Assembly (NCBI GenBank): GCA_030836185.1
Contig: JAURQH010000010.1
Location: 62,001-126,000, forward strand
Direction of reading: 5' to 3'
DNA from: Planctomycetota bacterium
GTDB taxonomy: Bacteria; Planctomycetota; Planctomycetia; Planctomycetales; Planctomycetaceae
Length of the DNA stretch: 64,000 nucleotides
Shown here piece after piece: positions 1 through 64,000 of this stretch (positions within the stretch are counted from its first letter, which is position 1; each line of letters starts with the position of its first letter). The notes beneath the pieces were generated by a model, which had not been told where the DNA came from, did no database searches, and saw nothing but the letters and a program-made list of their open reading frames with translations. The translations under genes were made by a program, and so were the position numbers.

Positions 1-981
1 ATTACGATCAAACCTGACCGAAAACCTGACATTCTGACCGAACTTGATGCCACATTGATGGAACTTTTGGCATTTGGAGTGGGTGCAGGTTTGTCCCGCT
101 TAGAGCAGGAACGCAATGCGTTGGCGGCTCAAACACGCTTTGAAGAGTTCTTCACTCCGGGGCTTTCGAAGCGATTGATGAATGACTCCTCAATCTTGAG
201 AGGTCATGAAAGACCAGTTTCCATTTTGTTTTGTGATGTTCGAAAATTTAGTCAGTTTACTGAGCAGTTTGGGCATCGAATGACTGTCAGTTGGCTCAAC
301 GATCTACTCGGGGTCCTCTCAGAAGTTGTTTTGGATCGAGATGGAGTGCTTGTTGATTATTCCGGTGATCAGGTGATGGCAATGTGGGGAGCACCAGAAC
401 AACAGCCAGATCATGCCGTTCGTGCGTGCGAAGTCGCTTTGTCAATTCTCGAACAAATTCCCAAGATCAATCAACGTTGGAGTTCCTATTTGAATGGAAA
501 GCAAATTCAAGTCGGGTTGGGCATTAGTACCGGCCAGGCATTCGTGGGAAATATTGGTTCCCATCGAAAATTCAAATATGGAGCACTCGGTAATGTTGTG
601 AATCAGGCGAGCCGTATTCAAAACGAAACAAAAAAGTATCATTGTCCGATATTGATTTCGTCGGAAACCCTTGCAGAGCTTCCTGCCGAAATGGTCGAGC
701 ATCAGACGCGACGCATTGGAAAAGTAAAACTCCGCAATCTCAAGGATACCGCCACTCTCCATCAGCTTGTTCCAGTAAACACGGAGGGCTTTCTGCGAAG
801 AAAAACATTGATGGAGGAGTTTGAGGCGAAGCTAAGTCGTGACCACTTCGGTGAAGCGGTGGAAGTTATTCAAACCATTCTCGAAGAGTTTCCCGACGAT
901 GGGCCAGCACGCGCTTATCGAAAACAGCTCTCGGGACAAGATGCTTTCGATGGTGTAACCGATCCGGATAAGACGCCTTAA
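1..981 (+). CDS. Adenylate/guanylate cyclase, class III (5' end outside window)
   Basis: The reading frame is open to the first base of the window, so this is the C-terminal part of a longer protein. A class III nucleotide cyclase catalytic domain begins around the motif SILFCDVRKFSQF, which carries the first metal-binding Asp. It continues through VDYSGDQVMAMWGAP, the second metal Asp region, and GISTGQAFVGNIGS. Such domains make cAMP or cGMP from the nucleoside triphosphate; substrate choice cannot be decided here. The residues before the domain may be the end of a GAF or similar sensor module, as is common for this family in planctomycetes, but that is inference. A short C-terminal helical extension follows. 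It ends 31 bases before a convergent gene. Cyclic-nucleotide-binding domains occur in a redox protein 8 kb downstream. Confidence 0.88.
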   Translation: MTIKPDRKPDILTELDATLMELLAFGVGAGLSRLEQERNALAAQTRFEEFFTPGLSKRLMNDSSILRGHERPVSILFCDVRKFSQFTEQFGHRMTVSWLNDLLGVLSEVVLDRDGVLVDYSGDQVMAMWGAPEQQPDHAVRACEVALSILEQIPKINQRWSSYLNGKQIQVGLGISTGQAFVGNIGSHRKFKYGALGNVVNQASRIQNETKKYHCPILISSETLAELPAEMVEHQTRRIGKVKLRNLKDTATLHQLVPVNTEGFLRRKTLMEEFEAKLSRDHFGEAVEVIQTILEEFPDDGPARAYRKQLSGQDAFDGVTDPDKTP

Positions 982-1012
982 GAGTGAGCATCAATGACTA
1001 GAATTATGACTG

Positions 1013-2839
1013 CTAGAATTTCGATTGAAGCTCGAAGCGAACGCCTTGGCCGATGTCGGTTGATTCTCCTTTGGAAACAAACGAATCAATCACAAAGAAC
1101 CAATGTTGATCGAGTGCTTTTTGATAGCGTAAGCCAGTTGCGATCGCGGCGTTGTCGGCACCATTTGTGTCTTGCCTCCCGCCAATCTCAAAGACAACTT
1201 GTTCTTTGAGGTCATTGTAGAACATCTGATAGCCGAGACTCCCCCCCACAACACTATTCGCCTGGTTGCTCAACGGGGCTCCGTATCGTCCCAACCCAGC
1301 GGCTGAAAATAAGAGTCCGGTTTGTCCCAACGGACCTCCCCCCAATGGGCCTCTCGATGCGGAGGTGAATTGATCGATCCCCCAGAACGTGTTTAAAAAG
1401 ATCAGGTCATTGGTGTGGTGTGGTGTCCACGAGAATTGATGAAACAACAGTTCTCCTTGTGAGGCATAAACCGTTTCATCATCCGTCGGAATCGAAGCCA
1501 AAAGATGAAGTGATGAGTTGTAGGTGTTGTGGAATCCCGAAAGACGTTGAATCGCACTCAATCCAATGACCACCATGTCTCCAAGCCCATTTTCTGACCA
1601 GACATAGGCGACATCCGCGTTTACGGTGCTTTGACGAAAATTACTCTCGGTAAAGAAACCGGCAAGTTGAGAATCGTTATCGTGACGATTAGGCCCCATC
1701 ACATTATGGCGATTGATCTCGTTCCAGGCGTACACGAAGGTGCCGCGAAAATTCAGATTGCCGTTTCCATTGAGCGTGTTTCGTGTCACAGTGACAGCAT
1801 CAATACGGTCTTCGTTGAGGAGTAATCCCTGTTGGAAGGAAAGTGGTTGCCGTCCGATGGAAAAACCATAATCGAGTGCAGCCGTGTCAAACGGATCAAG
1901 GTTGGGGAAAATTTCACCAAAGTCACCTTCAAAGAACAGTGTTTGTGGTTCTGCGTTCCACCCGTCCAAAGCATCGCCATTGCGAATGTCGTATCCTGTA
2001 AAGCGGCGTGACGTCGAAGTTTCTTCATCGAGCGGTCTCATCCCAAACAAAATCCGCTCTGTTCCCGAAAGGTTTAATTGGGCAAATAGATCGAGACGAT
2101 TGGCCCATTCACCAACGGCTGGTCCTGTGCCGCCGTCAAAGTAATTTGCTCCCGTCCGATAAGTTCCAAACACCCACAATGCTGGTCTCCAGACAGCGCC
2201 TGTTGGCGTTACGACTCCCTGTTCTAGGAAACCTGCTCCCAAAAACTCTTCATTCAGTTCCAACAACAATGGGGGACGATCAGGAACCGATTGGAGGCCA
2301 ATGGCATGGTGGTCCAATTCGGTGTGCGGTTCGTCGTGTTCAGAGTGCAGTAAGACTTCCAAGAGATGAGAAAGTGGCTCGGCGGGTTTCCCAATCGCTT
2401 CAAGAAATGCTTCCAACAGATGATAACAGGCTGGCTCTTCTTCCTCAGGAACGCATGGATCGTAGGCAACGTGGCCAGCAAAGGGGCTCGGACAACCGGG
2501 CCCTGTGTGGTAGCTGAAAGGAATTAAGTTGGATTCAGGATAATCTGATGTTGATTGATGATTAGACGACTGTGGAAGAGGTGGTAGCTTTTTGTCGCTG
2601 AGTGCTTCTTCAGTCACCGGAGCAGGTGGGATCTCAATCGCTGTGGACGCTGTGGAAAACTGCGCAGGGGGAAATTGCGAGGTTTGAATCCCGGAAATAT
2701 CGACCGCCGGTATGCTTAACTCTTCTGCAGAAATTGTTGTCGTGCTTGAAATCATGTTCCAACTGACGAACCACAAGACCACCGCAGTCCTGCCGACTGC
2801 GGTGAGACGTGTCAAATTGTGTTGATTCGTAGCTCTCAT
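1013..2839 (-). CDS. Outer-membrane beta-barrel protein downstream of a multihaem cytochrome
   Basis: The protein is about 608 residues from the ATG at 2839. That start gives a hydrophobic signal peptide (AVVLWFVSWNM region) and avoids overlap with the upstream gene. Residues 30-190 are Pro/Ser/His-rich linker. The rest alternates polar and aromatic residues as in transmembrane beta-strands, with many Asn/Gly turns, and it ends in a terminal Phe (FELQSKF), the usual signal for outer-membrane barrel assembly. I do not recognise a precise family; it resembles large porins of the carbohydrate or alginate-export type. It starts 22 bases after the stop of the five-haem cytochrome gene on the same strand, so the two are probably one operon. 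Porin-cytochrome pairs can carry electrons across outer membranes, but that role is inference here. Confidence 0.75.
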   Translation of the reverse strand: MRATNQHNLTRLTAVGRTAVVLWFVSWNMISSTTTISAEELSIPAVDISGIQTSQFPPAQFSTASTAIEIPPAPVTEEALSDKKLPPLPQSSNHQSTSDYPESNLIPFSYHTGPGCPSPFAGHVAYDPCVPEEEEPACYHLLEAFLEAIGKPAEPLSHLLEVLLHSEHDEPHTELDHHAIGLQSVPDRPPLLLELNEEFLGAGFLEQGVVTPTGAVWRPALWVFGTYRTGANYFDGGTGPAVGEWANRLDLFAQLNLSGTERILFGMRPLDEETSTSRRFTGYDIRNGDALDGWNAEPQTLFFEGDFGEIFPNLDPFDTAALDYGFSIGRQPLSFQQGLLLNEDRIDAVTVTRNTLNGNGNLNFRGTFVYAWNEINRHNVMGPNRHDNDSQLAGFFTESNFRQSTVNADVAYVWSENGLGDMVVIGLSAIQRLSGFHNTYNSSLHLLASIPTDDETVYASQGELLFHQFSWTPHHTNDLIFLNTFWGIDQFTSASRGPLGGGPLGQTGLLFSAAGLGRYGAPLSNQANSVVGGSLGYQMFYNDLKEQVVFEIGGRQDTNGADNAAIATGLRYQKALDQHWFFVIDSFVSKGESTDIGQGVRFELQSKF

Positions 2840-2861
2840 GGGATAACGCTTGGAACTTCTG

Positions 2862-4796
2862 TTATTTAACTCGTACTTGAGAAATTCGCTCGTGAACAAC
2901 CAAATGGCCGTCAACGATGGCGCGGGCCAGTTGTTTGGCGCTCATGCCGTAATCAAAACCGACATCAGAAATTTCGTGAACCAGATTGACGGGAACCATG
3001 CCGGCAATGAGTTGCACGCGAACTGTGTAAGTTCCTGCACCGGTGATCTGCTTACCTTTGAGTTGATAACGAGCATCGATCCCGCCATCAACTTCAATGT
3101 TTTGTTTGTGTTTTCGAGCTCCGACTGGACGCCCCAAAACGGTGAAGGCTCGTGTCGCGGGGCGAGTGTAAGGCAGGGGATCAATCGAATACGGCACATT
3201 GAGAACTTGCTCTCTTTCTCCTCCACGTATGTTTCTGGTCACAAAACGCGATTGCAGCGAGACCAGATTACGGTCGAGTGGAATTTCACCGTTGTGAACG
3301 TAAAGGGAGTGACTGTCTCGAACGTCACCGTTCGGGTCGAGGTCACCCGATTGAAACACCATACGGCCTGTGGGATCCCACACATGAACTCTGAGGAACA
3401 CCATCCGCTCGGCATCGAAACCGGTCGGGACACCGTGTCCTGGAGTTCCATTACGGAGATCAATCCCAAACTCCAGCTCCTCGCAGTCGGAGCGATGAAA
3501 TTCGATTTGTCCGAGGTGGTAACCGGCTCTGAGAATTTGTAATCGGGCGATTGTTGCTTCGGTGAGTAATTGGTATTGATCGTTCAGTATTTGACGAGCT
3601 TTTAGGCGTTTCTGTTTGTTGTCCCATGGGGACGGGAAGTGCGTACTCTCTGTGACCGTTTTCTCGTATGCTTCCGTTCCCCAGCCTGCTGCATCATCGA
3701 AGCAAAGCCATTCTCGCATGGTGGCAAGCCCTGATTCTGTAATCGCTCCGCTAGTCGCTTCGTCAATCAGATCGACAGTCCCCTCTTCGCGAATCGCTTC
3801 CGGGTGGTGGGGAAACAAGCCTCTGTGAATCACCGGATAATCGGGGCCGATCATCATATGGTTGGTATGTTTTCGGGATGCCGTACTGACGTTTCCAACA
3901 ACAGCCGCTGGCCCAAATGTATAACCTTTGGCTTCTCCCGGGACGGCTCCCATGTGGCAGTCCTGACAGTTGTGCCCATGAATTTTAGCCGACGGTGATT
4001 GTTTGAATTCAGAAAACGCATCTTCGAGCCGAAACCCGTTTGGTGCAAAGACATCGTGGCAGGTACCGCAAAATCCCGAAGTGGTAATTTGAAAGAAACG
4101 ATGCGAGACTTTGTGAATATTTCGTCCGCGAACGTCGGCAGCCTTCTTGGTTTTTAGAACGCCGAACTTGTCAGGATTTGTCAAAACCTGGTTTAACACC
4201 TTGCTGCCGATGGGCCCATAGACGGCTTGCTGAACATCACCGGGAACCAACGCCTGGCGTCCAGCACCTTTTCCCCAAGCTTGATTGATTCGATGGCAAC
4301 TGATGCAGGTAACACCTTCACGCGAAGTGGGATGACGATTCAGATTGCTGGTGTTCAAGGGTTCGTTGAGTGCCATTCCGGTTGGTGTGTGGCAACGGAT
4401 GCAGAAATCTCCCAGTGTTCCTGAATTGAGTTTATTTAACTTGTTTGACATCGCATTGAAGACAGGACTTAACTGAGCATAGGCATGTGGAGAGACCGAC
4501 CACTCCCGATAATGCTGCGGGTGGCAGGTTGCACATTGTTTAGCTGATGGGAAGCAATTGTCTTCAAAACACTCTGCGTGAGCCTGATCGATGGCTTGTT
4601 GAAGAACCGTTTCCCGGTTGTGGTCAATCTTTTGATCAGCGAAGGAATGAATTTTAGAGACCGCAACAGTGCTTTGTTTTTCTTGCGCATTGACATCAGG
4701 AGGGCAACAAGACAGAGCGAATGCCCCCAGCACAAAAATGGCTCCCACCATCTTGTCCGCGTTCAGAACGAATTTTTGGCCTCTGGTCACCGTCAT
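2862..4796 (-). CDS. Secreted multihaem (five CXXCH) cytochrome c
   Basis: The 644-residue protein has an N-terminal hydrophobic signal segment (residues 17-31). Five c-type haem-binding motifs follow: CATCH near residue 88, CIRCH 132, CISCH 164, CGTCH 243 and CQDCH 277. Many spare histidines could be distal ligands, for example HPQHYREW and SPHAYAQ. This half resembles the cytochrome c554/multihaem family. Residues 400-640 contain no haem motif and are rich in beta-type sequence, perhaps a partner-binding or substrate domain. The protein should act in the periplasm or at the outer membrane. It is the first gene of the minus arm of the redox locus, is followed after 22 bases by a large beta-barrel protein, and is divergent from the reductase gene at 5232. 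The electron donor and acceptor are unknown. Confidence 0.85.
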   Translation of the reverse strand: MTVTRGQKFVLNADKMVGAIFVLGAFALSCCPPDVNAQEKQSTVAVSKIHSFADQKIDHNRETVLQQAIDQAHAECFEDNCFPSAKQCATCHPQHYREWSVSPHAYAQLSPVFNAMSNKLNKLNSGTLGDFCIRCHTPTGMALNEPLNTSNLNRHPTSREGVTCISCHRINQAWGKGAGRQALVPGDVQQAVYGPIGSKVLNQVLTNPDKFGVLKTKKAADVRGRNIHKVSHRFFQITTSGFCGTCHDVFAPNGFRLEDAFSEFKQSPSAKIHGHNCQDCHMGAVPGEAKGYTFGPAAVVGNVSTASRKHTNHMMIGPDYPVIHRGLFPHHPEAIREEGTVDLIDEATSGAITESGLATMREWLCFDDAAGWGTEAYEKTVTESTHFPSPWDNKQKRLKARQILNDQYQLLTEATIARLQILRAGYHLGQIEFHRSDCEELEFGIDLRNGTPGHGVPTGFDAERMVFLRVHVWDPTGRMVFQSGDLDPNGDVRDSHSLYVHNGEIPLDRNLVSLQSRFVTRNIRGGEREQVLNVPYSIDPLPYTRPATRAFTVLGRPVGARKHKQNIEVDGGIDARYQLKGKQITGAGTYTVRVQLIAGMVPVNLVHEISDVGFDYGMSAKQLARAIVDGHLVVHERISQVRVK

Positions 4797-4915
4797 CGCA
4801 TCCCTTACTAGACGGAATATGAACTATCAGCGTAGACCCGTATCCTTTGGGGCCTATTGATGTGATCGGTGTTCTGACGATGGGCTCTGTGAATGGATTT
4901 CCCGGTATTCAACGA

Positions 4916-4945
4916 TTGACAGAATACGTCCTACGAAATCATAAT
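4916..4945 (+). promoter_or_regulatory. Sigma70-like promoter for the redox operon
   Basis: A perfect TTGACA hexamer at 4916-4921 is followed after 18 bases by CATAAT at 4940-4945, five of six matches to TATAAT. It points towards the gene at 5232 and would give a leader of about 280 bases. The call rests on consensus match and position only. Confidence 0.45.
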
Positions 4946-5065
4946 ATTTCCTCTATTTTACCAAGTCGGCATCAATTTCATCGTGGCTGATAACGCCTTA
5001 CGTTAAAATAGACATCTGATCTGATTGATCTCGATTCCTGAAGCGTGAGCAACTGAATTGGAGAG

Positions 5066-5094
5066 TTTTCAGGCCTCAAACAATTGCCTGAAAA
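5066..5094. promoter_or_regulatory. Inverted repeat in the leader of the redox operon
   Basis: The arms TTTTCAGGC (5066-5074) and GCCTGAAAA (5086-5094) are perfect nine-base complements around an 11-base loop. The element lies about 120 bases downstream of the predicted transcription start and 138 bases before the first gene. It could be a regulator-binding dyad or an RNA hairpin. It lacks a T-run on the plus strand proper to a terminator. Confidence 0.4.
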
Positions 5095-5231
5095 TGAGTT
5101 ACGATTTGCGAGATTACTATTTCAAAGAGTAATCTGGTCAAGTGCTCCTTCCTTTTGCCTGTCCTGCCAATTAAAATTATGCCCAGTGGGCTGGTTCTCA
5201 GCAGAAGGTTCCTCATCTTCCTCCTAACTCC

Positions 5232-6515
5232 ATGTTTCCAATGCAAATCCTCGGCTGCATTCTGATTTCGCTGGTCGGATTGCGTTTGGTTCTTTCGTTG
5301 TGGGACTCGATTCGTACGCAGCAACACTCCGCAAATCAACGTCGTAAGTCGCTCGAACTTCTGGATGAGCGAATCGCATCGATTCGTGCATTGCGAAAAC
5401 AAACAGAGACTCAGCAACCACACTGGAATGGTTATCGGAAGTTTCGAGTGGATCGTAAAGTTCTTGAAGCTGATAATATCTGTTCGTTTTATCTGGTTCC
5501 CCATGATGGGAAGCCGTTACCCAGTTATCGCCCCGGACAGTTTTTGACATTTCGATTTCAATTACCTGATCAGAAGATGCAAAAATCAAAGCCGGTCGTT
5601 CGATGCTATTCGCTGTCAGATGCTCCCCGCCCGGATTATTATCGTGTGACAGTGAAGCGAGTTCCGTCTCCACCCGGTGTTGATGCTCCCGAAGGTCGTA
5701 TTTCCAACTATTTTCACGACCATGTGATCGAGGGGGATATTCTGGATGTACAGGCTCCGCGGGGTGATTTTTCTTTGGACCCCGCAGAAGAGAGTCCGGT
5801 TGTTTTGGTCGGGGGTGGGGTCGGAGTGACTCCGGTCTTGAGTATGGCGAACACGATCCTGGAAACCGACATTCAGCGAGATGTCTGGTTTTTTCTAGGA
5901 GTCCGTTGTGGACGAGAACATCCGATGAGGGAGCATCTCCAACAATTGGACGAGCGGTATGATCGTTTTCACCTCATGGTTTGTTATAGCTGTCCCGAAG
6001 AGTGCGATGAAAGTGAGAAAGATTTTCAGCGTGAAGGACATGTGAATCTGGCAGTCATCCGGGAAACGGTCAAAGTCTGCAATTTTGACTTTTATATCTG
6101 CGGGCCTCCTCCCATGATGGAATCATTAGTTCCAGATCTTAAAGACTGGGGAGTTCCTGAAGAGAAGATTCACACTGAAGCGTTTGGGCCTGCGACAGTC
6201 AATCGTGCGAAGAAGCCATCAACTCCTCAAAAAAATCAGACTGACGGTGAGAATCAGCCCGAAATTACGATACAATTTAGCCGATCAGAAACATGTGTCA
6301 CATGGGACCATAATCAGCAAAGTTTACTCGATTTTGCTCTCGATCAAGGGATTGAAATCGACTCCGGTTGTCGTGCAGGAAGTTGCGGATCGTGTGAAGT
6401 CGCCGTGAAACAGGGGGAAGTTGAATATACAGTTGAGCCAAGTGTGGAAGTCGAAAAGGGGTCGTGTCTGGCATGTATTTCCTGCCCGAAAACAAACTTG
6501 GTTATTGAAGCCTGA
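5232..6515 (+). CDS. Flavin/2Fe-2S NAD(P)H oxidoreductase (FNR fused to ferredoxin)
   Basis: The 427-residue protein has one N-terminal membrane helix (residues 5-22). A ferredoxin-reductase FAD domain follows, with the RxYSL-type motif RCYSLSDAP. The NAD(P)-binding domain has GGGVGVTPVLSM and CGPPPMM. A C-terminal plant-type 2Fe-2S domain carries ligands C380, C385, C388 and, by spacing, C418. The order FNR-NAD-2Fe-2S matches NqrF-like or phenol-hydroxylase-type reductases. It should pass electrons from NADH or NADPH through FAD to the cluster on the cytoplasmic face and then to a membrane partner. It is the first gene of the plus-arm redox operon, 36 bases before the first tetrahaem cytochrome, and is the likely electron entry point. 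No good Shine-Dalgarno sequence precedes the start; an ATG nine bases later is an alternative. Confidence 0.87.
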   Translation: MFPMQILGCILISLVGLRLVLSLWDSIRTQQHSANQRRKSLELLDERIASIRALRKQTETQQPHWNGYRKFRVDRKVLEADNICSFYLVPHDGKPLPSYRPGQFLTFRFQLPDQKMQKSKPVVRCYSLSDAPRPDYYRVTVKRVPSPPGVDAPEGRISNYFHDHVIEGDILDVQAPRGDFSLDPAEESPVVLVGGGVGVTPVLSMANTILETDIQRDVWFFLGVRCGREHPMREHLQQLDERYDRFHLMVCYSCPEECDESEKDFQREGHVNLAVIRETVKVCNFDFYICGPPPMMESLVPDLKDWGVPEEKIHTEAFGPATVNRAKKPSTPQKNQTDGENQPEITIQFSRSETCVTWDHNQQSLLDFALDQGIEIDSGCRAGSCGSCEVAVKQGEVEYTVEPSVEVEKGSCLACISCPKTNLVIEA

Positions 6516-6551
6516 GAAATTCATCATTTGAGAATATTGAGGGAGTGGATT

Positions 6552-7709
6552 ATGACATTTTCACAAAACCGTCTCGCAAAGAATAACGTCCTGTTGGTGG
6601 CCGGTTTACTGGCTCTGATCGGGATGGGCGTCTCATCGGCGATTTCCGGAAATATTGAACAGTCAACATCCTCCCGAGTTGTGAAGAATGATTCGGTGGC
6701 AACTTATCACACATCCGCGACGGCTGTTTTCAATGTATCCGAACAAATTGTCGGATCCGCATCCTGCAAAGAGTGTCATAAAGCCGAATATGCAGCCTGG
6801 ACGGCAACCGTCCACTCCAAGAACTTTGCAAGAATTGGCTCGCCTTCTGGGCAGAAGATTTCTGCCGCGTATGGCAATACCGAGGCTTGTCTCAAATGCC
6901 ATTCCACTCCACATACTCCGACCGCAAAATTTGAATCGGAGCAAGTCGGCGTCTCCTGCGAGTCGTGTCACTCGGCAGCCGGTGGGCCAGAAGGCTGGTT
7001 CAAGCTTCATTCTAATTACGGGGGTGAAGGTGTTAAACGAAACGATGAAACAGAAGCACATCGCAAAGAACGGCTTGCCGGTTGCGATACCGCAGGTATG
7101 ATACGTGCCAGCAATGTTTATGCTTTGGCGAAAAACTGCTATTCATGCCATGTGGTCGCTGATGAAAAATTGCTAGCCGCTGGCCACAAACCAGGACATA
7201 GCGACTTTGATCTCATTCCCTGGATGCAGGGTGAGGTTCGACATAACTTCCAAGTCGATCAAACAGTGAATGCCATTTCACCGTCCCTGTTAAAGGCTCG
7301 CGACGGTGTCACAACCGAACAACGTAAGCGTGTTTTATTGGTGACCAGTAGAATGGTTGAACTGGAAACCTTGCTACGAAATCTGGGTTCGATTAGCGAA
7401 GAGAATCTGGGGGAGAGCTACGCGGGCCGTCGTGGTTGGGCAGGTCGAGCGGAAGATATCTTTGAGTATCTTGACGAAGAAATCGGGGAGGCCATCGACA
7501 ATGAGCATGTTAAAGCTGTTGTTGAGGCGGTCAAAGAGATCGAACTTGGTCGCAAATTTGAAGATCAGGATGCCGCAATGAAGGCTGCCGATCAGCTCGC
7601 CAAAATTGTTCAAGAGTTTCTGGACTCAGCAGGCGAAGCAGATCTTGCTGGGCTCGATCCACTAATCGAGGAACTTGATAAACCGGTAGGGAAGCCGTAT
7701 TTGCCTTAA
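6552..7709 (+). CDS. Tetrahaem cytochrome c, c554-like (first paralogue)
   Basis: The start at 6552 is chosen because AGGGAG lies just upstream; an in-frame ATG at 6528 has weaker support. The 385-residue protein has an uncleaved or cleaved N-terminal hydrophobic segment (residues 12-31). Four haem motifs follow: CKECH (C72), CLKCH (C113), CESCH (C136) and CYSCH (C196). The spacing and the SAAGGPEGW motif after the third haem fit the cytochrome c554 family. Residues 250-385 are helical, acidic and haem-free. The protein should sit in the periplasm, probably anchored, and take electrons from the redox operon's membrane components. The next gene encodes a paralogue with the same four-haem plan, so the pair arose by duplication. 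Confidence 0.88.
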   Translation: MTFSQNRLAKNNVLLVAGLLALIGMGVSSAISGNIEQSTSSRVVKNDSVATYHTSATAVFNVSEQIVGSASCKECHKAEYAAWTATVHSKNFARIGSPSGQKISAAYGNTEACLKCHSTPHTPTAKFESEQVGVSCESCHSAAGGPEGWFKLHSNYGGEGVKRNDETEAHRKERLAGCDTAGMIRASNVYALAKNCYSCHVVADEKLLAAGHKPGHSDFDLIPWMQGEVRHNFQVDQTVNAISPSLLKARDGVTTEQRKRVLLVTSRMVELETLLRNLGSISEENLGESYAGRRGWAGRAEDIFEYLDEEIGEAIDNEHVKAVVEAVKEIELGRKFEDQDAAMKAADQLAKIVQEFLDSAGEADLAGLDPLIEELDKPVGKPYLP

Positions 7710-7760
7710 TTGCTGGCGTGTCACCCTGACGAAGGAATCCGAGATTCAGGAATGAAAGTT

Positions 7761-8951
7761 ATGCTCAAAAAGTGGAGGCCTCTTCGAAGCCATACCATCA
7801 ACTGGTTTCTCGGTTGCACGGTTGCTTTCTCCTGTTTGGTTGCATGGCTACCCGGAGAAGGAGGCGATGTTTCCGAGGTGACCACTCTCTCAGTCAACGC
7901 TAAAAAAACGAACATTAATCCAGATCGCAGCAAGTTCATGGGTGCTCGCGCGTGTCTTGATTGTCATCGTTCGGAATATGTGTCCTGGTTGGGAACCGAG
8001 CATTACAAGAATCCGATCAATCGCTTTGAAATCAGCGATGTCAGCGTCGCGAAAAAGTATCTCGATCAAGGAGGTACTCTTGACCGTTGCTACTCGTGTC
8101 ACTCTGCACCAGAAGAGAAAAACTTTGGGCGGCTTGCGGTGGAAAGCGGGACTTCTTGCGAATCGTGCCACGGTGCCGCCGGAGGCGAGTCTGGTTGGTT
8201 GAATCGGCATGCCGTTTATGGCCCCAATGTCACCACGCTGGCACAAGAGACACCAGAACATTATCGAAATCGAATCGATTACTGTGATCAGGCCGGTATG
8301 ATTCGTCCCAGTCATCAATACGAAGTCGCCAAAAATTGTTTTCGATGTCACATGATTGGCGATGCAACATTGGTCAGCGATGATGTCGGTCATCCTGTGA
8401 TTCATAAAAAGTTCAGTTTGATTCCCTACCTGAACAGTGATGTTCAGCACAACTTTCATTTGAATCAAAGATCCAATGCTGATGCTCCCACTCTCGACAC
8501 TCTTCGTCGGGGATTGTCATCATTGGAGCGCAAACGTGTCTACTTGGTGTTGGGGCAACTGGCGAAAATCGAAGTGGCATTACGGTATTTGGTCGATTTT
8601 CCGAATGACGAGGCTCTCGAAGAACGGTATGCAGGTAAATTGATCGATGCGTTTGAGGATGGGGCTGATGAAATTGACTACTATGTTGAGCTTTTACTCG
8701 AACCTGATGACGATGACATTAAACCTCTGGAAGAAGATGATGTCGAGTTGTTGTTGACAGCCTTTGAATTATTCGAAGAGTTTGATGATCTTGACAAACA
8801 AACTCGCGCAGCGGCTGCAGAAACGGCAAACAAGATTGCCGAAATTGCTGAAGGATTCCTGAAAGACTTTGGTGACGGAAAACGCTTGGCAGCATTAGAC
8901 ATTGTTTTTGAAGAACTTGACGATTCTCCCAGTAAACCGCTGCAACCATAA
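7761..8951 (+). CDS. Tetrahaem cytochrome c, c554-like (second paralogue)
   Basis: The ATG at 7761 has AGGA nine bases upstream; the ATG at 7752 is too close to it, so 7761 is preferred. The 396-residue product has a hydrophobic N-terminal segment (residues 13-31). Four CXXCH sites lie at C65, C110, C133 and C193. Its haem region aligns with the preceding gene: both have AGMIR, the CESCH-xAAGG-xxGW block and a QHNFH/RHNFQ motif before the helical tail. The tail is strongly acidic with runs of Asp/Glu around residues 310-350. The protein is periplasmic or membrane-anchored. The acidic tail may dock a basic partner, which is inference. It lies 51 bases after its paralogue and 27 before the ferredoxin-like gene, in one operon. 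Confidence 0.87.
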   Translation: MLKKWRPLRSHTINWFLGCTVAFSCLVAWLPGEGGDVSEVTTLSVNAKKTNINPDRSKFMGARACLDCHRSEYVSWLGTEHYKNPINRFEISDVSVAKKYLDQGGTLDRCYSCHSAPEEKNFGRLAVESGTSCESCHGAAGGESGWLNRHAVYGPNVTTLAQETPEHYRNRIDYCDQAGMIRPSHQYEVAKNCFRCHMIGDATLVSDDVGHPVIHKKFSLIPYLNSDVQHNFHLNQRSNADAPTLDTLRRGLSSLERKRVYLVLGQLAKIEVALRYLVDFPNDEALEERYAGKLIDAFEDGADEIDYYVELLLEPDDDDIKPLEEDDVELLLTAFELFEEFDDLDKQTRAAAAETANKIAEIAEGFLKDFGDGKRLAALDIVFEELDDSPSKPLQP

Positions 8952-8978
8952 TTTGAACAGCTCAGTCAGAAAAGGAAC

Positions 8979-10772
8979 ATGCGCGGGATGAGCAATGTCC
9001 AAATTAAACGGCCCGAACGCTGGTCAGTTCCCTTTTCGGAATCGATGACCGAGGAGGACGTTGAGTATGTCCTTCAGATGCCGTTGTTTGCGGAAGGGAT
9101 GATTGATCCTGAGCAATTTGGGAAGCGGATTTCATTGGCTGGGATATTGAAAAATGATGCCAGTCTTCTGAAGTGTCATCAAGGTGAAATCATCGTCAGA
9201 GAAGGTGAGTGGGGGAACTCGGCTTTCTTTCTACTCTCGGGCAGTGTCAGCGTCGCCGTACAACGCGGGAATGATTCGTTACCAGCAGAAATTCTGGGGC
9301 GATCCAATATCCGTCAAAAAAGCTTCATCGATATTTTGAAACAGCTCTGGAACGGTCATCGTCAGGTCGAATCTCGGGATCTTGAAAAATACTCAGCAGA
9401 GTCTCCGTCGTCCCGAACGACTAAGGAAGGGACGCGAGTTTATCTACAAGATATTTCGATTGCGTTGGATCTCGAAAAATCGGCAACCATCAACGCGGTC
9501 GATTTTTTTGGTGAGCAATCTGCCTTGGGGCGGATCGAACGGACGGCAACCGTAATCGCGGCGGGAGATTGTGAACTACTCGAAATCCGCTGGCAAGGGA
9601 TTCGAGATATGATGTCCAAAGCGCCCTGGTTGAAATTACAGATCGAATCGCGATTTCGCATGTACGGTTTACAGCGATTTTTGCAAGCATCCCCTTATTT
9701 CGAGCACTTGTTACCAACCGAGGATCGGACACCAGAGGATGTTGAGCGACGTAATGCTCTTTTTCAGAACGTCCTCGATGATGCCGATTTCCGTTCGTAC
9801 GGTTCCTACGATAAGGTCGAGAAGTTTACGAAACTTGTGGAATCGGGGACAGCATCCAATTTGGTGCATGAACCTCTCATCGCCAAAGAAGGAGATTACC
9901 TGGAAGGCGTCTATCTGATTCGCAGTGGTGTCGCGCGGGTTTCTCATCAAGCCGGTCACAAGCATCGTACGGTCAGTTACCTGACTCCGGGGCAGGCATT
10001 TGGCGTGAATGAAATGATTGAAGGGTGGAAAACAAGCCGACACGCCGATTTACGCTATTCGTTACGGGCTGTTGGTTATGTCAATGTGATCTTTATTCCT
10101 GCGCGAAACTTTGAACAAGCGGTCTTGAATGAGTTAATGGCGAGAGAACAATCTCATTCGACGTTCCCAGATCATCTGAGTTCAAAATCGAGTGATGAAA
10201 TCGGACAGATTGATTCTGGTTTGCTCGAATTTCTTGTCGAACGCCGATTCGTCAATGGCACGGCGACCATGGTGATCGATCTTGATCGCTGTACGCGGTG
10301 TGATGACTGCGTAAAAGCTTGTGCGACGACCCACGATAACAATCCACGTTTTTTAAGGCATGGACCCATCTATGACAAGTACATGGTTGCGAATGCCTGT
10401 ATGCACTGTGCAGACCCTGTTTGTATGATTCAATGTCCCACGGGGGCCATTCATCGGAGTATGCAAGGCGGTGAAGTGGTCATTAACGACACAACCTGCA
10501 TTGGATGCAGTGCGTGTGCAAACAATTGCCCTTACGATGCCATCCGTATGGTTCATATTCGTGATGAACAGGGAGATCTCATCTTTCCGACGGCGTCAGA
10601 GTCAGGCACATCGGCGCCCGTTTCGCTCACACCTCTTACCAAAGCAACGAAGTGTGACCTTTGTGCGGAACAGATCACCGGGCCAGCATGCCAACAGGCG
10701 TGTCCTCACGATGCGTTAGTGCGATTAAATTTGGGAACATCGGAAACAGCAGCAGAGTGGTTTAATCGATGA
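8979..10772 (+). CDS. Cyclic-nucleotide-binding domains fused to a four-cluster 4Fe-4S ferredoxin
   Basis: The 597-residue protein has no signal peptide. Two Crp-type cyclic-nucleotide-binding folds are recognisable. The first spans about residues 50-225, with EGEWGNSAFFLLSGSVSV and DFFGEQSALG, and is interrupted by a loop near 110-160. The second spans about 280-375, with KEGDYLEGVYLIRSGVARV and PGQAFGVNEMI. The C-terminal 160 residues are a DmsB/NrfC-like ferredoxin with four cysteine groups: CTRCDDC from C438, CMHC, CIGCSAC and CDLC, each with a following distal Cys-Pro or Cys. It should move electrons on the cytoplasmic side, perhaps gated by a cyclic nucleotide. The next gene, a cytochrome b-like membrane protein, overlaps its stop by four bases (ATGA), so the two are translationally coupled and probably form a complex. 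Confidence 0.86.
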   Translation: MRGMSNVQIKRPERWSVPFSESMTEEDVEYVLQMPLFAEGMIDPEQFGKRISLAGILKNDASLLKCHQGEIIVREGEWGNSAFFLLSGSVSVAVQRGNDSLPAEILGRSNIRQKSFIDILKQLWNGHRQVESRDLEKYSAESPSSRTTKEGTRVYLQDISIALDLEKSATINAVDFFGEQSALGRIERTATVIAAGDCELLEIRWQGIRDMMSKAPWLKLQIESRFRMYGLQRFLQASPYFEHLLPTEDRTPEDVERRNALFQNVLDDADFRSYGSYDKVEKFTKLVESGTASNLVHEPLIAKEGDYLEGVYLIRSGVARVSHQAGHKHRTVSYLTPGQAFGVNEMIEGWKTSRHADLRYSLRAVGYVNVIFIPARNFEQAVLNELMAREQSHSTFPDHLSSKSSDEIGQIDSGLLEFLVERRFVNGTATMVIDLDRCTRCDDCVKACATTHDNNPRFLRHGPIYDKYMVANACMHCADPVCMIQCPTGAIHRSMQGGEVVINDTTCIGCSACANNCPYDAIRMVHIRDEQGDLIFPTASESGTSAPVSLTPLTKATKCDLCAEQITGPACQQACPHDALVRLNLGTSETAAEWFNR

Positions 10773-11596
10773 GAGCTCTCACCCGACGCCGTACAATCAA
10801 TGTCTGTTTGACTCTCTTAGTGGCTTTTGTACTGATCGGTGCCGCTTGGATCGTTAAAAACACGTTGGTCGAAACTCACTTTCTGACAGGCTGGTTTTTT
10901 TTTGTCACGATCATTTTTCTTGCGGCATACAATCTTCGTAAAGCGTTCCCTTTTCTCCCACTCGGAACTTCAGCACAGTGGTTGCAAGTCCATATTTATG
11001 CAGGCTTGTTATCGTTTGTGTTGTTTCTGATTCACATTGATTATGAATTGCCGAACGGTTTTCTGGAATCGTTTTTGGCATCGGTTTATCTGGTGGTTTT
11101 TGGGAGTGGTCTTGTCGGGTTATACATGAGTCGGACATTCCCCAAACGGCTTACAGATCTCGGTGAAGAAGTCATCTTCGAGCAGATACCCGTTGTTCGA
11201 AATAACATTCAAACGGATGTTGAAGACGCTATCCTTGAATGTACGGAGGAGATCCACAATTCTGAGATTCCCATGTTTTATCGCAATGAAATTTACCCGT
11301 TTATCATGCGTAGGCCAGACCGATGGTCGCATTTCGTTTACGGATACAGTCGGTATTGGAGACCTCTGCAGAAAAAATTGTCTGATGCGAAACGTCTGTT
11401 CGATGAGGAAGAACTGAATGCGTTGGCGAAGGTCGAGATTCGATTGTCTCGGAAACACCAACTCGATACCCAAGAGACTCTGCAATTTGCTTTGAAAGTT
11501 TGGTTGTTCATTCACATCCCGGCAACCTATTCTTTACTTACCTTCACTGCGTTACATGTGGTTCTTGTTCAAGTGTGGTCGGGAGGGGCGTTATGA
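10769..11596 (+). CDS. Dihaem cytochrome b-like membrane protein
   Basis: The 275-residue protein has about five hydrophobic segments: residues 11-29, 39-55, 74-91, 102-119 and 243-270. Two helices each contain a pair of histidines 14 residues apart, H75/H89 and H249/H263. That is the spacing used by dihaem b-type cytochromes, where each haem takes one histidine from each helix. The soluble loop (120-240) is charged and may bind the preceding ferredoxin. I cannot place it in a named family; ferric-reductase-like or NrfD/DsrM-like proteins are the nearest ideas. It overlaps its neighbours by four bases on both sides (ATGA junctions), which argues for coupled synthesis and a shared complex. The proposed role is to pass electrons from cytoplasmic clusters to periplasmic haems. 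Confidence 0.72.
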   Translation: MRALTRRRTINVCLTLLVAFVLIGAAWIVKNTLVETHFLTGWFFFVTIIFLAAYNLRKAFPFLPLGTSAQWLQVHIYAGLLSFVLFLIHIDYELPNGFLESFLASVYLVVFGSGLVGLYMSRTFPKRLTDLGEEVIFEQIPVVRNNIQTDVEDAILECTEEIHNSEIPMFYRNEIYPFIMRRPDRWSHFVYGYSRYWRPLQKKLSDAKRLFDEEELNALAKVEIRLSRKHQLDTQETLQFALKVWLFIHIPATYSLLTFTALHVVLVQVWSGGAL

Positions 11597-13692
11597 GCAA
11601 TACAGACTCCCCCTCTGGATTCGACACCAACAGTTATCAACTCCCACAACAGGATTGGGTCTGCGGTCATCTGGCTGATGGTAGCCCTTGTTCAATCGGT
11701 CCCAGTACAAAGGGGAGTTGTCTCGCAGAAAATATCTGCCACCCTCAATTCGACGGGAAGAAGTGGCATTGCACTCGTCCTAATGCTTGGGGAGGGCAAT
11801 GTCACGACGGCCCAATTCCTGATGCGGCTTGTCCCGAGGAAAAAGCGATATGTCCCCATCAACCAGCGGCATGCCAACCCGCTCGCAGCTTGAGAAACCG
11901 CCGGAGAATAGTAACGGGATTGGTTTTCGCGGCTTCTTTGGGGATTTGCCTCCTCATTTTAGGTGGCAGTTCAGGCAGCTCGTCATCGACGCTCTTCCAG
12001 ACAACGAAAATCATTTCTCCGGGGCCACTTTCTTCACCGCATTCAGTGATTCAGGAAGGGTGCAAGGCGTGTCATCCTTCAAGCCATCTGACTCCGGTTT
12101 CGATGGTGAGTGAGGCATGGGACTTTCATCACAAAAAACATCAAAGTGAACTTTGCTTAAATTGCCATCAAGATTTTGGTGAACATGCAATGAACGCGCA
12201 TAGTGCCAACCCGGAGCAGTTAACGACATTGAGAAAACAATCTACGGGAAAAACTCATTTGACGAGTGACCAGATCTGGGTACGAGCGCTGATTGGAGAT
12301 CAAATTTCTAATGCCGAAGAACTGAACTGTGCGACTTGTCATCAGGAGCACCAGGGAGCCAATTTCGATTTAACACACCTGACCAACAAACAGTGTCAAA
12401 GTTGCCACGAGAATACCTTTCATAGCTTTAGTGAGGGTCACCCTGAATTCGAGACAGTACGGGTTCGTATTCGCTTCGATCATAGCAGTCATTTCGAACA
12501 GCACTACAAAAATTACCCCTTCTTGATGCCCGGCGGTATCCCGAAACAAAACTGTAACGAGTGTCATCAACTTTCTTCAGACGGTGCTACGTTTCAACTC
12601 GCAGGATTTGAAGCGATGTGTGCCTCGTGCCATGAGTCACAAATTCTCGACTTCCAGATGCCGACGGCATTACGACTGGATCAGTTTGAGTTTTTGAAGT
12701 CCTCTGAAACATCAGATTCTTCGACCGTGAAGTCTTTGGAGTTGCCGCCATTCATGGAGTTGATGTTGCGTGCCGATGAAAAGATTGCAGTTGCCATTGA
12801 TACGCTTCAGGAATCAGTGGTCTCAGGTGATGAACTACAGTCCAAAAATATTGCTTTGATTGCAGAAGCAACTCGCAGCTTACTGATCGAACTGAAGCAG
12901 CAAGGTGCGGAAGTAGTGGAGCAGAGATTGAACCGATTCACTGAAGGTCCGAAAGTCGCCAAGCTGGTGGAGTCTTTGGTCGAAGCCTTGGATCGGTCTC
13001 AGTTTTTTGAACTGCTCTCTGCAAGTCATTTCGGCGAGAATTTGAAATCTGAAGGTTCCGACGACTCAGTCAAAGACCGTGAATTCACTCTCAGTTCCTG
13101 GACAATGCTGAACGATCAATCCTCTGTGGAGTATCGGCCTCAACAACATGCCGATCCACTTATCAAAGCTTGGCTGGATTTAATGGCGAATCAAGCTAGT
13201 GCCTCTTACGAAGAGGTTGAATCACCCCATCATAATCGTTTTGACGACTTTTTTCGGGCGGCTGTTTCTCCAGAAGCAGCCGGTCGTTGTACCAAGTGCC
13301 ATACCGTTGATCGATTGTTAGATGGTTCCCTCAGAATCAATTGGGGAATCCTGCCCGCAGATCAATTTCAGCGGCAGTTTTCAGAGTTCGTGCATCGTCC
13401 GCATCTCACGTTAATGCAAGATCGTTCTGCCCCTGAAGCTTCACAAGCTGTTGAAGAAGAAGTCTGCCTGAAGTGTCACCAGCCGGAGGAGCCCAAACCG
13501 TTCTTTAATCGTTCAGCGTTTGTCTTGTCCGATGGTATGCCTCATACCGACTTTCATCATGCGAACTCTACGGGGTACTTACCGATTCAAAAACGTGATT
13601 GCGTGCAATGCCATCAACCAAAAATGGCTGGCGACAATTGTCTTCAGTGTCACAATTATCATGTGCATGAAAACTCAGTCTTGCGAAGATGA
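11593..13692 (+). CDS. Membrane-anchored decahaem cytochrome c with cysteine-rich cytoplasmic head
   Basis: The start at 11593 has GGAGG upstream and overlaps the previous stop by four bases. The 699-residue protein has three parts. Residues 20-95 hold nine cysteines in GxPC/GGxC/PDAxC patterns and no CXXCH, so they may bind metal or FeS. A single membrane helix spans about 106-124. A large periplasmic region then carries ten CXXCH motifs, the first at C157: CKACH, CLNCH, CATCH, CQSCH, CNECH, CASCH, CTKCH, CLKCH, CVQCH and CLQCH. Groups of six and four haems are separated by a helical haem-free stretch. The haem part resembles cytochrome c3/c7-type nanowire proteins. It ends the redox operon and overlaps the convergent methyltransferase gene by 18 bases. 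Confidence 0.85.
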   Translation: MSNTDSPSGFDTNSYQLPQQDWVCGHLADGSPCSIGPSTKGSCLAENICHPQFDGKKWHCTRPNAWGGQCHDGPIPDAACPEEKAICPHQPAACQPARSLRNRRRIVTGLVFAASLGICLLILGGSSGSSSSTLFQTTKIISPGPLSSPHSVIQEGCKACHPSSHLTPVSMVSEAWDFHHKKHQSELCLNCHQDFGEHAMNAHSANPEQLTTLRKQSTGKTHLTSDQIWVRALIGDQISNAEELNCATCHQEHQGANFDLTHLTNKQCQSCHENTFHSFSEGHPEFETVRVRIRFDHSSHFEQHYKNYPFLMPGGIPKQNCNECHQLSSDGATFQLAGFEAMCASCHESQILDFQMPTALRLDQFEFLKSSETSDSSTVKSLELPPFMELMLRADEKIAVAIDTLQESVVSGDELQSKNIALIAEATRSLLIELKQQGAEVVEQRLNRFTEGPKVAKLVESLVEALDRSQFFELLSASHFGENLKSEGSDDSVKDREFTLSSWTMLNDQSSVEYRPQQHADPLIKAWLDLMANQASASYEEVESPHHNRFDDFFRAAVSPEAAGRCTKCHTVDRLLDGSLRINWGILPADQFQRQFSEFVHRPHLTLMQDRSAPEASQAVEEEVCLKCHQPEEPKPFFNRSAFVLSDGMPHTDFHHANSTGYLPIQKRDCVQCHQPKMAGDNCLQCHNYHVHENSVLRR

Positions 13693-14853
13693 CAGGCACA
13701 ATTTCTGAATACGCAAACTTGGACTGCCCAGTGAGTTCCGAAATGCTTCAAACTCATTCGCAGCAGAAGTGTTCGTGCTCTGGGACTTCACGGCTCGCAG
13801 CATCACGTTTTTGGGGGTATGTTCCATGTCGATAAATTCGACCAGTTGTGTGCGATAACCGGAGGCTTCTAAAGCGAGCGCTCGCAATGCATCCGTCGCC
13901 ATGGCCGCGAAGCGTTCTTTGAGAACTCCGTGAGCGAGTAGCGGTTGCAGTGATTCAGAATTTAATTGAGGGAATAATTCATGTTGGCAACAAGGGACGG
14001 CGAGAATTACTTTCGCATGCCAGCCGACCGCTTGGATGAGTGCATCATCGGTGGCGGTATCACATGCGTGTAAAGAGATCACCAGGTCAACCGGTCCCGC
14101 AGGAGAATAGCCGGCAATCTCACCTTGCTCAAAAGAGAGATTATCCAGGGAGAGTTTGTCGACGACTCGGCGGCAATGCTCGATGACCGTCAATTCCCGG
14201 TCGAGTCCGACGATGTGTGCCTCACGGTTCTCGATTTGAGTGAGCCAATGATGCAGGGCAAAGGTTAAGTAACTCTTGCCGCAACCGAAGTCGATGATTT
14301 GGAGTGGCCTGTCTTGAGGAAGTTCGGACAAAATGTCTTTCATGAATTCCAGATACCGATTGATCTGTCGAAATTTGGCCCGACCAGAAGGCTTGAGTTT
14401 CCCCTCGTTCGACATCAGGCCCGCTTCGATCAGGAACGGGATCGGCCGGTCTTCGGGGAGCAGATATTTTTTCGAGCGATCATGAGACGCTTGATAGTTC
14501 TTGATCGATGGTTTCATTGTTTTCAGTTTGACACGACCACCCGATTTGGCTTTCAGTTCAAAATCAGCGTTCGTGCCGTGTAAGTTGAGCTGGCGGTAAT
14601 GTTTGCCAAAAAGCGACTCGACGTACTCCACCGCCTCGCTGGCAGATCGATTTTCATGAACCTCCCGTTTTCCATCAGAGATGGCTGTTTGGTACAAGGC
14701 ACCTTCAGGGCTCTCAATCAATCGTCCAACAATTTTCTCAGGTAAAGATTGGTCGGCATTGCCTGATTTTCGCGACAATGCCCAACGAAATAGAGTCCCC
14801 TGGCGGAGTTCTTCGAGTGCTTCGGCGGGGATGAGATACTGAATGTCCGACAT
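13675..14853 (-). CDS. SAM-dependent methyltransferase (Methyltransf_32-like)
   Basis: The protein is about 392 residues if it starts at the ATG at 14853 (MSDIQYLIP); the frame extends 54 bases further upstream. A class I methyltransferase fold is shown by the SAM-binding loop LQIIDFGCGKSYLTFALHHWL, the acidic residue at the end of strand 2 (IVGLDRE) and VDLVISLHACDTATDDAL with a following AVPCCQHE. These features match the family that includes the C-terminal domain of eukaryotic GSTCD. The substrate is unknown, perhaps RNA. The gene is convergent with the redox operon, overlapping its end by 18 bases, and is divergent from a small coiled-coil gene about 100 bases away. Confidence 0.82.
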   Translation of the reverse strand: MSDIQYLIPAEALEELRQGTLFRWALSRKSGNADQSLPEKIVGRLIESPEGALYQTAISDGKREVHENRSASEAVEYVESLFGKHYRQLNLHGTNADFELKAKSGGRVKLKTMKPSIKNYQASHDRSKKYLLPEDRPIPFLIEAGLMSNEGKLKPSGRAKFRQINRYLEFMKDILSELPQDRPLQIIDFGCGKSYLTFALHHWLTQIENREAHIVGLDRELTVIEHCRRVVDKLSLDNLSFEQGEIAGYSPAGPVDLVISLHACDTATDDALIQAVGWHAKVILAVPCCQHELFPQLNSESLQPLLAHGVLKERFAAMATDALRALALEASGYRTQLVEFIDMEHTPKNVMLRAVKSQSTNTSAANEFEAFRNSLGSPSLRIQKLCLSSSQD

Positions 14854-14959
14854 GAAGGCAATTACCGGGAAAACGTGTGAAGTCAGGAGAGAGTCGCATC
14901 TTACCACGGTAAACGGTTACAATCTTCCCAGAGACATACAATTGACAGGAGAGCGTTTG

Positions 14960-15139
14960 ATGGGTTTGAACAAGAAGCAGAAAAAACAGATCGAAGTGGC
15001 ACGTAAGAAAATCCAGAACTTTCAACAAAAATTGGCGGGTTGCAAGCAGCAGATGGATGACCCGGAAGAAGTTCGCAATTTGGAAAATGCGATCTCCGAA
15101 CAAGAGTCGGCCATCGAGAAAATCAAAGCCGAGTCTTAA
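14960..15139 (+). CDS. Small basic coiled-coil protein, 59 residues
   Basis: The ATG at 14960 is preceded by AGGAGAG at 14947-14953, a clear ribosome-binding site. The protein is almost entirely Lys/Glu/Gln-rich helix with heptad character (KKQKKQIEVARKKIQNFQQKL, then ENAISEQESAIEKIK). It has no signal peptide or cysteine pair. I do not recognise the family and assign no function. Small basic coiled-coil proteins of this kind may bind nucleic acid or other proteins. A membrane-protein gene follows after 42 bases and could share a transcript. Confidence 0.7.
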   Translation: MGLNKKQKKQIEVARKKIQNFQQKLAGCKQQMDDPEEVRNLENAISEQESAIEKIKAES

Positions 15140-15181
15140 TTGCCTCTCGAACAACAAGCCTGATGTAATCAGGAGAAATTC

Positions 15182-15991
15182 ATGTTGCTATGGAGTTGCC
15201 CGGTCTGCGGGCAAGAAACAACGCTCGCTGCCTTGAACTTGATTACCTTATTTGAATGGTATTTGTTGGCGACTTTTTTTTTCAGTCTCGCGATACGTTA
15301 TCAGCTTTATCGATCCTACGTGGCGCTGTTTTGGTCGATGCCAGAAAAATGGCCCGCGATGTATGACTTAGTGAAAAAGCATTCGCGGTCATTGTTGAAC
15401 TGGACGATGACAATTCCCGTCGGAATTATGCTGGCGATCTACCTGATCCATATGATCAGCTACCGGCTTATTTGGGATGATGCTCAAATTGCTCCTCCTG
15501 ACTTATGGGCATCGGCTGAAGTATTTCTGCCGGTCATCGCATTGATGGCGGCGATGTTCTATTTTGATTTCAAAGGATTGTTTCAGGTGACGCCGGTCAA
15601 CTTTACAGATCTCGAAACCAATTTGCGTCATGGTGAGATTGCTTTGAACTCGAATGTCTCCAAATGGGTTCGACGATTGACGTTTAATCGTGTCGACCCA
15701 CATCAAATGGTTGAGACAAGAGTTGCCGACACGATGCAATGGATTCGCTCTGCGTTTTTGGAACAACTTCGTTATCAGTCATTTCATACGATGGTGCGGA
15801 TTTCGTTCGGCTTTCTGCTCTGGACCGCGTGGGTGCGATTGAAGCTCGATCTCTCAGTCGTCACGTATCTGCTGGCGCTGTTGATGATTGTCTGCTTGAT
15901 TACTTTTGCTTGGCGCTGGACACGACAACCAGAGAAAAAGAGCGTACCGGAATCTGAGGACGATATTGAGGTTGTTTCCGGCGAAGAATAA
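15182..15991 (+). CDS. Integral membrane protein of unknown function
   Basis: The start has AGGAGAAATTC immediately upstream. The 269-residue protein opens with a CPVC pair (residues 6-9). It then has about six hydrophobic segments: residues 24-42, 80-97, 112-130 and a C-terminal pair near 205-222 and 225-245 are the clearest. A charged soluble loop (about 140-200) separates the two membrane halves. The tail is acidic (SEDDIEVVSGEE). No catalytic motif is evident and I do not recognise the family. It follows the small coiled-coil gene by 42 bases and precedes a convergent CPBP protease gene by 17 bases. Confidence 0.75.
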   Translation: MLLWSCPVCGQETTLAALNLITLFEWYLLATFFFSLAIRYQLYRSYVALFWSMPEKWPAMYDLVKKHSRSLLNWTMTIPVGIMLAIYLIHMISYRLIWDDAQIAPPDLWASAEVFLPVIALMAAMFYFDFKGLFQVTPVNFTDLETNLRHGEIALNSNVSKWVRRLTFNRVDPHQMVETRVADTMQWIRSAFLEQLRYQSFHTMVRISFGFLLWTAWVRLKLDLSVVTYLLALLMIVCLITFAWRWTRQPEKKSVPESEDDIEVVSGEE

Positions 15992-16008
15992 ACGCCAATC
16001 AACGGGGC

Positions 16009-16788
16009 TCAATTTGCCATCATTGCTGGCAACAGAAGACCAACTAGCAAGTCATATGCGGTATGCGCACCGATGGCAATCCCCAATCCTCGGCAGAAAA
16101 ACAGGCCCGCGAAATACATTCCCGCACACACGCGAAACAGAAAACTGAAGTGCGAGTATTGGTCGGCGGCAGGCCCAATGTAGTGAGCCCCCGAGAATAG
16201 AAGGCTCGATACGATCATTGCGCAGATCAAACTCGCCATCATGGGGATCTTCAAGCTCCGACCTCCCGCATACAATAATGTACACAGAATTCCGCGGAAT
16301 AAAACTTCTTCATAGATACCAGCACCGATGTAACTGATAGCCGTACTCGATGCGTTCTCGGGAAAAATTGCTAGCAATTCGTAGGCCGACCATTGTTGAA
16401 AGAGTAGATCCTGGGTTTGTCCAATGACGACAAGAACCACAGCAAACAACAGGCTTTCCGCGAGCATGCCAGACAGTAATTCACCAGAAATTTTGTGAGG
16501 AAATTTACCGGCAAAATGCCAGACAGCCAACGCGATTAGTATCAGAGTGGGAAGCAAGTGGGTTTGTTGAAAACCGACTGACAGCAGACCTTCGCGAATC
16601 CAGTGATCGGCCCCGTTCCGGGCGGTTAACTCTCCGGCATGAGAGAGCATCAAGACACCCACCTCATAGATCAACAAAAGTGGGAGCAGAAAGATGGCAG
16701 AAGGCAGCGGCTGCCGGGTTAACTCCCAATAATCGGGAGCAACAGAGTCAGATTTCGCGGGAAAGCAAGAAGGATTTTCAGCAACCAT
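16009..16788 (-). CDS. CPBP-family intramembrane metalloprotease
   Basis: The 259-residue protein has several membrane helices. It carries the family signature GIYEEVLFRG, the EExxxR motif of CAAX/bacteriocin-processing (CPBP, Abi) proteases, and a later conserved His motif GAHTAYDLLVG. A further motif, LFSGAHY, contains the histidine that usually completes the metal site. Members cleave substrates inside the membrane; the natural substrate is unknown for most bacterial versions. The gene is convergent with the membrane-protein gene to its left. The 370 bases on its right separate it from the divergent serine acetyltransferase gene. Confidence 0.85.
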   Translation of the reverse strand: MVAENPSCFPAKSDSVAPDYWELTRQPLPSAIFLLPLLLIYEVGVLMLSHAGELTARNGADHWIREGLLSVGFQQTHLLPTLILIALAVWHFAGKFPHKISGELLSGMLAESLLFAVVLVVIGQTQDLLFQQWSAYELLAIFPENASSTAISYIGAGIYEEVLFRGILCTLLYAGGRSLKIPMMASLICAMIVSSLLFSGAHYIGPAADQYSHFSFLFRVCAGMYFAGLFFCRGLGIAIGAHTAYDLLVGLLLPAMMAN

Positions 16789-17158
16789 AATTGTGGAGGG
16801 CGGCGCAACGTGAGCGCAGGAATTTCCGTCATGTCATTACTTCCCTGTTATCGGCGTGTCGAAGTCAAATCGTGAATTAGATCGGGCCTATTTCACATCG
16901 TGAAAGTCGATACCAGAAAACCAGTTACAGAAAATTGGCTGATTAAGGGGGACTTTTCTTCGCTGGCTGTGTCAAGATATAAGGGCAATAGCGGAAAAAA
17001 CGGTCGAACGACTCGTTCGGAACCACACTCACACTGAATCTCGACACGGTTTTCGTCGATCTTGAGAGAGACAGACTGTCCACAAACTCTGTGAAAACCA
17101 GATTTCCTCTGGCTTCTGCAGTGTTCCGGGGAACTTGCGTTTTACAGAGGAAGCGGCC
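16789..17158. other. Intergenic region between CPBP protease and serine acetyltransferase genes
   Basis: This 370-base region separates two divergent genes and should hold both promoters. I saw no convincing promoter hexamers, RNA gene or coding sequence. A short palindrome, GACAGACTGTC, occurs near 17066 but has no clear meaning. Confidence 0.5.
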
Positions 17159-18094
17159 ATGGCCACTGATTTACGACTGAAAGAACAACTTCCCGATTTG
17201 ACCGACCGGATCGTGGCCACCTATCACGAGATCGGAAACATCAACCAACTTGGGCACTGTCCACTTCCGAACCGAGAAGCCATTATCCAGATTGCAGAAG
17301 ACCTGAAAGAGATCATCTTTCCGGGTTACCGAAAACGCCAAAACCTGCATCTCGGCAATGTGACATTCTATGTCGGCGACATGATCGACAGCCTGCACGA
17401 CCGGCTCACGCAGCAAGTCGCTCGCGCTTTGAGGCATACCTATCAGATTGAACATCATCTCAATTGCGAAGACAATCGAGAGACCGATTTTGAAGCCGTC
17501 GGCCAGGAAAAGACCATTCGATTTCTGGAAAAGATCCCCCACCTGCGAGAGCTCATTTCGTCCGATGTCGATGCCGCTTATGTGGGTGATCCTGCGGCGA
17601 GTGGCCTCGATGAAATCATCTTCTGCTACCCAGGCCTAGAGGCGATCACAATGCATCGTTTGGCTCACGAGTTATATCTACTCGATGTGCCTCTCATTCC
17701 ACGGATGATTTCCGAATGGTCGCATTCACTCACGGGGATCGATATTCATCCGGGAGCCCGCATCGGGCCTTCCTTTTTTATTGATCACGGAACCGGTGTT
17801 GTTGTCGGCGAAACCTGCGAAATCGCCGCTAATGTGAAAGTCTATCAAGGCGTCACATTGGGAGCGCTCAGTTTTCCGAAGGATGATTCCGGCAACATCA
17901 TTCGTGGACAGAAACGACACCCCACCATCGAAGAGAATGTGGTCATCTATGCGAATGCCACGATTCTCGGAGGAAACACCACGATCGGTAAAAACTCGGT
18001 CGTCGGTGCGAGTGTCTCTTTGATGAAAAGTGTTCCCGCCAACACGATGGTCACAATTGAAAAACCGCAACTGCGTTTCCGGGATGCCTCCTGA
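17159..18094 (+). CDS. cysE: Serine O-acetyltransferase (EpsC type)
   Basis: The start at 17159 follows AGAGGAA with six bases between. The 311-residue enzyme transfers acetyl from acetyl-CoA to L-serine, making O-acetylserine for cysteine synthesis. Residues 1-185 are a helical N-terminal region longer than in E. coli CysE, as in the EpsC subgroup. The C-terminal part is a left-handed beta-helix with hexapeptide repeats. It shows the catalytic His region [24 protein letters not shown] and the following [32 protein letters not shown] and [11 protein letters not shown] segments. It stands alone, with no adjacent cysK. It is convergent with the oxidoreductase gene that ends eight bases away. 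Confidence 0.92.
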
Positions 18095-18101
18095 ATCGCA
18101 T

Positions 18102-19100
18102 TCAGACGGTGAGTACAATCTTTCCCGACAGAGTCCCTTCTTTGCCGAGTGTGTTGGCCTGCTGGAGATGATGAGCTTCTGCCGCGTCCGATAATGACAT
18201 CGTCTTGCCAATTTGGGGAGACCAATTTCCCGCCGTGAACCATTCATTCATTTGCTCGGCACAAACACGCTGTTCGTCGGGGCTCGCATTAAACATCGCA
18301 AAACCGATGAGACTGAGGTCGTTGGTATAAAACTGTCCCAACGGAAATTCAGGACGCGCTTCGCGACCCGCCATCAATATGATTCGCCCCCGTTTTTGCA
18401 TCAAGCCAATGGTTCGTTCGACGGTCGGTTCTCGTTGATTTTCATACCACAGGTTGATGCCACCATGTTCTGCGGTGAACGATTTGATCTCTTCATCGAG
18501 AGTCTCTGATTTATAATTGACGGCCAGGTCGGCTCCTAACTTGCGGCAATGGGACAACTTCTCTTCACTGCCAGCCGTAGTGACGACTTTAGCTCCGGCG
18601 GCTTTCGCCAATTGAATAACCGCCGAACCCACACCTCCCGTCCCTCCATTGATGAAGACCACTTCGCCCGACTGAAGACGACCGTGCAGGAATAGTCCTA
18701 GATGAGCCGTGATCCCAACAAGTGCTCCTGCGGCTGCTTGTTCATCAGTCATCCCGTCAGGAGTTGGATAGAGCCATTGTTCGTCGATAGCCGCGAGTTC
18801 TGAGAAACTTCCCGGTCGTCCCATCAAAGATTGGTTACTGCCCCAAACACGATCACCGGCCTTGAACCGAGTCACTCCCTCACCAACGACTGACACTGTC
18901 CCCGCCAGATCGCAACCGATGATATACGGGAACGTGAGTTCCAACGGGACGGCTCCCGAGCGGATGTAAGTGTCAATGGGATTGACCGAAACGGCTCCGA
19001 CCTGAACGAGAACCTGTCCGGCCTCGGGAGTGGGATCAGGCAAGTCGCCGTACTGGATGACACTCGGTTCGCCAGTCTGATTGATGTAGGCAGCTTTCAT
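18102..19100 (-). CDS. NADPH:quinone reductase-like zinc-independent MDR oxidoreductase
   Basis: The 332-residue protein matches the medium-chain dehydrogenase/reductase superfamily. It has an N-terminal GroES-like half (GQVLVQVGAVSVNPIDTYIRSG, IIGCDLAGTVSVVGEGV) and a Rossmann half with VFINGGTGGVGSAVIQLAKAAGAKVVTT, the NADPH-binding loop. The cysteine ligands of zinc alcohol dehydrogenases are missing, which places it with quinone oxidoreductases (QOR, zeta-crystallin type). The likely reaction is NADPH-dependent reduction of quinones or alkenals. It is a single gene between cysE and the YfhO-like gene, with a repeat-rich 94-base gap on its upstream side. Confidence 0.88.
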   Translation of the reverse strand: MKAAYINQTGEPSVIQYGDLPDPTPEAGQVLVQVGAVSVNPIDTYIRSGAVPLELTFPYIIGCDLAGTVSVVGEGVTRFKAGDRVWGSNQSLMGRPGSFSELAAIDEQWLYPTPDGMTDEQAAAGALVGITAHLGLFLHGRLQSGEVVFINGGTGGVGSAVIQLAKAAGAKVVTTAGSEEKLSHCRKLGADLAVNYKSETLDEEIKSFTAEHGGINLWYENQREPTVERTIGLMQKRGRIILMAGREARPEFPLGQFYTNDLSLIGFAMFNASPDEQRVCAEQMNEWFTAGNWSPQIGKTMSLSDAAEAHHLQQANTLGKEGTLSGKIVLTV

Positions 19101-19166
19101 GGTGGATTGTGCTTTGTGGGTTGGTGTTTTGTGCTTTGAATTTTGTGCTTGGTCTCAGTTTGAGCC

Positions 19167-19182
19167 GCCAGCGCGAGCTGGC
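19167..19182. repeat. GNRA-loop hairpin in a repeat-like spacer
   Basis: GCCAGC and GCTGGC form a perfect six-base stem around a GCGA tetraloop. Three copies of a TTTTGTGCTT-like word lie just to the left (19109-19151). The whole spacer looks like short dispersed repeat material rather than a promoter. Confidence 0.4.
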
Positions 19183-19194
19183 AGGGGACGTTGA

Positions 19195-21342
19195 TTACTC
19201 TGCATCATTCCCTGCGTGCTTGCGCACGCGGCTCAATCCATTCTTGTCCTCTTCTCCTCGATCAAACCAAACTAATCGACTCGGATGCCAGAAACGAATA
19301 TGGGCAATTCCGGCGATAAACAAGAACGTAAGAATGCTGATCCAAATCCCAATCTTAAAAGAGACCGGTTCATAGCTCCAGACAATCCGATGCTCGCCAG
19401 CGGGAATTTCTACGCCGCGAAAAAGCTCTTCCAGCTTGATCGCTTTCGCAGGTTGTCCATCAATCGTGACTCTCCAGCCGGGGGACATTAACTCTGTCAC
19501 CGTCAACTGATTGTCAGACTCGGTCTTGACCAAATATTCCTTGCGATGCGGCAAGCTCTCCACCAATGAGACACTGTTCTCGGGTGAATCTTTCTCCCAA
19601 AACCAGCGTCCGCGCGACTCTTCCAGTCGTGAGAGATAATGGACGGCATGAGGGCCACGTCCCCAGCAGGCATTCAAAAAAGGATCGTTCACTTTTAACA
19701 CAAGTTCAGCCGGCCAATCTCGCGAAAGCGGATGTTCGGTTAACAGGTGAGTCACGCCGGCATCTTGGATCCAGCGAATGAATTGATCCTCAACCGGAAC
19801 GACACTCCCTCCATCTACCAATTCAGGCGGTGGAGGAACACGCAGCTCGTCTTCGTAATACTCGGCAGGCCCGAGGCCCAGGTATTCGGGAACGGTCGAA
19901 AAACCGAGCAATGAAGGTAGGTTCGCGCCCGGTGCATAGAGTCTCAATGGTTTCCCCGTTTGCTCTTGCGCATCAGTCAGAAACTCTTTGACGGGGCTTT
20001 GATCTCGATAGTTGATGGGAGGATTCGGAACCGTATAAGCATAGCGAACATTACCGGGGAAGATGTAAAGATCGGCCAACGTCAATGCCAAGACGATCCC
20101 CCAGACAAGTGTCCGAGTGCCGGGATGTATCTTTCCAAACCAACGGTCGGCAGATTCTGCTGCGAGCAACGCGATGGCCACTGTCGTGATCAATCCGTAA
20201 CGTCCCGGACCAATGAAGAATGAAAAGCCTGGAAGATGCCGAGTGACTGGCAGCCACCAACCAAAGGCATATGTCAAAGCCAGAATTGCCAATGACCACA
20301 GAAACAGTCGTTGTTGACCCGTGAATGGTCTGAGTCCTTTTGTGGGCAAGAGTCCCAACAAGGCGAGCAGTAACGGAATCATTCCAAAATAGAGGTGAGC
20401 TTCTGCTTGATTGGTGGAAGAAGCTGCCGTCAGAACTTTCATTTGATTGAGGGTATTATCACGTTCCGCAGGAGTCAAACTGTACCACTTCCAGGGTATG
20501 ACCACTTGAGACAGATAGCCGGGCGGCAAGTGCCCATAAGCCACATCATGGACGGCGTTGTCCCGCTGGCTGTCTTGTTTGAGTTGCCAGGTGGGGAGAA
20601 GTTGAATTCCCGCGAGAAGAAACCCGCAGCCAACCGCTCCCACGACGGCGAGAAACATCGGAGTTCTTCGTGACGGTAAAGCTGATGGAGTCTCTTGTTT
20701 GGCAGCGAACTTGGGAATCCACCATAGACGAGCCAGTGTGAAGGCGAGGGAAGTCAATATGGTCAGAAACCCAATGACAAAATGCCCCGGCAGAAGTTGT
20801 AAGCAGATAAAGACAGACAGGCCGATCAAATATCGCCAATGGCGTGTTGTCAAAAACTGATTCACCGACCAGATCGCCCAAGGCATCCAAGCACCGCCGA
20901 TGATGGCCCACTCCAAACAGTTTCTTGGTGGAAACCAGCCATACACATAAACGAGACTCGCCAATAACGCAGCCCGTAGTGACAGGCCGAACGATTGAGC
21001 GAGCAGTGCCATCCCGGCAAATGCAATGATGTAATGCACCAACTGATTAATGTGATAAGCATCGTTGAGCGAGAGAGTCGAATAGAACAGCAGATGAAAC
21101 GGATAGAAGACGCCCGTTTGACTCTCTGCATGTTGGGGATAGCCAAACGAGACGATGTCGTTCCATAACGCCCAATCACCACGTTGGAGAGCTTCCTGAT
21201 AAGTCAGTTTCTGTGGCATGTAATAGGAATACATGTCACCACCAATCCAGCCTCCACCCAACCAAAGCAGTTCCCAAAAGAGATAGGTCAAGCCGGTAGC
21301 AACGGCCAGGACAATCAGGAGTGGGGCGGGTTTGAATCTCAT
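19195..21342 (-). CDS. YfhO-like integral membrane protein (GT-C fold)
   Basis: The 715-residue protein has about a dozen hydrophobic helices and a soluble C-terminal region. The C-terminal motifs SPGWRVTIDGQPAKAIKLEELFRGVEIPAGEHRIVWSYEP and a final membrane helix are typical of the bacterial YfhO family. In Gram-positive bacteria that family glycosylates lipoteichoic acid using undecaprenyl-linked sugars. The N-terminal part has the acidic loop GGGWIGGDMYSYYMPQK expected for a GT-C catalytic site. The planctomycete substrate is unknown; a cell-envelope or protein glycosylation role is inference. The last codons (19195-19235) run through a small palindromic repeat, so the C-terminus RVRKHAGNDAE may be repeat-derived. 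Confidence 0.8.
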   Translation of the reverse strand: MRFKPAPLLIVLAVATGLTYLFWELLWLGGGWIGGDMYSYYMPQKLTYQEALQRGDWALWNDIVSFGYPQHAESQTGVFYPFHLLFYSTLSLNDAYHINQLVHYIIAFAGMALLAQSFGLSLRAALLASLVYVYGWFPPRNCLEWAIIGGAWMPWAIWSVNQFLTTRHWRYLIGLSVFICLQLLPGHFVIGFLTILTSLAFTLARLWWIPKFAAKQETPSALPSRRTPMFLAVVGAVGCGFLLAGIQLLPTWQLKQDSQRDNAVHDVAYGHLPPGYLSQVVIPWKWYSLTPAERDNTLNQMKVLTAASSTNQAEAHLYFGMIPLLLALLGLLPTKGLRPFTGQQRLFLWSLAILALTYAFGWWLPVTRHLPGFSFFIGPGRYGLITTVAIALLAAESADRWFGKIHPGTRTLVWGIVLALTLADLYIFPGNVRYAYTVPNPPINYRDQSPVKEFLTDAQEQTGKPLRLYAPGANLPSLLGFSTVPEYLGLGPAEYYEDELRVPPPPELVDGGSVVPVEDQFIRWIQDAGVTHLLTEHPLSRDWPAELVLKVNDPFLNACWGRGPHAVHYLSRLEESRGRWFWEKDSPENSVSLVESLPHRKEYLVKTESDNQLTVTELMSPGWRVTIDGQPAKAIKLEELFRGVEIPAGEHRIVWSYEPVSFKIGIWISILTFLFIAGIAHIRFWHPSRLVWFDRGEEDKNGLSRVRKHAGNDAE
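19212..19231. repeat. Palindromic repeat with GCTTGCG core (copy 1)
   Basis: GCGTGC and GCACGC form a six-base stem around TTGC, with two further outer pairs, inside the last codons of the YfhO-like gene. The core GTGCTTGCG recurs in the hairpins at 42407-42430 (reverse orientation) and 50593-50614, suggesting a small REP-like family. Confidence 0.4.
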
Positions 21343-21605
21343 GCTGCAACGATATCCGGCTCATGTCAGGTCTCACGATGTTGTCAGAATTCCACCATGT
21401 TCGCAAGGAGGAGTCCTGCTTGCTCTCATTGTTCCACTTCTCTGCACTTAAATATCTCCTTGTCCCTCAAGGCTTCCGCAGTCCGCATAATCCGAACGTC
21501 TCGTCAACTTTCTGTAACCGTTGTCGTTCCCGGAAAATGAGACTCAACACTCATGCGAGTCGATTGGCTCCCCCGCAATTTCATTCCACAGGCGATAATA
21601 GAAGT

Positions 21606-22556
21606 ATGGACGAGAAACCTGACGAACAAGACGATCAAGAGGAAATAATCAGCGACGACCGACCTCGTTGGCAACGGATGCTACGCGCTGTCTTTCGACC
21701 AAAGCCGTTGATGCTGGCTGCGATGATTGTCTGCGCGGCGATCTTGTGGCCCATCGTGAAAGCCAATTTGCCCGATTTGAGTCAGCAGCCCGAGTACCGT
21801 TTGACGGCTAGTCAAATCGTAATCAATCAGCCACCGCATTGGGTGCCACATCAGTTTGTCGACGATGCTATTGAACGTGTCGGCTTTCCCGCCGAGATGT
21901 CACTGCTCGATGAAAACCTGACGATTGATGTTGCCAAGCTGTTTGCCCAACATCCGTGGGTCGCCGAGGTAAAAGAAGTACGGAAGGCTTCTTTTCCCGC
22001 ATGTTTATTGGTGACTCTCGAATACCGTCGTCCGGTTGCCATGATTGAGAAACGAACCGGGATGTACCCGATTGACGCGAGAGGAGTCTTGTTGCCGAAA
22101 GAAGACTTTTCGCTCTCAGCAACTGCCGACTACCTGACGATTACCGGTGTCCGTTCCTCGCCGCCGTCTGTTCAGGGGGAAGTCTGGAACGATTCGCTCG
22201 TGCAAGGTGCGGCTCGAGTTGCGGCGGTCTTGCGAACAGAATGGCAGGCGCTCAACTTGAAGGCAATTGTCGTTCCACCACGCACGACCAGCGAAATCAA
22301 GTTGGCCGATATCGAGTTCACCTTGATGACAACGACAGGATCAAGCATTCTGTGGGGACGTGCTCCCGGAGTGCAACACGACAGGGAACTCTCGGTGACC
22401 CAAAAATTGGATCGGCTAAAAACTTATCTCGCCGATCACGGCAGCTTCGATGCTCCTGCGGGACCATACGAAATCGATATTCGACATTGGCAACAGATTT
22501 CCCGCAAGCAGATCCCTGCGGCTCGTGATGCCAACTTGCCCAAAGAAAATCTTTAA
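21606..22556 (+). CDS. FtsQ/DivIB-like single-pass protein
   Basis: The protein is 316 residues from the ATG at 21606; the frame is open further upstream and an ATG at 21537 is an alternative. It has an acidic cytoplasmic head, one membrane helix (about residues 37-55) and a periplasmic region. The motif HPWVAEVKEVRKASFPACLLVTLEYRRPVAMIE, followed by YPIDARGVLLP, matches the POTRA and beta-domain pattern of FtsQ. In other bacteria FtsQ links FtsB/L to the divisome. Many planctomycetes lack FtsZ, so a retained FtsQ-like protein would be notable. Sequence support is by pattern only, and no other dcw gene lies nearby. Confidence 0.55.
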   Translation: MDEKPDEQDDQEEIISDDRPRWQRMLRAVFRPKPLMLAAMIVCAAILWPIVKANLPDLSQQPEYRLTASQIVINQPPHWVPHQFVDDAIERVGFPAEMSLLDENLTIDVAKLFAQHPWVAEVKEVRKASFPACLLVTLEYRRPVAMIEKRTGMYPIDARGVLLPKEDFSLSATADYLTITGVRSSPPSVQGEVWNDSLVQGAARVAAVLRTEWQALNLKAIVVPPRTTSEIKLADIEFTLMTTTGSSILWGRAPGVQHDRELSVTQKLDRLKTYLADHGSFDAPAGPYEIDIRHWQQISRKQIPAARDANLPKENL

Positions 22557-22677
22557 TTCATTCAATCTACCTGTGTGACTCAGCTGAAGCAGATAGAGAT
22601 TCTCTGGCGAGCCTAAGTGGACCAGACTAGAATTGCAGAGGGGAGATTCTCATTAACCGATGGAAACGGAGATTGAA

Positions 22678-23328
22678 ATGATCTCGAAAACTTTCGTGTG
22701 CTTTACTTTGGTCGCCGCTTTCACAACGCAACTTGATGCACGGTTTGTCCCAGTGCTGTCGTATGAGGAACTATTCAAGCAGTCTGAATTTGTTTTCATC
22801 GTTCGTGCTATATCAACTCGCGATTGGAAAAAAGGGGATCACAAGGCATTGTTACCCGATGGTGTAAACTTGAATGTAACAGTGGTTGATATCAACGATA
22901 AAGATCGTGAAATCAAGACCAATCGTGATGACTATTTGAAGCCGGTTGTCACCGAGTTCCATCTGCTGTCCGTCTTGAAAGGTAAATGCAAGAGAAAGAA
23001 AGTATTAGTTCCCCACTATCGATTCGAGTGGCCCGAGTTAAACAAAAACCTGATACAATTGGTTCATAACGGACCACAATTAATTCAGTTCGACCTCAAG
23101 GCAAAAGCTTAGGGAGATCTGTGGGATGGAATTTCACTTTTTGTTCCTGGCAACGGTGATTGTCTTCTGTTCCTGAATCAGGAATGCGATGGTGACTTCA
23201 CGTTTGTGACAGGACAATTCGTTCCCGTCTACTCTGTCTTTGCGCTCACGCCAGGTGATTCGATGAAAGCCAAATCTGACGAACATTCATCAGACACAAT
23301 TCCATCGAAAGAAGCACATCAGTATTAG
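22678..23328 (+). pseudogene. Secreted protein gene interrupted by an in-frame amber codon
   Basis: The ATG at 22678 follows GGAG with six bases between and opens a signal peptide (TFVCFTLVAAFTTQLDA). The frame runs to a TAG at 23110-23112 after QFDLKAKA. It then stays open in the same frame for 71 more codons, to the TAG at 23326-23328. The downstream part (DGISLFVPGNGDCLLFLNQE, then GQFVPVYSVFAL) continues the fold expected of this planctomycete secreted family, in which a block like DYLLFLK...PVSGQ...SV follows. So one nonsense change has split an otherwise continuous coding region. The 5' part alone would give 144 residues. A sequencing error or stop readthrough is also possible. Function unknown. 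Confidence 0.7.
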
Positions 23329-23533
23329 GTCAAGCACATGCCTAACCGACGGGTGGCGGTGAGCAAGACCATACGCCGAGCGAAAACGGAGAAATTCAAG
23401 ATCGCCGCGCCAGAAATCGTGTCTCTGATTTCTTCGCGATACCAAAAGCCCCCGTGAGAACATTCTTCATCGAGGAAGGCACCGAAAGATCTTTTAGGGG
23501 CAGCGAAGCTGCAAGAGGTCACAGGCTTCTGAC

Positions 23534-24544
23534 CTACTGCTCTGTTTTAAGAAACCCAACCGCTAGATCGGGGAAGTCAGTGAAGAGGCCGTCAATCTTG
23601 GCGTCTTCGCAGAAGATCGTCATCGCATCGTCAAAGCTCTTTGCGTATTCCGGTAGTTCATCTTTGCGGAATGTATAAGGGTGGACGACTAACCCGGCTG
23701 CGTGTGCATTCTTCACCAGATCGGTGATGATTGGCTGACCATCGCCGTCACGCCCCGTCACAATATGAGGCATCCACGGGCCGATGCCATCCGCGTACTC
23801 GGAAATTGATTTGATCCCTTCAGCAGTTCGCATTAAATCGTAATCAACGCCGGCGTCATTCCAACTGTTGCTGCCGATCAATTGGACCAGTTTCAATTCG
23901 CAGCCGAGTTCTTCTCGGATGCGGCGAGTCTCGGTCGGGTCGAAGCATTGTAGGTAGATATTGTGGTTCGCATCTGTGTAGCCGTATGTTTTAAGAATCT
24001 GCAAAACAATCGGCGTGATGTCTTGCCCTTGCTGTTTGTGCCAAGCGGGCTGCTTGATCTCGGGATAGATGCCGACCGACTTTCCGGTACTCGCGTTGAG
24101 CCCCTGAATGAGTTCAATTTCTTCGGCCAATGTCGGGATGCGGAACGATGACTTTCCTGCCGGGAATCGATGAGGAAAGACGCGTTTCCCCGTTTTGAGA
24201 TTGATACGTTCGTTGAGATGCAATTGTTTCAATTCTGCGAGGGTGAAATCGATGACATAATAACGGCCATCCTCTCGTTTTCGCTGAGGGAAAACCGTGG
24301 CGACATCTGTGACCGTATCGACATGAATATCGTGTAGCACAATCGGGATGCCGTCTTTAGAGAGCACGACATCCTGTTCGATGAAGTCGGCTCCTTGTCC
24401 GTAGGCCAAGGCCTTTGCCTCTAACGAATGTTCGGGAAGATAACCCGACCCTCCACGATGGGCAATGACAATCGGTGTGCCAGCATGAGTCATGGTTGTG
24501 TTCCAGAAAGCCAGTAAGACATACAGCATAGCAAAGCGTTGCAT
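23534..24544 (-). CDS. glpQ: Secreted glycerophosphodiester phosphodiesterase
   Basis: The 336-residue protein has a short N-terminal signal peptide. It shows the GDPD signature VIAHRGGSGYLPEHSLEAKALAYGQGADFIEQDVVLSKDGIPIVLHD, with the catalytic His pair and the metal-binding Glu and Asp. Later motifs such as YPEIKQP and YLQCFDP fit the periplasmic GlpQ type rather than the shorter cytoplasmic UgpQ. It hydrolyses glycerophosphodiesters to glycerol 3-phosphate and an alcohol. It stands alone, 28 bases from the end of the upstream biotin ligase gene and on the same strand, so it could be co-transcribed with it. The 205 bases on its 3' side hold no gene. Confidence 0.9.
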   Translation of the reverse strand: MQRFAMLYVLLAFWNTTMTHAGTPIVIAHRGGSGYLPEHSLEAKALAYGQGADFIEQDVVLSKDGIPIVLHDIHVDTVTDVATVFPQRKREDGRYYVIDFTLAELKQLHLNERINLKTGKRVFPHRFPAGKSSFRIPTLAEEIELIQGLNASTGKSVGIYPEIKQPAWHKQQGQDITPIVLQILKTYGYTDANHNIYLQCFDPTETRRIREELGCELKLVQLIGSNSWNDAGVDYDLMRTAEGIKSISEYADGIGPWMPHIVTGRDGDGQPIITDLVKNAHAAGLVVHPYTFRKDELPEYAKSFDDAMTIFCEDAKIDGLFTDFPDLAVGFLKTEQ

Positions 24545-24572
24545 CGAACTCTCTTTCGAATTTTACTTGTGG

Positions 24573-25370
24573 TTAAGACCAACTGACGACGATACCACCC
24601 AGCATTCGTTGCAATTCATCGTCCGTCTCTAATAACAAAGCGCCCGAATTATCGATGCCTTGGCAAGTGCCGCTGATTTCGTTTGGACCAGCCTGAATGG
24701 TGACTCTCTTTCCGGTGAGCAAACAATAATCGGGCCATTGATTGAGGGCTTCTTCTCCCTGGGACAGCTTGAGCAAGAATTCATCGAGAAGTTGCAGGAA
24801 AGTTTTCAGGATCTCGCCGCGCGAATGATTCTGTCCCGAAAGATCGGCGAGAGAGATGCCCGTTTGTAGAAGTTCGGGTGGTGCGTTTTGAAATTGATTG
24901 TTCACATTCAAGCCGACGCCGATGACGGCGTGATGGTTGGATTGGGGGGGAACTTCGGTCAAAATGCCGGCTAATTTTCGACCAGCCAGATAGACATCAT
25001 TGGGCCATTTGACGGCGAAGTCGGCTCGGGGAAGTACCGCCTGTCCGGTTTGTAGAAGTGCCAAGCCGGTTAACAGAGAGAGTTGCGGTTGCTGTTCGGG
25101 ACTCAGCCCAAGTTCGGCCATATCGACAATGACCGAAAATGTCAGGCTGCCAGGTTGAGACCACCAGATATTTCTGCCACGCCCACGACCGCTTGTTTGC
25201 GATTCCGCATAGACAAGGTATGGCGTCTCGATTTTTTGATCATTTGAGAAGAGAGCGAGAGCTTGCGTGTTGGTCGAATCGGTTTCCTCGAAATGCATAA
25301 CGTCTCTTAGAAAGGTTTGTTTCACGAGACCTTTCAAATCCGTCTGAGTCAAAGGAGCGAAGTCCGACAC
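24573..25370 (-). CDS. birA: Biotin-[acetyl-CoA-carboxylase] ligase
   Basis: The 265-residue protein starts with GTG, whose first base is the last base of the pyruvate carboxylase stop (TAGTG), so translation is coupled. It shows the biotin ligase core: ESQTSGRGRGRNIWWSQPGSLTFSVIV, the biotinyl-AMP loop, then VKWPNDVYLAGRKLAGILTE and VIGVGLNVNN. There is no N-terminal winged helix, so it is a group I ligase without repressor function. It attaches biotin to the lysine of carrier domains. Its coupling to pyruvate carboxylase, a biotin enzyme, makes that its evident substrate. Confidence 0.93.
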   Translation of the reverse strand: MSDFAPLTQTDLKGLVKQTFLRDVMHFEETDSTNTQALALFSNDQKIETPYLVYAESQTSGRGRGRNIWWSQPGSLTFSVIVDMAELGLSPEQQPQLSLLTGLALLQTGQAVLPRADFAVKWPNDVYLAGRKLAGILTEVPPQSNHHAVIGVGLNVNNQFQNAPPELLQTGISLADLSGQNHSRGEILKTFLQLLDEFLLKLSQGEEALNQWPDYCLLTGKRVTIQAGPNEISGTCQGIDNSGALLLETDDELQRMLGGIVVSWS

Positions 25371-28300
25371 TATTCCAGCTCGACCATCAAATCACCCGTT
25401 TCTACTTGGAGGCCGGGAGCGACGTGAACTTTCACCACGGTCGCATCGCGTTCTGCGTTGATGGTGGTTTCCATTTTCATCGCTTCGAGAGTCAGCAGTT
25501 TTTGTCCTTTGGTGATTTTGTCACCCGGTTGTACCGCCACCATCACCACCATGCCGGGCATGGTTGACCCGATATGGTCAGGATTATCCATATCGGCCTT
25601 CACACGCGCCAGCGAGTCTGGCTCCAGCGATTTATCAACCACCGAGGCATCTCGCGGCTGCCCATTGAGTTCGAAGAAAACGGTACGGTGTCCGTCGGCA
25701 TGACCTTCGCTGACCGTCAGAAACTTGACGATTAATGTTTTTCCTTCTTCGATATCGACAGCGAATTCTTCTCCCGGTTGTTGTCCAAAGAAGAAATAGG
25801 GGGTCGGAATACCGCTGACATTGCCGTAAGTTTTGTAGTGAGTGACGAAATCTTTATACACTTTTGGGTAGAGCAAGTAAGTCACAATTTCGCGACGGGT
25901 CGGTTCGCGTTGCATGAATTTTTTGACTTCTACTCCGGCTGCGGCAAAGTCGGCTGCGGGAAGTGATTCTCCTGGCCGGTTTGTGATGGGTTCGCGATCA
26001 CGAACAATGCGTTTGATGACCTTTTCCGGGAAGCCTCCCGGCGGTTGTCCCATCATTCCACCCACCAGATCGATGACTGATTCGGGGAAGGCGATTTCTT
26101 TGGATTCGTCGAGTACATCGTCGGTCGACATGTCATTGGCGACGAGGAAGAGTGCCAAATCGCCGACCGCTTTGGATGTAGGTGTGACTTTGACGATATC
26201 TCCCAACAGTTGATTACAGTCGGCGTAAATTTTACAGACTTCCGCCCAGCGATCAGCCAAGCCCAACGCCTGCGCTTGAGCGAACAGGTTTGTGTATTGA
26301 CCGCCCGGCATTTCATGATTATACAGGTCGGATGTTGAGGGTAAGACACTGGCTTCAAACGGAGTATAAAACTCGCGAGTGCATCGCCAGTATTCGGTGA
26401 TCTCGTCCAATGAACTCTGATTCAGTCCCGTCTTGCGATCCGTGAAATCGAGAGAAGCCACCATTGTATTGAGATTTGGCTGTGAGGTATTTCCCGACAT
26501 TGGTGCCATCGCAGCATCGGCGATATCCAGATCGACTTCGGCACCTTTGAGGATCGACGCTGCCTGAATCCCGGCGGTGTCGTGTGTGTGGAAATGAATC
26601 GGAATACCGATTTCCTGTTTGAGCGTTTTGATCAACAGGTGGGCGGCGTCCGGTTTACATAATCCTGCCATGTCTTTGATGGCCAGAATGTGAGCGCCCA
26701 TGTTTTCAAGTTCTTTAGCGAGATTGACATAATATTTCAGATCATACTTGGTCCGCTGAGGATTGATAATGTCGCCCGTGTAACAGATAGACGCTTCACA
26801 GATGGCTCCCGTTTCGAGGACCGCATCCATCGCGACCTTCATATTGGGGATCCAGTTGAGCGCGTCGAAGACACGGAACACATCGAGGCCCGCATCGGCG
26901 GTTTCTTTGACAAATGCTCGCACGACGTTATCGGGATAGTTAGTGTAACCGACGGCGTTTGAAGCTCGCAGCAACATCTGCAACAGAATGTTCGGAACTT
27001 TTTCGCGGATGAGTGCGAGTCGTTGCCAGGGGTCTTCTTTGAGGAAACGCATCGAGGTGTCGAATGTCGCACCGCCCCACATCTCTAAAGAGAACAAGTC
27101 GGGAGCGAGCCGTGCGTAGGCTTCCGAAATATTCAGCAGGTCGTGAGTTCGAAATCGCGTGGCATGCAATGATTGGTGTGCGTCGCGGAATGTCGTATCG
27201 GTGATGAAGAGCCGTTTTTGATCCTTCACCCATTGTGAGAATTTTTCGGGACCGAGTTCTTTGAGTTTGTCCCGTGTTCCTTTGGGTAAGGGAGCAAGAG
27301 GATCGTAGGCGGGTAAAGGTGCGGGTTCGCGGCGCGATGAGACCGCACGACCTTTCACCAAGTCATTACCGTTCACAATGACATCACCCAGGAAGGTGAG
27401 CATTTTCGTCGCACGGTTCTTACGGACTGGCAAATCAAACAACGCAGGCGTCTTGTCGATAAATCGTGTCGTGCATTTCCCATCAATAAAGGTGGGATGA
27501 TCGAGCACCTGTAATAAAAACGGAATGTTGGTTTTGACGCCGCGAATTCGAAACTCGAGCAAACAGCGTTTTGATCGCTGAATCGCATCTGAAAATCGAC
27601 GGCCCCGTACCGTTAATTTCACCAGCATCGAGTCGTAGTAAGGATTGACGACGGCTCCCGAAAATGCTGAGCCAGCATCAAGACGCACGCCGGCTCCGCC
27701 CGCCGACCGATAGTGCATCACTCGACCGTAATCGGGCATAAAGTTATTCGCAGGATCTTCGGTCGTGATACGGCATTGCATCGCAAATCCGGTGGTTTTG
27801 ATCGTCTTCTGATCACCGAGCCCGAGATCTTCATGGGAAAGTTCCATTCCCTGAGCGACCATAATTTGCGATTTGACCACATCGACGCCGGTCACTTCTT
27901 CGGTGACGGTGTGTTCCACTTGAATTCGTGGATTCACTTCGATGAAAAAGAACTCATTTGTATCTGCATCAACCAGAAACTCGACCGTCCCCGCATTTCG
28001 ATAATTGACCTGTTGGCCGATAGAGATCGCCGCATCGCAGAGTGCTTGTCTCACTTCGAAATTCAGATTCGGAGCTGGAGCAATTTCAATCACTTTTTGA
28101 TGACGGCGTTGAACCGAGCAATCCCGCTCCCATAAGTGGACGAGATTGCCGTGCGTATCGCCGAGTAGTTGGACTTCAATGTGTCGCGCATTTTCGATGA
28201 ATTTTTCGACAAACACATCGCCGCTGCCAAACGCTGATAAAGCTTCGCGAGTGGCCTGTTCGAAAGAGGAGTCGAATTCGTCTTCACTACGGACGACACG

Positions 28301-28813
28301 CATTCCGCGACCACCGCCTCCGTGAGCGGCTTTAAGAATAATTGGATAGCCGAGATCATTAGCGTATTTGCGTCCGGCAGAGACATCCGCGATGGCGTTA
28401 TCCGTTCCGCTGAGAACGGGAACATTGGCGGCTTTGGCAATCTTACGAGCAGAGGTTTTGTCACCCAGTTGCTGCAACGTCTCCAATGTCGGGCCAACGA
28501 ACGTGATGTCATTTTCCTGACACGCTTTCGCCAACTCGGGATTCTCAGACATGAAGCCATAACCGGGATGGATGGCATCGACGCCGTGATCCCGGCAAAT
28601 TTGCATTAAAGCGGGGATGTTGAGATACGATTTGATCGGCTCTCCCGGCACTCCGATTTGATAAGCTTCGTCGGCTTTGAAGCGATGGAGGGCATAACGG
28701 TCTTCGTAGGCATAGACGGCGACCGTGCGGAGACCAAGTTCCGTAGCCGTGCGAAAGACGCGAATGGCAATCTCGCTGCGGTTGGCTACCAGTAGTTTTT
28801 TTATCGGTTTCAT
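25370..28813 (-). CDS. pyc: Pyruvate carboxylase
   Basis: The 1147-residue single-chain enzyme converts pyruvate, bicarbonate and ATP to oxaloacetate. The biotin carboxylase domain (residues 1-450) has HGGGGRGMRVV, EKFIENARHIEVQLLGD and FFIEVNPRIQVEHTVTEE. The carboxyltransferase domain (about 530-800) has DTTFRDAHQSLHATRFR and the metal-site motif HFHTHDTAGI. A PYC tetramerisation/linker region follows. The C-terminal biotinyl domain carries LEAMKMET with the biotinylated lysine near K1113. Length and order match the single-chain type. The biotin ligase gene overlaps its stop by one base. It supplies oxaloacetate for the citrate cycle and gluconeogenesis. Confidence 0.97.
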   Translation of the reverse strand: MKPIKKLLVANRSEIAIRVFRTATELGLRTVAVYAYEDRYALHRFKADEAYQIGVPGEPIKSYLNIPALMQICRDHGVDAIHPGYGFMSENPELAKACQENDITFVGPTLETLQQLGDKTSARKIAKAANVPVLSGTDNAIADVSAGRKYANDLGYPIILKAAHGGGGRGMRVVRSEDEFDSSFEQATREALSAFGSGDVFVEKFIENARHIEVQLLGDTHGNLVHLWERDCSVQRRHQKVIEIAPAPNLNFEVRQALCDAAISIGQQVNYRNAGTVEFLVDADTNEFFFIEVNPRIQVEHTVTEEVTGVDVVKSQIMVAQGMELSHEDLGLGDQKTIKTTGFAMQCRITTEDPANNFMPDYGRVMHYRSAGGAGVRLDAGSAFSGAVVNPYYDSMLVKLTVRGRRFSDAIQRSKRCLLEFRIRGVKTNIPFLLQVLDHPTFIDGKCTTRFIDKTPALFDLPVRKNRATKMLTFLGDVIVNGNDLVKGRAVSSRREPAPLPAYDPLAPLPKGTRDKLKELGPEKFSQWVKDQKRLFITDTTFRDAHQSLHATRFRTHDLLNISEAYARLAPDLFSLEMWGGATFDTSMRFLKEDPWQRLALIREKVPNILLQMLLRASNAVGYTNYPDNVVRAFVKETADAGLDVFRVFDALNWIPNMKVAMDAVLETGAICEASICYTGDIINPQRTKYDLKYYVNLAKELENMGAHILAIKDMAGLCKPDAAHLLIKTLKQEIGIPIHFHTHDTAGIQAASILKGAEVDLDIADAAMAPMSGNTSQPNLNTMVASLDFTDRKTGLNQSSLDEITEYWRCTREFYTPFEASVLPSTSDLYNHEMPGGQYTNLFAQAQALGLADRWAEVCKIYADCNQLLGDIVKVTPTSKAVGDLALFLVANDMSTDDVLDESKEIAFPESVIDLVGGMMGQPPGGFPEKVIKRIVRDREPITNRPGESLPAADFAAAGVEVKKFMQREPTRREIVTYLLYPKVYKDFVTHYKTYGNVSGIPTPYFFFGQQPGEEFAVDIEEGKTLIVKFLTVSEGHADGHRTVFFELNGQPRDASVVDKSLEPDSLARVKADMDNPDHIGSTMPGMVVMVAVQPGDKITKGQKLLTLEAMKMETTINAERDATVVKVHVAPGLQVETGDLMVELE

Positions 28814-28930
28814 GAGTTATTATATCGATGTAAGGCGTTTCAATCAGAATACTTGCGCAGAAATCAGATCGAGAGCGAGTTGAAAATTCAGGATGCAACA
28901 ATCATTACGAATAAGATACTCGAACGCCCG

Positions 28931-28940
28931 GCAGATCTGC
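28931..28940. promoter_or_regulatory. Ten-base palindrome between pyc and DAHP synthase
   Basis: GCAGATCTGC is a perfect palindrome in the 262-base gap between the divergent genes pyc and DAHP synthase. It could be an operator, but a ten-base palindrome may also be chance. Nothing else in this gap was recognised. Confidence 0.25.
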
Positions 28941-29075
28941 AAATCACTTCTTGAATGAAACATCGGATCGCGGTGGTTTGCTGGATGTGCATTGGCAAGA
29001 TAGAATACCTGATTCCATATCACTTGACCGACCTCATCGCGTCGCTTCGTACGTCGCCCAGAATTTGATTCCCAA

Positions 29076-30146
29076 ATGCAGCCCACACAAGATATTAACG
29101 TCCTCAGTACCGTTCCACTGATTTCCCCCAACGAGCTCAAGTCGCGACGAGAAGTGACTGAAACCGCTGTCAACATAGTGATTAATAGTCGTGAGGAGAT
29201 CAAAAACATCCTCTCCGGCGAAGACGAGCGATTGATTGTCGTCGTCGGACCGTGCTCGATTCATTTGAAATCTTCAGCGGTGGAATATGCGAAGAAACTC
29301 AGCGAGCTAGCCGACCAAGTGAAAGGTCGGCTGAAAATTGTAATGCGTGTTTATTTTGAGAAACCGCGCACGACCGTTGGATGGAAGGGATTAATTAACG
29401 ACCCCCATCTCAATGACACCTTCGATATCTCGAAGGGGCTGGAAATAGCCCGCGACATTCTCACCGATATCAACGAAATGGGATTGCCGGCGGCCACAGA
29501 GATGTTGGAACCGATCACGCCGCAATATATTGCCGACCTGATTACACTCGCCTCCATCGGTGCTCGCACCACCGAGTCTCCCACGCATCGCCAGATGGCG
29601 AGCGGACTTTCGATGCCGGTCGGTTACAAGAACGGAACAGACGGCAGTCTTGATGTGGCGACCAACGCGATGCACGCCTCCAAAACACAGCACAGTTTTT
29701 TAGGGATCGATTCCGAAGGTCATACCTGTATTGTGAACACTGCCGGCAATCCTTGGGGACACCTCATTTTGCGAGGTGGTTACGATGGACCGAATTATTC
29801 GCCCCAACATTTGGCGACGGCCCGCGAAACTCTCGACTCGGAAGGCCTTTCGCCCCGCTTCATGGTCGATTGCTCACACGCGAATTCGAACAAAGATTAT
29901 ACGCAGCAGAATGTTGTCTGGAACGATGTCATCGATCAGCGCATTGCCGGCAATAAGGACATCATCGGCCTGATGCTGGAAAGTAATCTGAATCCTGGTA
30001 AACAGAAGTTGAACGGCGGAGCGGAAGGGCTCGATTATGGTGTCTCCATCACCGATGGTTGCATCGGTTGGGACGAAACCGAGCAACTGATCCGCGATGC
30101 GTATCAGCGACTGGAAGCAGTCGTACCGACTCCTGCCAGTGTTTGA
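29076..30146 (+). CDS. aroG: 3-deoxy-7-phosphoheptulonate (DAHP) synthase, class I
   Basis: The 356-residue enzyme condenses phosphoenolpyruvate and erythrose 4-phosphate in the first step of the shikimate pathway. It matches the AroF/G/H type: LIVVVGPCSIHLKSSAVEYAKKL, VYFEKPRTTVGWKGLINDPHLN, GLPAATEMLEPITPQYIADLITLASIGARTTESPTHRQMASGLSMPVGYKNGTDG and MVDCSHANSNKDYTQQ with the metal-binding His. The N-terminal extension of the E. coli type, which forms the allosteric site, is present. Which aromatic amino acid inhibits it cannot be read with certainty. The choice among aroF, aroG and aroH is arbitrary. It is divergent from pyc and convergent with the sulfatase. Confidence 0.93.
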   Translation: MQPTQDINVLSTVPLISPNELKSRREVTETAVNIVINSREEIKNILSGEDERLIVVVGPCSIHLKSSAVEYAKKLSELADQVKGRLKIVMRVYFEKPRTTVGWKGLINDPHLNDTFDISKGLEIARDILTDINEMGLPAATEMLEPITPQYIADLITLASIGARTTESPTHRQMASGLSMPVGYKNGTDGSLDVATNAMHASKTQHSFLGIDSEGHTCIVNTAGNPWGHLILRGGYDGPNYSPQHLATARETLDSEGLSPRFMVDCSHANSNKDYTQQNVVWNDVIDQRIAGNKDIIGLMLESNLNPGKQKLNGGAEGLDYGVSITDGCIGWDETEQLIRDAYQRLEAVVPTPASV

Positions 30147-30148
30147 AA

Positions 30149-31540
30149 TCACTCACCCATTGGAATTTCTAACTGATTCACAACGGGTTTGACTGTTTTT
30201 TTGTGTTCCTGGGTCAGTTTGCGAAGTTGTTTGATCACTTCGGGATGGTCGGCAGCAACGTTGTATTTCTCCGAAGGGTCGTGCAGCAGATGATACAGTT
30301 CGGGTGTGTCATGCTCGACTCGTCCCGGTCCACTATAAGCGCCTTGCGTAATGAAGTGGGCTTTCCACGGACCTTGCCGAACCGCGTAGATCTGTTCGCC
30401 TCGATAGTAGATGAGAGAATCTCTGGGTGAGGGACCGGTTCCCATCAGGGCAGGTCGAATATCGACGCCATCCACCACTCGGTCCGCGGGAAGTTCGGCT
30501 CCCGCCATCAACAAACAAGTCGAATATAAATCGAGTGTTGAGGCGAGTTCTGTGGTGATCTGTCCGGCAGGAATCGTCCCCGGCCACCAACCAATGCCGG
30601 GTTCTCTCATGCCACCTTCCCAAGTCGTTCCCTTTCCTTCTCGCAACAATCCCGCCGATCCGCCGTGCGTTTTGAACGGCAACCAAGGGCCATTGTCACT
30701 GGTGAAGAAGACGAACGTGTTTTCATCGAGGTCATGTTTGCGGAGTGTATTCAAGACCTGCCCGACTGTGTTGTCGATCTCTTCAATGACATCGCCATAG
30801 AGACCTCGCTCGCTATGCCCTGCGAATTCTTTCGAGCGGAAGAGTGGGACATGAGGTAAATTGTGGGGGAGATACAGGAAGAACGGCTTCTCTTTATTGT
30901 CTTCGATAAACTTGACAGCTTGCTCGCCGTACCGTTTGGTGATGGTGGTTTGGACGGCGGGTTGCTCGATGACTGTCTGGTCCTTGAATAGTGGGACGTT
31001 CCAGTATTCGACCTTGGGATCCCAGAATGAATCGCGGCCTTTCGGAGCACCGTTCACGCGGTCCATGTCGTTGGAATACGGAATCCCGAAGTAGGAATCG
31101 AAGCCGTGGCTGGTTGGTAAGAATTGTGGTAGATGCCCCAAATGCCATTTGCCGACGCACGCTGTGGCATATCCCTGTTTTTTTAAAGCTTCCGGGAGTG
31201 TCACTTCCGACTCTGGCATTCCCCCGCCCGAATTGGGAAAGAGAACCCGTCGTTTGTCGCTGCACATACCGCTGCGGATTGGATATCGCCCCGTCATCAG
31301 TCCCGCACGACTGGGAGTGCAGACACTGGCCGCTACATAGAACTGAGTGAACCGAACCCCTTCATCGGCCATGCGATCAAGGTGCGGGGTTTTGATGGTC
31401 GGATGCCCATAGCACGAGAGGTCTCCGTACCCGAGATCGTCAGCGAAGATGATCACAATGTTGGGTCGTGAATCGGCAGCCTGCGAAAGATTTGTGAAAA
31501 TGACAAAAACGGCGGCGATCAAAAGTGTGCGAGCGAGCAT
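30149..31540 (-). CDS. Secreted sulfatase (arylsulfatase family, type I)
   Basis: The 463-residue protein has a signal peptide (residues 1-21). The metal site begins with FADDLGYGDLSCYG (D34, D35). The formylglycine signature is CTPSRAGLMTG, with C74 to be converted to formylglycine. Later elements include CVGKWHLGHLPQFLPTSHGFDSYFG and VFFTSDNGPWL. It hydrolyses sulfate esters, probably from algal or animal sulfated polysaccharides, in the periplasm or outside the cell. Such sulfatases are unusually numerous in planctomycetes. The gene ends two bases after the convergent DAHP synthase gene. The anaerobic or aerobic maturation enzyme it needs is not in the window. Confidence 0.93.
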   Translation of the reverse strand: MLARTLLIAAVFVIFTNLSQAADSRPNIVIIFADDLGYGDLSCYGHPTIKTPHLDRMADEGVRFTQFYVAASVCTPSRAGLMTGRYPIRSGMCSDKRRVLFPNSGGGMPESEVTLPEALKKQGYATACVGKWHLGHLPQFLPTSHGFDSYFGIPYSNDMDRVNGAPKGRDSFWDPKVEYWNVPLFKDQTVIEQPAVQTTITKRYGEQAVKFIEDNKEKPFFLYLPHNLPHVPLFRSKEFAGHSERGLYGDVIEEIDNTVGQVLNTLRKHDLDENTFVFFTSDNGPWLPFKTHGGSAGLLREGKGTTWEGGMREPGIGWWPGTIPAGQITTELASTLDLYSTCLLMAGAELPADRVVDGVDIRPALMGTGPSPRDSLIYYRGEQIYAVRQGPWKAHFITQGAYSGPGRVEHDTPELYHLLHDPSEKYNVAADHPEVIKQLRKLTQEHKKTVKPVVNQLEIPMGE

Positions 31541-31866
31541 TCAGGACATCCTCTGAAGAACCATGTTTCGGGCAGTTACTAACGATGCCCCTTGAGTTTA
31601 GAGAGAATGACGTGACCGAATCCAGCCTCAACTCTCAGGAATTATGCAAGATCTAAGCCTGCGCTAACCATTTTGGTCATGATCATTAGATTGTGAAGAA
31701 ATTGCTTCAGGCGCGTAGCTTATTAAGCCGATGAACTCTCTACCGAGACATTTCCGTTTGAAACGTCTCGAAACCAAACAGACATGCAGAGCTGCATCGA
31801 AAATGTCGGGAGATTCGCGCTAGGGATCTCTCTTCGTGATGGCTGCACGGTCAGAAAGGCAAGTTC
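31541..31866. other. Intergenic region upstream of the marR-efflux unit
   Basis: The 326 bases between the divergent sulfatase and MarR genes contain the dyad listed at 31744-31770 and an eight-base palindrome ATGATCAT at 31679-31686. No coding sequence or clear promoter hexamers were recognised. Confidence 0.5.
31744..31770. promoter_or_regulatory. Dyad upstream of the MarR regulator gene, possible operator
   Basis: CGAGAC (31744-31749) pairs with GTCTCG (31765-31770), and TTTC (31751-31754) with GAAA (31760-31763), with one mismatch between the arms and a CGTTT centre. It lies 96 bases before the MarR start. MarR proteins usually bind such dyads to control their own operon. A second dyad with GTCTC/GAGAC arms lies after the gene at 32558-32587. 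Confidence 0.45.
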
Positions 31867-32517
31867 ATGGCGGGCAACGATTCCCCTTCAGGTCAGTATT
31901 GGCGGGCCGATCAACCTTCTCATCCGCTCGGATTCGATCATTCTCAGGAGATCTCCTCGGACTCTGGTCCCTCTTCAGAGCATGATTCGATTCCAGCGGG
32001 AGAGTTGATCGACCAGATTCAACGAGCTGCTCAACTCTTGAAAAACCGTCTGTCGGATCACTTTCAGAGTTTCGGCTTGAATGAAATTCGTTACACCGTG
32101 ATCAAGATGGTTTTAGAAAAGTCTCCAAATGGCTGCTCTCAAACAGATCTTGCCGATGCTCTCGAACAGTCGGAATCGAGTATCAGCACTTTGGTGGAAC
32201 GGATGCGATCCGATAACCTGATCTACCGTCTGCGATCAAAAATTGATCGCCGCAAACGAGTCCTGATTTTGACCGAACACGGTCAGAAGATTCTGAACCA
32301 AATTGAAGAGTGCCATACTCAACGACTCGAACAGATGATGAAAAATTTCGGCACCGAACAACGGACCTCATTGAGCATGATGCTGGATCAATTGATGTCG
32401 CAAATTGAAGCGAAATCATCAACTGGAATTCCGACAGAGGCCGGCCATGGCTTGAAAGCTCCGCATCTATCGCAATCTGGTTCCAACGTCTCTCAGAAGT
32501 CACCCGAAGTTCGCTAG
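31867..32517 (+). CDS. MarR-family transcriptional regulator
   Basis: The start at 31867 has AAAGG seven bases upstream. The 216-residue protein has a disordered N-terminal 40 residues, then a MarR winged helix. This shows GLNEIRYTVIKMVLEKSPNGCSQTDLADALEQSESSISTLVERMRSDNLIYRLRSKIDRRKRVLILTEHG, with the recognition helix and the DxRxxxLxLT wing in their usual form. The tail after residue 180 is Ser-rich and disordered. MarR proteins generally repress efflux or detoxification genes and release DNA on binding a small molecule. The efflux system begins 110 bases downstream in the same direction, which makes it the likely target. The ligand is unknown. Confidence 0.88.
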   Translation: MAGNDSPSGQYWRADQPSHPLGFDHSQEISSDSGPSSEHDSIPAGELIDQIQRAAQLLKNRLSDHFQSFGLNEIRYTVIKMVLEKSPNGCSQTDLADALEQSESSISTLVERMRSDNLIYRLRSKIDRRKRVLILTEHGQKILNQIEECHTQRLEQMMKNFGTEQRTSLSMMLDQLMSQIEAKSSTGIPTEAGHGLKAPHLSQSGSNVSQKSPEVR

Positions 32518-32557
32518 CCAACTTACTGTTTCATTTTGCAGACATTCTGACCTCCCG

Positions 32558-32587
32558 AGTCTCTCTCTCCCTAACAATTGAGAGACT
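32558..32587. promoter_or_regulatory. Eight-base dyad between marR and the outer-membrane factor gene
   Basis: AGTCTCTC (32558-32565) and GAGAGACT (32580-32587) are perfect complements around 14 bases. The GTCTC/GAGAC arms recall the dyad upstream of marR. It lies 41 bases before the efflux gene start, where a repressor could act. There is no T-run, so it is not a terminator. Confidence 0.4.
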
Positions 32588-32627
32588 TACCTGACTACCT
32601 TCCTTTCCGTTCGTTGAATCGTCACCA

Positions 32628-35453
32628 ATGAATTTTCCTGATCGTTCATCCAGAATTACCGTCGGCCTGTTCAGCGCAGCGCTGATGCTGACGATGCTTT
32701 CGGGATGCTCACGAAAATTTTGGAGAGAACAGGCGGATCACGATTCGTACGAATTGATTGCTGAAAAAATGAGTGACCCGGCGTGGACGGCTCCTCGCAT
32801 GGATATCACGCCCGATCCACGCAGTCGCTTCTTTGATCCATTCGACCCCGATCACACGCCACTCCCCCCGGATGATAAAGCGGCCAACGAGCTGCTACAT
32901 GAAGTGGGTGGGTGGAAAGGCTACAAAAGCTGGCACAAACTCGGACGATCTTTTAGTGTCGAGAATCCTCATTGGCTCGACAACCTGATTGACGAGAACA
33001 GCAAAGATAACTCTCCCATTTTGCAAACATCGGCGGAAGGAGTGGTTTCGCAAGAAGCGGGACTGGTCGATTTGAACCTGGGTGATTTGATCGAACTCTC
33101 TTACATTCACAATCGCGACTATCAGACAGAAGTCGAGAATGTTTATCTACAAGCCCTCGACGTGAGCCAGGAGCGCTTTGCATTTGATGTTCGTTATTTG
33201 AGATCACCGGGATCAAGTGGCAGCACGCCGAGTCTTGATGTCGATGGAGTTTCTGTTCCCGATGGCGAAAATTCTATCGGTTTTGCCTCAGGGCTGGGGA
33301 TCTCGCAAGTCCTTCCCTCCGGTGCTCAGTGGGCACTCGAACTCACCAACAATACATTATGGCTCTTTTCAGGAGGTTCCGCTTCTTCAGCCAGTGCGAT
33401 TTCCTATTCGATTGTGCAACCGCTTATGCGAAACGCCGGTCGAAAAGTGGGGCTGGAAGGGCTGACGCTTAGCGAGCGACAGTTGCTCTATTCCGTTCGC
33501 GATTTGGCCCGCTTCCGTAAAGAGTTCTTCAGTGATGTGACGGGACGCGGGGGATATTTGGGGCTATTATTGCAGATTCAGCAAATTGATAACCAACGCT
33601 CTAACATTGTGCGACTGAAACGCCAATTGGAAGCGTTGATCGTGTTGCGTTCCCAAGATCTTGAGGAAGGTCAGGAAGCAAAAAGTCTCGATATTTTGCA
33701 GCTTGCTTCCTCGTTGGCCCGTTCAGAGAACAGATTGAGGGAATCGGAAATTTCATTACAAGACTCTTACGATAGGTTCAAGATCTCACTTGGACTTCCA
33801 CCCGACTTGAAGTTTTCGATTGATACACAACCCTTAGACCGTTTCCAATTGATCGACCCGGCGCTCATTGAGATGGAAAATCGGGTTTACAAGTTTAAGG
33901 GTGAATACTGGGGAGAACTGGCTCCTCCCGGTGATAATCCAATTGGCAACCGCAAAGAACTTTCGTTTGCGGAATATCAACAGACTTATCAGAAACTCAG
34001 AACTCTTTACGACGATGTGATCAAAGTGGTCGTAGAGGGAGTTGAGGATGATTTCCGTAAAATCGAACAGATTGCCGAAAAACGAATGACGAACAGTACT
34101 GATGACGAACGAACAGCATTCCAACAAAATATTGAGAACGACCGTCGTGCATTCAACGATGCCAAAATGATTCTGGAAGAAATGTTGATTGACTCCACGG
34201 ATTCTGAGAAACCCAACAAGATTGCCACTTCGTTAGGTGCCTTGAGGAAGATCGAGACTCTGCTTGCACAAGGTGAGCTGACGACGGAGCAAAAACAAAA
34301 AATCTATCAACTCGGTTCGAAAGTCCAACAGGTCTTGAACGATCAGGTAAAGGCCTTGCAGGTGGTGCAAGTTCACCAACGCGTAGAAGCTGTTCTGTTG
34401 GAATCATTCGATTTGTCTCTTGAAGAGACAACACAATTGGCTTTGGAGAATCGTCTCGATTTGAAAAACAGCCGTGCGATTTTGAATGACCGGCGACGGG
34501 CTGTCGAGATTGCCGCCAACGAGCTGGAAGGGGCATTGAATATTCGCGTCGAAGGCGATGTGAATACTTCCAGTGGAAGTAACAACCCGGTTGATTTCCA
34601 AGGGTCTGCCAGCAGTTTTCGAGCGGGTATTGAGTTTGATACTCCACTCGACCAACTGCAAGAAAGAAACAGTTATCGGGCCGCACAAATTGCGTATCAA
34701 CGGGCCCGACGCGACTATATGGCGGCCGAAGATGCCGTCAAGCAGGATGTTCGCAATGCCTGGCGACAGATTCAAATTCTGAAGCAGAACTTTGAAACGG
34801 CTCGTCGCCAGATTCGTGTTGCGGCTTTTGAATTGGACGCGGCCATTGAAGATGCCAACGATCCTGGAGCCGCTGGAGGATCGGGACTTCGCGGTCGTAA
34901 CCTGTTGAATGCGTTGAATTCTGTGCTTTCCGCACAAGACAACTTCATCGGTATCTGGGTCCAATACGAAAATAATCGTATCAACATTTACCGGGATATG
35001 GGTATAATGAAGGTCGATGATGGAGGGGTGTGGGAAGATCGCTATTATCAATTCTTAGCAGAACCTTCTCCCAATGTCCCGAAAACCGCACCAAATAGAA
35101 CAAAACCCCAACCGTTTCCCGATTTTGACGTAAATTCTATCAGGAGTATCGAGTCTCTTCCCTTACCTGACCGATCAGAAGCGAAGGTAGAGGCTCAGCA
35201 GATGTTGCCACCCTTACCGGCTCAAGCCGGGCCTGCCGAATTCCCCGAGGCAATGCCTCGCTCGACCAACCTCAAATTGACAGAAATCCAGCCGAGAAAA
35301 GGACTTCCCGGCGGAACATCCTCCCAGATCGTAATTCGTCCACGTATGACGGACATCGAGGAACTCCGCAATGCTCAAAAAACGCTCAATTCCATCCCGG
35401 CTCTCGAAGTACCTGTCGACTCCTCCGCTTGGAAGTTGCCAGTCGTCCGCTGA
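32628..35453 (+). CDS. TolC-like outer-membrane efflux lipoprotein
   Basis: The 941-residue protein begins with a signal peptide ending in the lipobox LSGC (C27), so it should be lipidated. The outer-membrane efflux protein domain is shown by two repeats of long helices: VDLNLGDLIELSYIHNRDYQTEVENVYLQALDVSQ and later LSLEETTQLALENRLDLKNSRAILNDRRRAVEIAANELEGALNI. Strand regions such as ALELTNNTLWLFSGG lie between. It is about twice the usual length: an extra helical region (about 400-580) and a Pro-rich C-terminal tail (about 815-941) are additions. It should form the outer channel for the adaptor and MacB-type pump encoded next. The adaptor start lies 83 bases inside its 3' end in another frame. 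Confidence 0.87.
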   Translation: MNFPDRSSRITVGLFSAALMLTMLSGCSRKFWREQADHDSYELIAEKMSDPAWTAPRMDITPDPRSRFFDPFDPDHTPLPPDDKAANELLHEVGGWKGYKSWHKLGRSFSVENPHWLDNLIDENSKDNSPILQTSAEGVVSQEAGLVDLNLGDLIELSYIHNRDYQTEVENVYLQALDVSQERFAFDVRYLRSPGSSGSTPSLDVDGVSVPDGENSIGFASGLGISQVLPSGAQWALELTNNTLWLFSGGSASSASAISYSIVQPLMRNAGRKVGLEGLTLSERQLLYSVRDLARFRKEFFSDVTGRGGYLGLLLQIQQIDNQRSNIVRLKRQLEALIVLRSQDLEEGQEAKSLDILQLASSLARSENRLRESEISLQDSYDRFKISLGLPPDLKFSIDTQPLDRFQLIDPALIEMENRVYKFKGEYWGELAPPGDNPIGNRKELSFAEYQQTYQKLRTLYDDVIKVVVEGVEDDFRKIEQIAEKRMTNSTDDERTAFQQNIENDRRAFNDAKMILEEMLIDSTDSEKPNKIATSLGALRKIETLLAQGELTTEQKQKIYQLGSKVQQVLNDQVKALQVVQVHQRVEAVLLESFDLSLEETTQLALENRLDLKNSRAILNDRRRAVEIAANELEGALNIRVEGDVNTSSGSNNPVDFQGSASSFRAGIEFDTPLDQLQERNSYRAAQIAYQRARRDYMAAEDAVKQDVRNAWRQIQILKQNFETARRQIRVAAFELDAAIEDANDPGAAGGSGLRGRNLLNALNSVLSAQDNFIGIWVQYENNRINIYRDMGIMKVDDGGVWEDRYYQFLAEPSPNVPKTAPNRTKPQPFPDFDVNSIRSIESLPLPDRSEAKVEAQQMLPPLPAQAGPAEFPEAMPRSTNLKLTEIQPRKGLPGGTSSQIVIRPRMTDIEELRNAQKTLNSIPALEVPVDSSAWKLPVVR

Positions 35454-37590
35454 TACCAAAGTAAAACGCACGCGTTCACACAAAAATCGTCGCGGGATGG
35501 CTCCGCTGAGAATGATTCTGGCATTGGTGGTCTCTGTGGGAGTCATCGGTGGAATCTATGTGATTCAGGATGAAAAACTCTCGCAGAAGTTCTTCCCCGA
35601 AGAACTCGATCTTTCACAGTACGCGACGAAGCCGGTTGAGATGGCGACATTCCGTATCACGGTCGAAGCTCCCGGAACGGTCGATAGTAGTCGCAATTCG
35701 ACACTCTCAAGCAATGTCGAAGGAACAACGACGATCATTTCTATTGTGTCTGCCGGTGAGATGGTCTTTGAACCGTTAAAAGCAGACGTCTCTGAAGATG
35801 ACGATGTTCGTGCCGAAGTGGCCGCGATTGAAAATCTCTCATCCGGGACTCCGACAATCATTATCAACGAATACAAAATTGATGAGATCAAAGACGAAGA
35901 ATCTGGCGAAATGGTCGAAAAGAAAACCTTGCTGCGTGAAGTCCCTCACAACTACACGATGTTGGACCTTTCAGAAGTGATCGTGCAAGTCGGAGATGTT
36001 GTCAAGAACGGCGATATTCTGATTGGCGACTTGGTTTGCGAACTCGATTCGGCAACACTCGTCGATCAGGAAAAACAACAGCAGATTTCGGTGACACAAG
36101 CGGAAGCCGATTTGGAGAAGGGAATCAAGAATGTCGAGATTCAGATTGCACAAAATGAAAGCGATCTCGCTGCGGCCAAACTGGATGAAAAACTGGCCGA
36201 TCTCGATTTGAAGAAGTACCAGGAAGGGGAATATGTCCAACAGGTGGAGAAGATTGAAGGAGAGATACAACAGTTCAAAGAAGAGTTAACTCGACGCCAA
36301 AAACAGTATGAGTTCACCAAGCGTGTCGAACGGAAAGGGTACAAAACACAGGATGATGTCGAAGCCGACCGTCTCGCCATGCTGAAGGCCGAACTGGATC
36401 TGAAGGTAAAAGAAAAAGAGTTGGTCGTTCTTCAAAAATACACCAAGGAACGGACCATCGCTGAATTGTTAGCCATGGCGAAAGAATCGATCAGCCAATA
36501 TAAGCGCGTGAAGCTTGCGGGTGAAGCGGCTCTCGCTCAATACCGGGCAGAAGTTTCTTCGCGAAAATTGACCTACGATGTCCAACGTGCAAAACTCGAT
36601 CAACTTCGTCAACAGATTCACGCTTGCAAGTTGATCGCACCTCAAGCTGGGCAAGTCGTTTATGCGATGGAAGCCTCTCGGCGTAGTGAACCGAGTATTA
36701 TCGAGGAAGGGATGACTGTTCGGGAACGCCAAAAATTGATTAACCTGCCCGACATGTCGGCAATGAAAGTCGATGCCAAAATCCACGAATCAAAAATTAG
36801 TGATGTAAAAATCGGATTACCTGTCACGATTCGGATCAACGCGATCCCCGGCTATGATTTTCAAGGAACTCTCGATTCTGTCTCTTCGGTTCCGCTTCCG
36901 GGAAGCTGGCCCAATTACGATTTGAAGCAATATGAATCGGTCGTCAAAATTGAAGAAACTGGCCCGATGCTGAACCAGTTGAAGCCGGGGATGTCTGCAA
37001 ACATTGAAATTGTGGTCGAAGAATCGAATGGGAAATTATTGCAGATGCCGGTTCAAGCGGCCGTTGACGTTGGCAAAGCCTATTACGCTTGGGTCTTGAC
37101 CGAACAAGGAACGGAACCGCGAGAAGTTAAACTTGGACGATCAAACGATGTGAAGTTTGTCGTCGAGAGTGGTCTTGAAGAAGGGGAGCAGGTGATTACC
37201 AACCCGCGAACTCACTTCTCTGAAGAGATCGCCAAACTGGAAGCGAAATACGCTGAACTCAATCCGAAAAAACCATCGAGCAGGAAACCAAAACCCTCTG
37301 TAAAGACTGAAGAAACCGCTAAAAAGGCCGAACCGAATCAGTCCGTTGCTAAGACCGATGCTGAAAAGAACTCTGGTGATTTTGATCCATCAGCGATTTT
37401 CACACGTCGAGACACGAACGGAGACGGAGTTCTGTCTGGCGATGAAATTTCGGAACAAATGAAAACCAATCTTTCCAAACTCGACAGCAATGCTGACGGC
37501 AAGATCTCCAAATCGGAGTTTCTGGAAGCAGCACGAAAAATCTCAGACGCATCGCCTTCATCGGGTGCCGCCTCAGGAGCTGCGGAATGA
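35371..37590 (+). CDS. Efflux periplasmic adaptor (MacA/HlyD type) with two C-terminal EF-hands
   Basis: GAGGAA lies seven bases before the ATG at 35371, supporting this start despite an 83-base overlap with the previous gene; an ATG at 35497 is the alternative. The 739-residue protein has one N-terminal membrane helix. A biotinyl-lipoyl half-motif follows, then a long coiled coil (about residues 225-430), the second lipoyl part (KLIAPQAGQVVYAMEA) and beta-barrel segments. A Lys/Pro-rich linker leads to two EF-hand loops: DTNGDGVLSGDEI (from residue 681) and DSNADGKISKSEF (from 705). EF-hands on such adaptors are unusual and suggest calcium sensing, which is inference. The next gene overlaps its stop by four bases. 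Confidence 0.86.
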   Translation: MLKKRSIPSRLSKYLSTPPLGSCQSSADTKVKRTRSHKNRRGMAPLRMILALVVSVGVIGGIYVIQDEKLSQKFFPEELDLSQYATKPVEMATFRITVEAPGTVDSSRNSTLSSNVEGTTTIISIVSAGEMVFEPLKADVSEDDDVRAEVAAIENLSSGTPTIIINEYKIDEIKDEESGEMVEKKTLLREVPHNYTMLDLSEVIVQVGDVVKNGDILIGDLVCELDSATLVDQEKQQQISVTQAEADLEKGIKNVEIQIAQNESDLAAAKLDEKLADLDLKKYQEGEYVQQVEKIEGEIQQFKEELTRRQKQYEFTKRVERKGYKTQDDVEADRLAMLKAELDLKVKEKELVVLQKYTKERTIAELLAMAKESISQYKRVKLAGEAALAQYRAEVSSRKLTYDVQRAKLDQLRQQIHACKLIAPQAGQVVYAMEASRRSEPSIIEEGMTVRERQKLINLPDMSAMKVDAKIHESKISDVKIGLPVTIRINAIPGYDFQGTLDSVSSVPLPGSWPNYDLKQYESVVKIEETGPMLNQLKPGMSANIEIVVEESNGKLLQMPVQAAVDVGKAYYAWVLTEQGTEPREVKLGRSNDVKFVVESGLEEGEQVITNPRTHFSEEIAKLEAKYAELNPKKPSSRKPKPSVKTEETAKKAEPNQSVAKTDAEKNSGDFDPSAIFTRRDTNGDGVLSGDEISEQMKTNLSKLDSNADGKISKSEFLEAARKISDASPSSGAASGAAE

Positions 37591-38303
37591 GTCAAGCTGT
37601 TGAGACCCAATTTGCAGCCCGTGTGATTGATCTCCACAAGCACTATTACTTGGGCGAGATCGTCGTGCATGCGTTACGAGGCGTGAATCTCGATTTTCCC
37701 AAAGGGGACTTTGTCGCGATCATGGGATCGTCGGGAAGTGGAAAAAGTACACTTCTTAACTTGCTCGGGGCACTCGATCGTCCCACGGGTGGGCAATATA
37801 TCTTGGGTGGCTACGATGTTTCCAAAATGACGGACAACGATCTGTCTGATATCCGCAATCGATTGATTGGCTTCATCTTCCAGTCTTATAATCTGATTCC
37901 ACAATACACCGTTCTCGAAAATATCGAAGTGCCATTACATTACCGCGCTTCACGCCAGGCCATTGACAGCGAAGACCGTGATCGCTGCGAACATTTGGCA
38001 AAACTGGTCGGGCTCGATGGACGTTTCGATCATAAGCCGTTCCAGCTTTCCGGGGGACAACAACAGCGTGTGGCCATTGCCCGGGCACTCGTCAACAATC
38101 CTGAAATCATTCTCGCCGACGAACCAACGGGAAACCTCGATTCCAAAACCGAAGAAGAGATCATGCAAATCCTGCTCGATCTCAATGCCGAAGGGCGAAC
38201 GATTATCATGGTCACTCACGAAGATAACGTCGCCGAACTCGCCAAACGCCAGATTCATATGAAAGACGGCCAGGTTGCCGGCGATGGTCTGTTCCGCGGC
38301 TAA
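37587..38303 (+). CDS. MacB/LolD-type ABC transporter ATPase
   Basis: The 238-residue protein has all motifs of an ABC ATPase: Walker [12 protein letters not shown], the Q-loop in [15 protein letters not shown], signature [15 protein letters not shown], Walker [13 protein letters not shown] and the switch His in IMVTHE. It belongs to the MacB/LolD group by its length and by the [13 protein letters not shown] block. ATP hydrolysis drives the pump formed with the permease encoded 40 bases downstream. Its start overlaps the adaptor stop by four bases (ATGA), so synthesis is coupled. Confidence 0.94.
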
Positions 38304-38343
38304 GATGTTTATTCGATTCATTTCCTCACCTCGATAAATTTTT

Positions 38344-39711
38344 ATGTTCCGTTTATTTCGCACAATCAATCTGGCCGTAAAAAGCCTGCTTCTTCATAAA
38401 CTGAGATCGTCTTTGACGATGCTCGGTATTGTGTTCGGCGTATTTTCTGTGATCGCAATGTTGGCCATCGGGGAAGGAGCCTCGAAACAGGCACAGGATC
38501 AAGTGCTCGAACTGGGGGCCACGAATATCATCGTGCGGAGTGTGAAACCTCCCGAGCAATCTTCCAGCACGACAGCCAACAGTAATTCCTTTATTCTGCG
38601 ATACGGTCTATTACGAGAAGATTTGAAACTCCTCTCGAAAGAAAACATCTCGGGAATCGAACGCAGCATTCCGATTCGAGAAGTGTCCGCTCCTGTGCGA
38701 TATCGCCATCGGGAAATGAACTGTCGCGTGGTTGGTTGTACCTCGGGATACTTTGAAACCAATAACCTGAACCTGCGCGATGGTCGATTCATTACCGAAC
38801 ACGATCAGGTCAAAATCGACACCATTGCCGTTGTCGCTGCACAAGTGGCCGAGACACTTTTTCCTGGTGAAGATCCCATCGGCAAATCGGTCCAGATCAA
38901 CGGGGAATATTACGAGATTCGCGGGATCACGCGCACCCGTGGAGCGACCGCCGCCATCGGGGGATCATTGGCGGGTCAGGATTACAACAAAGATATTTAC
39001 ATCCCACTGAAAACCATGCAGGTGCGGATGGGAGACGACAACATCCAGCGGAAGCAAGGCTCGTTCAGTGCCGAGTCGATTCAGTTGCATCAGATCACGT
39101 TACAGATCAACGGGACAGAAGAGAAAAAGGCAGAGGACTTGGTAATCCCCATCTCGGAAGTCGTTCGGGAAACGATGGAGATCAATCATAAAGGAAAAAA
39201 AGACTGGTCCATTATCGTACCGATGGAGTTGTTGGAACAAGCGAAACAGATTCAGTTGATTTTCAATTTGGTCCTCGGATCAATCGCCGCCATCTCGCTG
39301 GTCGTCGGTGGGATTGGCATCATGAACATCATGTTGGCAACCGTGACTGAACGAACCCGAGAAATTGGTGTCCGTCGGGCATTGGGAGCGCGACAGCGAG
39401 ACATCATTGAGCAGTTTCTGGTCGAAACGATTGTCCTTTCGGGTGTTGGTGGTGCCATCGGAATGTTGTTGGGTTGGCTGACGCCCCAGATCTTCTCGGG
39501 CACGCAGTGGGTCTACAATAAAATTTCCTCGAATACGGTCGAAGTCGACGCCGGGTTTAACAACATGTTTGCCGATTTGACGCCCGACGTTCAGCCTTGG
39601 ACGCTCGGCCTCGCCTTCGGAATTTCGGTGGGGATTGGGATCATTTTTGGGGTTTATCCCGCAATGTCTGCCGCTCGCCTCGATCCCATCGAAGCCCTCC
39701 GGCACGAATAA
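38344..39711 (+). CDS. MacB-type ABC transporter permease
   Basis: The 455-residue protein has an N-terminal membrane helix (about residues 20-40), a large periplasmic MacB-PCD domain (about 45-300) and three C-terminal helices. Family motifs include [27 protein letters not shown] near the start and [35 protein letters not shown] before the FtsX-type helices. The final [11 protein letters not shown] is also typical. With the ATPase, adaptor and outer-membrane lipoprotein it completes a tripartite exporter for a small molecule, peptide or lipid. The substrate cannot be deduced. Confidence 0.93.
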
Positions 39712-39785
39712 CTTTCCCCTTTTCACTTCTCTGCCCGTCCTCTACACTTCCGATCTCAAATTATCTTCGGAAAAAGGATGTTCTG

Positions 39786-40994
39786 ATGCGCTGTGATGCC
39801 GTCATTTTCGGCGGAGGAATCGCCGGCCTCTGGTTACTCGATGAATGCCGACGTGGCGGTTATTCTGTCGTACTTCTTGAAAACCGCGCCTTGGGTAGCG
39901 GTCAAACAGTCGCCTCGCAAGGCATCATTCACGGTGGATTGAAATATACACTTTCGGGGATGTTGACGAAGTCCGCAGCCAATATCAGCGAAATGCCTCT
40001 CGTTTGGCGAGAATGCTTCGCCGGCCAATCAGAACCCGATCTGTCAGACACGACGATTCGGTCGAACTATTGCTATCTTTGGCGGACGCAATCACTCACC
40101 TCTCGGCTTGGCATGATTGGTGCCAAAGTCGGCTTACGAGTCGCGCCGGAAAATATTTCTGCGAATGATGTTCCCCCCGTCCTCAAAGGGTGTCCGGGAA
40201 CGGTTGCCAAGCTCGAAGAACAGGTGATGTCGCCCCCCTCGCTGATTGCCAATTTGTATGAGCGAAATCGCGATGTCATTTTGAAATACAACGCTCAAAC
40301 AGGTTGCGAGTTTCAAACAGGCAAACCGAGTCAGATTGAACAAATCACGATAACGACAGAAAAGGGTGAGTCGTTAAAACTTATGCCGAGCCGAGTGATT
40401 TTCACCGCCGGTAAAGGCAATGCGACATTGCGTGAACAAGTCGGCTTGTCAACTTCTGCCATGCAACTGCGACCACTGCACATGGTGATGGTGCGCGGCA
40501 ACCTGCCGGAGTTTAACGGTCATTGTATCGATGGGTCGAAAACGCGGGTGACGATCACCAGTGATCGTGATATTCGAGGACAGACGATTTGGCAAATCGG
40601 TGGACAAGTTTCCGAAGTGGGCGTTGAGATGACAGCCGATGAATTGATCGCCCACACGCAACAAGAGCTTAGCGAAGTTCTTCCCGCTTTGGATCAGGAT
40701 AGACTCGAATGGGGAACCTATCGGGTGGATCGTGCCGAGCGGAAAACTGGCGGCGGGAAACGCCCCGAATCGTTCGCGATCAAATCGGAAGGCAACACCT
40801 TAACGGTGTGGCCCACCAAGCTGGTCTTGGCTCCCGTCGTGGCAGCCGCCATTCTGCCGAAGATAACCTACGACGCGACCTGGTCAAACCAAGAACAGCA
40901 AACACTCGCCGCGTGGGGTAAGCCTCCCGTCGCGTTACCGCCGTGGGAAGTCCCCGGCAATTGGTCTCATCGTCCGTTACGCAAATCCGCGTGA
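39786..40994 (+). CDS. FAD-dependent oxidoreductase (DAO family)
   Basis: The ATG at 39786 follows AAAAGGA with seven bases between. The 402-residue protein opens with a dinucleotide-binding fold, CDAVIFGGGIAGLWLLDECRRGGYSVVLLE. It continues with GSGQTVASQGIIHGGLKY, the FAD-proximal motif of glycerol-3-phosphate dehydrogenase-like DAO enzymes. No signal or membrane segment is seen. A soluble amine or hydroxy-acid oxidase or dehydrogenase role is likely, but the substrate is unknown. It lies 74 bases after the exporter permease on the same strand and is probably a separate unit, since it has its own ribosome-binding site. Confidence 0.83.
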   Translation: MRCDAVIFGGGIAGLWLLDECRRGGYSVVLLENRALGSGQTVASQGIIHGGLKYTLSGMLTKSAANISEMPLVWRECFAGQSEPDLSDTTIRSNYCYLWRTQSLTSRLGMIGAKVGLRVAPENISANDVPPVLKGCPGTVAKLEEQVMSPPSLIANLYERNRDVILKYNAQTGCEFQTGKPSQIEQITITTEKGESLKLMPSRVIFTAGKGNATLREQVGLSTSAMQLRPLHMVMVRGNLPEFNGHCIDGSKTRVTITSDRDIRGQTIWQIGGQVSEVGVEMTADELIAHTQQELSEVLPALDQDRLEWGTYRVDRAERKTGGGKRPESFAIKSEGNTLTVWPTKLVLAPVVAAAILPKITYDATWSNQEQQTLAAWGKPPVALPPWEVPGNWSHRPLRKSA

Positions 40995-41110
40995 TGTCTT
41001 TAGGTTCTGATATCTGAGAGAGTTCTTGAGACTCCTCTTGACGCGAGCCTATTTTTCTTCGCATCATGAAGTGATTCCTCACTCCGACTCAGTGACCGAA
41101 GGAACTCTTC

Positions 41111-41875
41111 ATGTGCTGCATCATGCCTCGCGTAGAATATGTTTCTGACACAAGCATTTTTGCTCGGTTCATCGAAAAGGGAGAGCAGATTCTGGTCTAC
41201 AGCATGAAGGTCGGAGCGAAGGAGGATATCGCTATGATCCTACCGATTCCCGTCGCCCGTAACTCGGGTGAGAAAGCGGTGTCGTTCATCAATCTGGAAA
41301 AGTACCCTGACTTTTTCAAAGATATGCGTAAGGGGTTTCGTCAAATATCACGCGGCAAGGGTGGAGGAGGCGGGTTTGGTGCTCCGCCTCCAAAACCAAA
41401 GCTTGAAGTCGTCAAGGTGGGAAAGTTTGAAGCATCCTACGTTCCGACCATCAACGATTTTGATCGACTCGATGAACGGTTTCGTTTACCCGAAAATACG
41501 TGGGATGCGATTCCTGCTTACAAAAAGTATGGCTTCGTGGTTTTCAAAATATCATCAATGGCGAAAGCCGAGACGACAGAACATGCCTACCACCCGATGG
41601 CATTTCGATTCCCGTCGCTCAATCGCAGTCGTTTGTACTTTCCGACTGTCCATATTCATGACGGAGAGATTCACGACAAAGAAGAATTTGATCACGCCCT
41701 TTATTGCCAAATCACGGGCGGAGATCATAGCAGTCTCACCAGTCGTCTCGAATCGGAACAACTCGCCAGCGCATTCATGGATGTCGAGAAGAGTGAGGGA
41801 GTGATCGAAGGCGACGAACACATCTATCGCAAGTTGATCAACGGCCGTCACAAAAACAAAGATATCTGGATTTGA
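41111..41875 (+). CDS. Conserved protein of unknown function
   Basis: The start has AAGGA about eight bases upstream. The 254-residue protein begins MCCIMPRVEYVSDTSIFARF. It contains a Gly-rich loop (RGKGGGGGFGAPPPKP, about residues 81-95), and after it the segments ASYVPTINDFDRLDERFRLP and YGFVVFKIS. Later HAYHPMAFRFPS and FPTVHIHDGEIHDKEEFDHALYCQ resemble a beta-rich fold. The pattern recalls proteins annotated as DUF2330-like, but I am not sure and assign no function. There is no signal peptide. A gene on the opposite strand ends 74 bases away. Confidence 0.7.
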   Translation: MCCIMPRVEYVSDTSIFARFIEKGEQILVYSMKVGAKEDIAMILPIPVARNSGEKAVSFINLEKYPDFFKDMRKGFRQISRGKGGGGGFGAPPPKPKLEVVKVGKFEASYVPTINDFDRLDERFRLPENTWDAIPAYKKYGFVVFKISSMAKAETTEHAYHPMAFRFPSLNRSRLYFPTVHIHDGEIHDKEEFDHALYCQITGGDHSSLTSRLESEQLASAFMDVEKSEGVIEGDEHIYRKLINGRHKNKDIWI

Positions 41876-41949
41876 AAGAGGATTGTGGTGCTTCATTCGC
41901 TTCTGAATGAAGCTGAACTGCGATGTTTTTATCCCATTGCGGCCTACTT

Positions 41950-42357
41950 CTATTTTGGGAAATTCTCACCCCAGTTTATTGACGGAACAAATTCTAAGAA
42001 TAAGTCACGATCAGAACTGATTGAAAAGTACCATTCGCAAAATCCAAAATCGTAATCCGTTTTTACGAACCAATGTTGAGTCCATCTCCCGATGTGACAA
42101 TGCGGAGCGTCAATAGTACACGTTCGGTATTCTGAGTGTTTCTGGTGACATTCACCGCGATTAGGCCCAAATCGCTGCCAACACCAACGATTTGTGAAAT
42201 CCATTTCTGGGTATGCCAATTCAAGCATCACGGGATACGGGAAATTTTCAAGTGTCTCTCGACGTACCAATTGCTGGTCAAGCTGTTCTTCGGTTGTGTC
42301 GCCACCGGTTTCAAGGTAGGAGTCGAAGTTGGAAATGATAACCGTTTGGTACGTCAT
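41950..42357 (-). CDS. Small protein of unknown function, Trp/Cys/His-rich
   Basis: The 135-residue protein has an acidic first half (GGDTTEEQLDQQLVRRETLENF). Its second half is rich in Trp, Cys and His (NRWCWQRFGPNRGECHQKHSEYRTCTIDAPHCHIGRWTQHWFVKTDYDFGFCEWYF). The Cys/His set could bind a metal. No signal peptide, membrane segment or known family is evident. It lies 83 bases downstream of the ThiE-fusion gene on the same strand, and a hairpin repeat lies in that gap. Its reading frame is well preserved, but the call rests mainly on length and composition. Confidence 0.55.
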   Translation of the reverse strand: MTYQTVIISNFDSYLETGGDTTEEQLDQQLVRRETLENFPYPVMLELAYPEMDFTNRWCWQRFGPNRGECHQKHSEYRTCTIDAPHCHIGRWTQHWFVKTDYDFGFCEWYFSISSDRDLFLEFVPSINWGENFPK

Positions 42358-42406
42358 AAATATTCATATCCTGGATCGTTAGTAATCCATTTTAACATTG
42401 TGACAA

Positions 42407-42430
42407 CATGTCCACGCAAGCGAGGACATG
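42407..42430. repeat. Hairpin repeat with GCTTGCG core (copy 2, reverse)
   Basis: CATGTCC and GGACATG form a perfect seven-base stem. On the minus strand the loop reads TCGCTTGCGT, sharing the GCTTGCG core with the copies at 19212 and 50593. It sits between the ThiE-fusion stop and the next minus-strand gene. Confidence 0.4.
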
Positions 42431-42440
42431 GTACCCGTTA

Positions 42441-43985
42441 CTATCCCTTCACGAACTGATTCATACGGGACGTTGCGAAGCCCGGTTCGAGTGATCCACA
42501 GATCGTCCCACACACGGCAACGCCTTTCGCACCCGTGTCGATCACTTCTTTCACATTATTTTCGTTGATGCCGCCGATGGCGAACCACGGAATACCGATC
42601 TCTTCGACCGCTTGGCGAACATAATCGAGCCCGACATGTTCATCGAATTCTTTGGTGCCGCTGGGGAAGACCGGGCCAACGCCGAGATAGTCGGCTCCTT
42701 CAATCACGGCTGTTTGTGCTTGTTCGAGAGAATGCGTCGAACGACCAACCAGTTTGTCGGGGCCGATGATGCGTCGTGCGTCGGCGATGGAGATGTCGTC
42801 TTGCCCGAGATGGACGCCGTCCGCGTCACAATGAACGGCAATATCAGGACGGTCGTTGATGATGAGGAGCACGTCGACTTCTCGTGTTTTTTGACGAGTC
42901 CACTTTGCCAGGTCGAGGAACGCTTTCGAGTCGAGCGATTTTTCGCGGAGTTGAATGATATCGACGCCGTTGACGAGCGACTCTTCGATCACTTGTTTCA
43001 GTGACGTGTTGCAAAGTGATTCGGTCACGAGCAGATACAATCGTGCCTCGGCCAATTGCGGTGAGACCGAGAGTGTGCGGATGATCGTTTTTTCCAACGT
43101 GTAAACACGATATCGCAACGCTTCTGCTTGCTTGGGGATCTCCCGATGGGCCGGGCCGAGGAGTTTGCCGGTCTCTTCAATCGTGCGGAGTGCTTCGGCG
43201 GCACGTTTGAAGTTCGCAGTCAGTAGGTCGGTTAACGATGTTCGCTGTTGCTCGGTTTTGGTGGAGATCGTCGTGCCAACATCACCGGTGGTATCGCGCG
43301 TCGTGAGTCTCGAACGTACGGGCATCAATTTGGCCAATGTGGCAAACTCGTGACGCCATTCTTTGAGGAGCCTAGTGCCAGTCGGATCGTTCTCGCGAAA
43401 GCGAACGACATCTTCGACGACGCGGATCCCTTCCGAACATCTATTCGCGGCGGCATCCAGTATACGCCAGACATCGGTTTGCTGTCCGTGAGTTGGACCT
43501 TCGAGAGTCAATTTCTCTTCGACAACGATGGATTCGGTTTCAAAGCCAGAATGTAGAGCGAGTTCGGTTTCCAATTGAGAGGAGGTGAGTCCCCGTTCAT
43601 TCAAAAACTGTCGTGCTTCAGACGGAACCGTCAACAAGCCGTACAACAAATGTTCGCTGCCCGTCTCGATATGTCGCCCGGCATCACCGGCGGCGCGGCT
43701 CGCGGCATCGAAAATCGATTCGCTACTGGTGGAGAGCATCAGCTTGGGTTGGGCGATTGGTGGCGGGCAATCTGCGGGGAGTTCCTGGGGATAATCGGGA
43801 AAGTAGACATGAAAGGCGTTCGCGGTGATCACGGCGTTATTCAGGATCTCGCTGCCACGGGATTCATCGTGAATCAGCGCCCACAACAAGCCGACAGGTT
43901 CAATGGTGGTCTGTTCGCGAAACCCTGCCAGATTGGCTGCCGAGTTGAGAATTCGGGAGACAGCTGCGGTCAGCGAGTCGTACAC
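42441..43985 (-). CDS. thiE: Clp_N-ThiD2-ThiE fusion: thiamine-phosphate synthase with Clp-like head
   Basis: The GTG at 43985 (product begins VYDSLTAAV) is the chosen start, 514 residues; the frame extends to 44156. Three parts are visible. Residues 1-165 hold two Clp_N-like repeats, the second with SESIFDAASRAAGDAGRHIETGSEHLLYGLL. Residues about 170-310 match the ThiD2 domain (RILDAAANRCSEGIRVVEDVVRF, FKRAAEALRTIEETGKLL). The C-terminal 200 residues are ThiE: LYLLVTE, DIIQLREKSLDSKAF, LIINDRPDIAVHCDADGVHLGQDD, ADYLGVGPVFPSGTK and PWFAIGGINENNV. ThiE joins the pyrimidine and thiazole phosphates to thiamine phosphate. The Clp_N part is odd and lies opposite the divergent clpC gene. No TPP riboswitch was recognised. 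Confidence 0.85.
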   Translation of the reverse strand: MYDSLTAAVSRILNSAANLAGFREQTTIEPVGLLWALIHDESRGSEILNNAVITANAFHVYFPDYPQELPADCPPPIAQPKLMLSTSSESIFDAASRAAGDAGRHIETGSEHLLYGLLTVPSEARQFLNERGLTSSQLETELALHSGFETESIVVEEKLTLEGPTHGQQTDVWRILDAAANRCSEGIRVVEDVVRFRENDPTGTRLLKEWRHEFATLAKLMPVRSRLTTRDTTGDVGTTISTKTEQQRTSLTDLLTANFKRAAEALRTIEETGKLLGPAHREIPKQAEALRYRVYTLEKTIIRTLSVSPQLAEARLYLLVTESLCNTSLKQVIEESLVNGVDIIQLREKSLDSKAFLDLAKWTRQKTREVDVLLIINDRPDIAVHCDADGVHLGQDDISIADARRIIGPDKLVGRSTHSLEQAQTAVIEGADYLGVGPVFPSGTKEFDEHVGLDYVRQAVEEIGIPWFAIGGINENNVKEVIDTGAKGVAVCGTICGSLEPGFATSRMNQFVKG

Positions 43986-44511
43986 GGTGAAAATATCCTG
44001 ACAAGGCCGGTTTGAGTCGATTAGGTATGATTTCCGACGACACTTTGGGGCATCGCCTTTCCTCAACACATTGGAGAACTTCGACTTGCGAAATTCAAGC
44101 AGAGGAAGTTGTAAAAATGGAGGTGATTGCATCAGAGTGGCACCAACCAATTGCACTCATCGGTCTTGATCCCTTTTAAATCATGGTGTGCGGATTAGAA
44201 AAGACTGGAATTCACTGGCTTTTGGGCCATCCGGGACAATTTCGTACTCACGATTCGGCACAAGAGTTGCCGTATTTGTCTCCAAGAAAGATATCTGACA
44301 TCACGTTTGAGCCCAGATTACGGTCGCGTGATGTGTCTCTGAGTTCCAATCGATAGGAATGTCCAAGAAAAAAATTACCCTCAGAAACTGAATAAGCCTG
44401 TTAGAAAACCACAACTGGGCAGGAAATTTTTCCGCCAATTGCCTAGAATGGTGGTCAGACACGTCAGGGGACGGCATTTTGCCGTTCACTGGGCCTAAAA
44501 GGAGATTATTG
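43986..44511. other. Region between the ThiE fusion and clpC
   Basis: The 526 bases separate divergent starts; the first 171 could be coding if the ThiE-fusion start is at 44156. A short hairpin, ACGGC/GCCGT, lies at 44471-44485, 26 bases before clpC. No CtsR or CIRCE heat-shock operator was recognised. Confidence 0.45.
44471..44485. promoter_or_regulatory. Small hairpin in the clpC leader
   Basis: ACGGC (44471-44475) and GCCGT (44481-44485) are perfect complements around ATTTT, ending 26 bases before the clpC start codon. It may affect translation or mRNA stability; it is short enough to be chance. Confidence 0.25.
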
Positions 44512-47049
<2,538 letters not shown>

Positions 47050-47074
47050 ATTGGTGTTGCTGATGAGACAATTC

Positions 47075-47111
47075 ACACCTCGTCCAGAGTTCTCTGGGCG
47101 GGGTGTTTTTT
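47075..47111 (+). terminator. Rho-independent terminator after clpC
   Basis: A 14-pair stem (47075-47088 with 47093-47106), including three G-T wobble pairs, encloses the loop GTTC and ends in a run of six T. It lies 25 bases after the clpC stop and before a convergent gene. Confidence 0.85.
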
Positions 47112-47123
47112 ATGGGCGACGCA

Positions 47124-47675
47124 TCAATCGTCGAAAACATTTTCGCCGAACGCATCGTCTTCTTCTGATGAAGAAGACGATGGCTTGGGTGGTTGTGGCT
47201 TCTCAGGCTGAGGCGTGGATTTATCAGAATCACTCGACACTTGGTCGGGCTGTTCAGCAGTTGGCTGTTCGTTCTGGTTTGCGGGTTTCTTTTTTTGCTC
47301 GCGATTCTTTTTTTCGCGCGGCAATTGAACAGTATCGGCGACTTTTTCAGGGGCGCTTTCGGCTTCGATAGGAGCAACTTCGGGAGCAACCGATTCGGGG
47401 ACGGTTTCTGCTGGTGGCGTTTCCGTGGTGACCGCCGCTTCGGGTGTCTCTTCGACAGCGTCTGCCTCAACATATTGTTCTTCGGGAATGACAATCTTCT
47501 CACGGATGGGGAATTCGCGTTCGGTCTTCTCGATGATCAGGCGCATCCATTCTTGGGCGTCGCAAGAACAGCGACTCGCGGTGATATCTCCCAAGAATTT
47601 CATATGATTTCCACATGCCGGGCATTCCCAAACGCGACGGATATCGATGTCGTAACGAATTCCTGGACCCTTCAT
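47124..47675 (-). CDS. Zinc-ribbon protein with long disordered acidic tail
   Basis: The ATG at 47675 (MKGPGIRYDIDIRR) has AGGA nine bases upstream. The 183-residue protein begins with a small zinc-ribbon-like domain, VWECPACGNHMKFLGDITASRCSCDAQEWMRLI, with four or five Cys. Residues 55-183 are low-complexity Glu/Pro/Ala/Ser/Lys, ending in an acidic patch (EEDDAFGENVFDD). The tail should be disordered and may bind a basic partner. The head could bind nucleic acid or protein. No function is known to me. It is convergent with clpC and divergent from the DUF368 gene, 56 bases away. Confidence 0.75.
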   Translation of the reverse strand: MKGPGIRYDIDIRRVWECPACGNHMKFLGDITASRCSCDAQEWMRLIIEKTEREFPIREKIVIPEEQYVEADAVEETPEAAVTTETPPAETVPESVAPEVAPIEAESAPEKVADTVQLPREKKNREQKKKPANQNEQPTAEQPDQVSSDSDKSTPQPEKPQPPKPSSSSSEEDDAFGENVFDD

Positions 47676-47731
47676 GGTTTTGATTCCTGTCTGTTGACCG
47701 AGTTCCCCGGCCTCAATGGTACGCAATTGCA

Positions 47732-48802
47732 GTGAGAACGGATAAGATATATCACTCTGCCAAGTCGTCGGAAAGAACTCAAGCAATTCCTGAAGACATT
47801 CCCATAGAGGTTCACGTGTTTTCCCAAGATGATGCCAAACAAGTCGGTCGAGGTTTCCTGATGGGCGGGGCCGACATCATTCCCGGCGTCTCCGGCGGAA
47901 CGATGGCTCTGATTCTGAATATTTATCAGCGTCTGGTGTCGGCGATCAGTCGATTTGATCTCACTCTGCTTCTGATGTTGAAGAAAAAACGCTGGAAGAT
48001 GGCGGCAGAATATGTCGACTTTCGCTTTTTGCTCTTTCTCGGCATTGGTGTTGTTGTGGGAATCGGAAGTCTCGCGTCATTGATGCATTATCTATTGCAC
48101 GAGCATACTCAACCCACTGCGGCTGTCTTTTTTGGATTGATCGCCGCCTCATCAATTATCGTGGCCCGGATGATCCCTAAATGGACATTTCAGGAATTCA
48201 TCCTGGCGGTCATTGGTGCTGTGGTCGCGTATTTGGTTGTTGGACTGCCGCTGCTAACCAATCCACCGGATGCGAAGTGGTACCTGCTTGCATCGGGATT
48301 TGTTGCGATTTGCGCCATGATTCTTCCTGGCATCAGTGGTGCATTTATTTTACTGATTCTCGGTAAGTACACCGACATCACCGGCATGATTAAACAGTTC
48401 CTCAAATTCGATTGGAGCGTCGATCTGTTTCTGTCGCTCACAGTTTTTAGCGTGGGGTGTTTGTGTGGACTGATCGGTTTCAGCAAGCTTTTGAAATGGT
48501 TATTAGAACGCCACGAAACACAAATGCTGGCGGTGTTGTGTGGTTTAATGATCGGCTCGCTCCGCAAGATCTGGCCGTTCAAAATCGATCTCACTCCCGA
48601 TGTCGAAGAACTCAAGCTGAAACAATTCGTCAATACTTGGCCGACAGAATGGACGTCAGAGACGTGGCTGGCGATAGGATTGGCAGTCGTAGCATTTGTG
48701 GCAGTGATGATCCTCGACCGTGTCACCCACGGCCACGAACACGCAACTCATGCCGATCATTCTGGCGAAGAAATGCAATCCGAAGATCAAGGCCTTCTAT
48801 GA
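47732..48802 (+). CDS. DUF368 membrane protein (PopT-type polyprenyl-phosphate transporter)
   Basis: The 356-residue protein starts with GTG at 47732; a GTG at 47816 with AGAGG upstream is an alternative start. It has the DUF368 signature RGFLMGGADIIPGVSGGTMALILNIYQRLV, a second PGISGAFILLILGKY repeat and eight or more membrane helices. DUF368 proteins have been shown in other bacteria to recycle undecaprenyl phosphate across the inner membrane (PopT). The last codons (from about 48768) are shared, in another frame, with an IS110 transposase remnant, so the C-terminal residues EEMQSEDQGLL are probably insertion-derived. Confidence 0.88.
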   Translation: MRTDKIYHSAKSSERTQAIPEDIPIEVHVFSQDDAKQVGRGFLMGGADIIPGVSGGTMALILNIYQRLVSAISRFDLTLLLMLKKKRWKMAAEYVDFRFLLFLGIGVVVGIGSLASLMHYLLHEHTQPTAAVFFGLIAASSIIVARMIPKWTFQEFILAVIGAVVAYLVVGLPLLTNPPDAKWYLLASGFVAICAMILPGISGAFILLILGKYTDITGMIKQFLKFDWSVDLFLSLTVFSVGCLCGLIGFSKLLKWLLERHETQMLAVLCGLMIGSLRKIWPFKIDLTPDVEELKLKQFVNTWPTEWTSETWLAIGLAVVAFVAVMILDRVTHGHEHATHADHSGEEMQSEDQGLL

Positions 48803-48929
48803 CCGCTTAGTGGTACAGGGGAAACCCAAAATGGTGGCGTTGATCGCTGCGATGCGAAAGCTGATCACAATTTTAAACGTCATGATCCGAGAAGGAAAAG
48901 AATGGAACCAAAACACTAAACTCATTTGA
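48768..48929 (+). pseudogene. IS110-family transposase, C-terminal remnant
   Basis: In this frame the DNA encodes KKCNPKIKAFYDRLVVQGKPKMVALIAAMRKLITILNVMIREGKEWNQ and then a stop. This matches the end of IS110/IS116/IS902 transposases, including the conserved GKPKxVALxAxMRKLxxxLNxMxRxG block. Everything upstream of it, including the catalytic DEDD and most of the Tnp_20 region, is missing. The fragment overlaps the 3' end of the DUF368 gene by 35 bases in another frame. It is the only mobile-element trace I found in the window. Confidence 0.75.
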
Positions 48930-48982
48930 AATCCAAGACAGTCGCTACAAACGATAAACTTCATGAAGCGCGTAGGGAACTT

Positions 48983-50476
48983 TTATCCTAAAATCGGCAG
49001 CATAGAAGACGAACCGTGTTGCACTTCGCCGGTGACGATTTCACCAATTAGCGTGGTTGGCGTGCAGTCGTTGACGCGGACTTTGGTCATTGATCCGGCT
49101 AGTCGCGGATTGCCGTCAAAGACCACGATGCGGTCGCAATCGGTGCGTCCAGTTAATTGAGTCGCCAAGGCAACGCCCGGTTGGTGATCAACTTCTTCTG
49201 CCGCTTTTCGTCCCCACTTACTGATCCCTTCAATCAACACTTCGACGTTGGTGCCGATGAAGTCGGCGTTGTCTTCTGCACTGATCGCGTTTTGCAAATC
49301 GAGCATTTCGTTATTGCGACGCTTTTTGATCTCTTCGGGAATGTCGTCCGGGTAAAGCGTCTCGGCCTTTGTGCCGGGCCGTTCGGAATATTTGAAGATG
49401 AAACTGTTTTTGAAACGAAACTCGCGGATGATGTCGAGCGATTTCTGATGTGCTTCTTCGGTCTCACCGCAAAAACCGACAATGAAGTCACTGGAGACGG
49501 CACAACCGGGGATTGTTTCGTTGATGCGTTGCATCATTTCTCGATAGTCGGCAATGGTGTAGCCGCGTTTCATGTGTGCTAATAGTTCGTCGTCACCATG
49601 TTGTGCAGGCACATGCAAATAGCGACACGCTTTGGGAAGATCGCGGATTGCCTGCAGCAAGTCGTCGGTCATGTCTTTGGGATAGCTGGTCACAAACTTG
49701 ATGCGGTCAATCCCTTCCACATCATGAACCATGGCAATCAGATCCGAGAGCCGATGTAGTTTGCCGTTCTCGGTGTGTTTGTAACTGTTGACCGTCTGCC
49801 CCAGAAATGTGATTTCACGAACACCCTGATCGGCCAGAATGCGAACTTCCTGAAGAATTTCGCTCGGGTTACGTGACTGTTCGGGACCGCGAGTTGATGG
49901 AACCACACAGTAGGTACAAAACTTATCGCAGCCAATCATGATCCGCACAAACGCCTGAAACGGAGATGTTCGCATTTCGGGATCACGCAGCGGGTCGTAA
50001 CTTTGAAAGCTACCACTGACTTCATCGCGCGAGCCATCCCGTCGCCCTAACGAGACGGCCATTTGAGGCTCTCTTGTGTCACGAATTTCACTCACCAAAC
50101 GTGGAATTTCAGCCAATTGCCCGGTGCCGACAATCAGGTCAACATGCGGGGCACGTTCGAAGATCAAATCCTGATCTTTCTGAGCCATGCAGCCCATCAC
50201 GCCAATGACCTTATTCGGGTTGTTGTTCTTGGCGTATTTCAGACGCCCGAGCGAACTATAAATTTTGTGCTCGGCATGTTCGCGAACACTGCAAGTATTA
50301 AACAGAACCGTGTCGGCTTCTTTCGGATTAGAGGTTAGCTCGTAACCCGACTTCCGCAGCGCAGCGACAACCAGTTCGCTATCGAGCATATTCATCTGAC
50401 AGCCGACTGTCTCGATGAAGAGTTTGCCATTATGCGTTTCTGTTTGTGTTGTTGTTTGTGTGGCTGATTCCGTCAC
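48983..50476 (-). CDS. miaB: tRNA-2-methylthio-N6-dimethylallyladenosine synthase
   Basis: The GTG at 50476 (VTESATQTT) is the preferred start, 497 residues; the frame extends to 50611. The enzyme is a radical SAM methylthiotransferase that modifies A37 of tRNAs reading UNN codons. It has the N-terminal UPF0004 domain with the three auxiliary-cluster cysteines (VGCQMN, FNTCSV, GCMAQ). The radical SAM motif is CDKFCTYCVVPSTRG, followed by REITFLGQTVNSY and GFCGETEEAHQ. A C-terminal TRAM domain ends the protein. It lies 146 bases downstream of efp on the same strand, with a hairpin repeat between them. Confidence 0.94.
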   Translation of the reverse strand: MTESATQTTTQTETHNGKLFIETVGCQMNMLDSELVVAALRKSGYELTSNPKEADTVLFNTCSVREHAEHKIYSSLGRLKYAKNNNPNKVIGVMGCMAQKDQDLIFERAPHVDLIVGTGQLAEIPRLVSEIRDTREPQMAVSLGRRDGSRDEVSGSFQSYDPLRDPEMRTSPFQAFVRIMIGCDKFCTYCVVPSTRGPEQSRNPSEILQEVRILADQGVREITFLGQTVNSYKHTENGKLHRLSDLIAMVHDVEGIDRIKFVTSYPKDMTDDLLQAIRDLPKACRYLHVPAQHGDDELLAHMKRGYTIADYREMMQRINETIPGCAVSSDFIVGFCGETEEAHQKSLDIIREFRFKNSFIFKYSERPGTKAETLYPDDIPEEIKKRRNNEMLDLQNAISAEDNADFIGTNVEVLIEGISKWGRKAAEEVDHQPGVALATQLTGRTDCDRIVVFDGNPRLAGSMTKVRVNDCTPTTLIGEIVTGEVQHGSSSMLPILG

Positions 50477-50592
50477 GATGAAAATTTCAATAGTGGTGAT
50501 GCTGTGTGTTTGAGCCGCTCTCTCAAGTGAGCAGGCTCGGACAATATTCGTCGTTCCCGGCCAGTTTGAAAAGACGCGATTAATCAACGCAT

Positions 50593-50614
50593 CCCGTGTG
50601 CTTGCGCCCACGGG
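50593..50614. repeat. Hairpin repeat with GCTTGCG core (copy 3)
   Basis: CCCGTG and CACGGG form a perfect six-base stem around TGCTTGCGCC, nine bases past the efp stop on its 3' side. It could end transcription weakly or be a dispersed repeat related to the copies at 19212 and 42407. Confidence 0.4.
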
Positions 50615-50622
50615 CTATGAAA

Positions 50623-51192
50623 CTATTCCTTAACACGTTCGACATACTTGCCGGTGGCGGCATCGATTTTGATTTTATCGCCTTCGTTGATAAATGCAGG
50701 CACTTGCACTTCCGCGCCAGTGTCAACAGTGGCGGGCTTGGTGACGTTGGTCGCCGTGTTCCCACGTGCGGCAGGTTCGGTGTAAGTGATCGTCATCACG
50801 ACATGAGCGGGTGGCGTCATGTCGATGAGCTGTTCGTTCCAAAACAATAACTCAACGGGGGCATTCTCTTGCAGGAACGTGGTTTTGTCACCGCACGTTT
50901 CTTCCGTCAGTGCGTATTGTTCATACGATTCATTATCCATGAAAACGTAGCCACTGCCATCGCGGTAGAGGTACTGCCCTTTGCCGTATCGAATATCGGC
51001 CCCTTCGACTGAATCGCCACTTTTGTAAGTGCGATCGAGGAGAGTCCCTTTGATCAGGTTGCGGAGCTTGGTTTTGTAAAGCGCCTGACCTTTACCGGGT
51101 TTGACAAAATTGCACTCGATCATATCGTAAGGATCGCCTTCGATAATCACTTTCACGCCTTTTTTGAAATCGCTTGTATTCACTGATGCCAT
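50623..51192 (-). CDS. efp: Translation elongation factor P
   Basis: The 189-residue protein has the three-domain EF-P layout. The N-terminal KOW-like domain contains the modification loop VKPGKGQALYKTKLRNLIKGT, whose lysine is the usual site for beta-lysylation. OB domains follow, with YLYRDGSGYVFMDNESYEQY and PAARGNTATNVTKPATVDTGAEVQVPAFINEGDKIKIDAATGKYVERV. EF-P relieves ribosome stalling at polyproline. The modification gene epmB starts on the other strand about 190 bases away, supporting lysine modification. No epmA or epmC is in the window. Confidence 0.96.
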   Translation of the reverse strand: MASVNTSDFKKGVKVIIEGDPYDMIECNFVKPGKGQALYKTKLRNLIKGTLLDRTYKSGDSVEGADIRYGKGQYLYRDGSGYVFMDNESYEQYALTEETCGDKTTFLQENAPVELLFWNEQLIDMTPPAHVVMTITYTEPAARGNTATNVTKPATVDTGAEVQVPAFINEGDKIKIDAATGKYVERVKE

Positions 51193-51382
51193 GGGTGTGT
51201 GCTACCTGTGCTGATTGAGTCCAAAAATTTGTATTTGTTTGATTCTTCGTTGGTCGGTTGTTGCAGAATGCTGCCGAACACTCGACACTTTAACAAATCG
51301 TGGGTGGGCTGAAAATGCCGGGAGGAGTCTGACTCAACCTGCAAATTGGCTTTATTCTCTCTATTTTCAGGACTCTTCGGTC

Positions 51383-52378
51383 GTGTCCGTATCCTCAGCA
51401 CCATCAGATTGGCATCGTTCTCTCGCGGAAGCGATTCGCGATCCACGTGTTTTACTGGAAAGTTTGGGGCTCTCTGCCGAGTTGCTCCCCGGTGCAGAAT
51501 CGGCGGCAAGTCTCTTTCCGCTGATGGTTCCGGGCAGTTATCGAGACCGGATGGAGCCCGGAAATCCGCTTGACCCGTTATTAAGACAGGTCTTACCAAT
51601 AGTCGAGGAGCATGCTGAAGTCGCCGGATTTTTGAGGGATGCGGTGGGAGATTCTGACTCGAAACGCGCTCCCGGCTTGCTGCATAAATATCACGGGCGC
51701 GCTCTTCTTGTGACGACCGGATCATGTGCCGTCCACTGTCGATATTGTTTCCGTAGATCGTACCCCTATCAGGAGGAGCCTCGCACTCTCAATGATTGGG
51801 AACCCGCATTTGACGTTTTACGACAAGACCCGTCCATCAACGAAATTATCCTCAGTGGGGGAGACCCGCTGATGCTGTCAGAGGTTCGGTTGAGTGACTT
51901 GCTGACTCTTTGCGAATCAATTCCACATTTGTCGCGAGTGCGGATTCATTCCCGTTTACCAATCGTCTTACCCAATCGAATTGACGCTGTTCTGACTGAT
52001 CGTTTGCGATCATCACGATTGACGCCCATTATGGTGGTCCACGCCAATCATCCAAACGAGATTGTGGAGGATTGTGCCGACTCACTTCGACGGCTTGTCG
52101 AATCAGGAATCACCACACTGAATCAATCTGTGTTACTCAAAGGCATAAACGATTCGGTCGAAGCCTTGGCCAGCCTTTCGGAACGACTCATCAACCTCGG
52201 AGTGATGCCCTATTATTTGCATCAACTGGATCGCGTGCAGGGAGCGGCACATTTTGAAATCAGTGACGAACGGGCGGTTGAGATAATCTCTGCATTACGC
52301 AAGTGCTTGCCAGGATACGCAGTTCCCCAGTTAGTGAGAGAGCTTGCCGGTGAACTTCATAAAGTTCCATTGATCTAA
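51383..52378 (+). CDS. epmB: EF-P beta-lysylation protein EpmB (lysine 2,3-aminomutase-like)
   Basis: The GTG at 51383 is chosen because AGGA lies ten bases upstream and the 331-residue product matches the usual EpmB length; the frame extends to 51215. The radical SAM motif is CAVHCRYCFRR (C115, C119, C122). The flanking regions HKYHGRALLVTTG, EIILSGGDPLML, VRIHSRLPIVLP and PYYLHQLDRVQGAAHFEI are typical of KamA/EpmB enzymes, including PLP- and lysine-binding regions. EpmB converts (S)-alpha-lysine to (R)-beta-lysine, which EpmA attaches to EF-P. It is divergent from efp. KamA itself is longer, so EpmB is favoured. Confidence 0.92.
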   Translation: MSVSSAPSDWHRSLAEAIRDPRVLLESLGLSAELLPGAESAASLFPLMVPGSYRDRMEPGNPLDPLLRQVLPIVEEHAEVAGFLRDAVGDSDSKRAPGLLHKYHGRALLVTTGSCAVHCRYCFRRSYPYQEEPRTLNDWEPAFDVLRQDPSINEIILSGGDPLMLSEVRLSDLLTLCESIPHLSRVRIHSRLPIVLPNRIDAVLTDRLRSSRLTPIMVVHANHPNEIVEDCADSLRRLVESGITTLNQSVLLKGINDSVEALASLSERLINLGVMPYYLHQLDRVQGAAHFEISDERAVEIISALRKCLPGYAVPQLVRELAGELHKVPLI

Positions 52379-52593
52379 AAATCGTCTGCGTTATTGAGCT
52401 TTAACGATTATCGTGATCTTTCTCATCGCAATTACGATTCCGGTTTTGCAGCGAGTGAAACGACTCATTCGATTCTCTGGTTTGAAACGGATGAAGTTTT
52501 TGTCCATCAGGATCGATCTTAATCATAGTGCTAGAAAAAAAGTCTTCTTACGAGTTTGCGCGAACTCCGACTAATGGCTTCAAGGATGATGGA

Positions 52594-53786
52594 ATGAAAT
52601 CGCTGACAACTGTGGCCGGAATAATTTTGTGTTTACCCGCATTGGCTTCTGCCGGATTGCTGGACGAGATTGAAGATCTGCAGCCCGTAAATGCCTGGAT
52701 CTCATCTTTGGAAACGTCCAACGAATGTGGTTCGACAGGTTGCGGCGATTGCTGTACTTCAACCACTGTCTGTGGTCCACGAGTTCCCATGATGATGGGA
52801 GACGGCGGTCTGGGCTGTTGTTCCAGTTCCAGAATCATATGACGAAAGTCTCTGAAAACAACAGCGTCATTCCTCAGGACCGAATCGGTATTAGCTACAA
52901 CCTTCTGAACGATGTCGAATTACGCTCTGGTTTTGGCGGTTTTGTACCCGGAGATGATCAGGAAATTAGTGAATTCAAGTTCCGTTACGAGAAGACATTC
53001 TTTGACGGAAATTTCTCCGTTGACTTGATCATGCCTTTCAACATTACCAACGAACGTGACCAATCCTTCAACAGCCTGAATGGATTAATGCTTGATCGAG
53101 AGTCAGAATTGGGCGATCTTGCCATCAATCTGAAAGCCTTGCTGCATCGCACCGATCGATTTGCTTTGAGTGCGGGTTTGATGTTGGAAATCCCCACCTC
53201 CGACCCGCAACAGATTCTGATACCGATTGGTCCCGGAATCGGTTTGCAGTTTGCTAATGAGGACAGCTACTTTCTGACTCCGTGGATTGGTGGTTTATAC
53301 GATCTCAACGACAAAACATTCGTGCAATCGTTCATGTCCTATCGTATGGAAACCAATCGCCACGATGTCAATTTTCTGATTGGGCCTGCTGCATTCCAAA
53401 TTGGTGATGCCCAAGACCCCAATTACTTCATGTGGAGCACTCAAATCGGGCATCGTATGTATGAGAATCGAAGTCGTCGAGGAATCACGGCGATCATCCC
53501 GTCACTCGAATTGCATTATACTTCGAGTACCGATACCGACCCGACAGCTTCCTTCCAGACACCCATCATTCCCATTGCCATCCCCCCCTCAATCGGTTCG
53601 GTCGATTATCTGACACTGACACTGGCCACAAACATCGAACTCGGTCGAAAAGCCTCTTTGGGCATGGGATTTGGTTTGCCATTGAGAGAAGGCAACAGCA
53701 CGTTTCCTCTGCTGTCGTCAGGACCAACTGACAAAAACTTTGACTGGTCATTCAACATGAACTTCAACTACTACTTCGGAAGTTGA
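52594..53786 (+). pseudogene. Outer-membrane beta-barrel protein gene with frame break
   Basis: A signal-peptide start at 52594 (AAGGATGATGGA upstream; MKSLTTVAGIILCLPALASA) runs through a Cys-rich head to a TGA at 52840-52842. A second frame begins with ATG at 52839 (ATGA overlap) and encodes about 315 residues of beta-barrel with a SENNSVIPQDRIGISYNLLNDV start and a final NFNYYFGS. The second part alone has no signal peptide, so it could not reach the outer membrane. In planctomycete relatives the head and barrel are joined as one protein, with a similar SENxSxxPxDR block. A one-base frame change near 52830-52845 is therefore likely. A coupled two-gene arrangement, or a sequence error, remains possible. 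Confidence 0.6.
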
Positions 53787-53807
53787 GATTCTATCCAGTC
53801 AAGGAAA

Positions 53808-54431
53808 TTACATCACTCCCGCACCGAATGAGTCACTTTCCGATGGAAAGGGGATCTCGGGCTGCGGGTTTTGTTTTTCTGCATGAGGGTCACGCTTCTC
53901 AGCATGGGCAGTGTCAACACGACGCTGAGTGGAATCTTCTTCGGGCGCTGGCTGATGGGCCGACATGGGAAGAATGTCGGGCGTCGCCTCTGATTCTTTG
54001 AGACGCGCGTAATTCTCTTCGCCGTAATCGTCGTACCGACAGATGTAATTCGGTTGCTTGGCACGAACCATTTCTTCTTGGAAGGCGGCGACCACTTCCT
54101 GTTGGATCATTTCGCGACAATCGCTGTTAATCGGGTGCGCAATGTCTGCGTACAGTTTCGCCCGGCCATCTTCTTCATCGATGGCACGTTCAGAATCGAG
54201 GGGAGTGCCGCAATCGTTGCAGTATGCCGCGCGGAGATGGTTTTTCATCTCACAATGCGGGCAGCGGTCGGTCAATTTACGGCTCGGCATGGCCACAAAA
54301 GACCCTTTGGTTCCCTGGATGATTTTCAGATCCCGAATGACAAAGCTGTGATCGAAGGTAATCGAACAGAATGCTTGCAAGCGATCATTCGGATCGGCCA
54401 TTAACTTGATGCGGACTTCAGTGATGTTCAC
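53808..54431 (-). CDS. spoVG: SpoVG-family protein with inserted zinc ribbon
   Basis: The GTG at 54431 follows AAGGAGG with a good spacing. The 207-residue protein begins with the SpoVG core: [42 protein letters not shown] treble-clef or zinc-ribbon insert follows (C57, C60, C71, C74: [19 protein letters not shown]), and the core resumes at about residue 95 with [17 protein letters not shown]. The C-terminal 80 residues are disordered and Glu/Pro/His-rich. SpoVG proteins bind nucleic acids and regulate genes in Firmicutes. The gene lies 41 bases downstream of ispE, as in the ispE-spoVG neighbourhood of Bacillus. Confidence 0.88.
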
Positions 54432-54472
54432 GTCCCATTCCTCCTTACGGGATTGACGCAGACCCACCAAAT

Positions 54473-55384
54473 TCAAGAGATGGTGGAAACGACATAAACT
54501 TGGCCCAACTGCTGGGCCTTGAATTTTGTCGCGATGTCCTGCGCCTCCGATTCTGTTCGGCATATTCCAAACCAAGCAGTCCCGCTACCACTCATTTGAT
54601 GAGCGAGAAACGATTCTGCCTCGAACGTCTGTCTCACCTGTTCCAACAGGGGGCACAATTGCTCGGCTGGAGTCTGTAAGGAGTTGTGCAGATATTGTTC
54701 CAGTTCTTCATGCCGACCACCTTGAATCGCATCAATCAGCGGAATTGCTGATCGCGGATTGTCGGCAGGGCGGCATGCCCGGTAAACATCGGCTGTCGAG
54801 AGCCCCACTGGAGGTCGTACAATGACGATCCACATTGGGTTCATCCGAGGAAGAGGGTCGATGATTTCTCCCCGTCCCCGACAAACAGCCCAAGAGCTTA
54901 CTGCCAGGAAGAACGGAATATCGCTGCCAAGTTCGGCGGCCAAATCTTGCAATTCGGACTGAGGCAAATTCAAATTCCAGAGTTGATTGAGTGCTGCAAA
55001 AGTCGCAGCCGCGTCGCTCGAACCTCCGGCCAAACCCGCCTCAGCGGGAATTCGTTTGTGGAGAGAAATTTCGACTCCCTGTCGATTTCCTGCATGCTTC
55101 TTCAGCAGATTTGCAGCCTTCATCACCAGATTGGAATCATCCGTGGGGATATTATCCACATTCACACTGGAGGTCTCGGGCAAGTCATCTGCGGCCAAGC
55201 AACGTAGGCTGATGCTCTCAGTAGTCACCTCCCTGAAGACCAAAGTATCGAACAATCCGACGGTGGTCATGACTGTTTCAATGTCGTGAAAACCGTCGGG
55301 ACGTTTGCCTGTTATTTCCAGAAACAGATTCAGTTTTGCCGGTGTCTCCACCCTCCAACCAAACTCCTCGCGTATCATCTGCAT
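54473..55384 (-). CDS. ispE: 4-diphosphocytidyl-2-C-methyl-D-erythritol kinase
   Basis: The 303-residue enzyme phosphorylates CDP-methylerythritol in the MEP pathway of isoprenoid synthesis. It has the N-terminal [25 protein letters not shown] motif, and the GHMP kinase ATP loop [21 protein letters not shown]. Further motifs are [11 protein letters not shown] and [12 protein letters not shown]. The length is usual. The spoVG gene follows on the same strand. The upstream 491 bases hold no recognisable gene. Confidence 0.94.
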
Positions 55385-55875
55385 GGCTGGATCGGGGGAT
55401 TAAGTTTTTCAGACAGGAGACTGACTCATCGAGTTCACACGAACTTGGTCAGAATCAGTATCTCGATTGAAATAGGAAACTTCAGCAAACAGAAATCTGT
55501 AAGGATATGGGTTTCAGACGACATCAATGCCATCTGTATCAACTTGCTCGAAATGTCGTGAACGCAGCAGATAAGAATGTTGCCTTTCCAGAGAGCCTGA
55601 AAAGTTGGATTAATCAATTTTGATGCTAACTGGATCTTCATCAACCGTCAATATGTGTTTCATAAACCACTGTTTTTAGTGGATGAAACAGTGATTCAAT
55701 AAGGAGCGAGCACCGTTTCATTGAGGGGAATTGTAGTCGTGAACCAAAGTTTTTCGGGACGCAGGATGAAACATTATGACCAACATGCTAACTCATGGCG
55801 TCGCGGTGGCGCTCTGCGCAGCAGAAGCCCCCGGATGAACGATCCACATCACTCATGCCGACTCGGAGATTCGTC
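55385..55875. other. Gene-free region upstream of ispE
   Basis: No credible gene is seen in these 491 bases. Near 55682-55722, GATGAAACAGTG and CACCGTTTCATT form an imperfect hairpin with ten of twelve pairs. A second small hairpin, CCACT/AGTGG, lies just before it. The region should hold the ispE promoter. Confidence 0.45.
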
Positions 55876-56139
55876 CTACAACAACGCTTTCACTGGTTCT
55901 CGTTGATCCGTGTTCTCAGCGTGATCCGCGGTTCCAAGAAATTGTTCCGCAGGCAAGTCCATGAGCGTGGTTGTCAAGATCAGTTCATCGCGTCCTCCCT
56001 GGTCTGTTCGAACACGCCCCTGACGAGCCGAACTGGGGCGGTCTTCTGTTGGAATCAAGATGATCCGTCGAATGAGATGGTCGCTTCCGATCTTACTCGC
56101 TCCGCTGTTCCCACCCAGACCACCGAACTTGCCGGTCAT
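55876..56139 (-). CDS. Possible small basic protein, 87 residues
   Basis: The frame on the minus strand encodes a Thr/Arg/Asp-rich protein ([38 protein letters not shown]). Its codon use (many GAC, GAA, CTG, GCG) looks like that of the neighbouring genes more than the other frames do. There is no good Shine-Dalgarno sequence and no recognisable family. It is divergent from the proline-rich secreted gene. A chance open frame is possible. Confidence 0.35.
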
Positions 56140-56147
56140 TGTTTCTT

Positions 56148-56984
56148 ATGGTCCAAAGGAAAAGTCGGCCTTCCACGGCTAACTTTCATCACAACTTCAA
56201 CTACAAAAGACGTGGTGGCAGTTCTTCCTCAAGTCGCTATAGCAACTTCAGAAAACCGACTGTCTCACGCAACAGCTCAAAATCGACTTCTCGTTTCAAG
56301 TCGATCAATTCCAATTCGCGATTGAAGAGCATCGGTTCGCAATCTCAATCACGAACTCGTGATCTGAGCGGTCTCAAGAAAATCGAGAACATTCGCAAAC
56401 CGACCATTCAAAGCCCAAACAAAGGCAAGGGACTCTTCGACGGCAAGAAGCCGGGCGAAGGCGACCGCTGGACGATTCAACCCGTCGATCCGAACTTTGG
56501 TCAAAAGCCCAAGCCCGGATACGGAAACGACATTATTTTTCCTCGACCACGACCTCGTCCGCCAATCTTCTGCCCTCCGGGACGACGACCCATCGTGTGT
56601 CTGCCACCGATCAATATCTGTCCTCCGGTTTATACACCTTGTGTGACGACAACTTGTCAACAAGTGATTGTTGAGCCGGAAGTTGTTGAACAACCTGTCC
56701 AAGAAGATTTGGAACCTGTGCTTCAACTGGTCGTGGGGCAACCCGCCGCATTGGAAGCCAACGGACTGGGCCAGACAGCCGGTCAAGTCGTCTTTGAGGT
56801 CAACGGTTTGGGTCTTCCCGCAAAGGTGACTCAGTGGGAAGATGCCATGCTGGCCATGGACGTTCCCATGATGGGACTGCAAGGACCGACCAAAGCCTTG
56901 ATGCACCTGATCGGTGCCGACGGGCAACCAATGGCATCAATTCCTGTCGAGTTGTTAATGGAAGCTCCTCAAGACTTGGAGTAA
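56148..56984 (+). CDS. Proline/basic-rich protein with IPT-like C-terminal domain
   Basis: The ATG at 56148 (MVQRKSRPST) is used; a TTG at 56139 is an alternative. The 278-residue product has a Ser/Arg/Lys-rich head, a Pro-rich middle (PRPRPRPPIFCPPGRRPIVCLPPINICPPVYTPC, with paired Cys), and a C-terminal beta domain (VVGQPAALEANGLGQTAGQVVFEVNGLGLPAKVTQW). The C-terminal domain matches a secreted planctomycete family. Relatives carry an N-terminal signal peptide, which is missing here, so the true start or an upstream frame break is uncertain. The protein probably binds cell-envelope material, but its role is unknown. A very strong terminator follows. Confidence 0.65.
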   Translation: MVQRKSRPSTANFHHNFNYKRRGGSSSSSRYSNFRKPTVSRNSSKSTSRFKSINSNSRLKSIGSQSQSRTRDLSGLKKIENIRKPTIQSPNKGKGLFDGKKPGEGDRWTIQPVDPNFGQKPKPGYGNDIIFPRPRPRPPIFCPPGRRPIVCLPPINICPPVYTPCVTTTCQQVIVEPEVVEQPVQEDLEPVLQLVVGQPAALEANGLGQTAGQVVFEVNGLGLPAKVTQWEDAMLAMDVPMMGLQGPTKALMHLIGADGQPMASIPVELLMEAPQDLE

Positions 56985-57013
56985 CGGCCATCAACTTTGC
57001 GGGCCAAATAGCA

Positions 57014-57051
57014 AGCCTCGGGCAATCGAAAGATTGCCCGAGGCTTTTTTT
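57014..57051 (+). terminator. Strong rho-independent terminator
   Basis: A perfect 14-base stem (57014-57027 and 57032-57045) with a GAAA tetraloop is followed directly by seven T. It lies 29 bases after the stop of the proline-rich protein gene and is the clearest terminator in the window. Confidence 0.95.
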
Positions 57052-57198
57052 ATGGTTTGTGGCGGATGCTGTTGGCTCCTCCAACAATGTGAAAAAAGAC
57101 TCACGCAGAGGCGCAGCGGCGCAGAGGAAAAACAAATGGTGCGCTGAAACTATCCGAAATTTCATGATCTTATGATCGCCGCGCCAATCGAGCGCACG

Positions 57199-57228
57199 AA
57201 AAAACGCCCCGTCCAAATGACGAGGCGT
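57199..57228 (-). terminator. Rho-independent terminator for the small minus-strand gene
   Basis: Read on the minus strand, ten bases (57228-57219) pair with 57213-57204, one pair being G-U, around a five-base loop. Six U then follow. It sits 27 bases past the stop of the gene at 57256. Confidence 0.8.
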
Positions 57229-57255
57229 GAGGAGATTCCATTGAATCCGTTGCAG

Positions 57256-57462
57256 TTAGTTGGTCTGGGCCTGAGCATCGACTTGTAAATCAGATCGAGG
57301 TACTTCCCATGTCTTGGGTCTCATACCGGCGCGTTTTTCAAATTCGCGTTCGTCCCATTGTTCCTGCAATTTTGCACACGCTGCACGAATTTCTTCGAGG
57401 GTGGGATTTGGTTTGCGATTATGGGGCAGTTTGTTTTGTGAGGTCTTATTGGATGCGACCAT
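57256..57462 (-). CDS. Small conserved-looking hydrophilic protein, 68 residues
   Basis: The ATG at 57462 (MVASNKTSQNK) has AAGGAG eight bases upstream, better than the upstream in-frame ATG at 57495. The product has a disordered basic head and a helical segment (TLEEIRAACAKLQEQWDEREFEKRAG), then WEVPRSDL. The helix pattern recalls small planctomycete proteins of unknown function. A terminator follows on the same strand, which supports expression as a single-gene unit. Confidence 0.7.
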   Translation of the reverse strand: MVASNKTSQNKLPHNRKPNPTLEEIRAACAKLQEQWDEREFEKRAGMRPKTWEVPRSDLQVDAQAQTN

Positions 57463-57804
57463 GTGGTGAACTCCTTCCGGATCAAGGTGTGTCAATCATC
57501 GGGGGTCCGCCACATCTACTATAGCGCTCGTGAGAAAATCGTCGAATTATCGTGAATCAAAACCGATCCCTCACGCATTATTTGGGACGCATTCTGTTTT
57601 GTCTAAGTTCCTGAAATATCAGCAGATAAGCCTTTTTTTCTCGAATTTCCAATCTTGCCCTGAGTTGTCTCCTCACTAAGTGTCCAACACAGACTTCGCA
57701 ATTTGCATCCTGCTTCACGAAACCCTCTAATGCTGGGCAGGCTTTATTGGCCACAAAATCAATCACATAGTTCTTTCTCAAAATGCTTTTAGAGGTGACA
57801 CCCA
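57463..57804. other. Intergenic region upstream of the second sulfatase gene
   Basis: These 342 bases separate divergent genes. I saw no coding sequence, RNA gene or convincing promoter in them. Confidence 0.45.
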
Positions 57805-59175
57805 ATGTTGCGCTACACGATGTTTTTACTGACCTGCGGATTCTGCCTTGTGACGTCATTCGCATCGGCTTCCGCCACTCATGCCTCCAATGTCGATGCC
57901 CCTAACGTCATCGTGATTCTCGCCGACGATTTGGGGTATGGCGATTTGTCCTCATACGGTGCGACTGATTTGAAGTCACCGCATGTCGATAAACTTGTCG
58001 AACAGGGAATGAAGTTCACCAACTTTTATGCCAACTGCCCGGTCTGTTCACCAACGCGAGCCGCGTTGCTCTCGGGACGATATCAGGACATGGTGGGAGT
58101 GCAGGGTGTCATCCGCACCCACGCCGACAACAACTGGGGATACCTGGCGGAAGATGCCGTGTTGATCCCCGAACTGCTCAAACATGCCGGCTATCACTCG
58201 GCCATCGTGGGGAAGTGGCATCTGGGATTGGAAAGTCCGAACACACCCATCGAGCGTGGCTTCGATCATTTCCACGGATTCCTCGGCGACATGATGGACG
58301 ATTATTACAATCACCGTCGTCATGGCATCAATTACATGTACCACGATCTGAAAGAGATCGATCCTCCCGGACACGCGACCGACCTCTTCACAGACTGGTC
58401 GATTGATTACATCAAATCGCGACAGGGAAAAAAGCAGCCGTTCTTTTTGTATCTCGCGTACAACGCTCCCCACACGCCGATTCAACCGCCGGAAGAATGG
58501 TTCCAGAAAGTCAAAGCGCGCGAATCGGGTATCACCGACAAACGAGCCAAGTTGGTCGCATTGATTGAACACATGGATGATGGCATCGGCAAAGTGATGG
58601 CGGCGTTGAAAGAAACAGGCATGGACGAAAACACGCTCGTCATCTTCACCTCCGATAACGGTGGTCAATTGAATGTCGGTGCGAACAACGGTCCTCTCCG
58701 TGATGGCAAGCAATCTGTCTATGAAGGAGGACTGAAAGTTCCCGGCGTGGCTGTCTGGCCGGGCAAAATCAAACCGGGCAGTGAAACCGACCTGCGTGTG
58801 TTGTCGATGGACATTTACGCCACCATTGCCGATCTCACTGGATTGCCTCAACCGGAAGAAAACGAAGCGGTCAGCTTTCTGCCGACGTTAATGGGGAAAA
58901 CGCAAACACCTCTGCGGAAACTATGGTTTTTCCGTCGTCGCGAAGGTGGCACAAAATACGGCGGTAAAACCATCGAAGCCGTCATCTCGGGAGATTGGAA
59001 GCTGCTTCAGAACACGCCTTTCGAACCTCAAGAACTCTACAACCTCAAATCTGACCCTCAAGAACAGAACAATCTGGCTCAGAAGAATCGCAAGATCTTT
59101 AACGAGCTAACTGCCGCCCAACGCCGACAAATCCAGAAGTATGGGACAGTTCCGTGGCAAAAACCGGCGGAATAA
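57805..59175 (+). CDS. Secreted sulfatase (arylsulfatase A-like)
   Basis: GAGGTGA lies shortly before the ATG. The 456-residue protein has a signal peptide (about residues 1-27). The metal site starts at LADDLGYGDLSSYG (D41, D42). The formylglycine signature is CSPTRAALLSG, with C81 the residue to be modified. Other elements are IVGKWHLGLESPNTPIERGFDHFHGF and VIFTSDNGGQLNVGANNGPLRDGK. It hydrolyses sulfate esters outside the cytoplasm; substrate unknown. It starts a co-directional run with the DUF1501 and esterase genes (gaps about 50 bases). It is a distant paralogue of the sulfatase at 30149. Confidence 0.93.
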   Translation: MLRYTMFLLTCGFCLVTSFASASATHASNVDAPNVIVILADDLGYGDLSSYGATDLKSPHVDKLVEQGMKFTNFYANCPVCSPTRAALLSGRYQDMVGVQGVIRTHADNNWGYLAEDAVLIPELLKHAGYHSAIVGKWHLGLESPNTPIERGFDHFHGFLGDMMDDYYNHRRHGINYMYHDLKEIDPPGHATDLFTDWSIDYIKSRQGKKQPFFLYLAYNAPHTPIQPPEEWFQKVKARESGITDKRAKLVALIEHMDDGIGKVMAALKETGMDENTLVIFTSDNGGQLNVGANNGPLRDGKQSVYEGGLKVPGVAVWPGKIKPGSETDLRVLSMDIYATIADLTGLPQPEENEAVSFLPTLMGKTQTPLRKLWFFRRREGGTKYGGKTIEAVISGDWKLLQNTPFEPQELYNLKSDPQEQNNLAQKNRKIFNELTAAQRRQIQKYGTVPWQKPAE

Positions 59176-59226
59176 CCCATAGACGGATGCTGATGCCTCT
59201 TGTAGTGTGTCGATATCGGATCTAGC

Positions 59227-60774
59227 ATGGAGGCTCAGGAGATCAATGGGCCGCCATCTCTATCGGGATCTGAAATGCTGAAAGTTCTCAGCCATCATCG
59301 CAAAGTTTGTTCGGCGATCACTCGACGTGATCTGTTGCAGGTGGGAGGTCTGGGAGCCATCGGCCTGAGTCTTGACTCCCTGTTGATTCAGCAGGCGTCC
59401 GCTGAAGCTATCGTCACCTCGACCGCTCCCGGATTCGGTCAAGCGAAAAATTGTATCCTGCTGTTTCTGTATGGTTCGCCCAGTCAGCTCGAAACATTCG
59501 ACATGAAGCCGGACGCACCGATTGAAATTCGTGGTCCAATGCAACCAATCGCTTCCTCTTTGCCCGGCATGGATGTTTGCGAATTGCTGCCCGAGACGGC
59601 GAAGGTGATGGACAAGACAACCATCATCCGGTCGATGACTCACCCCTATCCCATACACGGCGTTGCTTACGCGACGACCGGAGTTCCCGCCATCGATGTC
59701 GCAATGGAACTCGCACCCAACGACCTAAGACATCATCCCTATTTCGGTAGCGCGGTCGAATATTTTGATCGCCAGAAACGGTCGGCGGTCGAAAGTTTTC
59801 CTCAGAATGTGGCGTTGCCATTTCATATGAGTTCCGAGCGAACCGGGGAAGTCTATCGCGCCGGGCCTTATGCCGCCTTCTTGGGGTCAACCTACAATCC
59901 CATCTGGACGGAATACATCGGCAAAGCGACCCGCTCGGTCGAGAAGACACTCCGCGATGAAATACTGGATTGCTGGGATCCTTATGTTGCCTGTGACAAG
60001 GAAAGTCATTTCCGTTTGTCGGCCGCCAATCGACCAGACGATATCAGTATTGATCGGTTGAGTCGACGTCGTTCTCTGGTCGAACAATTCGACCAAAACC
60101 GACGACACCTCGAACAATCGCAAGCAGGGAAATCGTTATCCCGTATGCAAGAATTGGCGTATTCGTTGATCAGTTCCAACACAGTGGGTGAAGCACTCGA
60201 CCCCCGTCACGAATCACCCGCAACTCAGGACCGTTACGGCCGCACCCTTTTCGGTCAATCCTGCTTGACAGCTCGACGAATGGTTGAGGCGGGCACGCGA
60301 TTGGTTTCGGTCTTCTGGGATGAATACGGACTGGCCGGTGACGCCTGGGATACACATTGGAACCACTTCCCGCGCATGAACGATCAACTCATGCCCGGTT
60401 TAGACAAAGGCTTCGCCGGATTGATTGGTGATCTTGATGACCGTGGCATGCTCGATGAAACCTTGGTCGTCTGTTTGAGCGAACATGGTCGCACACCAAA
60501 ACTGAAAACTGGCCGAGGTGGAGGACGTGATCATTGGTCGCGCGCCTATTCGGTGGCGCTGGCGGGTGGGGGAATTGCCCGCGGTAAAGTGATCGGAAAA
60601 ACTGATCAGCACGCAGGCGATGTGGCCGATAATCCGATTTCTCCCAAAGATGTTCTGGCGACCATGTACCATCTGCTGGGGATCAGTCCCTTCCAAACTT
60701 TGCCCGATAAAACCGGGCGTCAGATGCCTCTTTTACCAGAAGAAACTCGCGTCATCGAAGAAGCCTTGGCATAA
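59227..60774 (+). CDS. DUF1501 protein with twin-arginine signal
   Basis: The 515-residue protein has the Tat-type motif TRRDLLQVGGLGAIGLSLDSLL near residues 33-54, so it should be exported folded. An ATG at 59275 would put that motif nearer the N-terminus and may be the true start. The family is recognised by NCILLFLYGSPSQLETFDMKPDAP, IRSMTHPYPIHGVAY, VSVFWDEYGL...WDTHWNHF and CLSEHGRTPKL...GRDHW. It belongs to the alkaline phosphatase-like superfamily and is abundant in planctomycetes. Members often lie near sulfatases or PSD1 cytochromes. The substrate is unknown. Confidence 0.9.
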   Translation: MEAQEINGPPSLSGSEMLKVLSHHRKVCSAITRRDLLQVGGLGAIGLSLDSLLIQQASAEAIVTSTAPGFGQAKNCILLFLYGSPSQLETFDMKPDAPIEIRGPMQPIASSLPGMDVCELLPETAKVMDKTTIIRSMTHPYPIHGVAYATTGVPAIDVAMELAPNDLRHHPYFGSAVEYFDRQKRSAVESFPQNVALPFHMSSERTGEVYRAGPYAAFLGSTYNPIWTEYIGKATRSVEKTLRDEILDCWDPYVACDKESHFRLSAANRPDDISIDRLSRRRSLVEQFDQNRRHLEQSQAGKSLSRMQELAYSLISSNTVGEALDPRHESPATQDRYGRTLFGQSCLTARRMVEAGTRLVSVFWDEYGLAGDAWDTHWNHFPRMNDQLMPGLDKGFAGLIGDLDDRGMLDETLVVCLSEHGRTPKLKTGRGGGRDHWSRAYSVALAGGGIARGKVIGKTDQHAGDVADNPISPKDVLATMYHLLGISPFQTLPDKTGRQMPLLPEETRVIEEALA

Positions 60775-60821
60775 TACCACCAAGACTCCAAGCGACGATT
60801 TTTCCGAAAAAGGTAATCCCG

Positions 60822-61892
60822 ATGTCCAGCACCTGTTTGCGCTCCTGTTCCCTCTTGGCGATCGTTCTGTCGCTGCTTGTCACGTCGCTTTCCGCACAAA
60901 CGCAGGATGAGCGACTGAAAGCCTGGCTGAAAAAATATCCAGCAGCCGATACCAACAAAGACGGCGTCCTCACGCGTGAAGAAGCGATCAAATACCGAGA
61001 CACGGTGCTCAAAAAACAAAGAGCCAACGGTAAGCCGCAGCGTCAAAAACCGACTCACGCCGATGTGCGTTATGGCGAACATGCACGCAACGTCTTCGAT
61101 CTCTGGTTACCCGAGAACGAAGACAAGCCACCAAAAGACGGCTATCCGCTGTTTGTCTTCTTTCATGGTGGTGGGTTTGTGGCGGGAGACAAATCGGGGT
61201 TCGATCCGACGCAGTATTTGAAAAAAGGTCTCGCAGTGGTCTCGGCCAATTACCGCTTCGTGGATGGAGAAAAGACACTCAGCCCCACGCCGATGCTCGA
61301 CTCGGCTCGTGTGATTCAATTTCTCAAACTGCATCACAAAAAATGGAACCTCAACCCGAATCGGATCGCATTGAGCGGTGGTTCCGCCGGTGCGGTGATC
61401 ACCTTATGGATCGGCTATCACGACGATCTGGCCGATGCGACGAGTGACGACCCTGTGTTAAGGCAATCAACCCGCGTGCAATGTTTAGTGCCGATCAACG
61501 GTCCGACCAATCTCGATCCACACTGGATCACCAAAAACATGGGTGGTCCCAAACATGTTCACGGCAGCTTCCCAGAAATGTTCGGCGCCCCGATCACAGC
61601 TAATCTTCCTTCCCAGATGGCTGAACGCATCAAGGAAAGCTCACCGATTGAGCATGCCTCCAAAGATGATCCACCCACATTGCTCATTTATGGCGGAAAG
61701 CTTGAAGGTATTCCGTTACCCGAAACAGCTTCAACAGGACTGCTCATTCATCATCCCTATTTTGGCAAGGTGCTGAAAGAAAAGTTGGACAAACTCGGAA
61801 TCCCGAATGACTTTCATCACGCCTCCGATCCGCGACGCGGTAGCGGTATGGAACTGACGCTCGATTGGCTGGATCAGTATTTGGTAGAATAA
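60822..61892 (+). CDS. Secreted alpha/beta-hydrolase (esterase) with one EF-hand
   Basis: The 356-residue protein has a signal peptide (residues 1-26), then an EF-hand loop DTNKDGVLTREEA (from residue 43). The hydrolase domain has the oxyanion motif FFHGGGFVAGDKSG and the nucleophile elbow GGSAG (S188). A late DFHHASDPRRGSGMELTLDWL region holds the probable catalytic His. This is the hormone-sensitive-lipase/BD-FAE-like group, which cleaves short acyl or acetyl esters, often on polysaccharides. It follows the sulfatase and DUF1501 genes closely, so it may strip acetyl groups from a shared substrate. It ends one base before the convergent WD40-oxidoreductase gene. Confidence 0.87.
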   Translation: MSSTCLRSCSLLAIVLSLLVTSLSAQTQDERLKAWLKKYPAADTNKDGVLTREEAIKYRDTVLKKQRANGKPQRQKPTHADVRYGEHARNVFDLWLPENEDKPPKDGYPLFVFFHGGGFVAGDKSGFDPTQYLKKGLAVVSANYRFVDGEKTLSPTPMLDSARVIQFLKLHHKKWNLNPNRIALSGGSAGAVITLWIGYHDDLADATSDDPVLRQSTRVQCLVPINGPTNLDPHWITKNMGGPKHVHGSFPEMFGAPITANLPSQMAERIKESSPIEHASKDDPPTLLIYGGKLEGIPLPETASTGLLIHHPYFGKVLKEKLDKLGIPNDFHHASDPRRGSGMELTLDWLDQYLVE

Positions 61893-61893
61893 A

Positions 61894-63933
61894 TCACTCC
61901 CCCAATAACTCTTTCAGCCGCGCGTCGGCTTCTTTCTCCGCTGCGGTCATCACGTCTTTGATCATGACCGGTTTACCGCCTTGGCGTTTGCTTTCGTCGG
62001 CTGCCGACATGAAGGCGTAGATATCGAGTGTCTCTTCCGCTTCCACGGGGACTTTACCCGACTTGAAGAACTTGACGACTTCCATCAGCAGTGGTTCGTA
62101 ACCGGCGAACCCACCGATCTGCTCGACTCCTTTTTCTCCGAACGCCGTGCCGCCGTATCCTTTTCCGCCCGCACGAATTCCGCGGAACGTGCCGATGCGT
62201 TTGTCGTTCCAGATTCCCGTGACGACATCAAAATCGGGAGTCGCAGAACGAGTGACCGATTTGATGCCCGGCCCCATGACGGTGAAGAGTGTTTCAACGC
62301 CGTGAATTCCGTACCAGTATAAATCAGGATGCGTCTCTTCCAACGAACAGGGAGAGTACGCATCGCAGCCGGTGATTTTTCCGATTTTCTCTCCACTGCG
62401 AAGAGCCTGTGCGTTGGGTGTGAATCGCAAAGAAGAGGACGAGAAGACGGGAACGTCAAACTTCTCAGCCGCCTTGAAAATCGCAATAGCGTCGGAGAGT
62501 GAGCCGGCGATTGGCTTATCGATGAAGACCGGCTTGCCCGCTTTGAGACACGGGATGAGTTGTTCAAGATGCGGTCGACCATCGTTTGTTTCTAACAGGA
62601 CGGCGTCCACTTTGGTCAACATCTCTTCGATACTGGGAACAATTTCGACACCCATGCCTGAAAGTGTTTTGACATAACCTTCCACGCGGCTCGTACTCGA
62701 TTCAATATCGGGAGAGCCTTTAGGATAGGCGGCCACGATGCGGCAGTTGACGAATTCCGGTTTGGGGTTTTCCGTATTGATTGATTTTGTGAACGCGATG
62801 ACGTGTGAGGTATCGAGACCAATGATGCCGATGTTGAGCATGTCCACTTTCTTTTCTTCTTTAGGTTCGTCGGCCATGGCGAGTGCTCCCGCGACCGCGC
62901 TGAGCGGGCCGGAGAGATTCCAGACGGAGAGAGTTTCGTCGCTGCTGCCCACTGCCAGTGTTTTACCGTCAGGATGAAGAGACACAGAATTAATTTTGTC
63001 TTCGTGGGCTTCGATGCGACCGATTTCGTCTCCCGACTCTCGCAACCAGATTGAGACATCGTTCTTGCCCTTGGCACGTCCTCCTCCACCACTGATGGCG
63101 ACCGCACCGTTGTCAATCAGGATGACGCTATTCACGGGACGAGCTTGCCCCGCGTAAAAGCCGAGTGCCTTTTGGGTGGCGACTTCGTAGACGTTGACTT
63201 TTTCATCTAGTCCACCGGTCAACAGATACTTGCCATCTTTGGAGAACGTCGCCGTGAAGGCGGCTCGTTCGTGATCGACCAAGTCGGCGATCAACTCTCC
63301 CGACTCGGCATTCCAAAGTTTCACTTCTCCCGGTCGGGTAATTCGATTTTCGTCACCAGCCACAGACGCCAAATACTTTCCGTCAGCAGAGACAGTCACT
63401 CCGTGAACCGGATAGCCGTGACCTTGCAGAGTGCGGATCAATTTTTGATCGGGCAAGGCGACTTGATGAATGTTTTCGCCTTCGGTCGAACCGACGATCC
63501 ATTGTCCCTCCGGGTGAAAAGCGATTCCCGTGACGTAGCCGAGCGGTTTGCCGGGCAGGACGGTCGGCTTGAGATCGGGGATCGAATAGAGAGCCCAGTC
63601 CTGATAATAGCCGACGGCAAGTTGAGGTTTCTGGGGATGCCAGGCGAATGATTTGACATCACCGGCCGGGATGGTCATTTTTTTGACCAGCTTATAATTC
63701 GTCGTCTCATATAAACGGAGTTCTTCGTAAGAACCGGCGGCTAAATATTTGCCATCGGGTGAATAGGCGACGCTCATGACGGCGTCCGGGAAACCGGCCA
63801 CTTTGGCGATTTGCTTGGCGGGAAGTTTTTTGACATCGGGGCCTTGTGCCGTCCCGACGGTCGTAAAAACGATCAGCAAAGTACAGGCGGCCAGAGTCAA
63901 TGGGAGAGAACGAGTCATCATATTTCGTAACAT
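61894..63933 (-). CDS. WD40 propeller fused to a Gfo/Idh/MocA-type oxidoreductase
   Basis: The 679-residue protein starts at an ATG with AAGGTGA upstream and has a signal peptide (about residues 8-29). Residues 40-345 form WD40 repeats, for example VMSVAYSPDGKYLAAGSYEELRLYE, AAFTATFSKDGKYLLTGGLDEKVNVYE and INSVSLHPDGKTLAVGSSDETLSVWN. From about 368 a Rossmann domain begins (LNIGIIGLDTSHVIAFTKSIN). It has AVLLETNDGRPHLEQLIPCLKAGKPVFIDKP, the EKP-like motif of Gfo/Idh/MocA enzymes, followed by their C-terminal sheet. Such enzymes use NAD(P) to act on sugars or cyclitols. Fusion with a propeller and export is unusual. The gene is convergent with the esterase. Confidence 0.88.
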   Translation of the reverse strand: MLRNMMTRSLPLTLAACTLLIVFTTVGTAQGPDVKKLPAKQIAKVAGFPDAVMSVAYSPDGKYLAAGSYEELRLYETTNYKLVKKMTIPAGDVKSFAWHPQKPQLAVGYYQDWALYSIPDLKPTVLPGKPLGYVTGIAFHPEGQWIVGSTEGENIHQVALPDQKLIRTLQGHGYPVHGVTVSADGKYLASVAGDENRITRPGEVKLWNAESGELIADLVDHERAAFTATFSKDGKYLLTGGLDEKVNVYEVATQKALGFYAGQARPVNSVILIDNGAVAISGGGGRAKGKNDVSIWLRESGDEIGRIEAHEDKINSVSLHPDGKTLAVGSSDETLSVWNLSGPLSAVAGALAMADEPKEEKKVDMLNIGIIGLDTSHVIAFTKSINTENPKPEFVNCRIVAAYPKGSPDIESSTSRVEGYVKTLSGMGVEIVPSIEEMLTKVDAVLLETNDGRPHLEQLIPCLKAGKPVFIDKPIAGSLSDAIAIFKAAEKFDVPVFSSSSLRFTPNAQALRSGEKIGKITGCDAYSPCSLEETHPDLYWYGIHGVETLFTVMGPGIKSVTRSATPDFDVVTGIWNDKRIGTFRGIRAGGKGYGGTAFGEKGVEQIGGFAGYEPLLMEVVKFFKSGKVPVEAEETLDIYAFMSAADESKRQGGKPVMIKDVMTAAEKEADARLKELLGE

Positions 63934-64000
63934 AAGTCACCTTCAGAGTTATCAGTACAACGAGCTGAATTGATTATCAGACGCGGCGGTTGATGTTGCA

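Follow-up and report, generated by a model that had tools for sequence, protein, structure and literature searches.

Can a run of adjoining multihaem cytochrome and redox genes in a planctomycete genome carry electrons across the cell envelope, and what might feed and control such a route? The locus lies at the start of the window (the whole stretch of DNA that was analysed, 64,000 nucleotides). A preliminary description presented it as two-armed, with electrons passing from NAD(P)H through iron–sulphur clusters and b haems to periplasmic c haems and perhaps over the outer membrane. The best explanation, probable rather than secure, is that the locus specifies a conduit of the PCC4 Subgroup II type running from NAD(P)H entry at the inner membrane to haems of the outer envelope, with its flux set by a cyclic nucleotide.

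Gene content and the match to PCC4 Subgroup II

The two arms diverge from an intergenic region (4797–5231) that, judging by gene layout, likely holds promoters. On the reverse strand, a pentahaem c-type cytochrome (2862–4796), with five CXXCH sites, a signal-peptide-like N terminus, and a Cytochrome_C554 match (6e-8), is followed by an outer-membrane beta-barrel (1013–2914; likely start 2839) that ends in a C-terminal Phe and has no family match in Pfam. The forward-strand arm opens with an FAD/NAD(P)H oxidoreductase (5232–6515) that carries a hydrophobic N-terminal anchor and a C-terminal 2Fe-2S domain; its matches to NAD_binding_1 (3.7e-21), Fer2 (7e-12), and FAD_binding_6 (1.5e-4) all pass the Pfam cut-offs, and those to flavohaemoprotein/PaaE-type reductases fall below them. 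Next come two paralogous tetrahaem cytochromes with four CXXCH sites each: one of the c554 family (6528–7709; PF13435, 1e-10) and a second (7710–8951, likely start around 7752; PF13435, 6e-10). These precede a four-[4Fe-4S]-cluster ferredoxin fused to two cyclic-nucleotide-binding domains (8979–10772; PF00027, 1.3e-25, and Fer4 families), a five-helix dihaem-b-like inner-membrane protein (10769–11596), and a decahaem cytochrome (11500–13692, likely start ATG 11593) with ten CXXCH sites, a single membrane anchor, and a weak HmcA match. The ATG at 10769 overlaps the ferredoxin stop and that at 11593 the stop of the preceding gene; both overlaps, of the ATGA type, suggest translational coupling. 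A recount of CXXCH sites again gives 23 in total (4+4+10+5) on adjacent genes, and family searches and models recovered each of the reductase, ferredoxin, b-like protein, and barrel named previously.

The cofactor ligands are strongly conserved. Haem counts of five, four, and ten, together with every motif Cys and His, are kept in 86 pentahaem, 67 tetrahaem, and 46 decahaem homologues. The first tetrahaem cytochrome has four further invariant His and the decahaem protein ten, and all haems in both can therefore be bis-His. In the ferredoxin, which matches 4Fe-4S dicluster families, the 16 cluster Cys vary little or not at all among 60 homologues, and in the b-like protein (AF2 pLDDT 84, helices present in the model) W71, H75, H89, G114, G117, W245, H249, and H263 are invariant in 18. 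As judged from sequence, haem counts, motif residues, and gene order are all conserved beyond what chance would give.

Among solved structures, the closest to the pentahaem protein by sequence is the pentahaem-type cytochrome c552 of PDB 5ze8 (E 5e-10 over residues 83–289, plus a weak second stretch); identity is low, and the alignment covers the haem regions but leaves out most of the C-terminal part. Identity as a nitrite reductase was rejected, the CXXCK site being absent and the conserved His sufficient for full ligation. A recent duplication of the tetrahaem genes within this genome was likewise rejected, as they are not joined in the tree and their branches are long.

The preliminary description knew no named complex that has exactly this set of parts, and in this it was mistaken: the locus is placed, by published text features, as a PCC4 Subgroup II cluster (He et al. 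2017, PMC5566968). In that text, PCC4—proposed in 2017 from few genomes—is a candidate extracellular-electron-transfer cluster, and Planctomycetes are already listed among its hosts. Subgroup II combines a porin, cytochromes with four, five, and ten haems, and Fe-S and redox genes with a five-helix inner-membrane protein whose helices 3 and 5 bear WX3HX13H and whose helix 4 bears SGXXG (PMC5566968). Each of these has its counterpart here: the barrel gene (1013–2839, reverse) adjoins the pentahaem gene, as the porin gene lies beside multihaem genes; the haem counts are the same and are conserved in homologues; and the b-like protein carries W71/H75/H89, S113-G114-x-x-G117, and W245/H249/H263. 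The Fe-S gene (pfam13247) upstream of the inner-membrane gene corresponds to 8979–10772 (PF13247, 6.3e-11), and the redox gene that precedes the tetrahaem gene corresponds in position to 5232–6515. Unlike Subgroup II as published, this locus has two tetrahaem genes rather than one, a divergent pentahaem–barrel arm, and a neighbouring class III cyclase; the main text of PMC5566968 does not mention cyclic-nucleotide domains on the Fe-S protein. The named cluster thus matched is experimentally uncharacterised, and the literature yielded neither biochemistry nor a functional test for any PCC4.

The inner-membrane part also resembles other systems. Ferric reductases and NADPH oxidases (pfam01794) likewise pair an FAD/NAD(P)H module with a five-helix membrane domain in which helices 3 and 5 bear two HX13H pairs; unlike in those systems, Fe-S proteins are interposed here and electrons would be expected to pass onward to c haems. 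Direct homology to ferric reductases was rejected, as the b-like protein has no Pfam match above cut-off, pfam01794 included, and no fold in the PDB matches it at E ≤ 0.001. The Hmc and Tmc complexes of sulphate reducers similarly join a cytoplasm-facing four-cluster ferredoxin, a membrane subunit, and a multihaem cytochrome, whereas this locus has a dihaem b-like protein in place of an NrfD-type subunit and adds cyclic-nucleotide domains and an outer-membrane barrel.

Conservation of the block

Contigs were scanned with the barrel as query. The block mostly stays together in related genomes: many planctomycete genomes and members of other phyla keep it, with both arms found together from Planctomycetota to Nitrospirota, Verrucomicrobiota, and Alpha- and Gammaproteobacteria, and with the relative orientation of the arms varying. 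Fully collinear pentahaem–barrel–reductase–tetrahaem–ferredoxin–b protein–decahaem order occurs in L078, L080, L081, and L099, in Ferruginivarius sediminum (L131), and in Verrucomicrobia (L169, L181). This conserved collinearity and the invariant ligands uphold the two-armed redox locus and favour the sequence NAD(P)H to Fe-S to b haem to c haem, an order that would still be a proposed one. PCC4 clusters are widespread: they occur in no fewer than six phyla, and their cofactor plan is invariant. That two unrelated operons merely lie side by side by chance is very improbable, being contradicted by synteny: arms are adjacent at many loci, in several phyla and in differing orientations. Each arm does occur alone, namely the pentahaem–barrel pair at L084 and L118 (as a hexahaem type in L090–L097) and the inner arm, with no such pair nearby, at the few loci L063, L064, and L065.

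Gene content varies in two groups. Nitrospira-type loci have only a small 2Fe-2S protein and no cyclic-nucleotide ferredoxin at the locus. Gimesia-type loci keep the cyclase and lack the reductase, and a search of their genomes found no close copy of full length at another place; input from NAD(P)H is therefore not universal. The decahaem protein carries, N-terminal to its anchor, a repeat-like cytosolic Cys-rich domain (11653–11877, forward; WVCGxxxxGxPCxxGP...C...CxP) that has no Pfam match and is kept in most homologues, a new observation. Domain and reductase are both present at 33 loci and both absent at 10, with one locus having the reductase only and seven the domain only. All seven are of the Gimesia type, which lacks the reductase, so domain and reductase are not strictly correlated; the correlation may reflect shared descent, and the domain was rejected as a marker of the reductase.

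Proposed electron path and the outer membrane

In the reading preferred here, the anchored FAD/2Fe-2S reductase, the four-cluster ferredoxin, and the dihaem b-like protein would exchange electrons at the inner membrane between NAD(P)H and the anchored decahaem cytochrome, in an exchange that quinone may also join. The tetrahaem cytochromes would then carry electrons across the periplasm and hand them to the pentahaem cytochrome; that protein presumably works beside the outer-membrane barrel, and the gene products are proposed to form a complex.

Transfer across the outer membrane itself, which the preliminary description had raised, is not established. MtrAB, MtoAB, and PioAB likewise pair an outer-membrane barrel with a periplasmic multihaem cytochrome as a possible electron route, but in MtrAB a 26-strand MtrB sheathes the decahaem MtrA, whereas here the partner is pentahaem and the barrel (AF2 model) has about 18 strands in residues 220–608, where pLDDT is mostly 70–94. 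Unlike those barrels, it has fold matches to solute and polymer pores (MOMP, OccK, AlgE; Foldseek E 3e-11 to 1e-8). Since the modelled barrel is narrower than MtrB, with an estimated backbone radius of about 17 Å against 23.5 Å for 26 strands, an MtrAB-like wire is doubtful, and the model questions the assumption that every porin–cytochrome pair forms one. The barrel may instead be a diffusion pore: a small substrate or a metal chelate would pass through it and exchange electrons with the pentahaem protein in the periplasm, so that no haem-borne electrons cross the outer membrane. The strand number, radius, and OprD/OccK/AlgE/MOMP matches suit such a periplasmic system, as does a locus that encodes no extracellular cytochrome. 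It is nevertheless the less likely arrangement: the pentahaem and barrel genes adjoin in nearly every locus compared, which suits a complex, and the predictions are single-chain, with the N-terminal 200 barrel residues modelled without confidence.

The flow might also run inward. As modelled by He et al. 2017, an extracellular donor such as Fe(II) or Mn(II) would be oxidised and electrons would pass inward through the b protein to quinone. The reductase would in that case be a side branch or serve reverse flow to NAD(P)+. Among the PCC4 hosts named in PMC5566968 are iron-oxidising marine Zetaproteobacteria and bacteria from drinking-water filters, the His spacing of the b-like protein resembles that of quinone-active cytochromes b, and Gimesia-type loci lack the reductase. 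Most loci, however, have both reductase and ferredoxin, and the RuBisCO large subunit was not found in 15 of the 20 genomes searched; this genome is among the 15, and a CBB lithoautotroph is therefore unlikely here. The inward, quinone-linked route is rated unlikely.

Cyclic-nucleotide domains and a neighbouring cyclase

Flux through the favoured NAD(P)H-linked conduit may be set by the first cyclic-nucleotide domain of the ferredoxin. Its phosphate-binding cassette, FGEQSALGRIERTAT (9507–9551, forward), has the Gly-Glu and Arg expected of cAMP/cGMP-binding domains of the CRP/PKA type; Gly-Glu is present in 60/60 homologues and Arg in 53, the remaining seven having Gln, and these residues are kept across phyla. 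By these residues the pocket is intact in 53 of the 60, a new observation. The cassette of the second domain is degenerate.

A class III nucleotidyl cyclase, absent from the preliminary description, ends at position 981. Only its C-terminal part lies in the window (1–981, forward; PF00211, 3.7e-22, with a weak GAF_2 match); the full gene, read from the L102 ORF, starts some 870 bases upstream of the window and encodes 617 aa with a GAF-like domain. The PF00211 catalytic domain scores 79.3 bits against a cut-off of 21.9. On a reading of the sequence, the purine-specifying residues look unusual.

A cyclase adjoins the block in five of 13 planctomycete genera, against 0.24 expected, and at one SAR324 locus; the exact P of 1.4e-6 treats genera as independent, which they are not fully. 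This linkage, in several architectures, is a new observation, and together with the cassette it hints at an apparently undescribed cyclic-nucleotide switching of the conduit. We tentatively propose that entry at the inner membrane is gated allosterically by a nucleotide—probably, in this organism, the product of the adjacent predicted cyclase—binding to the domain on the ferredoxin, so that signalling would control flux and not transcription. Somewhat less credible is that the domains are structural or bind another ligand and that the cyclase has nothing to do with the conduit. The degenerate second cassette, the unusual cyclase residues, and the eight of 13 genera with no linked cyclase speak for that reading; against it stand the cross-phylum retention of Gly-Glu and Arg in the first domain and a linkage far above expectation that involves several cyclase lineages and architectures. 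If the domain does gate the ferredoxin, a second messenger would directly control a respiratory electron wire. For genetic work, the linked cyclase gives a way in where planctomycetes can be cultured, as with Gimesia-type strains.

A single dedicated cyclase lineage was rejected, as cyclases linked to the block fall into more than one clade, the tree forcing at least three label changes. Their partner domains also differ, comprising GAF, FHA, and 7TMR-DISM.

Gene content and cluster type

The locus is made up of two divergent arms. On the minus strand lie a predicted outer-membrane barrel (1013-2914) and a pentahaem cytochrome (2862-4796; five CXXCH). The plus strand encodes, in order, a FAD/NAD/2Fe-2S reductase (5232-6515), two tetrahaem cytochromes (6528-7709 and 7710-8951; four CXXCH each), a ferredoxin in which cyclic-nucleotide-binding domains are fused to 4Fe-4S dicluster domains (8979-10772), a b-like membrane protein (10769-11596), and a decahaem cytochrome (11500-13692; ten CXXCH). 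Open reading frames, motif counts, and Pfam agree with the gene set of the preliminary description, including its 23 CXXCH sites. Pfam assigned the reductase and the ferredoxin, confirmed c554-family cytochromes, and gave no hit for the barrel and none above cut-off for the b-like protein. The latter has five helices, and W71, H75, H89, G114, G117, W245, H249, and H263 are invariant among 18 homologues.

These features match a published cluster type. In the description by He et al. 2017 (PMC5566968), porin-cytochrome cluster type PCC4 comprises a porin together with periplasmic cytochromes carrying 4, 5, and 10 haems; its inner-membrane protein has five helices, with WX3HX13H on both helix 3 and helix 5 and SGXXG on helix 4. 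Planctomycetes are among the named hosts. In Subgroup II, the inner-membrane protein gene has an Fe-S (pfam13247) gene upstream, and the tetrahaem gene has an upstream redox gene. The window has every listed Subgroup II feature, with the redox gene judged by its presence and not its finer domain order. The earlier statement that this gene set fits no named complex is thus incorrect: by these features, the locus is a member of PCC4 Subgroup II, itself a predicted cluster type. PCC4 is mentioned in one 2026 metagenome paper (PMC13264449), and no experimental test of it was found in the literature searched.

Conservation and variation

The b-like protein has matches in 69 of 294 planctomycete genomes searched, around 27 of them strong and full-length, and maps of flanking DNA show the same genes grouped in many of these. 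Four loci (L078, L080, L081, and L099) are fully collinear, running pentahaem-barrel-reductase-tetrahaem-ferredoxin-b protein-decahaem. With the barrel as query, the block was also found in named genomes of Nitrospirota, Verrucomicrobiota, SAR324, Gammaproteobacteria, and Alphaproteobacteria (including the isolate Ferruginivarius sediminum), as well as Acidobacteriota and Deltaproteobacteria, in which an octahaem replaces the tetrahaem cytochrome. Haem numbers and haem-motif residues are kept in all block homologues compared. The preliminary description had proposed checking conservation of the whole block, and the genes do stay together in many planctomycetes and in other phyla. The locus is real and widely conserved and, judged from sequence, probably functions in electron transfer. 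The b-like protein has no match in G257, a genome from the same genus as the window genome, and thus the block is an accessory trait.

Cytosolic entry differs between loci. Gimesia-type loci (L062, L063, L069, L070, L109, L111, and L112) lack the reductase gene; a gene for a class III cyclase sits between their arms or adjoins the inner arm, the expected reductase site. In Nitrospira-type loci (L132, L133, L134, and L136), a 155-179 aa protein that matches the 2Fe-2S part of the reductase stands where reductase and ferredoxin would be.

More distant planctomycete sets of cyclic-nucleotide-binding ferredoxin, five-helix b protein, and decahaem cytochrome (L098, 7668-11459; L100, 6412-13779; L101, 7835-18337) occur without reductase or barrel and represent a broader superfamily of inner-membrane redox modules. 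Several planctomycete genomes (L090-L097) pair a hexahaem cytochrome related to the pentahaem one with a distant barrel relative, with no inner-membrane arm.

Predicted electron path and outer-membrane step

In homologue alignments, invariant candidate second histidine ligands are available for all four tetrahaem and all ten decahaem haems, and in the pentahaem protein conserved candidates equal or outnumber the haems. The multihaem proteins look, from these residues, like wires rather than enzymes. All 16 cluster cysteines of the ferredoxin are kept in 60 homologues (three positions in 59/60, with one gap). Electrons would likely pass from NAD(P)H via FAD and 2Fe-2S to the four 4Fe-4S clusters, and then through two b haems to the decahaem, tetrahaem, and pentahaem cytochromes, an order and direction that we infer. 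A search of 20 genomes gave no RuBisCO large subunit for 15 of them, that of the window included; this argues against lithoautotrophic iron oxidation in this organism but does not settle direction.

The decahaem carries a conserved N-terminal Cys-rich domain (11653-11877) ahead of its membrane anchor, with a repeated C..GP...G.C pattern and no Pfam match. It is smaller in the L078/L080/L081 group and missing from octahaem-type loci. If the decahaem's haems are periplasmic, this segment must be cytosolic, and it is possibly a further cofactor site. In L078, L081, L131, and L160, the pentahaem protein has a long acidic DDLLGDD-type repeat ahead of the haem domain.

In MtrAB, a decahaem cytochrome sits inside a 26-strand barrel (PMC7198977). 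The AlphaFold model of the window barrel, in contrast, has around 18 strands, with the first 200 residues at low confidence, and its matches, MOMP, OccK/OprD, and AlgE, are pores for solutes or polymers. By standard barrel geometry, its backbone radius comes to ~17 Å versus 23.5 Å for 26 strands. Strand number, narrower radius, and pore-type matches make a threaded multihaem domain doubtful, as judged from a single-chain model with the N-terminus unmodelled. Alternatively, the barrel may let a small donor or acceptor reach the pentahaem protein.

Predicted cyclic-nucleotide binding and the linked cyclase

The first cyclic-nucleotide-binding domain of the ferredoxin has a canonical phosphate-binding cassette, with Gly-Glu in 60/60 homologues and Arg in 53/60; the seven deviating at Arg belong to octahaem-type loci. 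Class III cyclases number only 1-3 per genome in the window organism's family, yet one adjoins the block in 5 of 13 block-bearing genera versus 0.24 expected (exact P = 1.4e-6, genera taken as independent). We interpret this as recurrent placement of a presumed cyclic-nucleotide source next to a predicted cyclic-nucleotide-binding electron carrier. He et al. (PMC5566968) do not use the term 'cyclic nucleotide' in their main text, and no prior description of such a link was found in the literature searched; this putative regulatory feature, control by a cyclic nucleotide, appears new. The linked cyclases do not form one clade, and their companion domains are GAF-like in the window, FHA in L072, and 7TMR-DISM in the SAR324 locus L174.

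Follow-up and report, generated by a model that had tools for sequence, protein, structure and literature searches.

A conserved pentahaem cytochrome and outer-membrane beta-barrel gene pair of Planctomycetota, proposed to pass electrons from a multihaem chain to an acceptor

Genes at the locus and conservation of the pair

The stretch of DNA analyzed here (the window, 64,000 nt) comprises positions 62,001-126,000 of the forward strand of contig JAURQH010000010.1, from assembly GCA_030836185.1 of a Planctomycetota bacterium (Planctomycetaceae). It encodes a pentahaem cytochrome (CYT), an outer-membrane beta-barrel (BAR) and members of several neighboring gene families (F2-F7). Their positions in the window, strands and supporting evidence are as follows.

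1..981, plus strand: F7, class III adenylate/guanylate cyclase with its 5' end outside the window (Guanylate_cyc, 9.4e-23)
1013..2839, minus strand: BAR, outer-membrane beta-barrel, 608 aa (ORF; predicted model; Foldseek and VIA-align; core length)
2862..4796, minus strand: CYT, secreted pentahaem c-type cytochrome, 644 aa (ORF; Cytochrome_C554, 6e-8; 5ze8 profile, 4.1e-12; invariant ligand candidates)
5232..6515, plus strand: F6, membrane-anchored NADH/FAD/2Fe-2S reductase (NAD_binding_1, 3.7e-21; Fer2, 7.2e-12; FAD_binding_6; N-terminal TM 6-24)
6528..7709, plus strand: F2, tetrahaem c554-like cytochrome (Cytochrome_C554, 1e-10; four CXXCH)
7710..8951, plus strand: F2 paralogue, second tetrahaem c554-like cytochrome (Cytochrome_C554, 6.3e-10; four CXXCH)
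8979..10772, plus strand: F4, cytoplasmic protein combining three cyclic-nucleotide-binding stretches with a DmsB/HybA-like 4Fe-4S set (cNMP_binding, 1.3e-25; Fer4_7, 1.7e-12; 25/25 co-occurrence)
10769..11596, plus strand: F3, four-TM, b-type-cytochrome-like membrane protein (four TM; weak DUF4405, 0.005, and Ni_hydr_CYTB, 0.013, both below cut-offs)
11593..13692, plus strand: F5, decahaem cytochrome anchored in the membrane, its N-terminal cytoplasmic domain rich in Cys (ten CXXCH; Paired_CXXCH_1, 1.3e-11; single TM)

A sequence-only reading of this DNA had described a secreted cytochrome gene followed on the same strand by a beta-barrel gene. The ORFs and the barrel model bear this out, with 22 bases separating the CYT stop codon from the BAR ATG. 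F6 is transcribed divergently from CYT. F7 is the convergent neighbor of the pair here, and a cyclase lies near the pair in 7 loci.

The adjacency of CYT and BAR is conserved far beyond chance. A search of 294 Planctomycetota genomes, the check that had been proposed for the pair, returned 49 BAR matches, and all 49 lie directly 3' of CYT on the same strand. The pair is duplicated in tandem at one locus (L119), and at another (L120) it is adjoined by genes for 17-haem and 15-haem cytochromes. Two loci from other classes (L121 and L122) carry CYT-BAR-F6-F2-F4-F3-F5 as a colinear series on a single strand. Many genomes combine the pair with an NADH reductase and an Fe-S protein that binds cyclic nucleotides, together with b-type, decahaem and tetrahaem cytochromes. 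Strong F4 matches (E<1e-80) came from 25 genomes, each of which also carries the CYT-BAR pair (counts that ignore relatedness); in G007, G267 and G407 F4 is co-present with the pair but distant from it. This chain is not obligatory, since about half of the pair-bearing genomes have no strong F4 match and the divergent type-B loci (L126, L133 and L134) hold the pair without multihaem neighbors.

The cytochrome and its family

CYT contains five CXXCH motifs and a predicted signal peptide (cleavage VNA|QEK) without a lipobox. A haem domain (approximately residues 83-330) is followed by a C-terminal beta domain with an invariant GHxxPTG motif (H454). The pentahaem c552 of Thermochromatium tepidum (PDB 5ze8) matches the CYT profile: all five of its CXXCH align in order, as does the H-x-PTG of its C-terminal beta domain, although CYT is approximately 200 residues longer. 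By sequence, CYT is therefore a member of the pentahaem (PHC) family, which includes Thermochromatium c552, Geobacter ExtKL and GSU2801. The ExtKL equivalog model (NF040886) was matched by 16 of 16 CYT family members (best 3e-8), all below its curated cut-off of 250 bits; CYT itself scores 17.4 bits.

Four histidines outside the CXXCH motifs are invariant in 32/32 CYT sequences, and a fifth, H73, is present in 29/32. Because just four are invariant, CYT may have one open haem. Haem ligands were judged by conservation, as the AlphaFold model of CYT, built without haems, was too poor for this (pLDDT 47.7).

Close relatives of CYT were confined to Planctomycetota in a pattern scan of genome contigs, a search insensitive to distant relatives. 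Plasmids of Shinella and Nitratiruptor also carry close relatives, scoring 140 bits, in loci that encode imelysin, DUF4405, multihaem and FTR1 proteins. The Nitratiruptor plasmid locus additionally carries an OprD-family porin and a ferritin. This porin did not match the BAR profile, leaving common descent of the two porins unsupported, and a plasmid search with BAR gave no match.

The barrel and the conduit question

BAR consists of a signal peptide, a variable Pro-rich head, a barrel at residues 220-607 (window positions ~1019-2182) and a C-terminal Phe, the last being present in 28/29 homologues and supporting the barrel assignment. The predicted model, which is of moderate confidence (pLDDT 59, pTM 0.57), has 18 strands within the barrel region. 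OprD-family porins align to this model with Z 25.6 (OpdL) at 3.0 A over 325 residues, and AlgE aligns with Z 20-22. As modeled, then, BAR has the fold of an 18-strand OprD/AlgE-type outer-membrane barrel. It differs from OprD/Occ porins and AlgE in sequence (~9% identity) and in its strict pairing with a cytochrome. No Pfam family matched BAR at E<=1, and the OprD and alginate-export Pfam models matched none of 15 BAR members.

The barrel had been thought larger than usual, with an unexplained Pro-rich head. Neither point holds: the core is constant in length (403-443 residues in 29/29 homologues), and the head alone varies, with 38 to 246 residues ahead of the conserved block; it is a variable add-on. 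An essential function for the head was considered and dropped, as in the L131 homologue everything ahead of that block, the signal peptide among it, amounts to only ~38 residues.

The pair had been read as a possible porin-cytochrome conduit of the MtrAB or Omb-Oma type. MtrAB, PioAB and OmbB-OmaB likewise have an outer-membrane barrel gene adjoining a periplasmic multihaem cytochrome gene, and the functional pairing of barrel and cytochrome is strongly supported by the 49/49 adjacency. The arrangement of a wire within a barrel is not supported. Holding the cytochrome would take ~20-28 strands, compared with 18 in the BAR model, and MtrA-like wires are slim with 8-10 haems, whereas CYT has five haems, 644 aa and a large C-terminal beta domain. 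By simple geometry, and with a strand count taken from a moderate-confidence model, the free bore of BAR is ~23 A wide and holds ~15,000-25,000 A3, against ~37,000 A3 for the CYT haem domain and ~84,000 A3 for the whole cytochrome. The barrel thus appears too narrow for the haems, a result that the sequence-only reading had itself named as refuting its proposal, and an MtrAB-type conduit is disfavored.

A true conduit, with CYT plugged into BAR or docked to it on the periplasmic side and electrons crossing the outer membrane to minerals, humics or an electrode, would still account for the strict adjacency and the rich multihaem neighborhood, including the 17- and 15-haem genes of L120. In Geobacter, extHIJKL, which encodes a porin and a periplasmic pentahaem cytochrome, by itself partially sustains Fe(III)/Mn(IV) oxide reduction (PMC6148476). 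Besides the narrow bore, this reading must contend with a CYT that has a signal peptide but no lipobox, with the absence of any MtrB/PioB (PF11854) match from the whole genome, and with the failure to identify a surface lipoprotein cytochrome in the cluster, where the lipobox check covered CYT. MtrB-type sheaths were also absent among the fold-search matches listed, an absence that excludes nothing. We consider a conduit of this kind unlikely, albeit the best of the alternatives.

A putative electron chain and its alternatives

We propose, with a probability of about 0.5, that CYT and BAR work together as a single unit where an NADH-fed multihaem chain meets its acceptor: BAR admits or docks the acceptor and CYT reduces it. 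NADH would be oxidized by the membrane-anchored FAD/2Fe-2S reductase (F6), and electrons would pass via the 4Fe-4S/cNMP protein (F4) and the four-TM b-type-like protein (F3) to the decahaem cytochrome (F5), then through the tetrahaem F2 proteins to periplasmic CYT. The predicted topologies of these proteins fit such a route from cytosol to periplasm; the direction of flow, the sequence of carriers, the acceptor and any contact between CYT and BAR are inferred. BAR would serve as the channel by which the acceptor, either soluble or chelated (a metal chelate or an oxyanion, of a metal(loid) or otherwise), reaches CYT for reduction. It may also dock CYT at the outer membrane, without acting as a sheath around it.

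Acquisition of iron or another metal, with BAR admitting ferric chelates and CYT reducing or oxidizing the metal for uptake by a cytoplasmic-membrane permease, is less probable than a conduit. It draws on the imelysin and FTR1 loci of the plasmid relatives, on the porin and ferritin at the Nitratiruptor locus and on the weak DUF4405 match of F3. The plasmid loci, which weigh against the proposed chain, may indicate assimilation instead of respiration. FTR1, imelysin and other iron genes were not identified among the pair neighbors examined, and a decahaem cytochrome and NADH reductase beside the pair suggest a flux above assimilatory needs. Least probable is that CYT acts in the periplasm as an enzyme on nitrogen or sulfur compounds, or polymerizes like the c552-related archaeal nanowire, with BAR only a general porin of the operon: its c554/c552 family, the relationship drawn by others between c552 and the nanowire AvECN (PMC11976967) and the possible open haem are compatible with this, but a general porin is not expected beside one cytochrome in 49/49 cases, and nothing in our analysis demonstrates polymerization.

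For the NADH-fed chain ending in CYT and BAR, the closest described analogue is the Geobacter ExtI-ExtKL pair of porin and periplasmic pentahaem cytochrome. In the G. sulfurreducens cluster extHIJKL(MNOPQS), a porin-like barrel also lies beside a periplasmic pentahaem cytochrome (ExtI, at 45 kDa, is similar in size), and the cluster also encodes other multihaem cytochromes together with a b-type cytochrome and an Fe-S protein (PMC5877670, PMC6148476). ExtI-ExtKL is counted among putative conduits, yet is tied to selenite/tellurite reduction (PMC5877670, PMC6148476), which is impaired in Geobacter without ExtI (PMC5877670). The systems differ in several respects. ExtKL is a pentahaem selenoprotein, whereas CYT has no internal TGA and falls far under the ExtKL cut-off; the barrel gene precedes the cytochrome gene in ext but follows it here; an NADH reductase and the cNMP/4Fe-4S protein stand in place of the ext Rieske protein; and no counterpart of the ExtHIJKL rhodanese-like lipoprotein gene was seen among the window neighbors scanned. 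Within the PVC superphylum, a Verrucomicrobia cluster also joins porin and periplasmic multihaem cytochrome genes and was proposed to function in extracellular electron transfer. It differs in having eight-haem cytochromes and porins with a predicted 20 or more strands, and no homologues were reported outside Verrucomicrobia (He et al. 2017, PMC5615132).

A broader and more tentative hypothesis is that planctomycetes across the phylum share an NADH-driven pathway for respiration or metal reduction, with the narrow porin and pentahaem CYT outermost and a cytoplasmic cNMP-binding 4Fe-4S protein as the entry subunit, in which cAMP/cGMP from the neighboring cyclase would switch electron export directly. 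The cyclic nucleotide that F4 would sense may come from F7. Our search of open-licence papers for such a cluster in Planctomycetes returned other porin-cytochrome claims and not this one, and the pathway is undescribed in the literature found.

Oceans, soils and wastewater all harbor abundant Planctomycetota, most of which are cultivated as heterotrophs that respire oxygen. If true, a conserved multihaem chain with a dedicated outer-membrane channel would mean that many of them could pass electrons to a further acceptor. Several cultured Planctomycetaceae probably carry these genes, and the prediction should therefore be testable. Such a chain would also mean that porins and cytochromes can act as partners without one sheathing the other as a wire. 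Pairing a normal-width channel with a reductase in the periplasm may be an alternative design, common to these bacteria and to Geobacter ExtI-ExtKL.

A conserved cytochrome-barrel gene pair

The host genome is of Planctomycetaceae type (5.16 Mb in 107 contigs), and its close relatives are MAGs under the names Planctomycetaceae bacterium and Gimesia. The sequence-only reading had placed a barrel gene 22 bases behind a gene for a secreted five-haem cytochrome on the same strand, and the ORFs, motifs and signal peptide confirm this arrangement:

2862-4796 (-), CYT: secreted pentahaem c-type cytochrome, 644 aa, five CXXCH motifs, signal peptide ending at VNA, followed by QEK
1013-2839 (-), BAR: outer-membrane beta-barrel, 608 aa

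Among 150 genomes from this order, barrel hits of >45% identity adjoined cytochrome hits. Profile searches of 294 Planctomycetota genomes located 49 barrel places in 46 genomes, spread over several families and classes, and conserved adjacency, named earlier as a check, was found at every one, with a CYT homologue directly 5' of the barrel on the same strand (49/49). The CYT-BAR pair is a real unit. One locus (L119) carries two complete pairs in tandem, and another (L121) has a single BAR preceded by two CYT genes.

A divergent pair, type B, occurs in other Planctomycetia (CYT at L126:8769-10880, L134:9495-11549 and L133:8892-10862). Its CYT has a sixth CXXCH within an additional N-terminal haem domain, which is PSCyt1-like (Pfam) in L126 and L134, and accompanies BAR without other multihaem genes. 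Some CYT homologues (L116, L119, L121, L122) have tandem acidic repeats (DDLL, DDML) between signal peptide and haem domain.

Barrel fold and cytochrome family

BAR had no family match in Pfam or NCBIfam. Its AlphaFold model, built from 15 sequences (mean pLDDT 59, pTM 0.57), has 18 strands in residues 220-607, as counted from the model's strand list. Residues 214-608 group with 18-strand outer-membrane channels, namely the OprD/Occ family, Campylobacter MOMP and AlgE (Foldseek, VIA-align), with Z of about 23-26 and 3.0-3.5 A over about 325 residues for OprD/Occ. A C-terminal Phe is present in 28/29 homologues. The barrel had been thought larger than usual; it is of ordinary size, since in each of the 29 homologues the core (residue 181 onward) is 403-443 residues long, and the variation is confined to the stretch ahead of it, which has between 38 and 246 residues. 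The unexplained Pro-rich head is a lineage-specific extension and is probably disordered.

CYT contains a Cytochrome_C554 domain (6e-8), and its profile matches the T. tepidum pentahaem c552 (5ze8; 4.1e-12) with five of five CXXCH motifs aligned and a corresponding C-terminal beta domain around an H-x-PTG motif. All 16 CYT members match the NCBIfam ExtKL model, far under its cut-off; c552, ExtKL and GSU2801 have been grouped as one pentahaem family (PMC11976967). Among 32 homologues, non-attachment histidines H104, H228, H313 and H454 are invariant, and H73 is kept except in the three type-B proteins, which have no equivalent. This pattern is consistent with four or five bis-His haems and leaves room for one haem that is open and catalytic.

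A possible conduit of the MtrAB kind had also been suggested. The adjacency stands, but housing of the cytochrome in the barrel is disfavoured. Standard barrel geometry, as an estimate rather than a structure, puts the free radius at about 11.5 A with 18 strands and about 19 A with 26. For 18 strands and a height of 35-60 A, the free space comes to about 15,000-25,000 A3, whereas the haem domain of CYT takes up about 37,000 A3 and mature CYT about 84,000 A3. This estimate argues against CYT lying inside BAR in the way that MtrA lies in MtrB, and the MtrB/PioB family had no match anywhere in the host genome.

Neighbouring electron-transfer genes

Divergent from the pair, upstream of CYT, lies a set of electron-transfer genes, and a cyclase gene lies on the other side:

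5232-6515 (+), F6: membrane-anchored FAD/NADH/2Fe-2S reductase
6528-7709 and 7710-8951 (+), F2: two tetrahaem c554-like proteins
8979-10772 (+), F4: electron-transfer protein bearing a 4Fe-4S array as well as three cNMP-binding stretches
10769-11596 (+), F3: four-TM b-type-like protein
11593-13692 (+), F5: decahaem; N-terminal Cys-rich domain of about 100 residues, probably cytoplasmic, one TM, ten haems
1-981 (+), F7: class III cyclase

The fusion in F5 could let electrons cross the membrane within one protein. Among 31 sequences compared, a few of them from the same or near-identical genomes, neighbours of the pair in distant genomes include F2 (17), F3 (15), F4 (14), F5 (14) and F6 (9); two loci (L121, L122) keep the colinear order CYT-BAR-F6-F2-F4-F3-F5 on one strand. 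In L120, genes for 17-haem and 15-haem cytochromes (two ORFs of 678 aa) flank F3/F4 homologues adjoining CYT-BAR. F4 was detected at E<1e-80 in 25/294 genomes, and the pair was present in all 25, also where F4 is located away from it; the hypergeometric value for this overlap, uncorrected for relatedness, is 6e-24. The converse does not hold, as about half of the pair-bearing genomes are missing a strong F4 match. Because the neighbour families recur in distant genomes and every F4 genome has the pair, a functional link between CYT-BAR and a cytosol-to-periplasm electron chain is supported. A class III cyclase is near the pair in 7/31 sequences, and the shared neighbourhood of cyclase and cNMP-binding 4Fe-4S protein suggests that cyclic nucleotides may directly control an electron chain.

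Proposed function

In the best-supported reading, BAR would be a channel and CYT a periplasmic pentahaem, together forming the acceptor end of an NADH-fed chain. The nearest characterised analogue is Geobacter ExtI-ExtKL, likewise a porin-like protein with a pentahaem. Normal reduction of selenite and tellurite depends on ExtI, a protein of 45 kDa (PMC5877670), and the ext cluster containing ExtI-ExtKL can sustain partial metal-oxide reduction (PMC6148476). Close pentahaem relatives of CYT on Shinella (L136) and Nitratiruptor (L137) plasmids lie within imelysin-DUF4405-multihaem-FTR1 iron-uptake loci, the latter with an added OprD porin and ferritin; these may represent a haem-dependent iron-uptake variant. 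Given the Geobacter analogy and these plasmid relatives, a metal or oxyanion is a plausible substrate.

We found no description of the planctomycete pair or cluster in the open-licence literature. BAR and CYT each belong to known kinds of protein; what looks new is that an OprD-type 18-strand channel is strictly paired with a long pentahaem cytochrome, and that this pair is linked to a cyclic-nucleotide-binding Fe-S protein.

Follow-up and report, generated by a model that had tools for sequence, protein, structure and literature searches.

A ferredoxin fused to tandem cyclic-nucleotide-binding domains as a possible second-messenger-gated entry subunit of a transmembrane electron conduit

Cyclic nucleotides are thought to control bacterial respiration mainly via transcription. 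One gene in a 64,000-nucleotide stretch of DNA from a Planctomycetota bacterium (the window, which is the whole stretch analysed) joins cyclic-nucleotide-binding (CNB) domains to an iron-sulphur protein, and this arrangement raises the question of whether a second messenger could act directly on an electron carrier. A preliminary description of the locus had suggested that electron transfer is gated here by a small ligand such as cAMP. Below we consider what the protein, its neighbouring genes and its relatives in other genomes indicate about this proposal.

The encoded protein, termed CNB/Fd herein, consists of two CNB domains followed by a 16-Cys ferredoxin of the HycB/DmsB type with four [4Fe-4S] motifs (Table 1). 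In Pfam searches, three stretches of the 597-residue protein matched cNMP_binding (E 1.3e-25), and a number of 4Fe-4S dicluster models were matched as well, among them Fer4_7 (E 1.7e-12). Together with the fold matches given below, these results uphold the original assignment of Crp-like folds ahead of a DmsB/NrfC-type ferredoxin. The protein was also said to lack a signal peptide, and indeed neither a signal peptide nor a hydrophobic N-terminal stretch or transmembrane segment was found in it. No DNA-binding domain was found in the 597 residues, and Pfam gave no match to a helix-turn-helix (HTH), the C-terminus being occupied by the ferredoxin instead. A CRP/FNR-type transcription factor was ruled out on the basis of the missing HTH match. 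The proposed translational coupling to a b-type cytochrome gene is real, as the stop codon of the CNB/Fd gene and the start codon of the cytochrome b gene overlap by 4 bp (ATGA at 10769-10772). The cytochrome b gene overlaps the following decahaem cytochrome gene in the same manner (ATGA at 11593-11596).

Table 1. Features of the locus, in window coordinates.
Feature	Position	Strand	Remarks
Class III nucleotide cyclase, C-terminal part	1..981	+	whole gene, 617 aa, is L114:1128-2981
Predicted outer-membrane beta-barrel (OprD/Occ/AlgE-like)	1013..2914	-	usually beside pentahaem gene
Pentahaem cytochrome	2862..4796	-	similar to c552 5ze8
Membrane-anchored FAD/NAD(P)H reductase (FNR/NqrF-like)	5232..6515	+	C-terminal [2Fe-2S]
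Tetrahaem cytochrome c554-like	6528..7709	+	
Second tetrahaem cytochrome c554-like	7710..8951	+	
CNB1-CNB2-4x[4Fe-4S] ferredoxin gene (CNB/Fd)	8979..10772	+	597 aa; start perhaps in-frame ATG at 8988
CNB1	9162..9650	+	residues 62-224, variable insert at residues 100-145; Pfam, alignment and fold match
CNB1 phosphate-binding cassette GEQSALGRIERTATVIA	9510..9560	+	Arg188 is CGG at 9540-9542
CNB2	9864..10154	+	residues 296-392; CNB fold, degenerate cassette
Ferredoxin domain, four [4Fe-4S] motifs	10266..10733	+	residues 430-585; profile and Cys pattern
Membrane cytochrome b	10769..11596	+	275 aa; conserved His75, 89, 249 and 263
Decahaem c cytochrome, TM-anchored	11593..13692	+	10 CxxCH; Cys-rich N-terminal domain predicted cytoplasmic

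An AlphaFold2 model of CNB/Fd (alignment of 74 homologues; pLDDT 82, pTM 0.82) was compared with solved structures by using Foldseek and VIA-align, which group the tandem CNB portion with PKA and PKG regulatory subunits of the PDB. CNB2 aligns with CNB-B of PKG II (Z 16.0, rmsd 3.3, 143 aligned residues), CNB1 aligns with the cAMP-gated acetyltransferases of mycobacteria (4orf and 4ava, Z ~13), and further matches among solved relatives include a guanosine-bound PKA-R (6hyq) and DNR. The PKA and PKG subunits provide the best whole-tandem matches, sharing the tandem fold and, for PKA, the GE-x8-R spacing of the cassette. However, the output of CNB/Fd is an iron-sulphur electron carrier with no kinase involved, its pocket is intact in CNB1 only, and CNB1 carries a large insert. 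In the mycobacterial acetyltransferases (Rv0998 and its M. smegmatis homologue), an N-terminal CNB domain governs catalysis without transcription, as is proposed for CNB/Fd, although these enzymes have one CNB domain and an acetyltransferase output.

The preliminary description had made its reading depend on whether the nucleotide contacts, and the phosphate-binding Arg in particular, survive in either fold, and the two folds give different answers. The cassette of CNB1 reads F-G-E-Q-S-A-L-G-R-I-E-R-T-A-T-V, in which eight residues separate Glu179 from Arg188, and it thus keeps Gly178, Glu179 and Arg188. The contacts have been lost from CNB2, where Val343 replaces the Glu and Leu358 replaces the Arg. 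Ligand gating is therefore plausible via one fold only. Gly178 and Glu179 are invariant among 82 homologues, and in the clade to which the window protein belongs (54 rows, ~37 effective) Gly178, Glu179, Arg185 and Arg188 are all 100% conserved. Mean entropy in this Arg-containing clade is 0.94 for the CNB1 cassette, compared with 1.75 for the whole of CNB1 and 1.09 for the ferredoxin, and the equivalent stretch of CNB2 (2.29) is more variable than the CNB2 mean (1.91). The CNB2 pocket is degenerate nearly everywhere, with exceptions in L030/L031-type and Sphingobium proteins. Pocket geometry was assessed only from sequence and fold matches, by which CNB1 appears to present a functional-looking pocket under strong selection and CNB2 a degenerate one.

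Position 188 is occupied by Arg in 56 of the 82 homologues, by Gln in 22, by Met in three and by Ile in one. On a tree of the 82 rows, built with the cassette columns left out, this state shows just two changes, of which one falls in a gammaproteobacterial subclade and the other marks a clade of Zixibacteria, Acidobacteria, KSB1 and Ignavibacteria. Given that Arg188 is missing from two clades, cAMP gating cannot be universal in the CNB/Fd family. Moreover, the 26 homologues with a replacement have a similar operon, and therefore the chain can run without a canonical cyclic-nucleotide pocket. The ligand could as well be cGMP or another compound as cAMP.

The four cysteine groups named in the preliminary description (C438/441/444/448, C474/477/482/486, C507/510/513/517 and C559/562/571/575) are conserved across 74 homologues, with 15 of the 16 residues invariant and the remaining one at least 90% conserved, and we infer that they hold four [4Fe-4S] clusters. 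When sequences of solved structures were searched, the closest match to the ferredoxin part was HycB3 of the hydrogen-dependent CO2 reductase HDCR (7qv7, E 1.2e-16), followed by DmsB/NrfC-like subunits; among profile models, TIGR02951 was matched with E 4.9e-17. The domain thus shares its four-cluster pattern with HycB, HydN and DmsB-type subunits, with HycB3 and the DmsB/HydN models as best sequence matches. It differs from them in being fused to CNB domains and in falling below all curated NCBIfam cut-offs (the equivalog thresholds for DmsB, HydN and NrfC are unmet, with 62 bits against 214 for DmsB). In addition, the window cassette is without a molybdoenzyme or hydrogenase gene.

The genes around CNB/Fd encode the other parts of what could be a complete electron path. 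Among 55 homologues of the cytochrome b, the four His residues are invariant or nearly so and lie on two helices with H-x13-H spacing, a pattern predicted to hold two bis-His haems b. The decahaem cytochrome carries its Cys-rich domain (W-x-C-G...GP...G-x-C) ahead of the membrane helix. This domain is present in most loci of the Arg-retaining clade and missing from the Arg-less Zixibacteria/Acidobacteria clade, and an FHA-like domain is found in that position in Sphingobium. The same working plan is used by the Tmc, Hmc and DsrMKJOP complexes of sulphate reducers, in which a cytoplasmic Fe-S subunit is combined with a membrane cytochrome b and an external multihaem c cytochrome. Unlike those complexes, the cassette adds CNB domains and a flavin reductase, and Pfam revealed no CCG-domain or NrfD-type subunit among its proteins.

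The pentahaem and beta-barrel genes (window 1013-4796) form a conserved pair, possibly a periplasmic reductase and a channel dedicated to its substrate. Porin-cytochrome conduits such as MtrCAB and Ext likewise pair a multihaem cytochrome gene with an outer-membrane barrel, whereas the barrel of the window, as modelled, resembles OprD/Occ/AlgE channels. A profile of the barrel matched nothing useful among PDB sequences. Its AlphaFold2 model (pLDDT 72.6) is OprD/AlgE-like by Foldseek, with MtrB not among the matches listed, an absence that is no proof. We therefore consider a substrate channel likelier than an electron conduit for this barrel and do not favour an MtrCAB-like arrangement. Given also that the pentahaem cytochrome is related to c552 (5ze8), a small periplasmic substrate would suit the pair better than a solid one as final acceptor.

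The cassette recurs in planctomycetes, verrucomicrobia, acidobacteria, gammaproteobacteria and other groups in the order FNR, tetrahaem c554, CNB/Fd, cytochrome b and decahaem c, often with the pentahaem and beta-barrel pair. Among the 43 loci with long flanks, a protein with at least nine CxxCH motifs is encoded in 41, the cytochrome b in 33 and the FNR in 31. Flavin modules other than FNR are also observed. In Sphingobium, the CNB-CNB-4x[4Fe-4S] unit shares one chain with an NAD(P)H-flavin module of the Pyr_redox type; both CNB cassettes of this chain look canonical by eye, and the fusion gene is followed by genes for a similar cytochrome b and for a decahaem cytochrome with a weak N-terminal FHA match. 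The Arg-less Zixibacteria-type clade has instead a separate Pyr_redox+FHA+[2Fe-2S] protein that adjoins an FHA-FHA protein. That different flavin modules occupy the same place argues for electron exchange between the ferredoxin and NAD(P)H, in one direction or the other.

Several other loci depart from the common arrangement. The Sphingobium fusion is carried by plasmids in 12 Sphingobium records, including pMSHV of Sphingobium herbicidovorans (L115:7750-10227). At L071:11954-15310, the CNB/Fd operon adjoins genes for FHA-FHA and Pyr_redox+FHA-FHA+[2Fe-2S] proteins, suggesting that phosphothreonine signalling may serve as a second input. In a 1359-aa open frame (L109:6807-10883), an FHA domain separates the ferredoxin from the best CNB match. 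The protein of L111:6459-8909 bears extra N-terminal 4Fe-4S sites (weak Nqo3-like match), and its gene follows a class III cyclase gene at a distance of 33 bp, with no cytochrome b match nearby. Finally, the CNB/Fd gene of a member of the Kiritimatiellae is divided between two overlapping frames (L061:7953-9717), perhaps because of a frameshift or an assembly error.

A class III cyclase adjoins the cassette in the window, and this supports ligand gating via CNB1. The cyclase has a weak GAF match and an FHA-like N-terminus, and it accounts for one of only two Guanylate_cyc matches in this genome. Under a model that assumes random gene positions and uses genome-wide cyclase counts, a cyclase gene within 11 kb of CNB/Fd is expected in 0.56 of 28 genomes and is found in eight; counted by genus, the figures are 4/17 observed and 0.40 expected (P 4e-4 under random placement). 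Given these genome-wide counts, we do not favour a chance neighbour. Adjacency was observed only where the Arg is retained (10/29 loci vs 0/14), a correlation that tracks phylogeny and is non-independent. Most CNB/Fd loci are without a cyclase, 8-kb flanks included. The cyclase of L057, which is also near a CNB/Fd gene, matches that of the window over nearly its full length (33% over 598 aa).

The purine-recognition pair of class III cyclases is usually Lys...Asp, with the Lys recognising adenine. In the planctomycete cyclases near CNB/Fd this pair is apparently exchanged to Asp...Lys, and therefore the product of the cyclase is uncertain. The swapped residues sit in 'VDYSGD' and 'KFKYG' in the cyclases of the window (55-981), L057, L095-L097 and L101. 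L113, the other cyclase of this genome, shares the exchange.

With these observations in mind, we consider the transmembrane conduit itself to be well supported, and we give roughly even chances to the fuller proposal that CNB/Fd is the cytoplasmic electron-entry subunit of this NAD(P)H-driven conduit, with a cyclic nucleotide at CNB1 gating the flow. The membrane-anchored flavin/[2Fe-2S] reductase would draw electrons from NAD(P)H and hand them to the four [4Fe-4S] clusters, from which both haems b of the coupled cytochrome b would receive them. The electrons would in this way cross the membrane and reach the decahaem cytochrome, which would deliver them to the tetrahaem and pentahaem cytochromes. 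The order of this chain is deduced from domain content and gene order. The flavin modules suggest its direction, but electrons could also run the other way. A cyclic nucleotide produced by the linked cyclase would bind to CNB1. The PKA-R-like tandem of CNB1 and CNB2, in which CNB2 would bind no ligand and act as a transmitter, would then move or uncover the ferredoxin and so allow or halt electron flow. We propose gating because the CNB1 pocket is kept and a cyclase is linked. Nucleotide binding, the identity of the nucleotide, and haem and cluster occupancy are predictions made from sequence.

The intact CNB1 pocket would serve equally if the CNB pair governed assembly or location, with the nucleotide bringing the soluble ferredoxin onto the membrane complex or setting its oligomeric state. 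CNB domains act as interaction modules in PKA, and CNB2 retains its fold and several conserved residues despite a lost pocket, as might be expected of an interface domain. We nevertheless judge this reading unlikely, as the CNB domains of the Sphingobium fusion lie after the flavin module and before the ferredoxin, a placement that suits intramolecular control. The near-universal decay of the CNB2 pocket, outside the exceptions already named, and the retention of the operon by two clades that lost the CNB1 Arg would be explained if both folds were structural scaffolds from a CRP/PKA-like ancestor that bind nothing in vivo. Relaxed structural use should not yield a cassette that is better conserved than the rest of CNB1, and slightly better than the average of the ferredoxin, or four cassette residues conserved without exception in the clade of the window, and it does not account for the cyclase linkage; hence we think this quite unlikely.

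It is improbable, in our view, that the CNB1 pocket binds some other ligand, such as another nucleotide or a metabolite. Precedents are known in DNR and in the guanosine-binding PKA R subunit of trypanosomes, both types are represented among the matched solved relatives, and the Gln or Met that replaces Arg in two clades may mark altered ligands. However, the cassette of the window is of the canonical kind for cyclic phosphates, and the locus has a linked cyclase. Our preferred reading is still a ferredoxin gated through nucleotide binding to CNB1.

Gating of bacterial enzymes and channels by CNB domains is already known, and so are multihaem/cytochrome b conduits. What appears to be new, judging from the open-access literature, is the joining of these elements via a single electron carrier. 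We know of no earlier second-messenger-gated electron conduit, and CNB/Fd would be the first if binding and gating are both true. In the open-access PMC literature, which excludes subscription papers and preprints, we found no description of a CNB domain combined with a ferredoxin, multihaem cytochrome, FHA domain or extracellular electron transfer (EET), and a genomic survey of EET quinol oxidases and reductases (PMC6295460) mentions neither a ferredoxin nor a cyclic nucleotide. The cassette is also present in cultured bacteria, including Sphingobium herbicidovorans and Sulfidibacter corallicola, and Arg188 of the window protein offers a precise residue for testing the proposal. We assign slightly less than even chances to the proposition that, in a widespread bacterial chain, a cyclic nucleotide acts directly on the cytoplasmic ferredoxin to open or close it, which would make the chain a second-messenger-gated transmembrane electron conduit. 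If true, such a chain would give bacteria a fast post-translational switch over the destination of NAD(P)H electrons, exerted by allostery on an electron carrier, and would constitute a redox counterpart to cyclic-nucleotide-gated channels and PKA.
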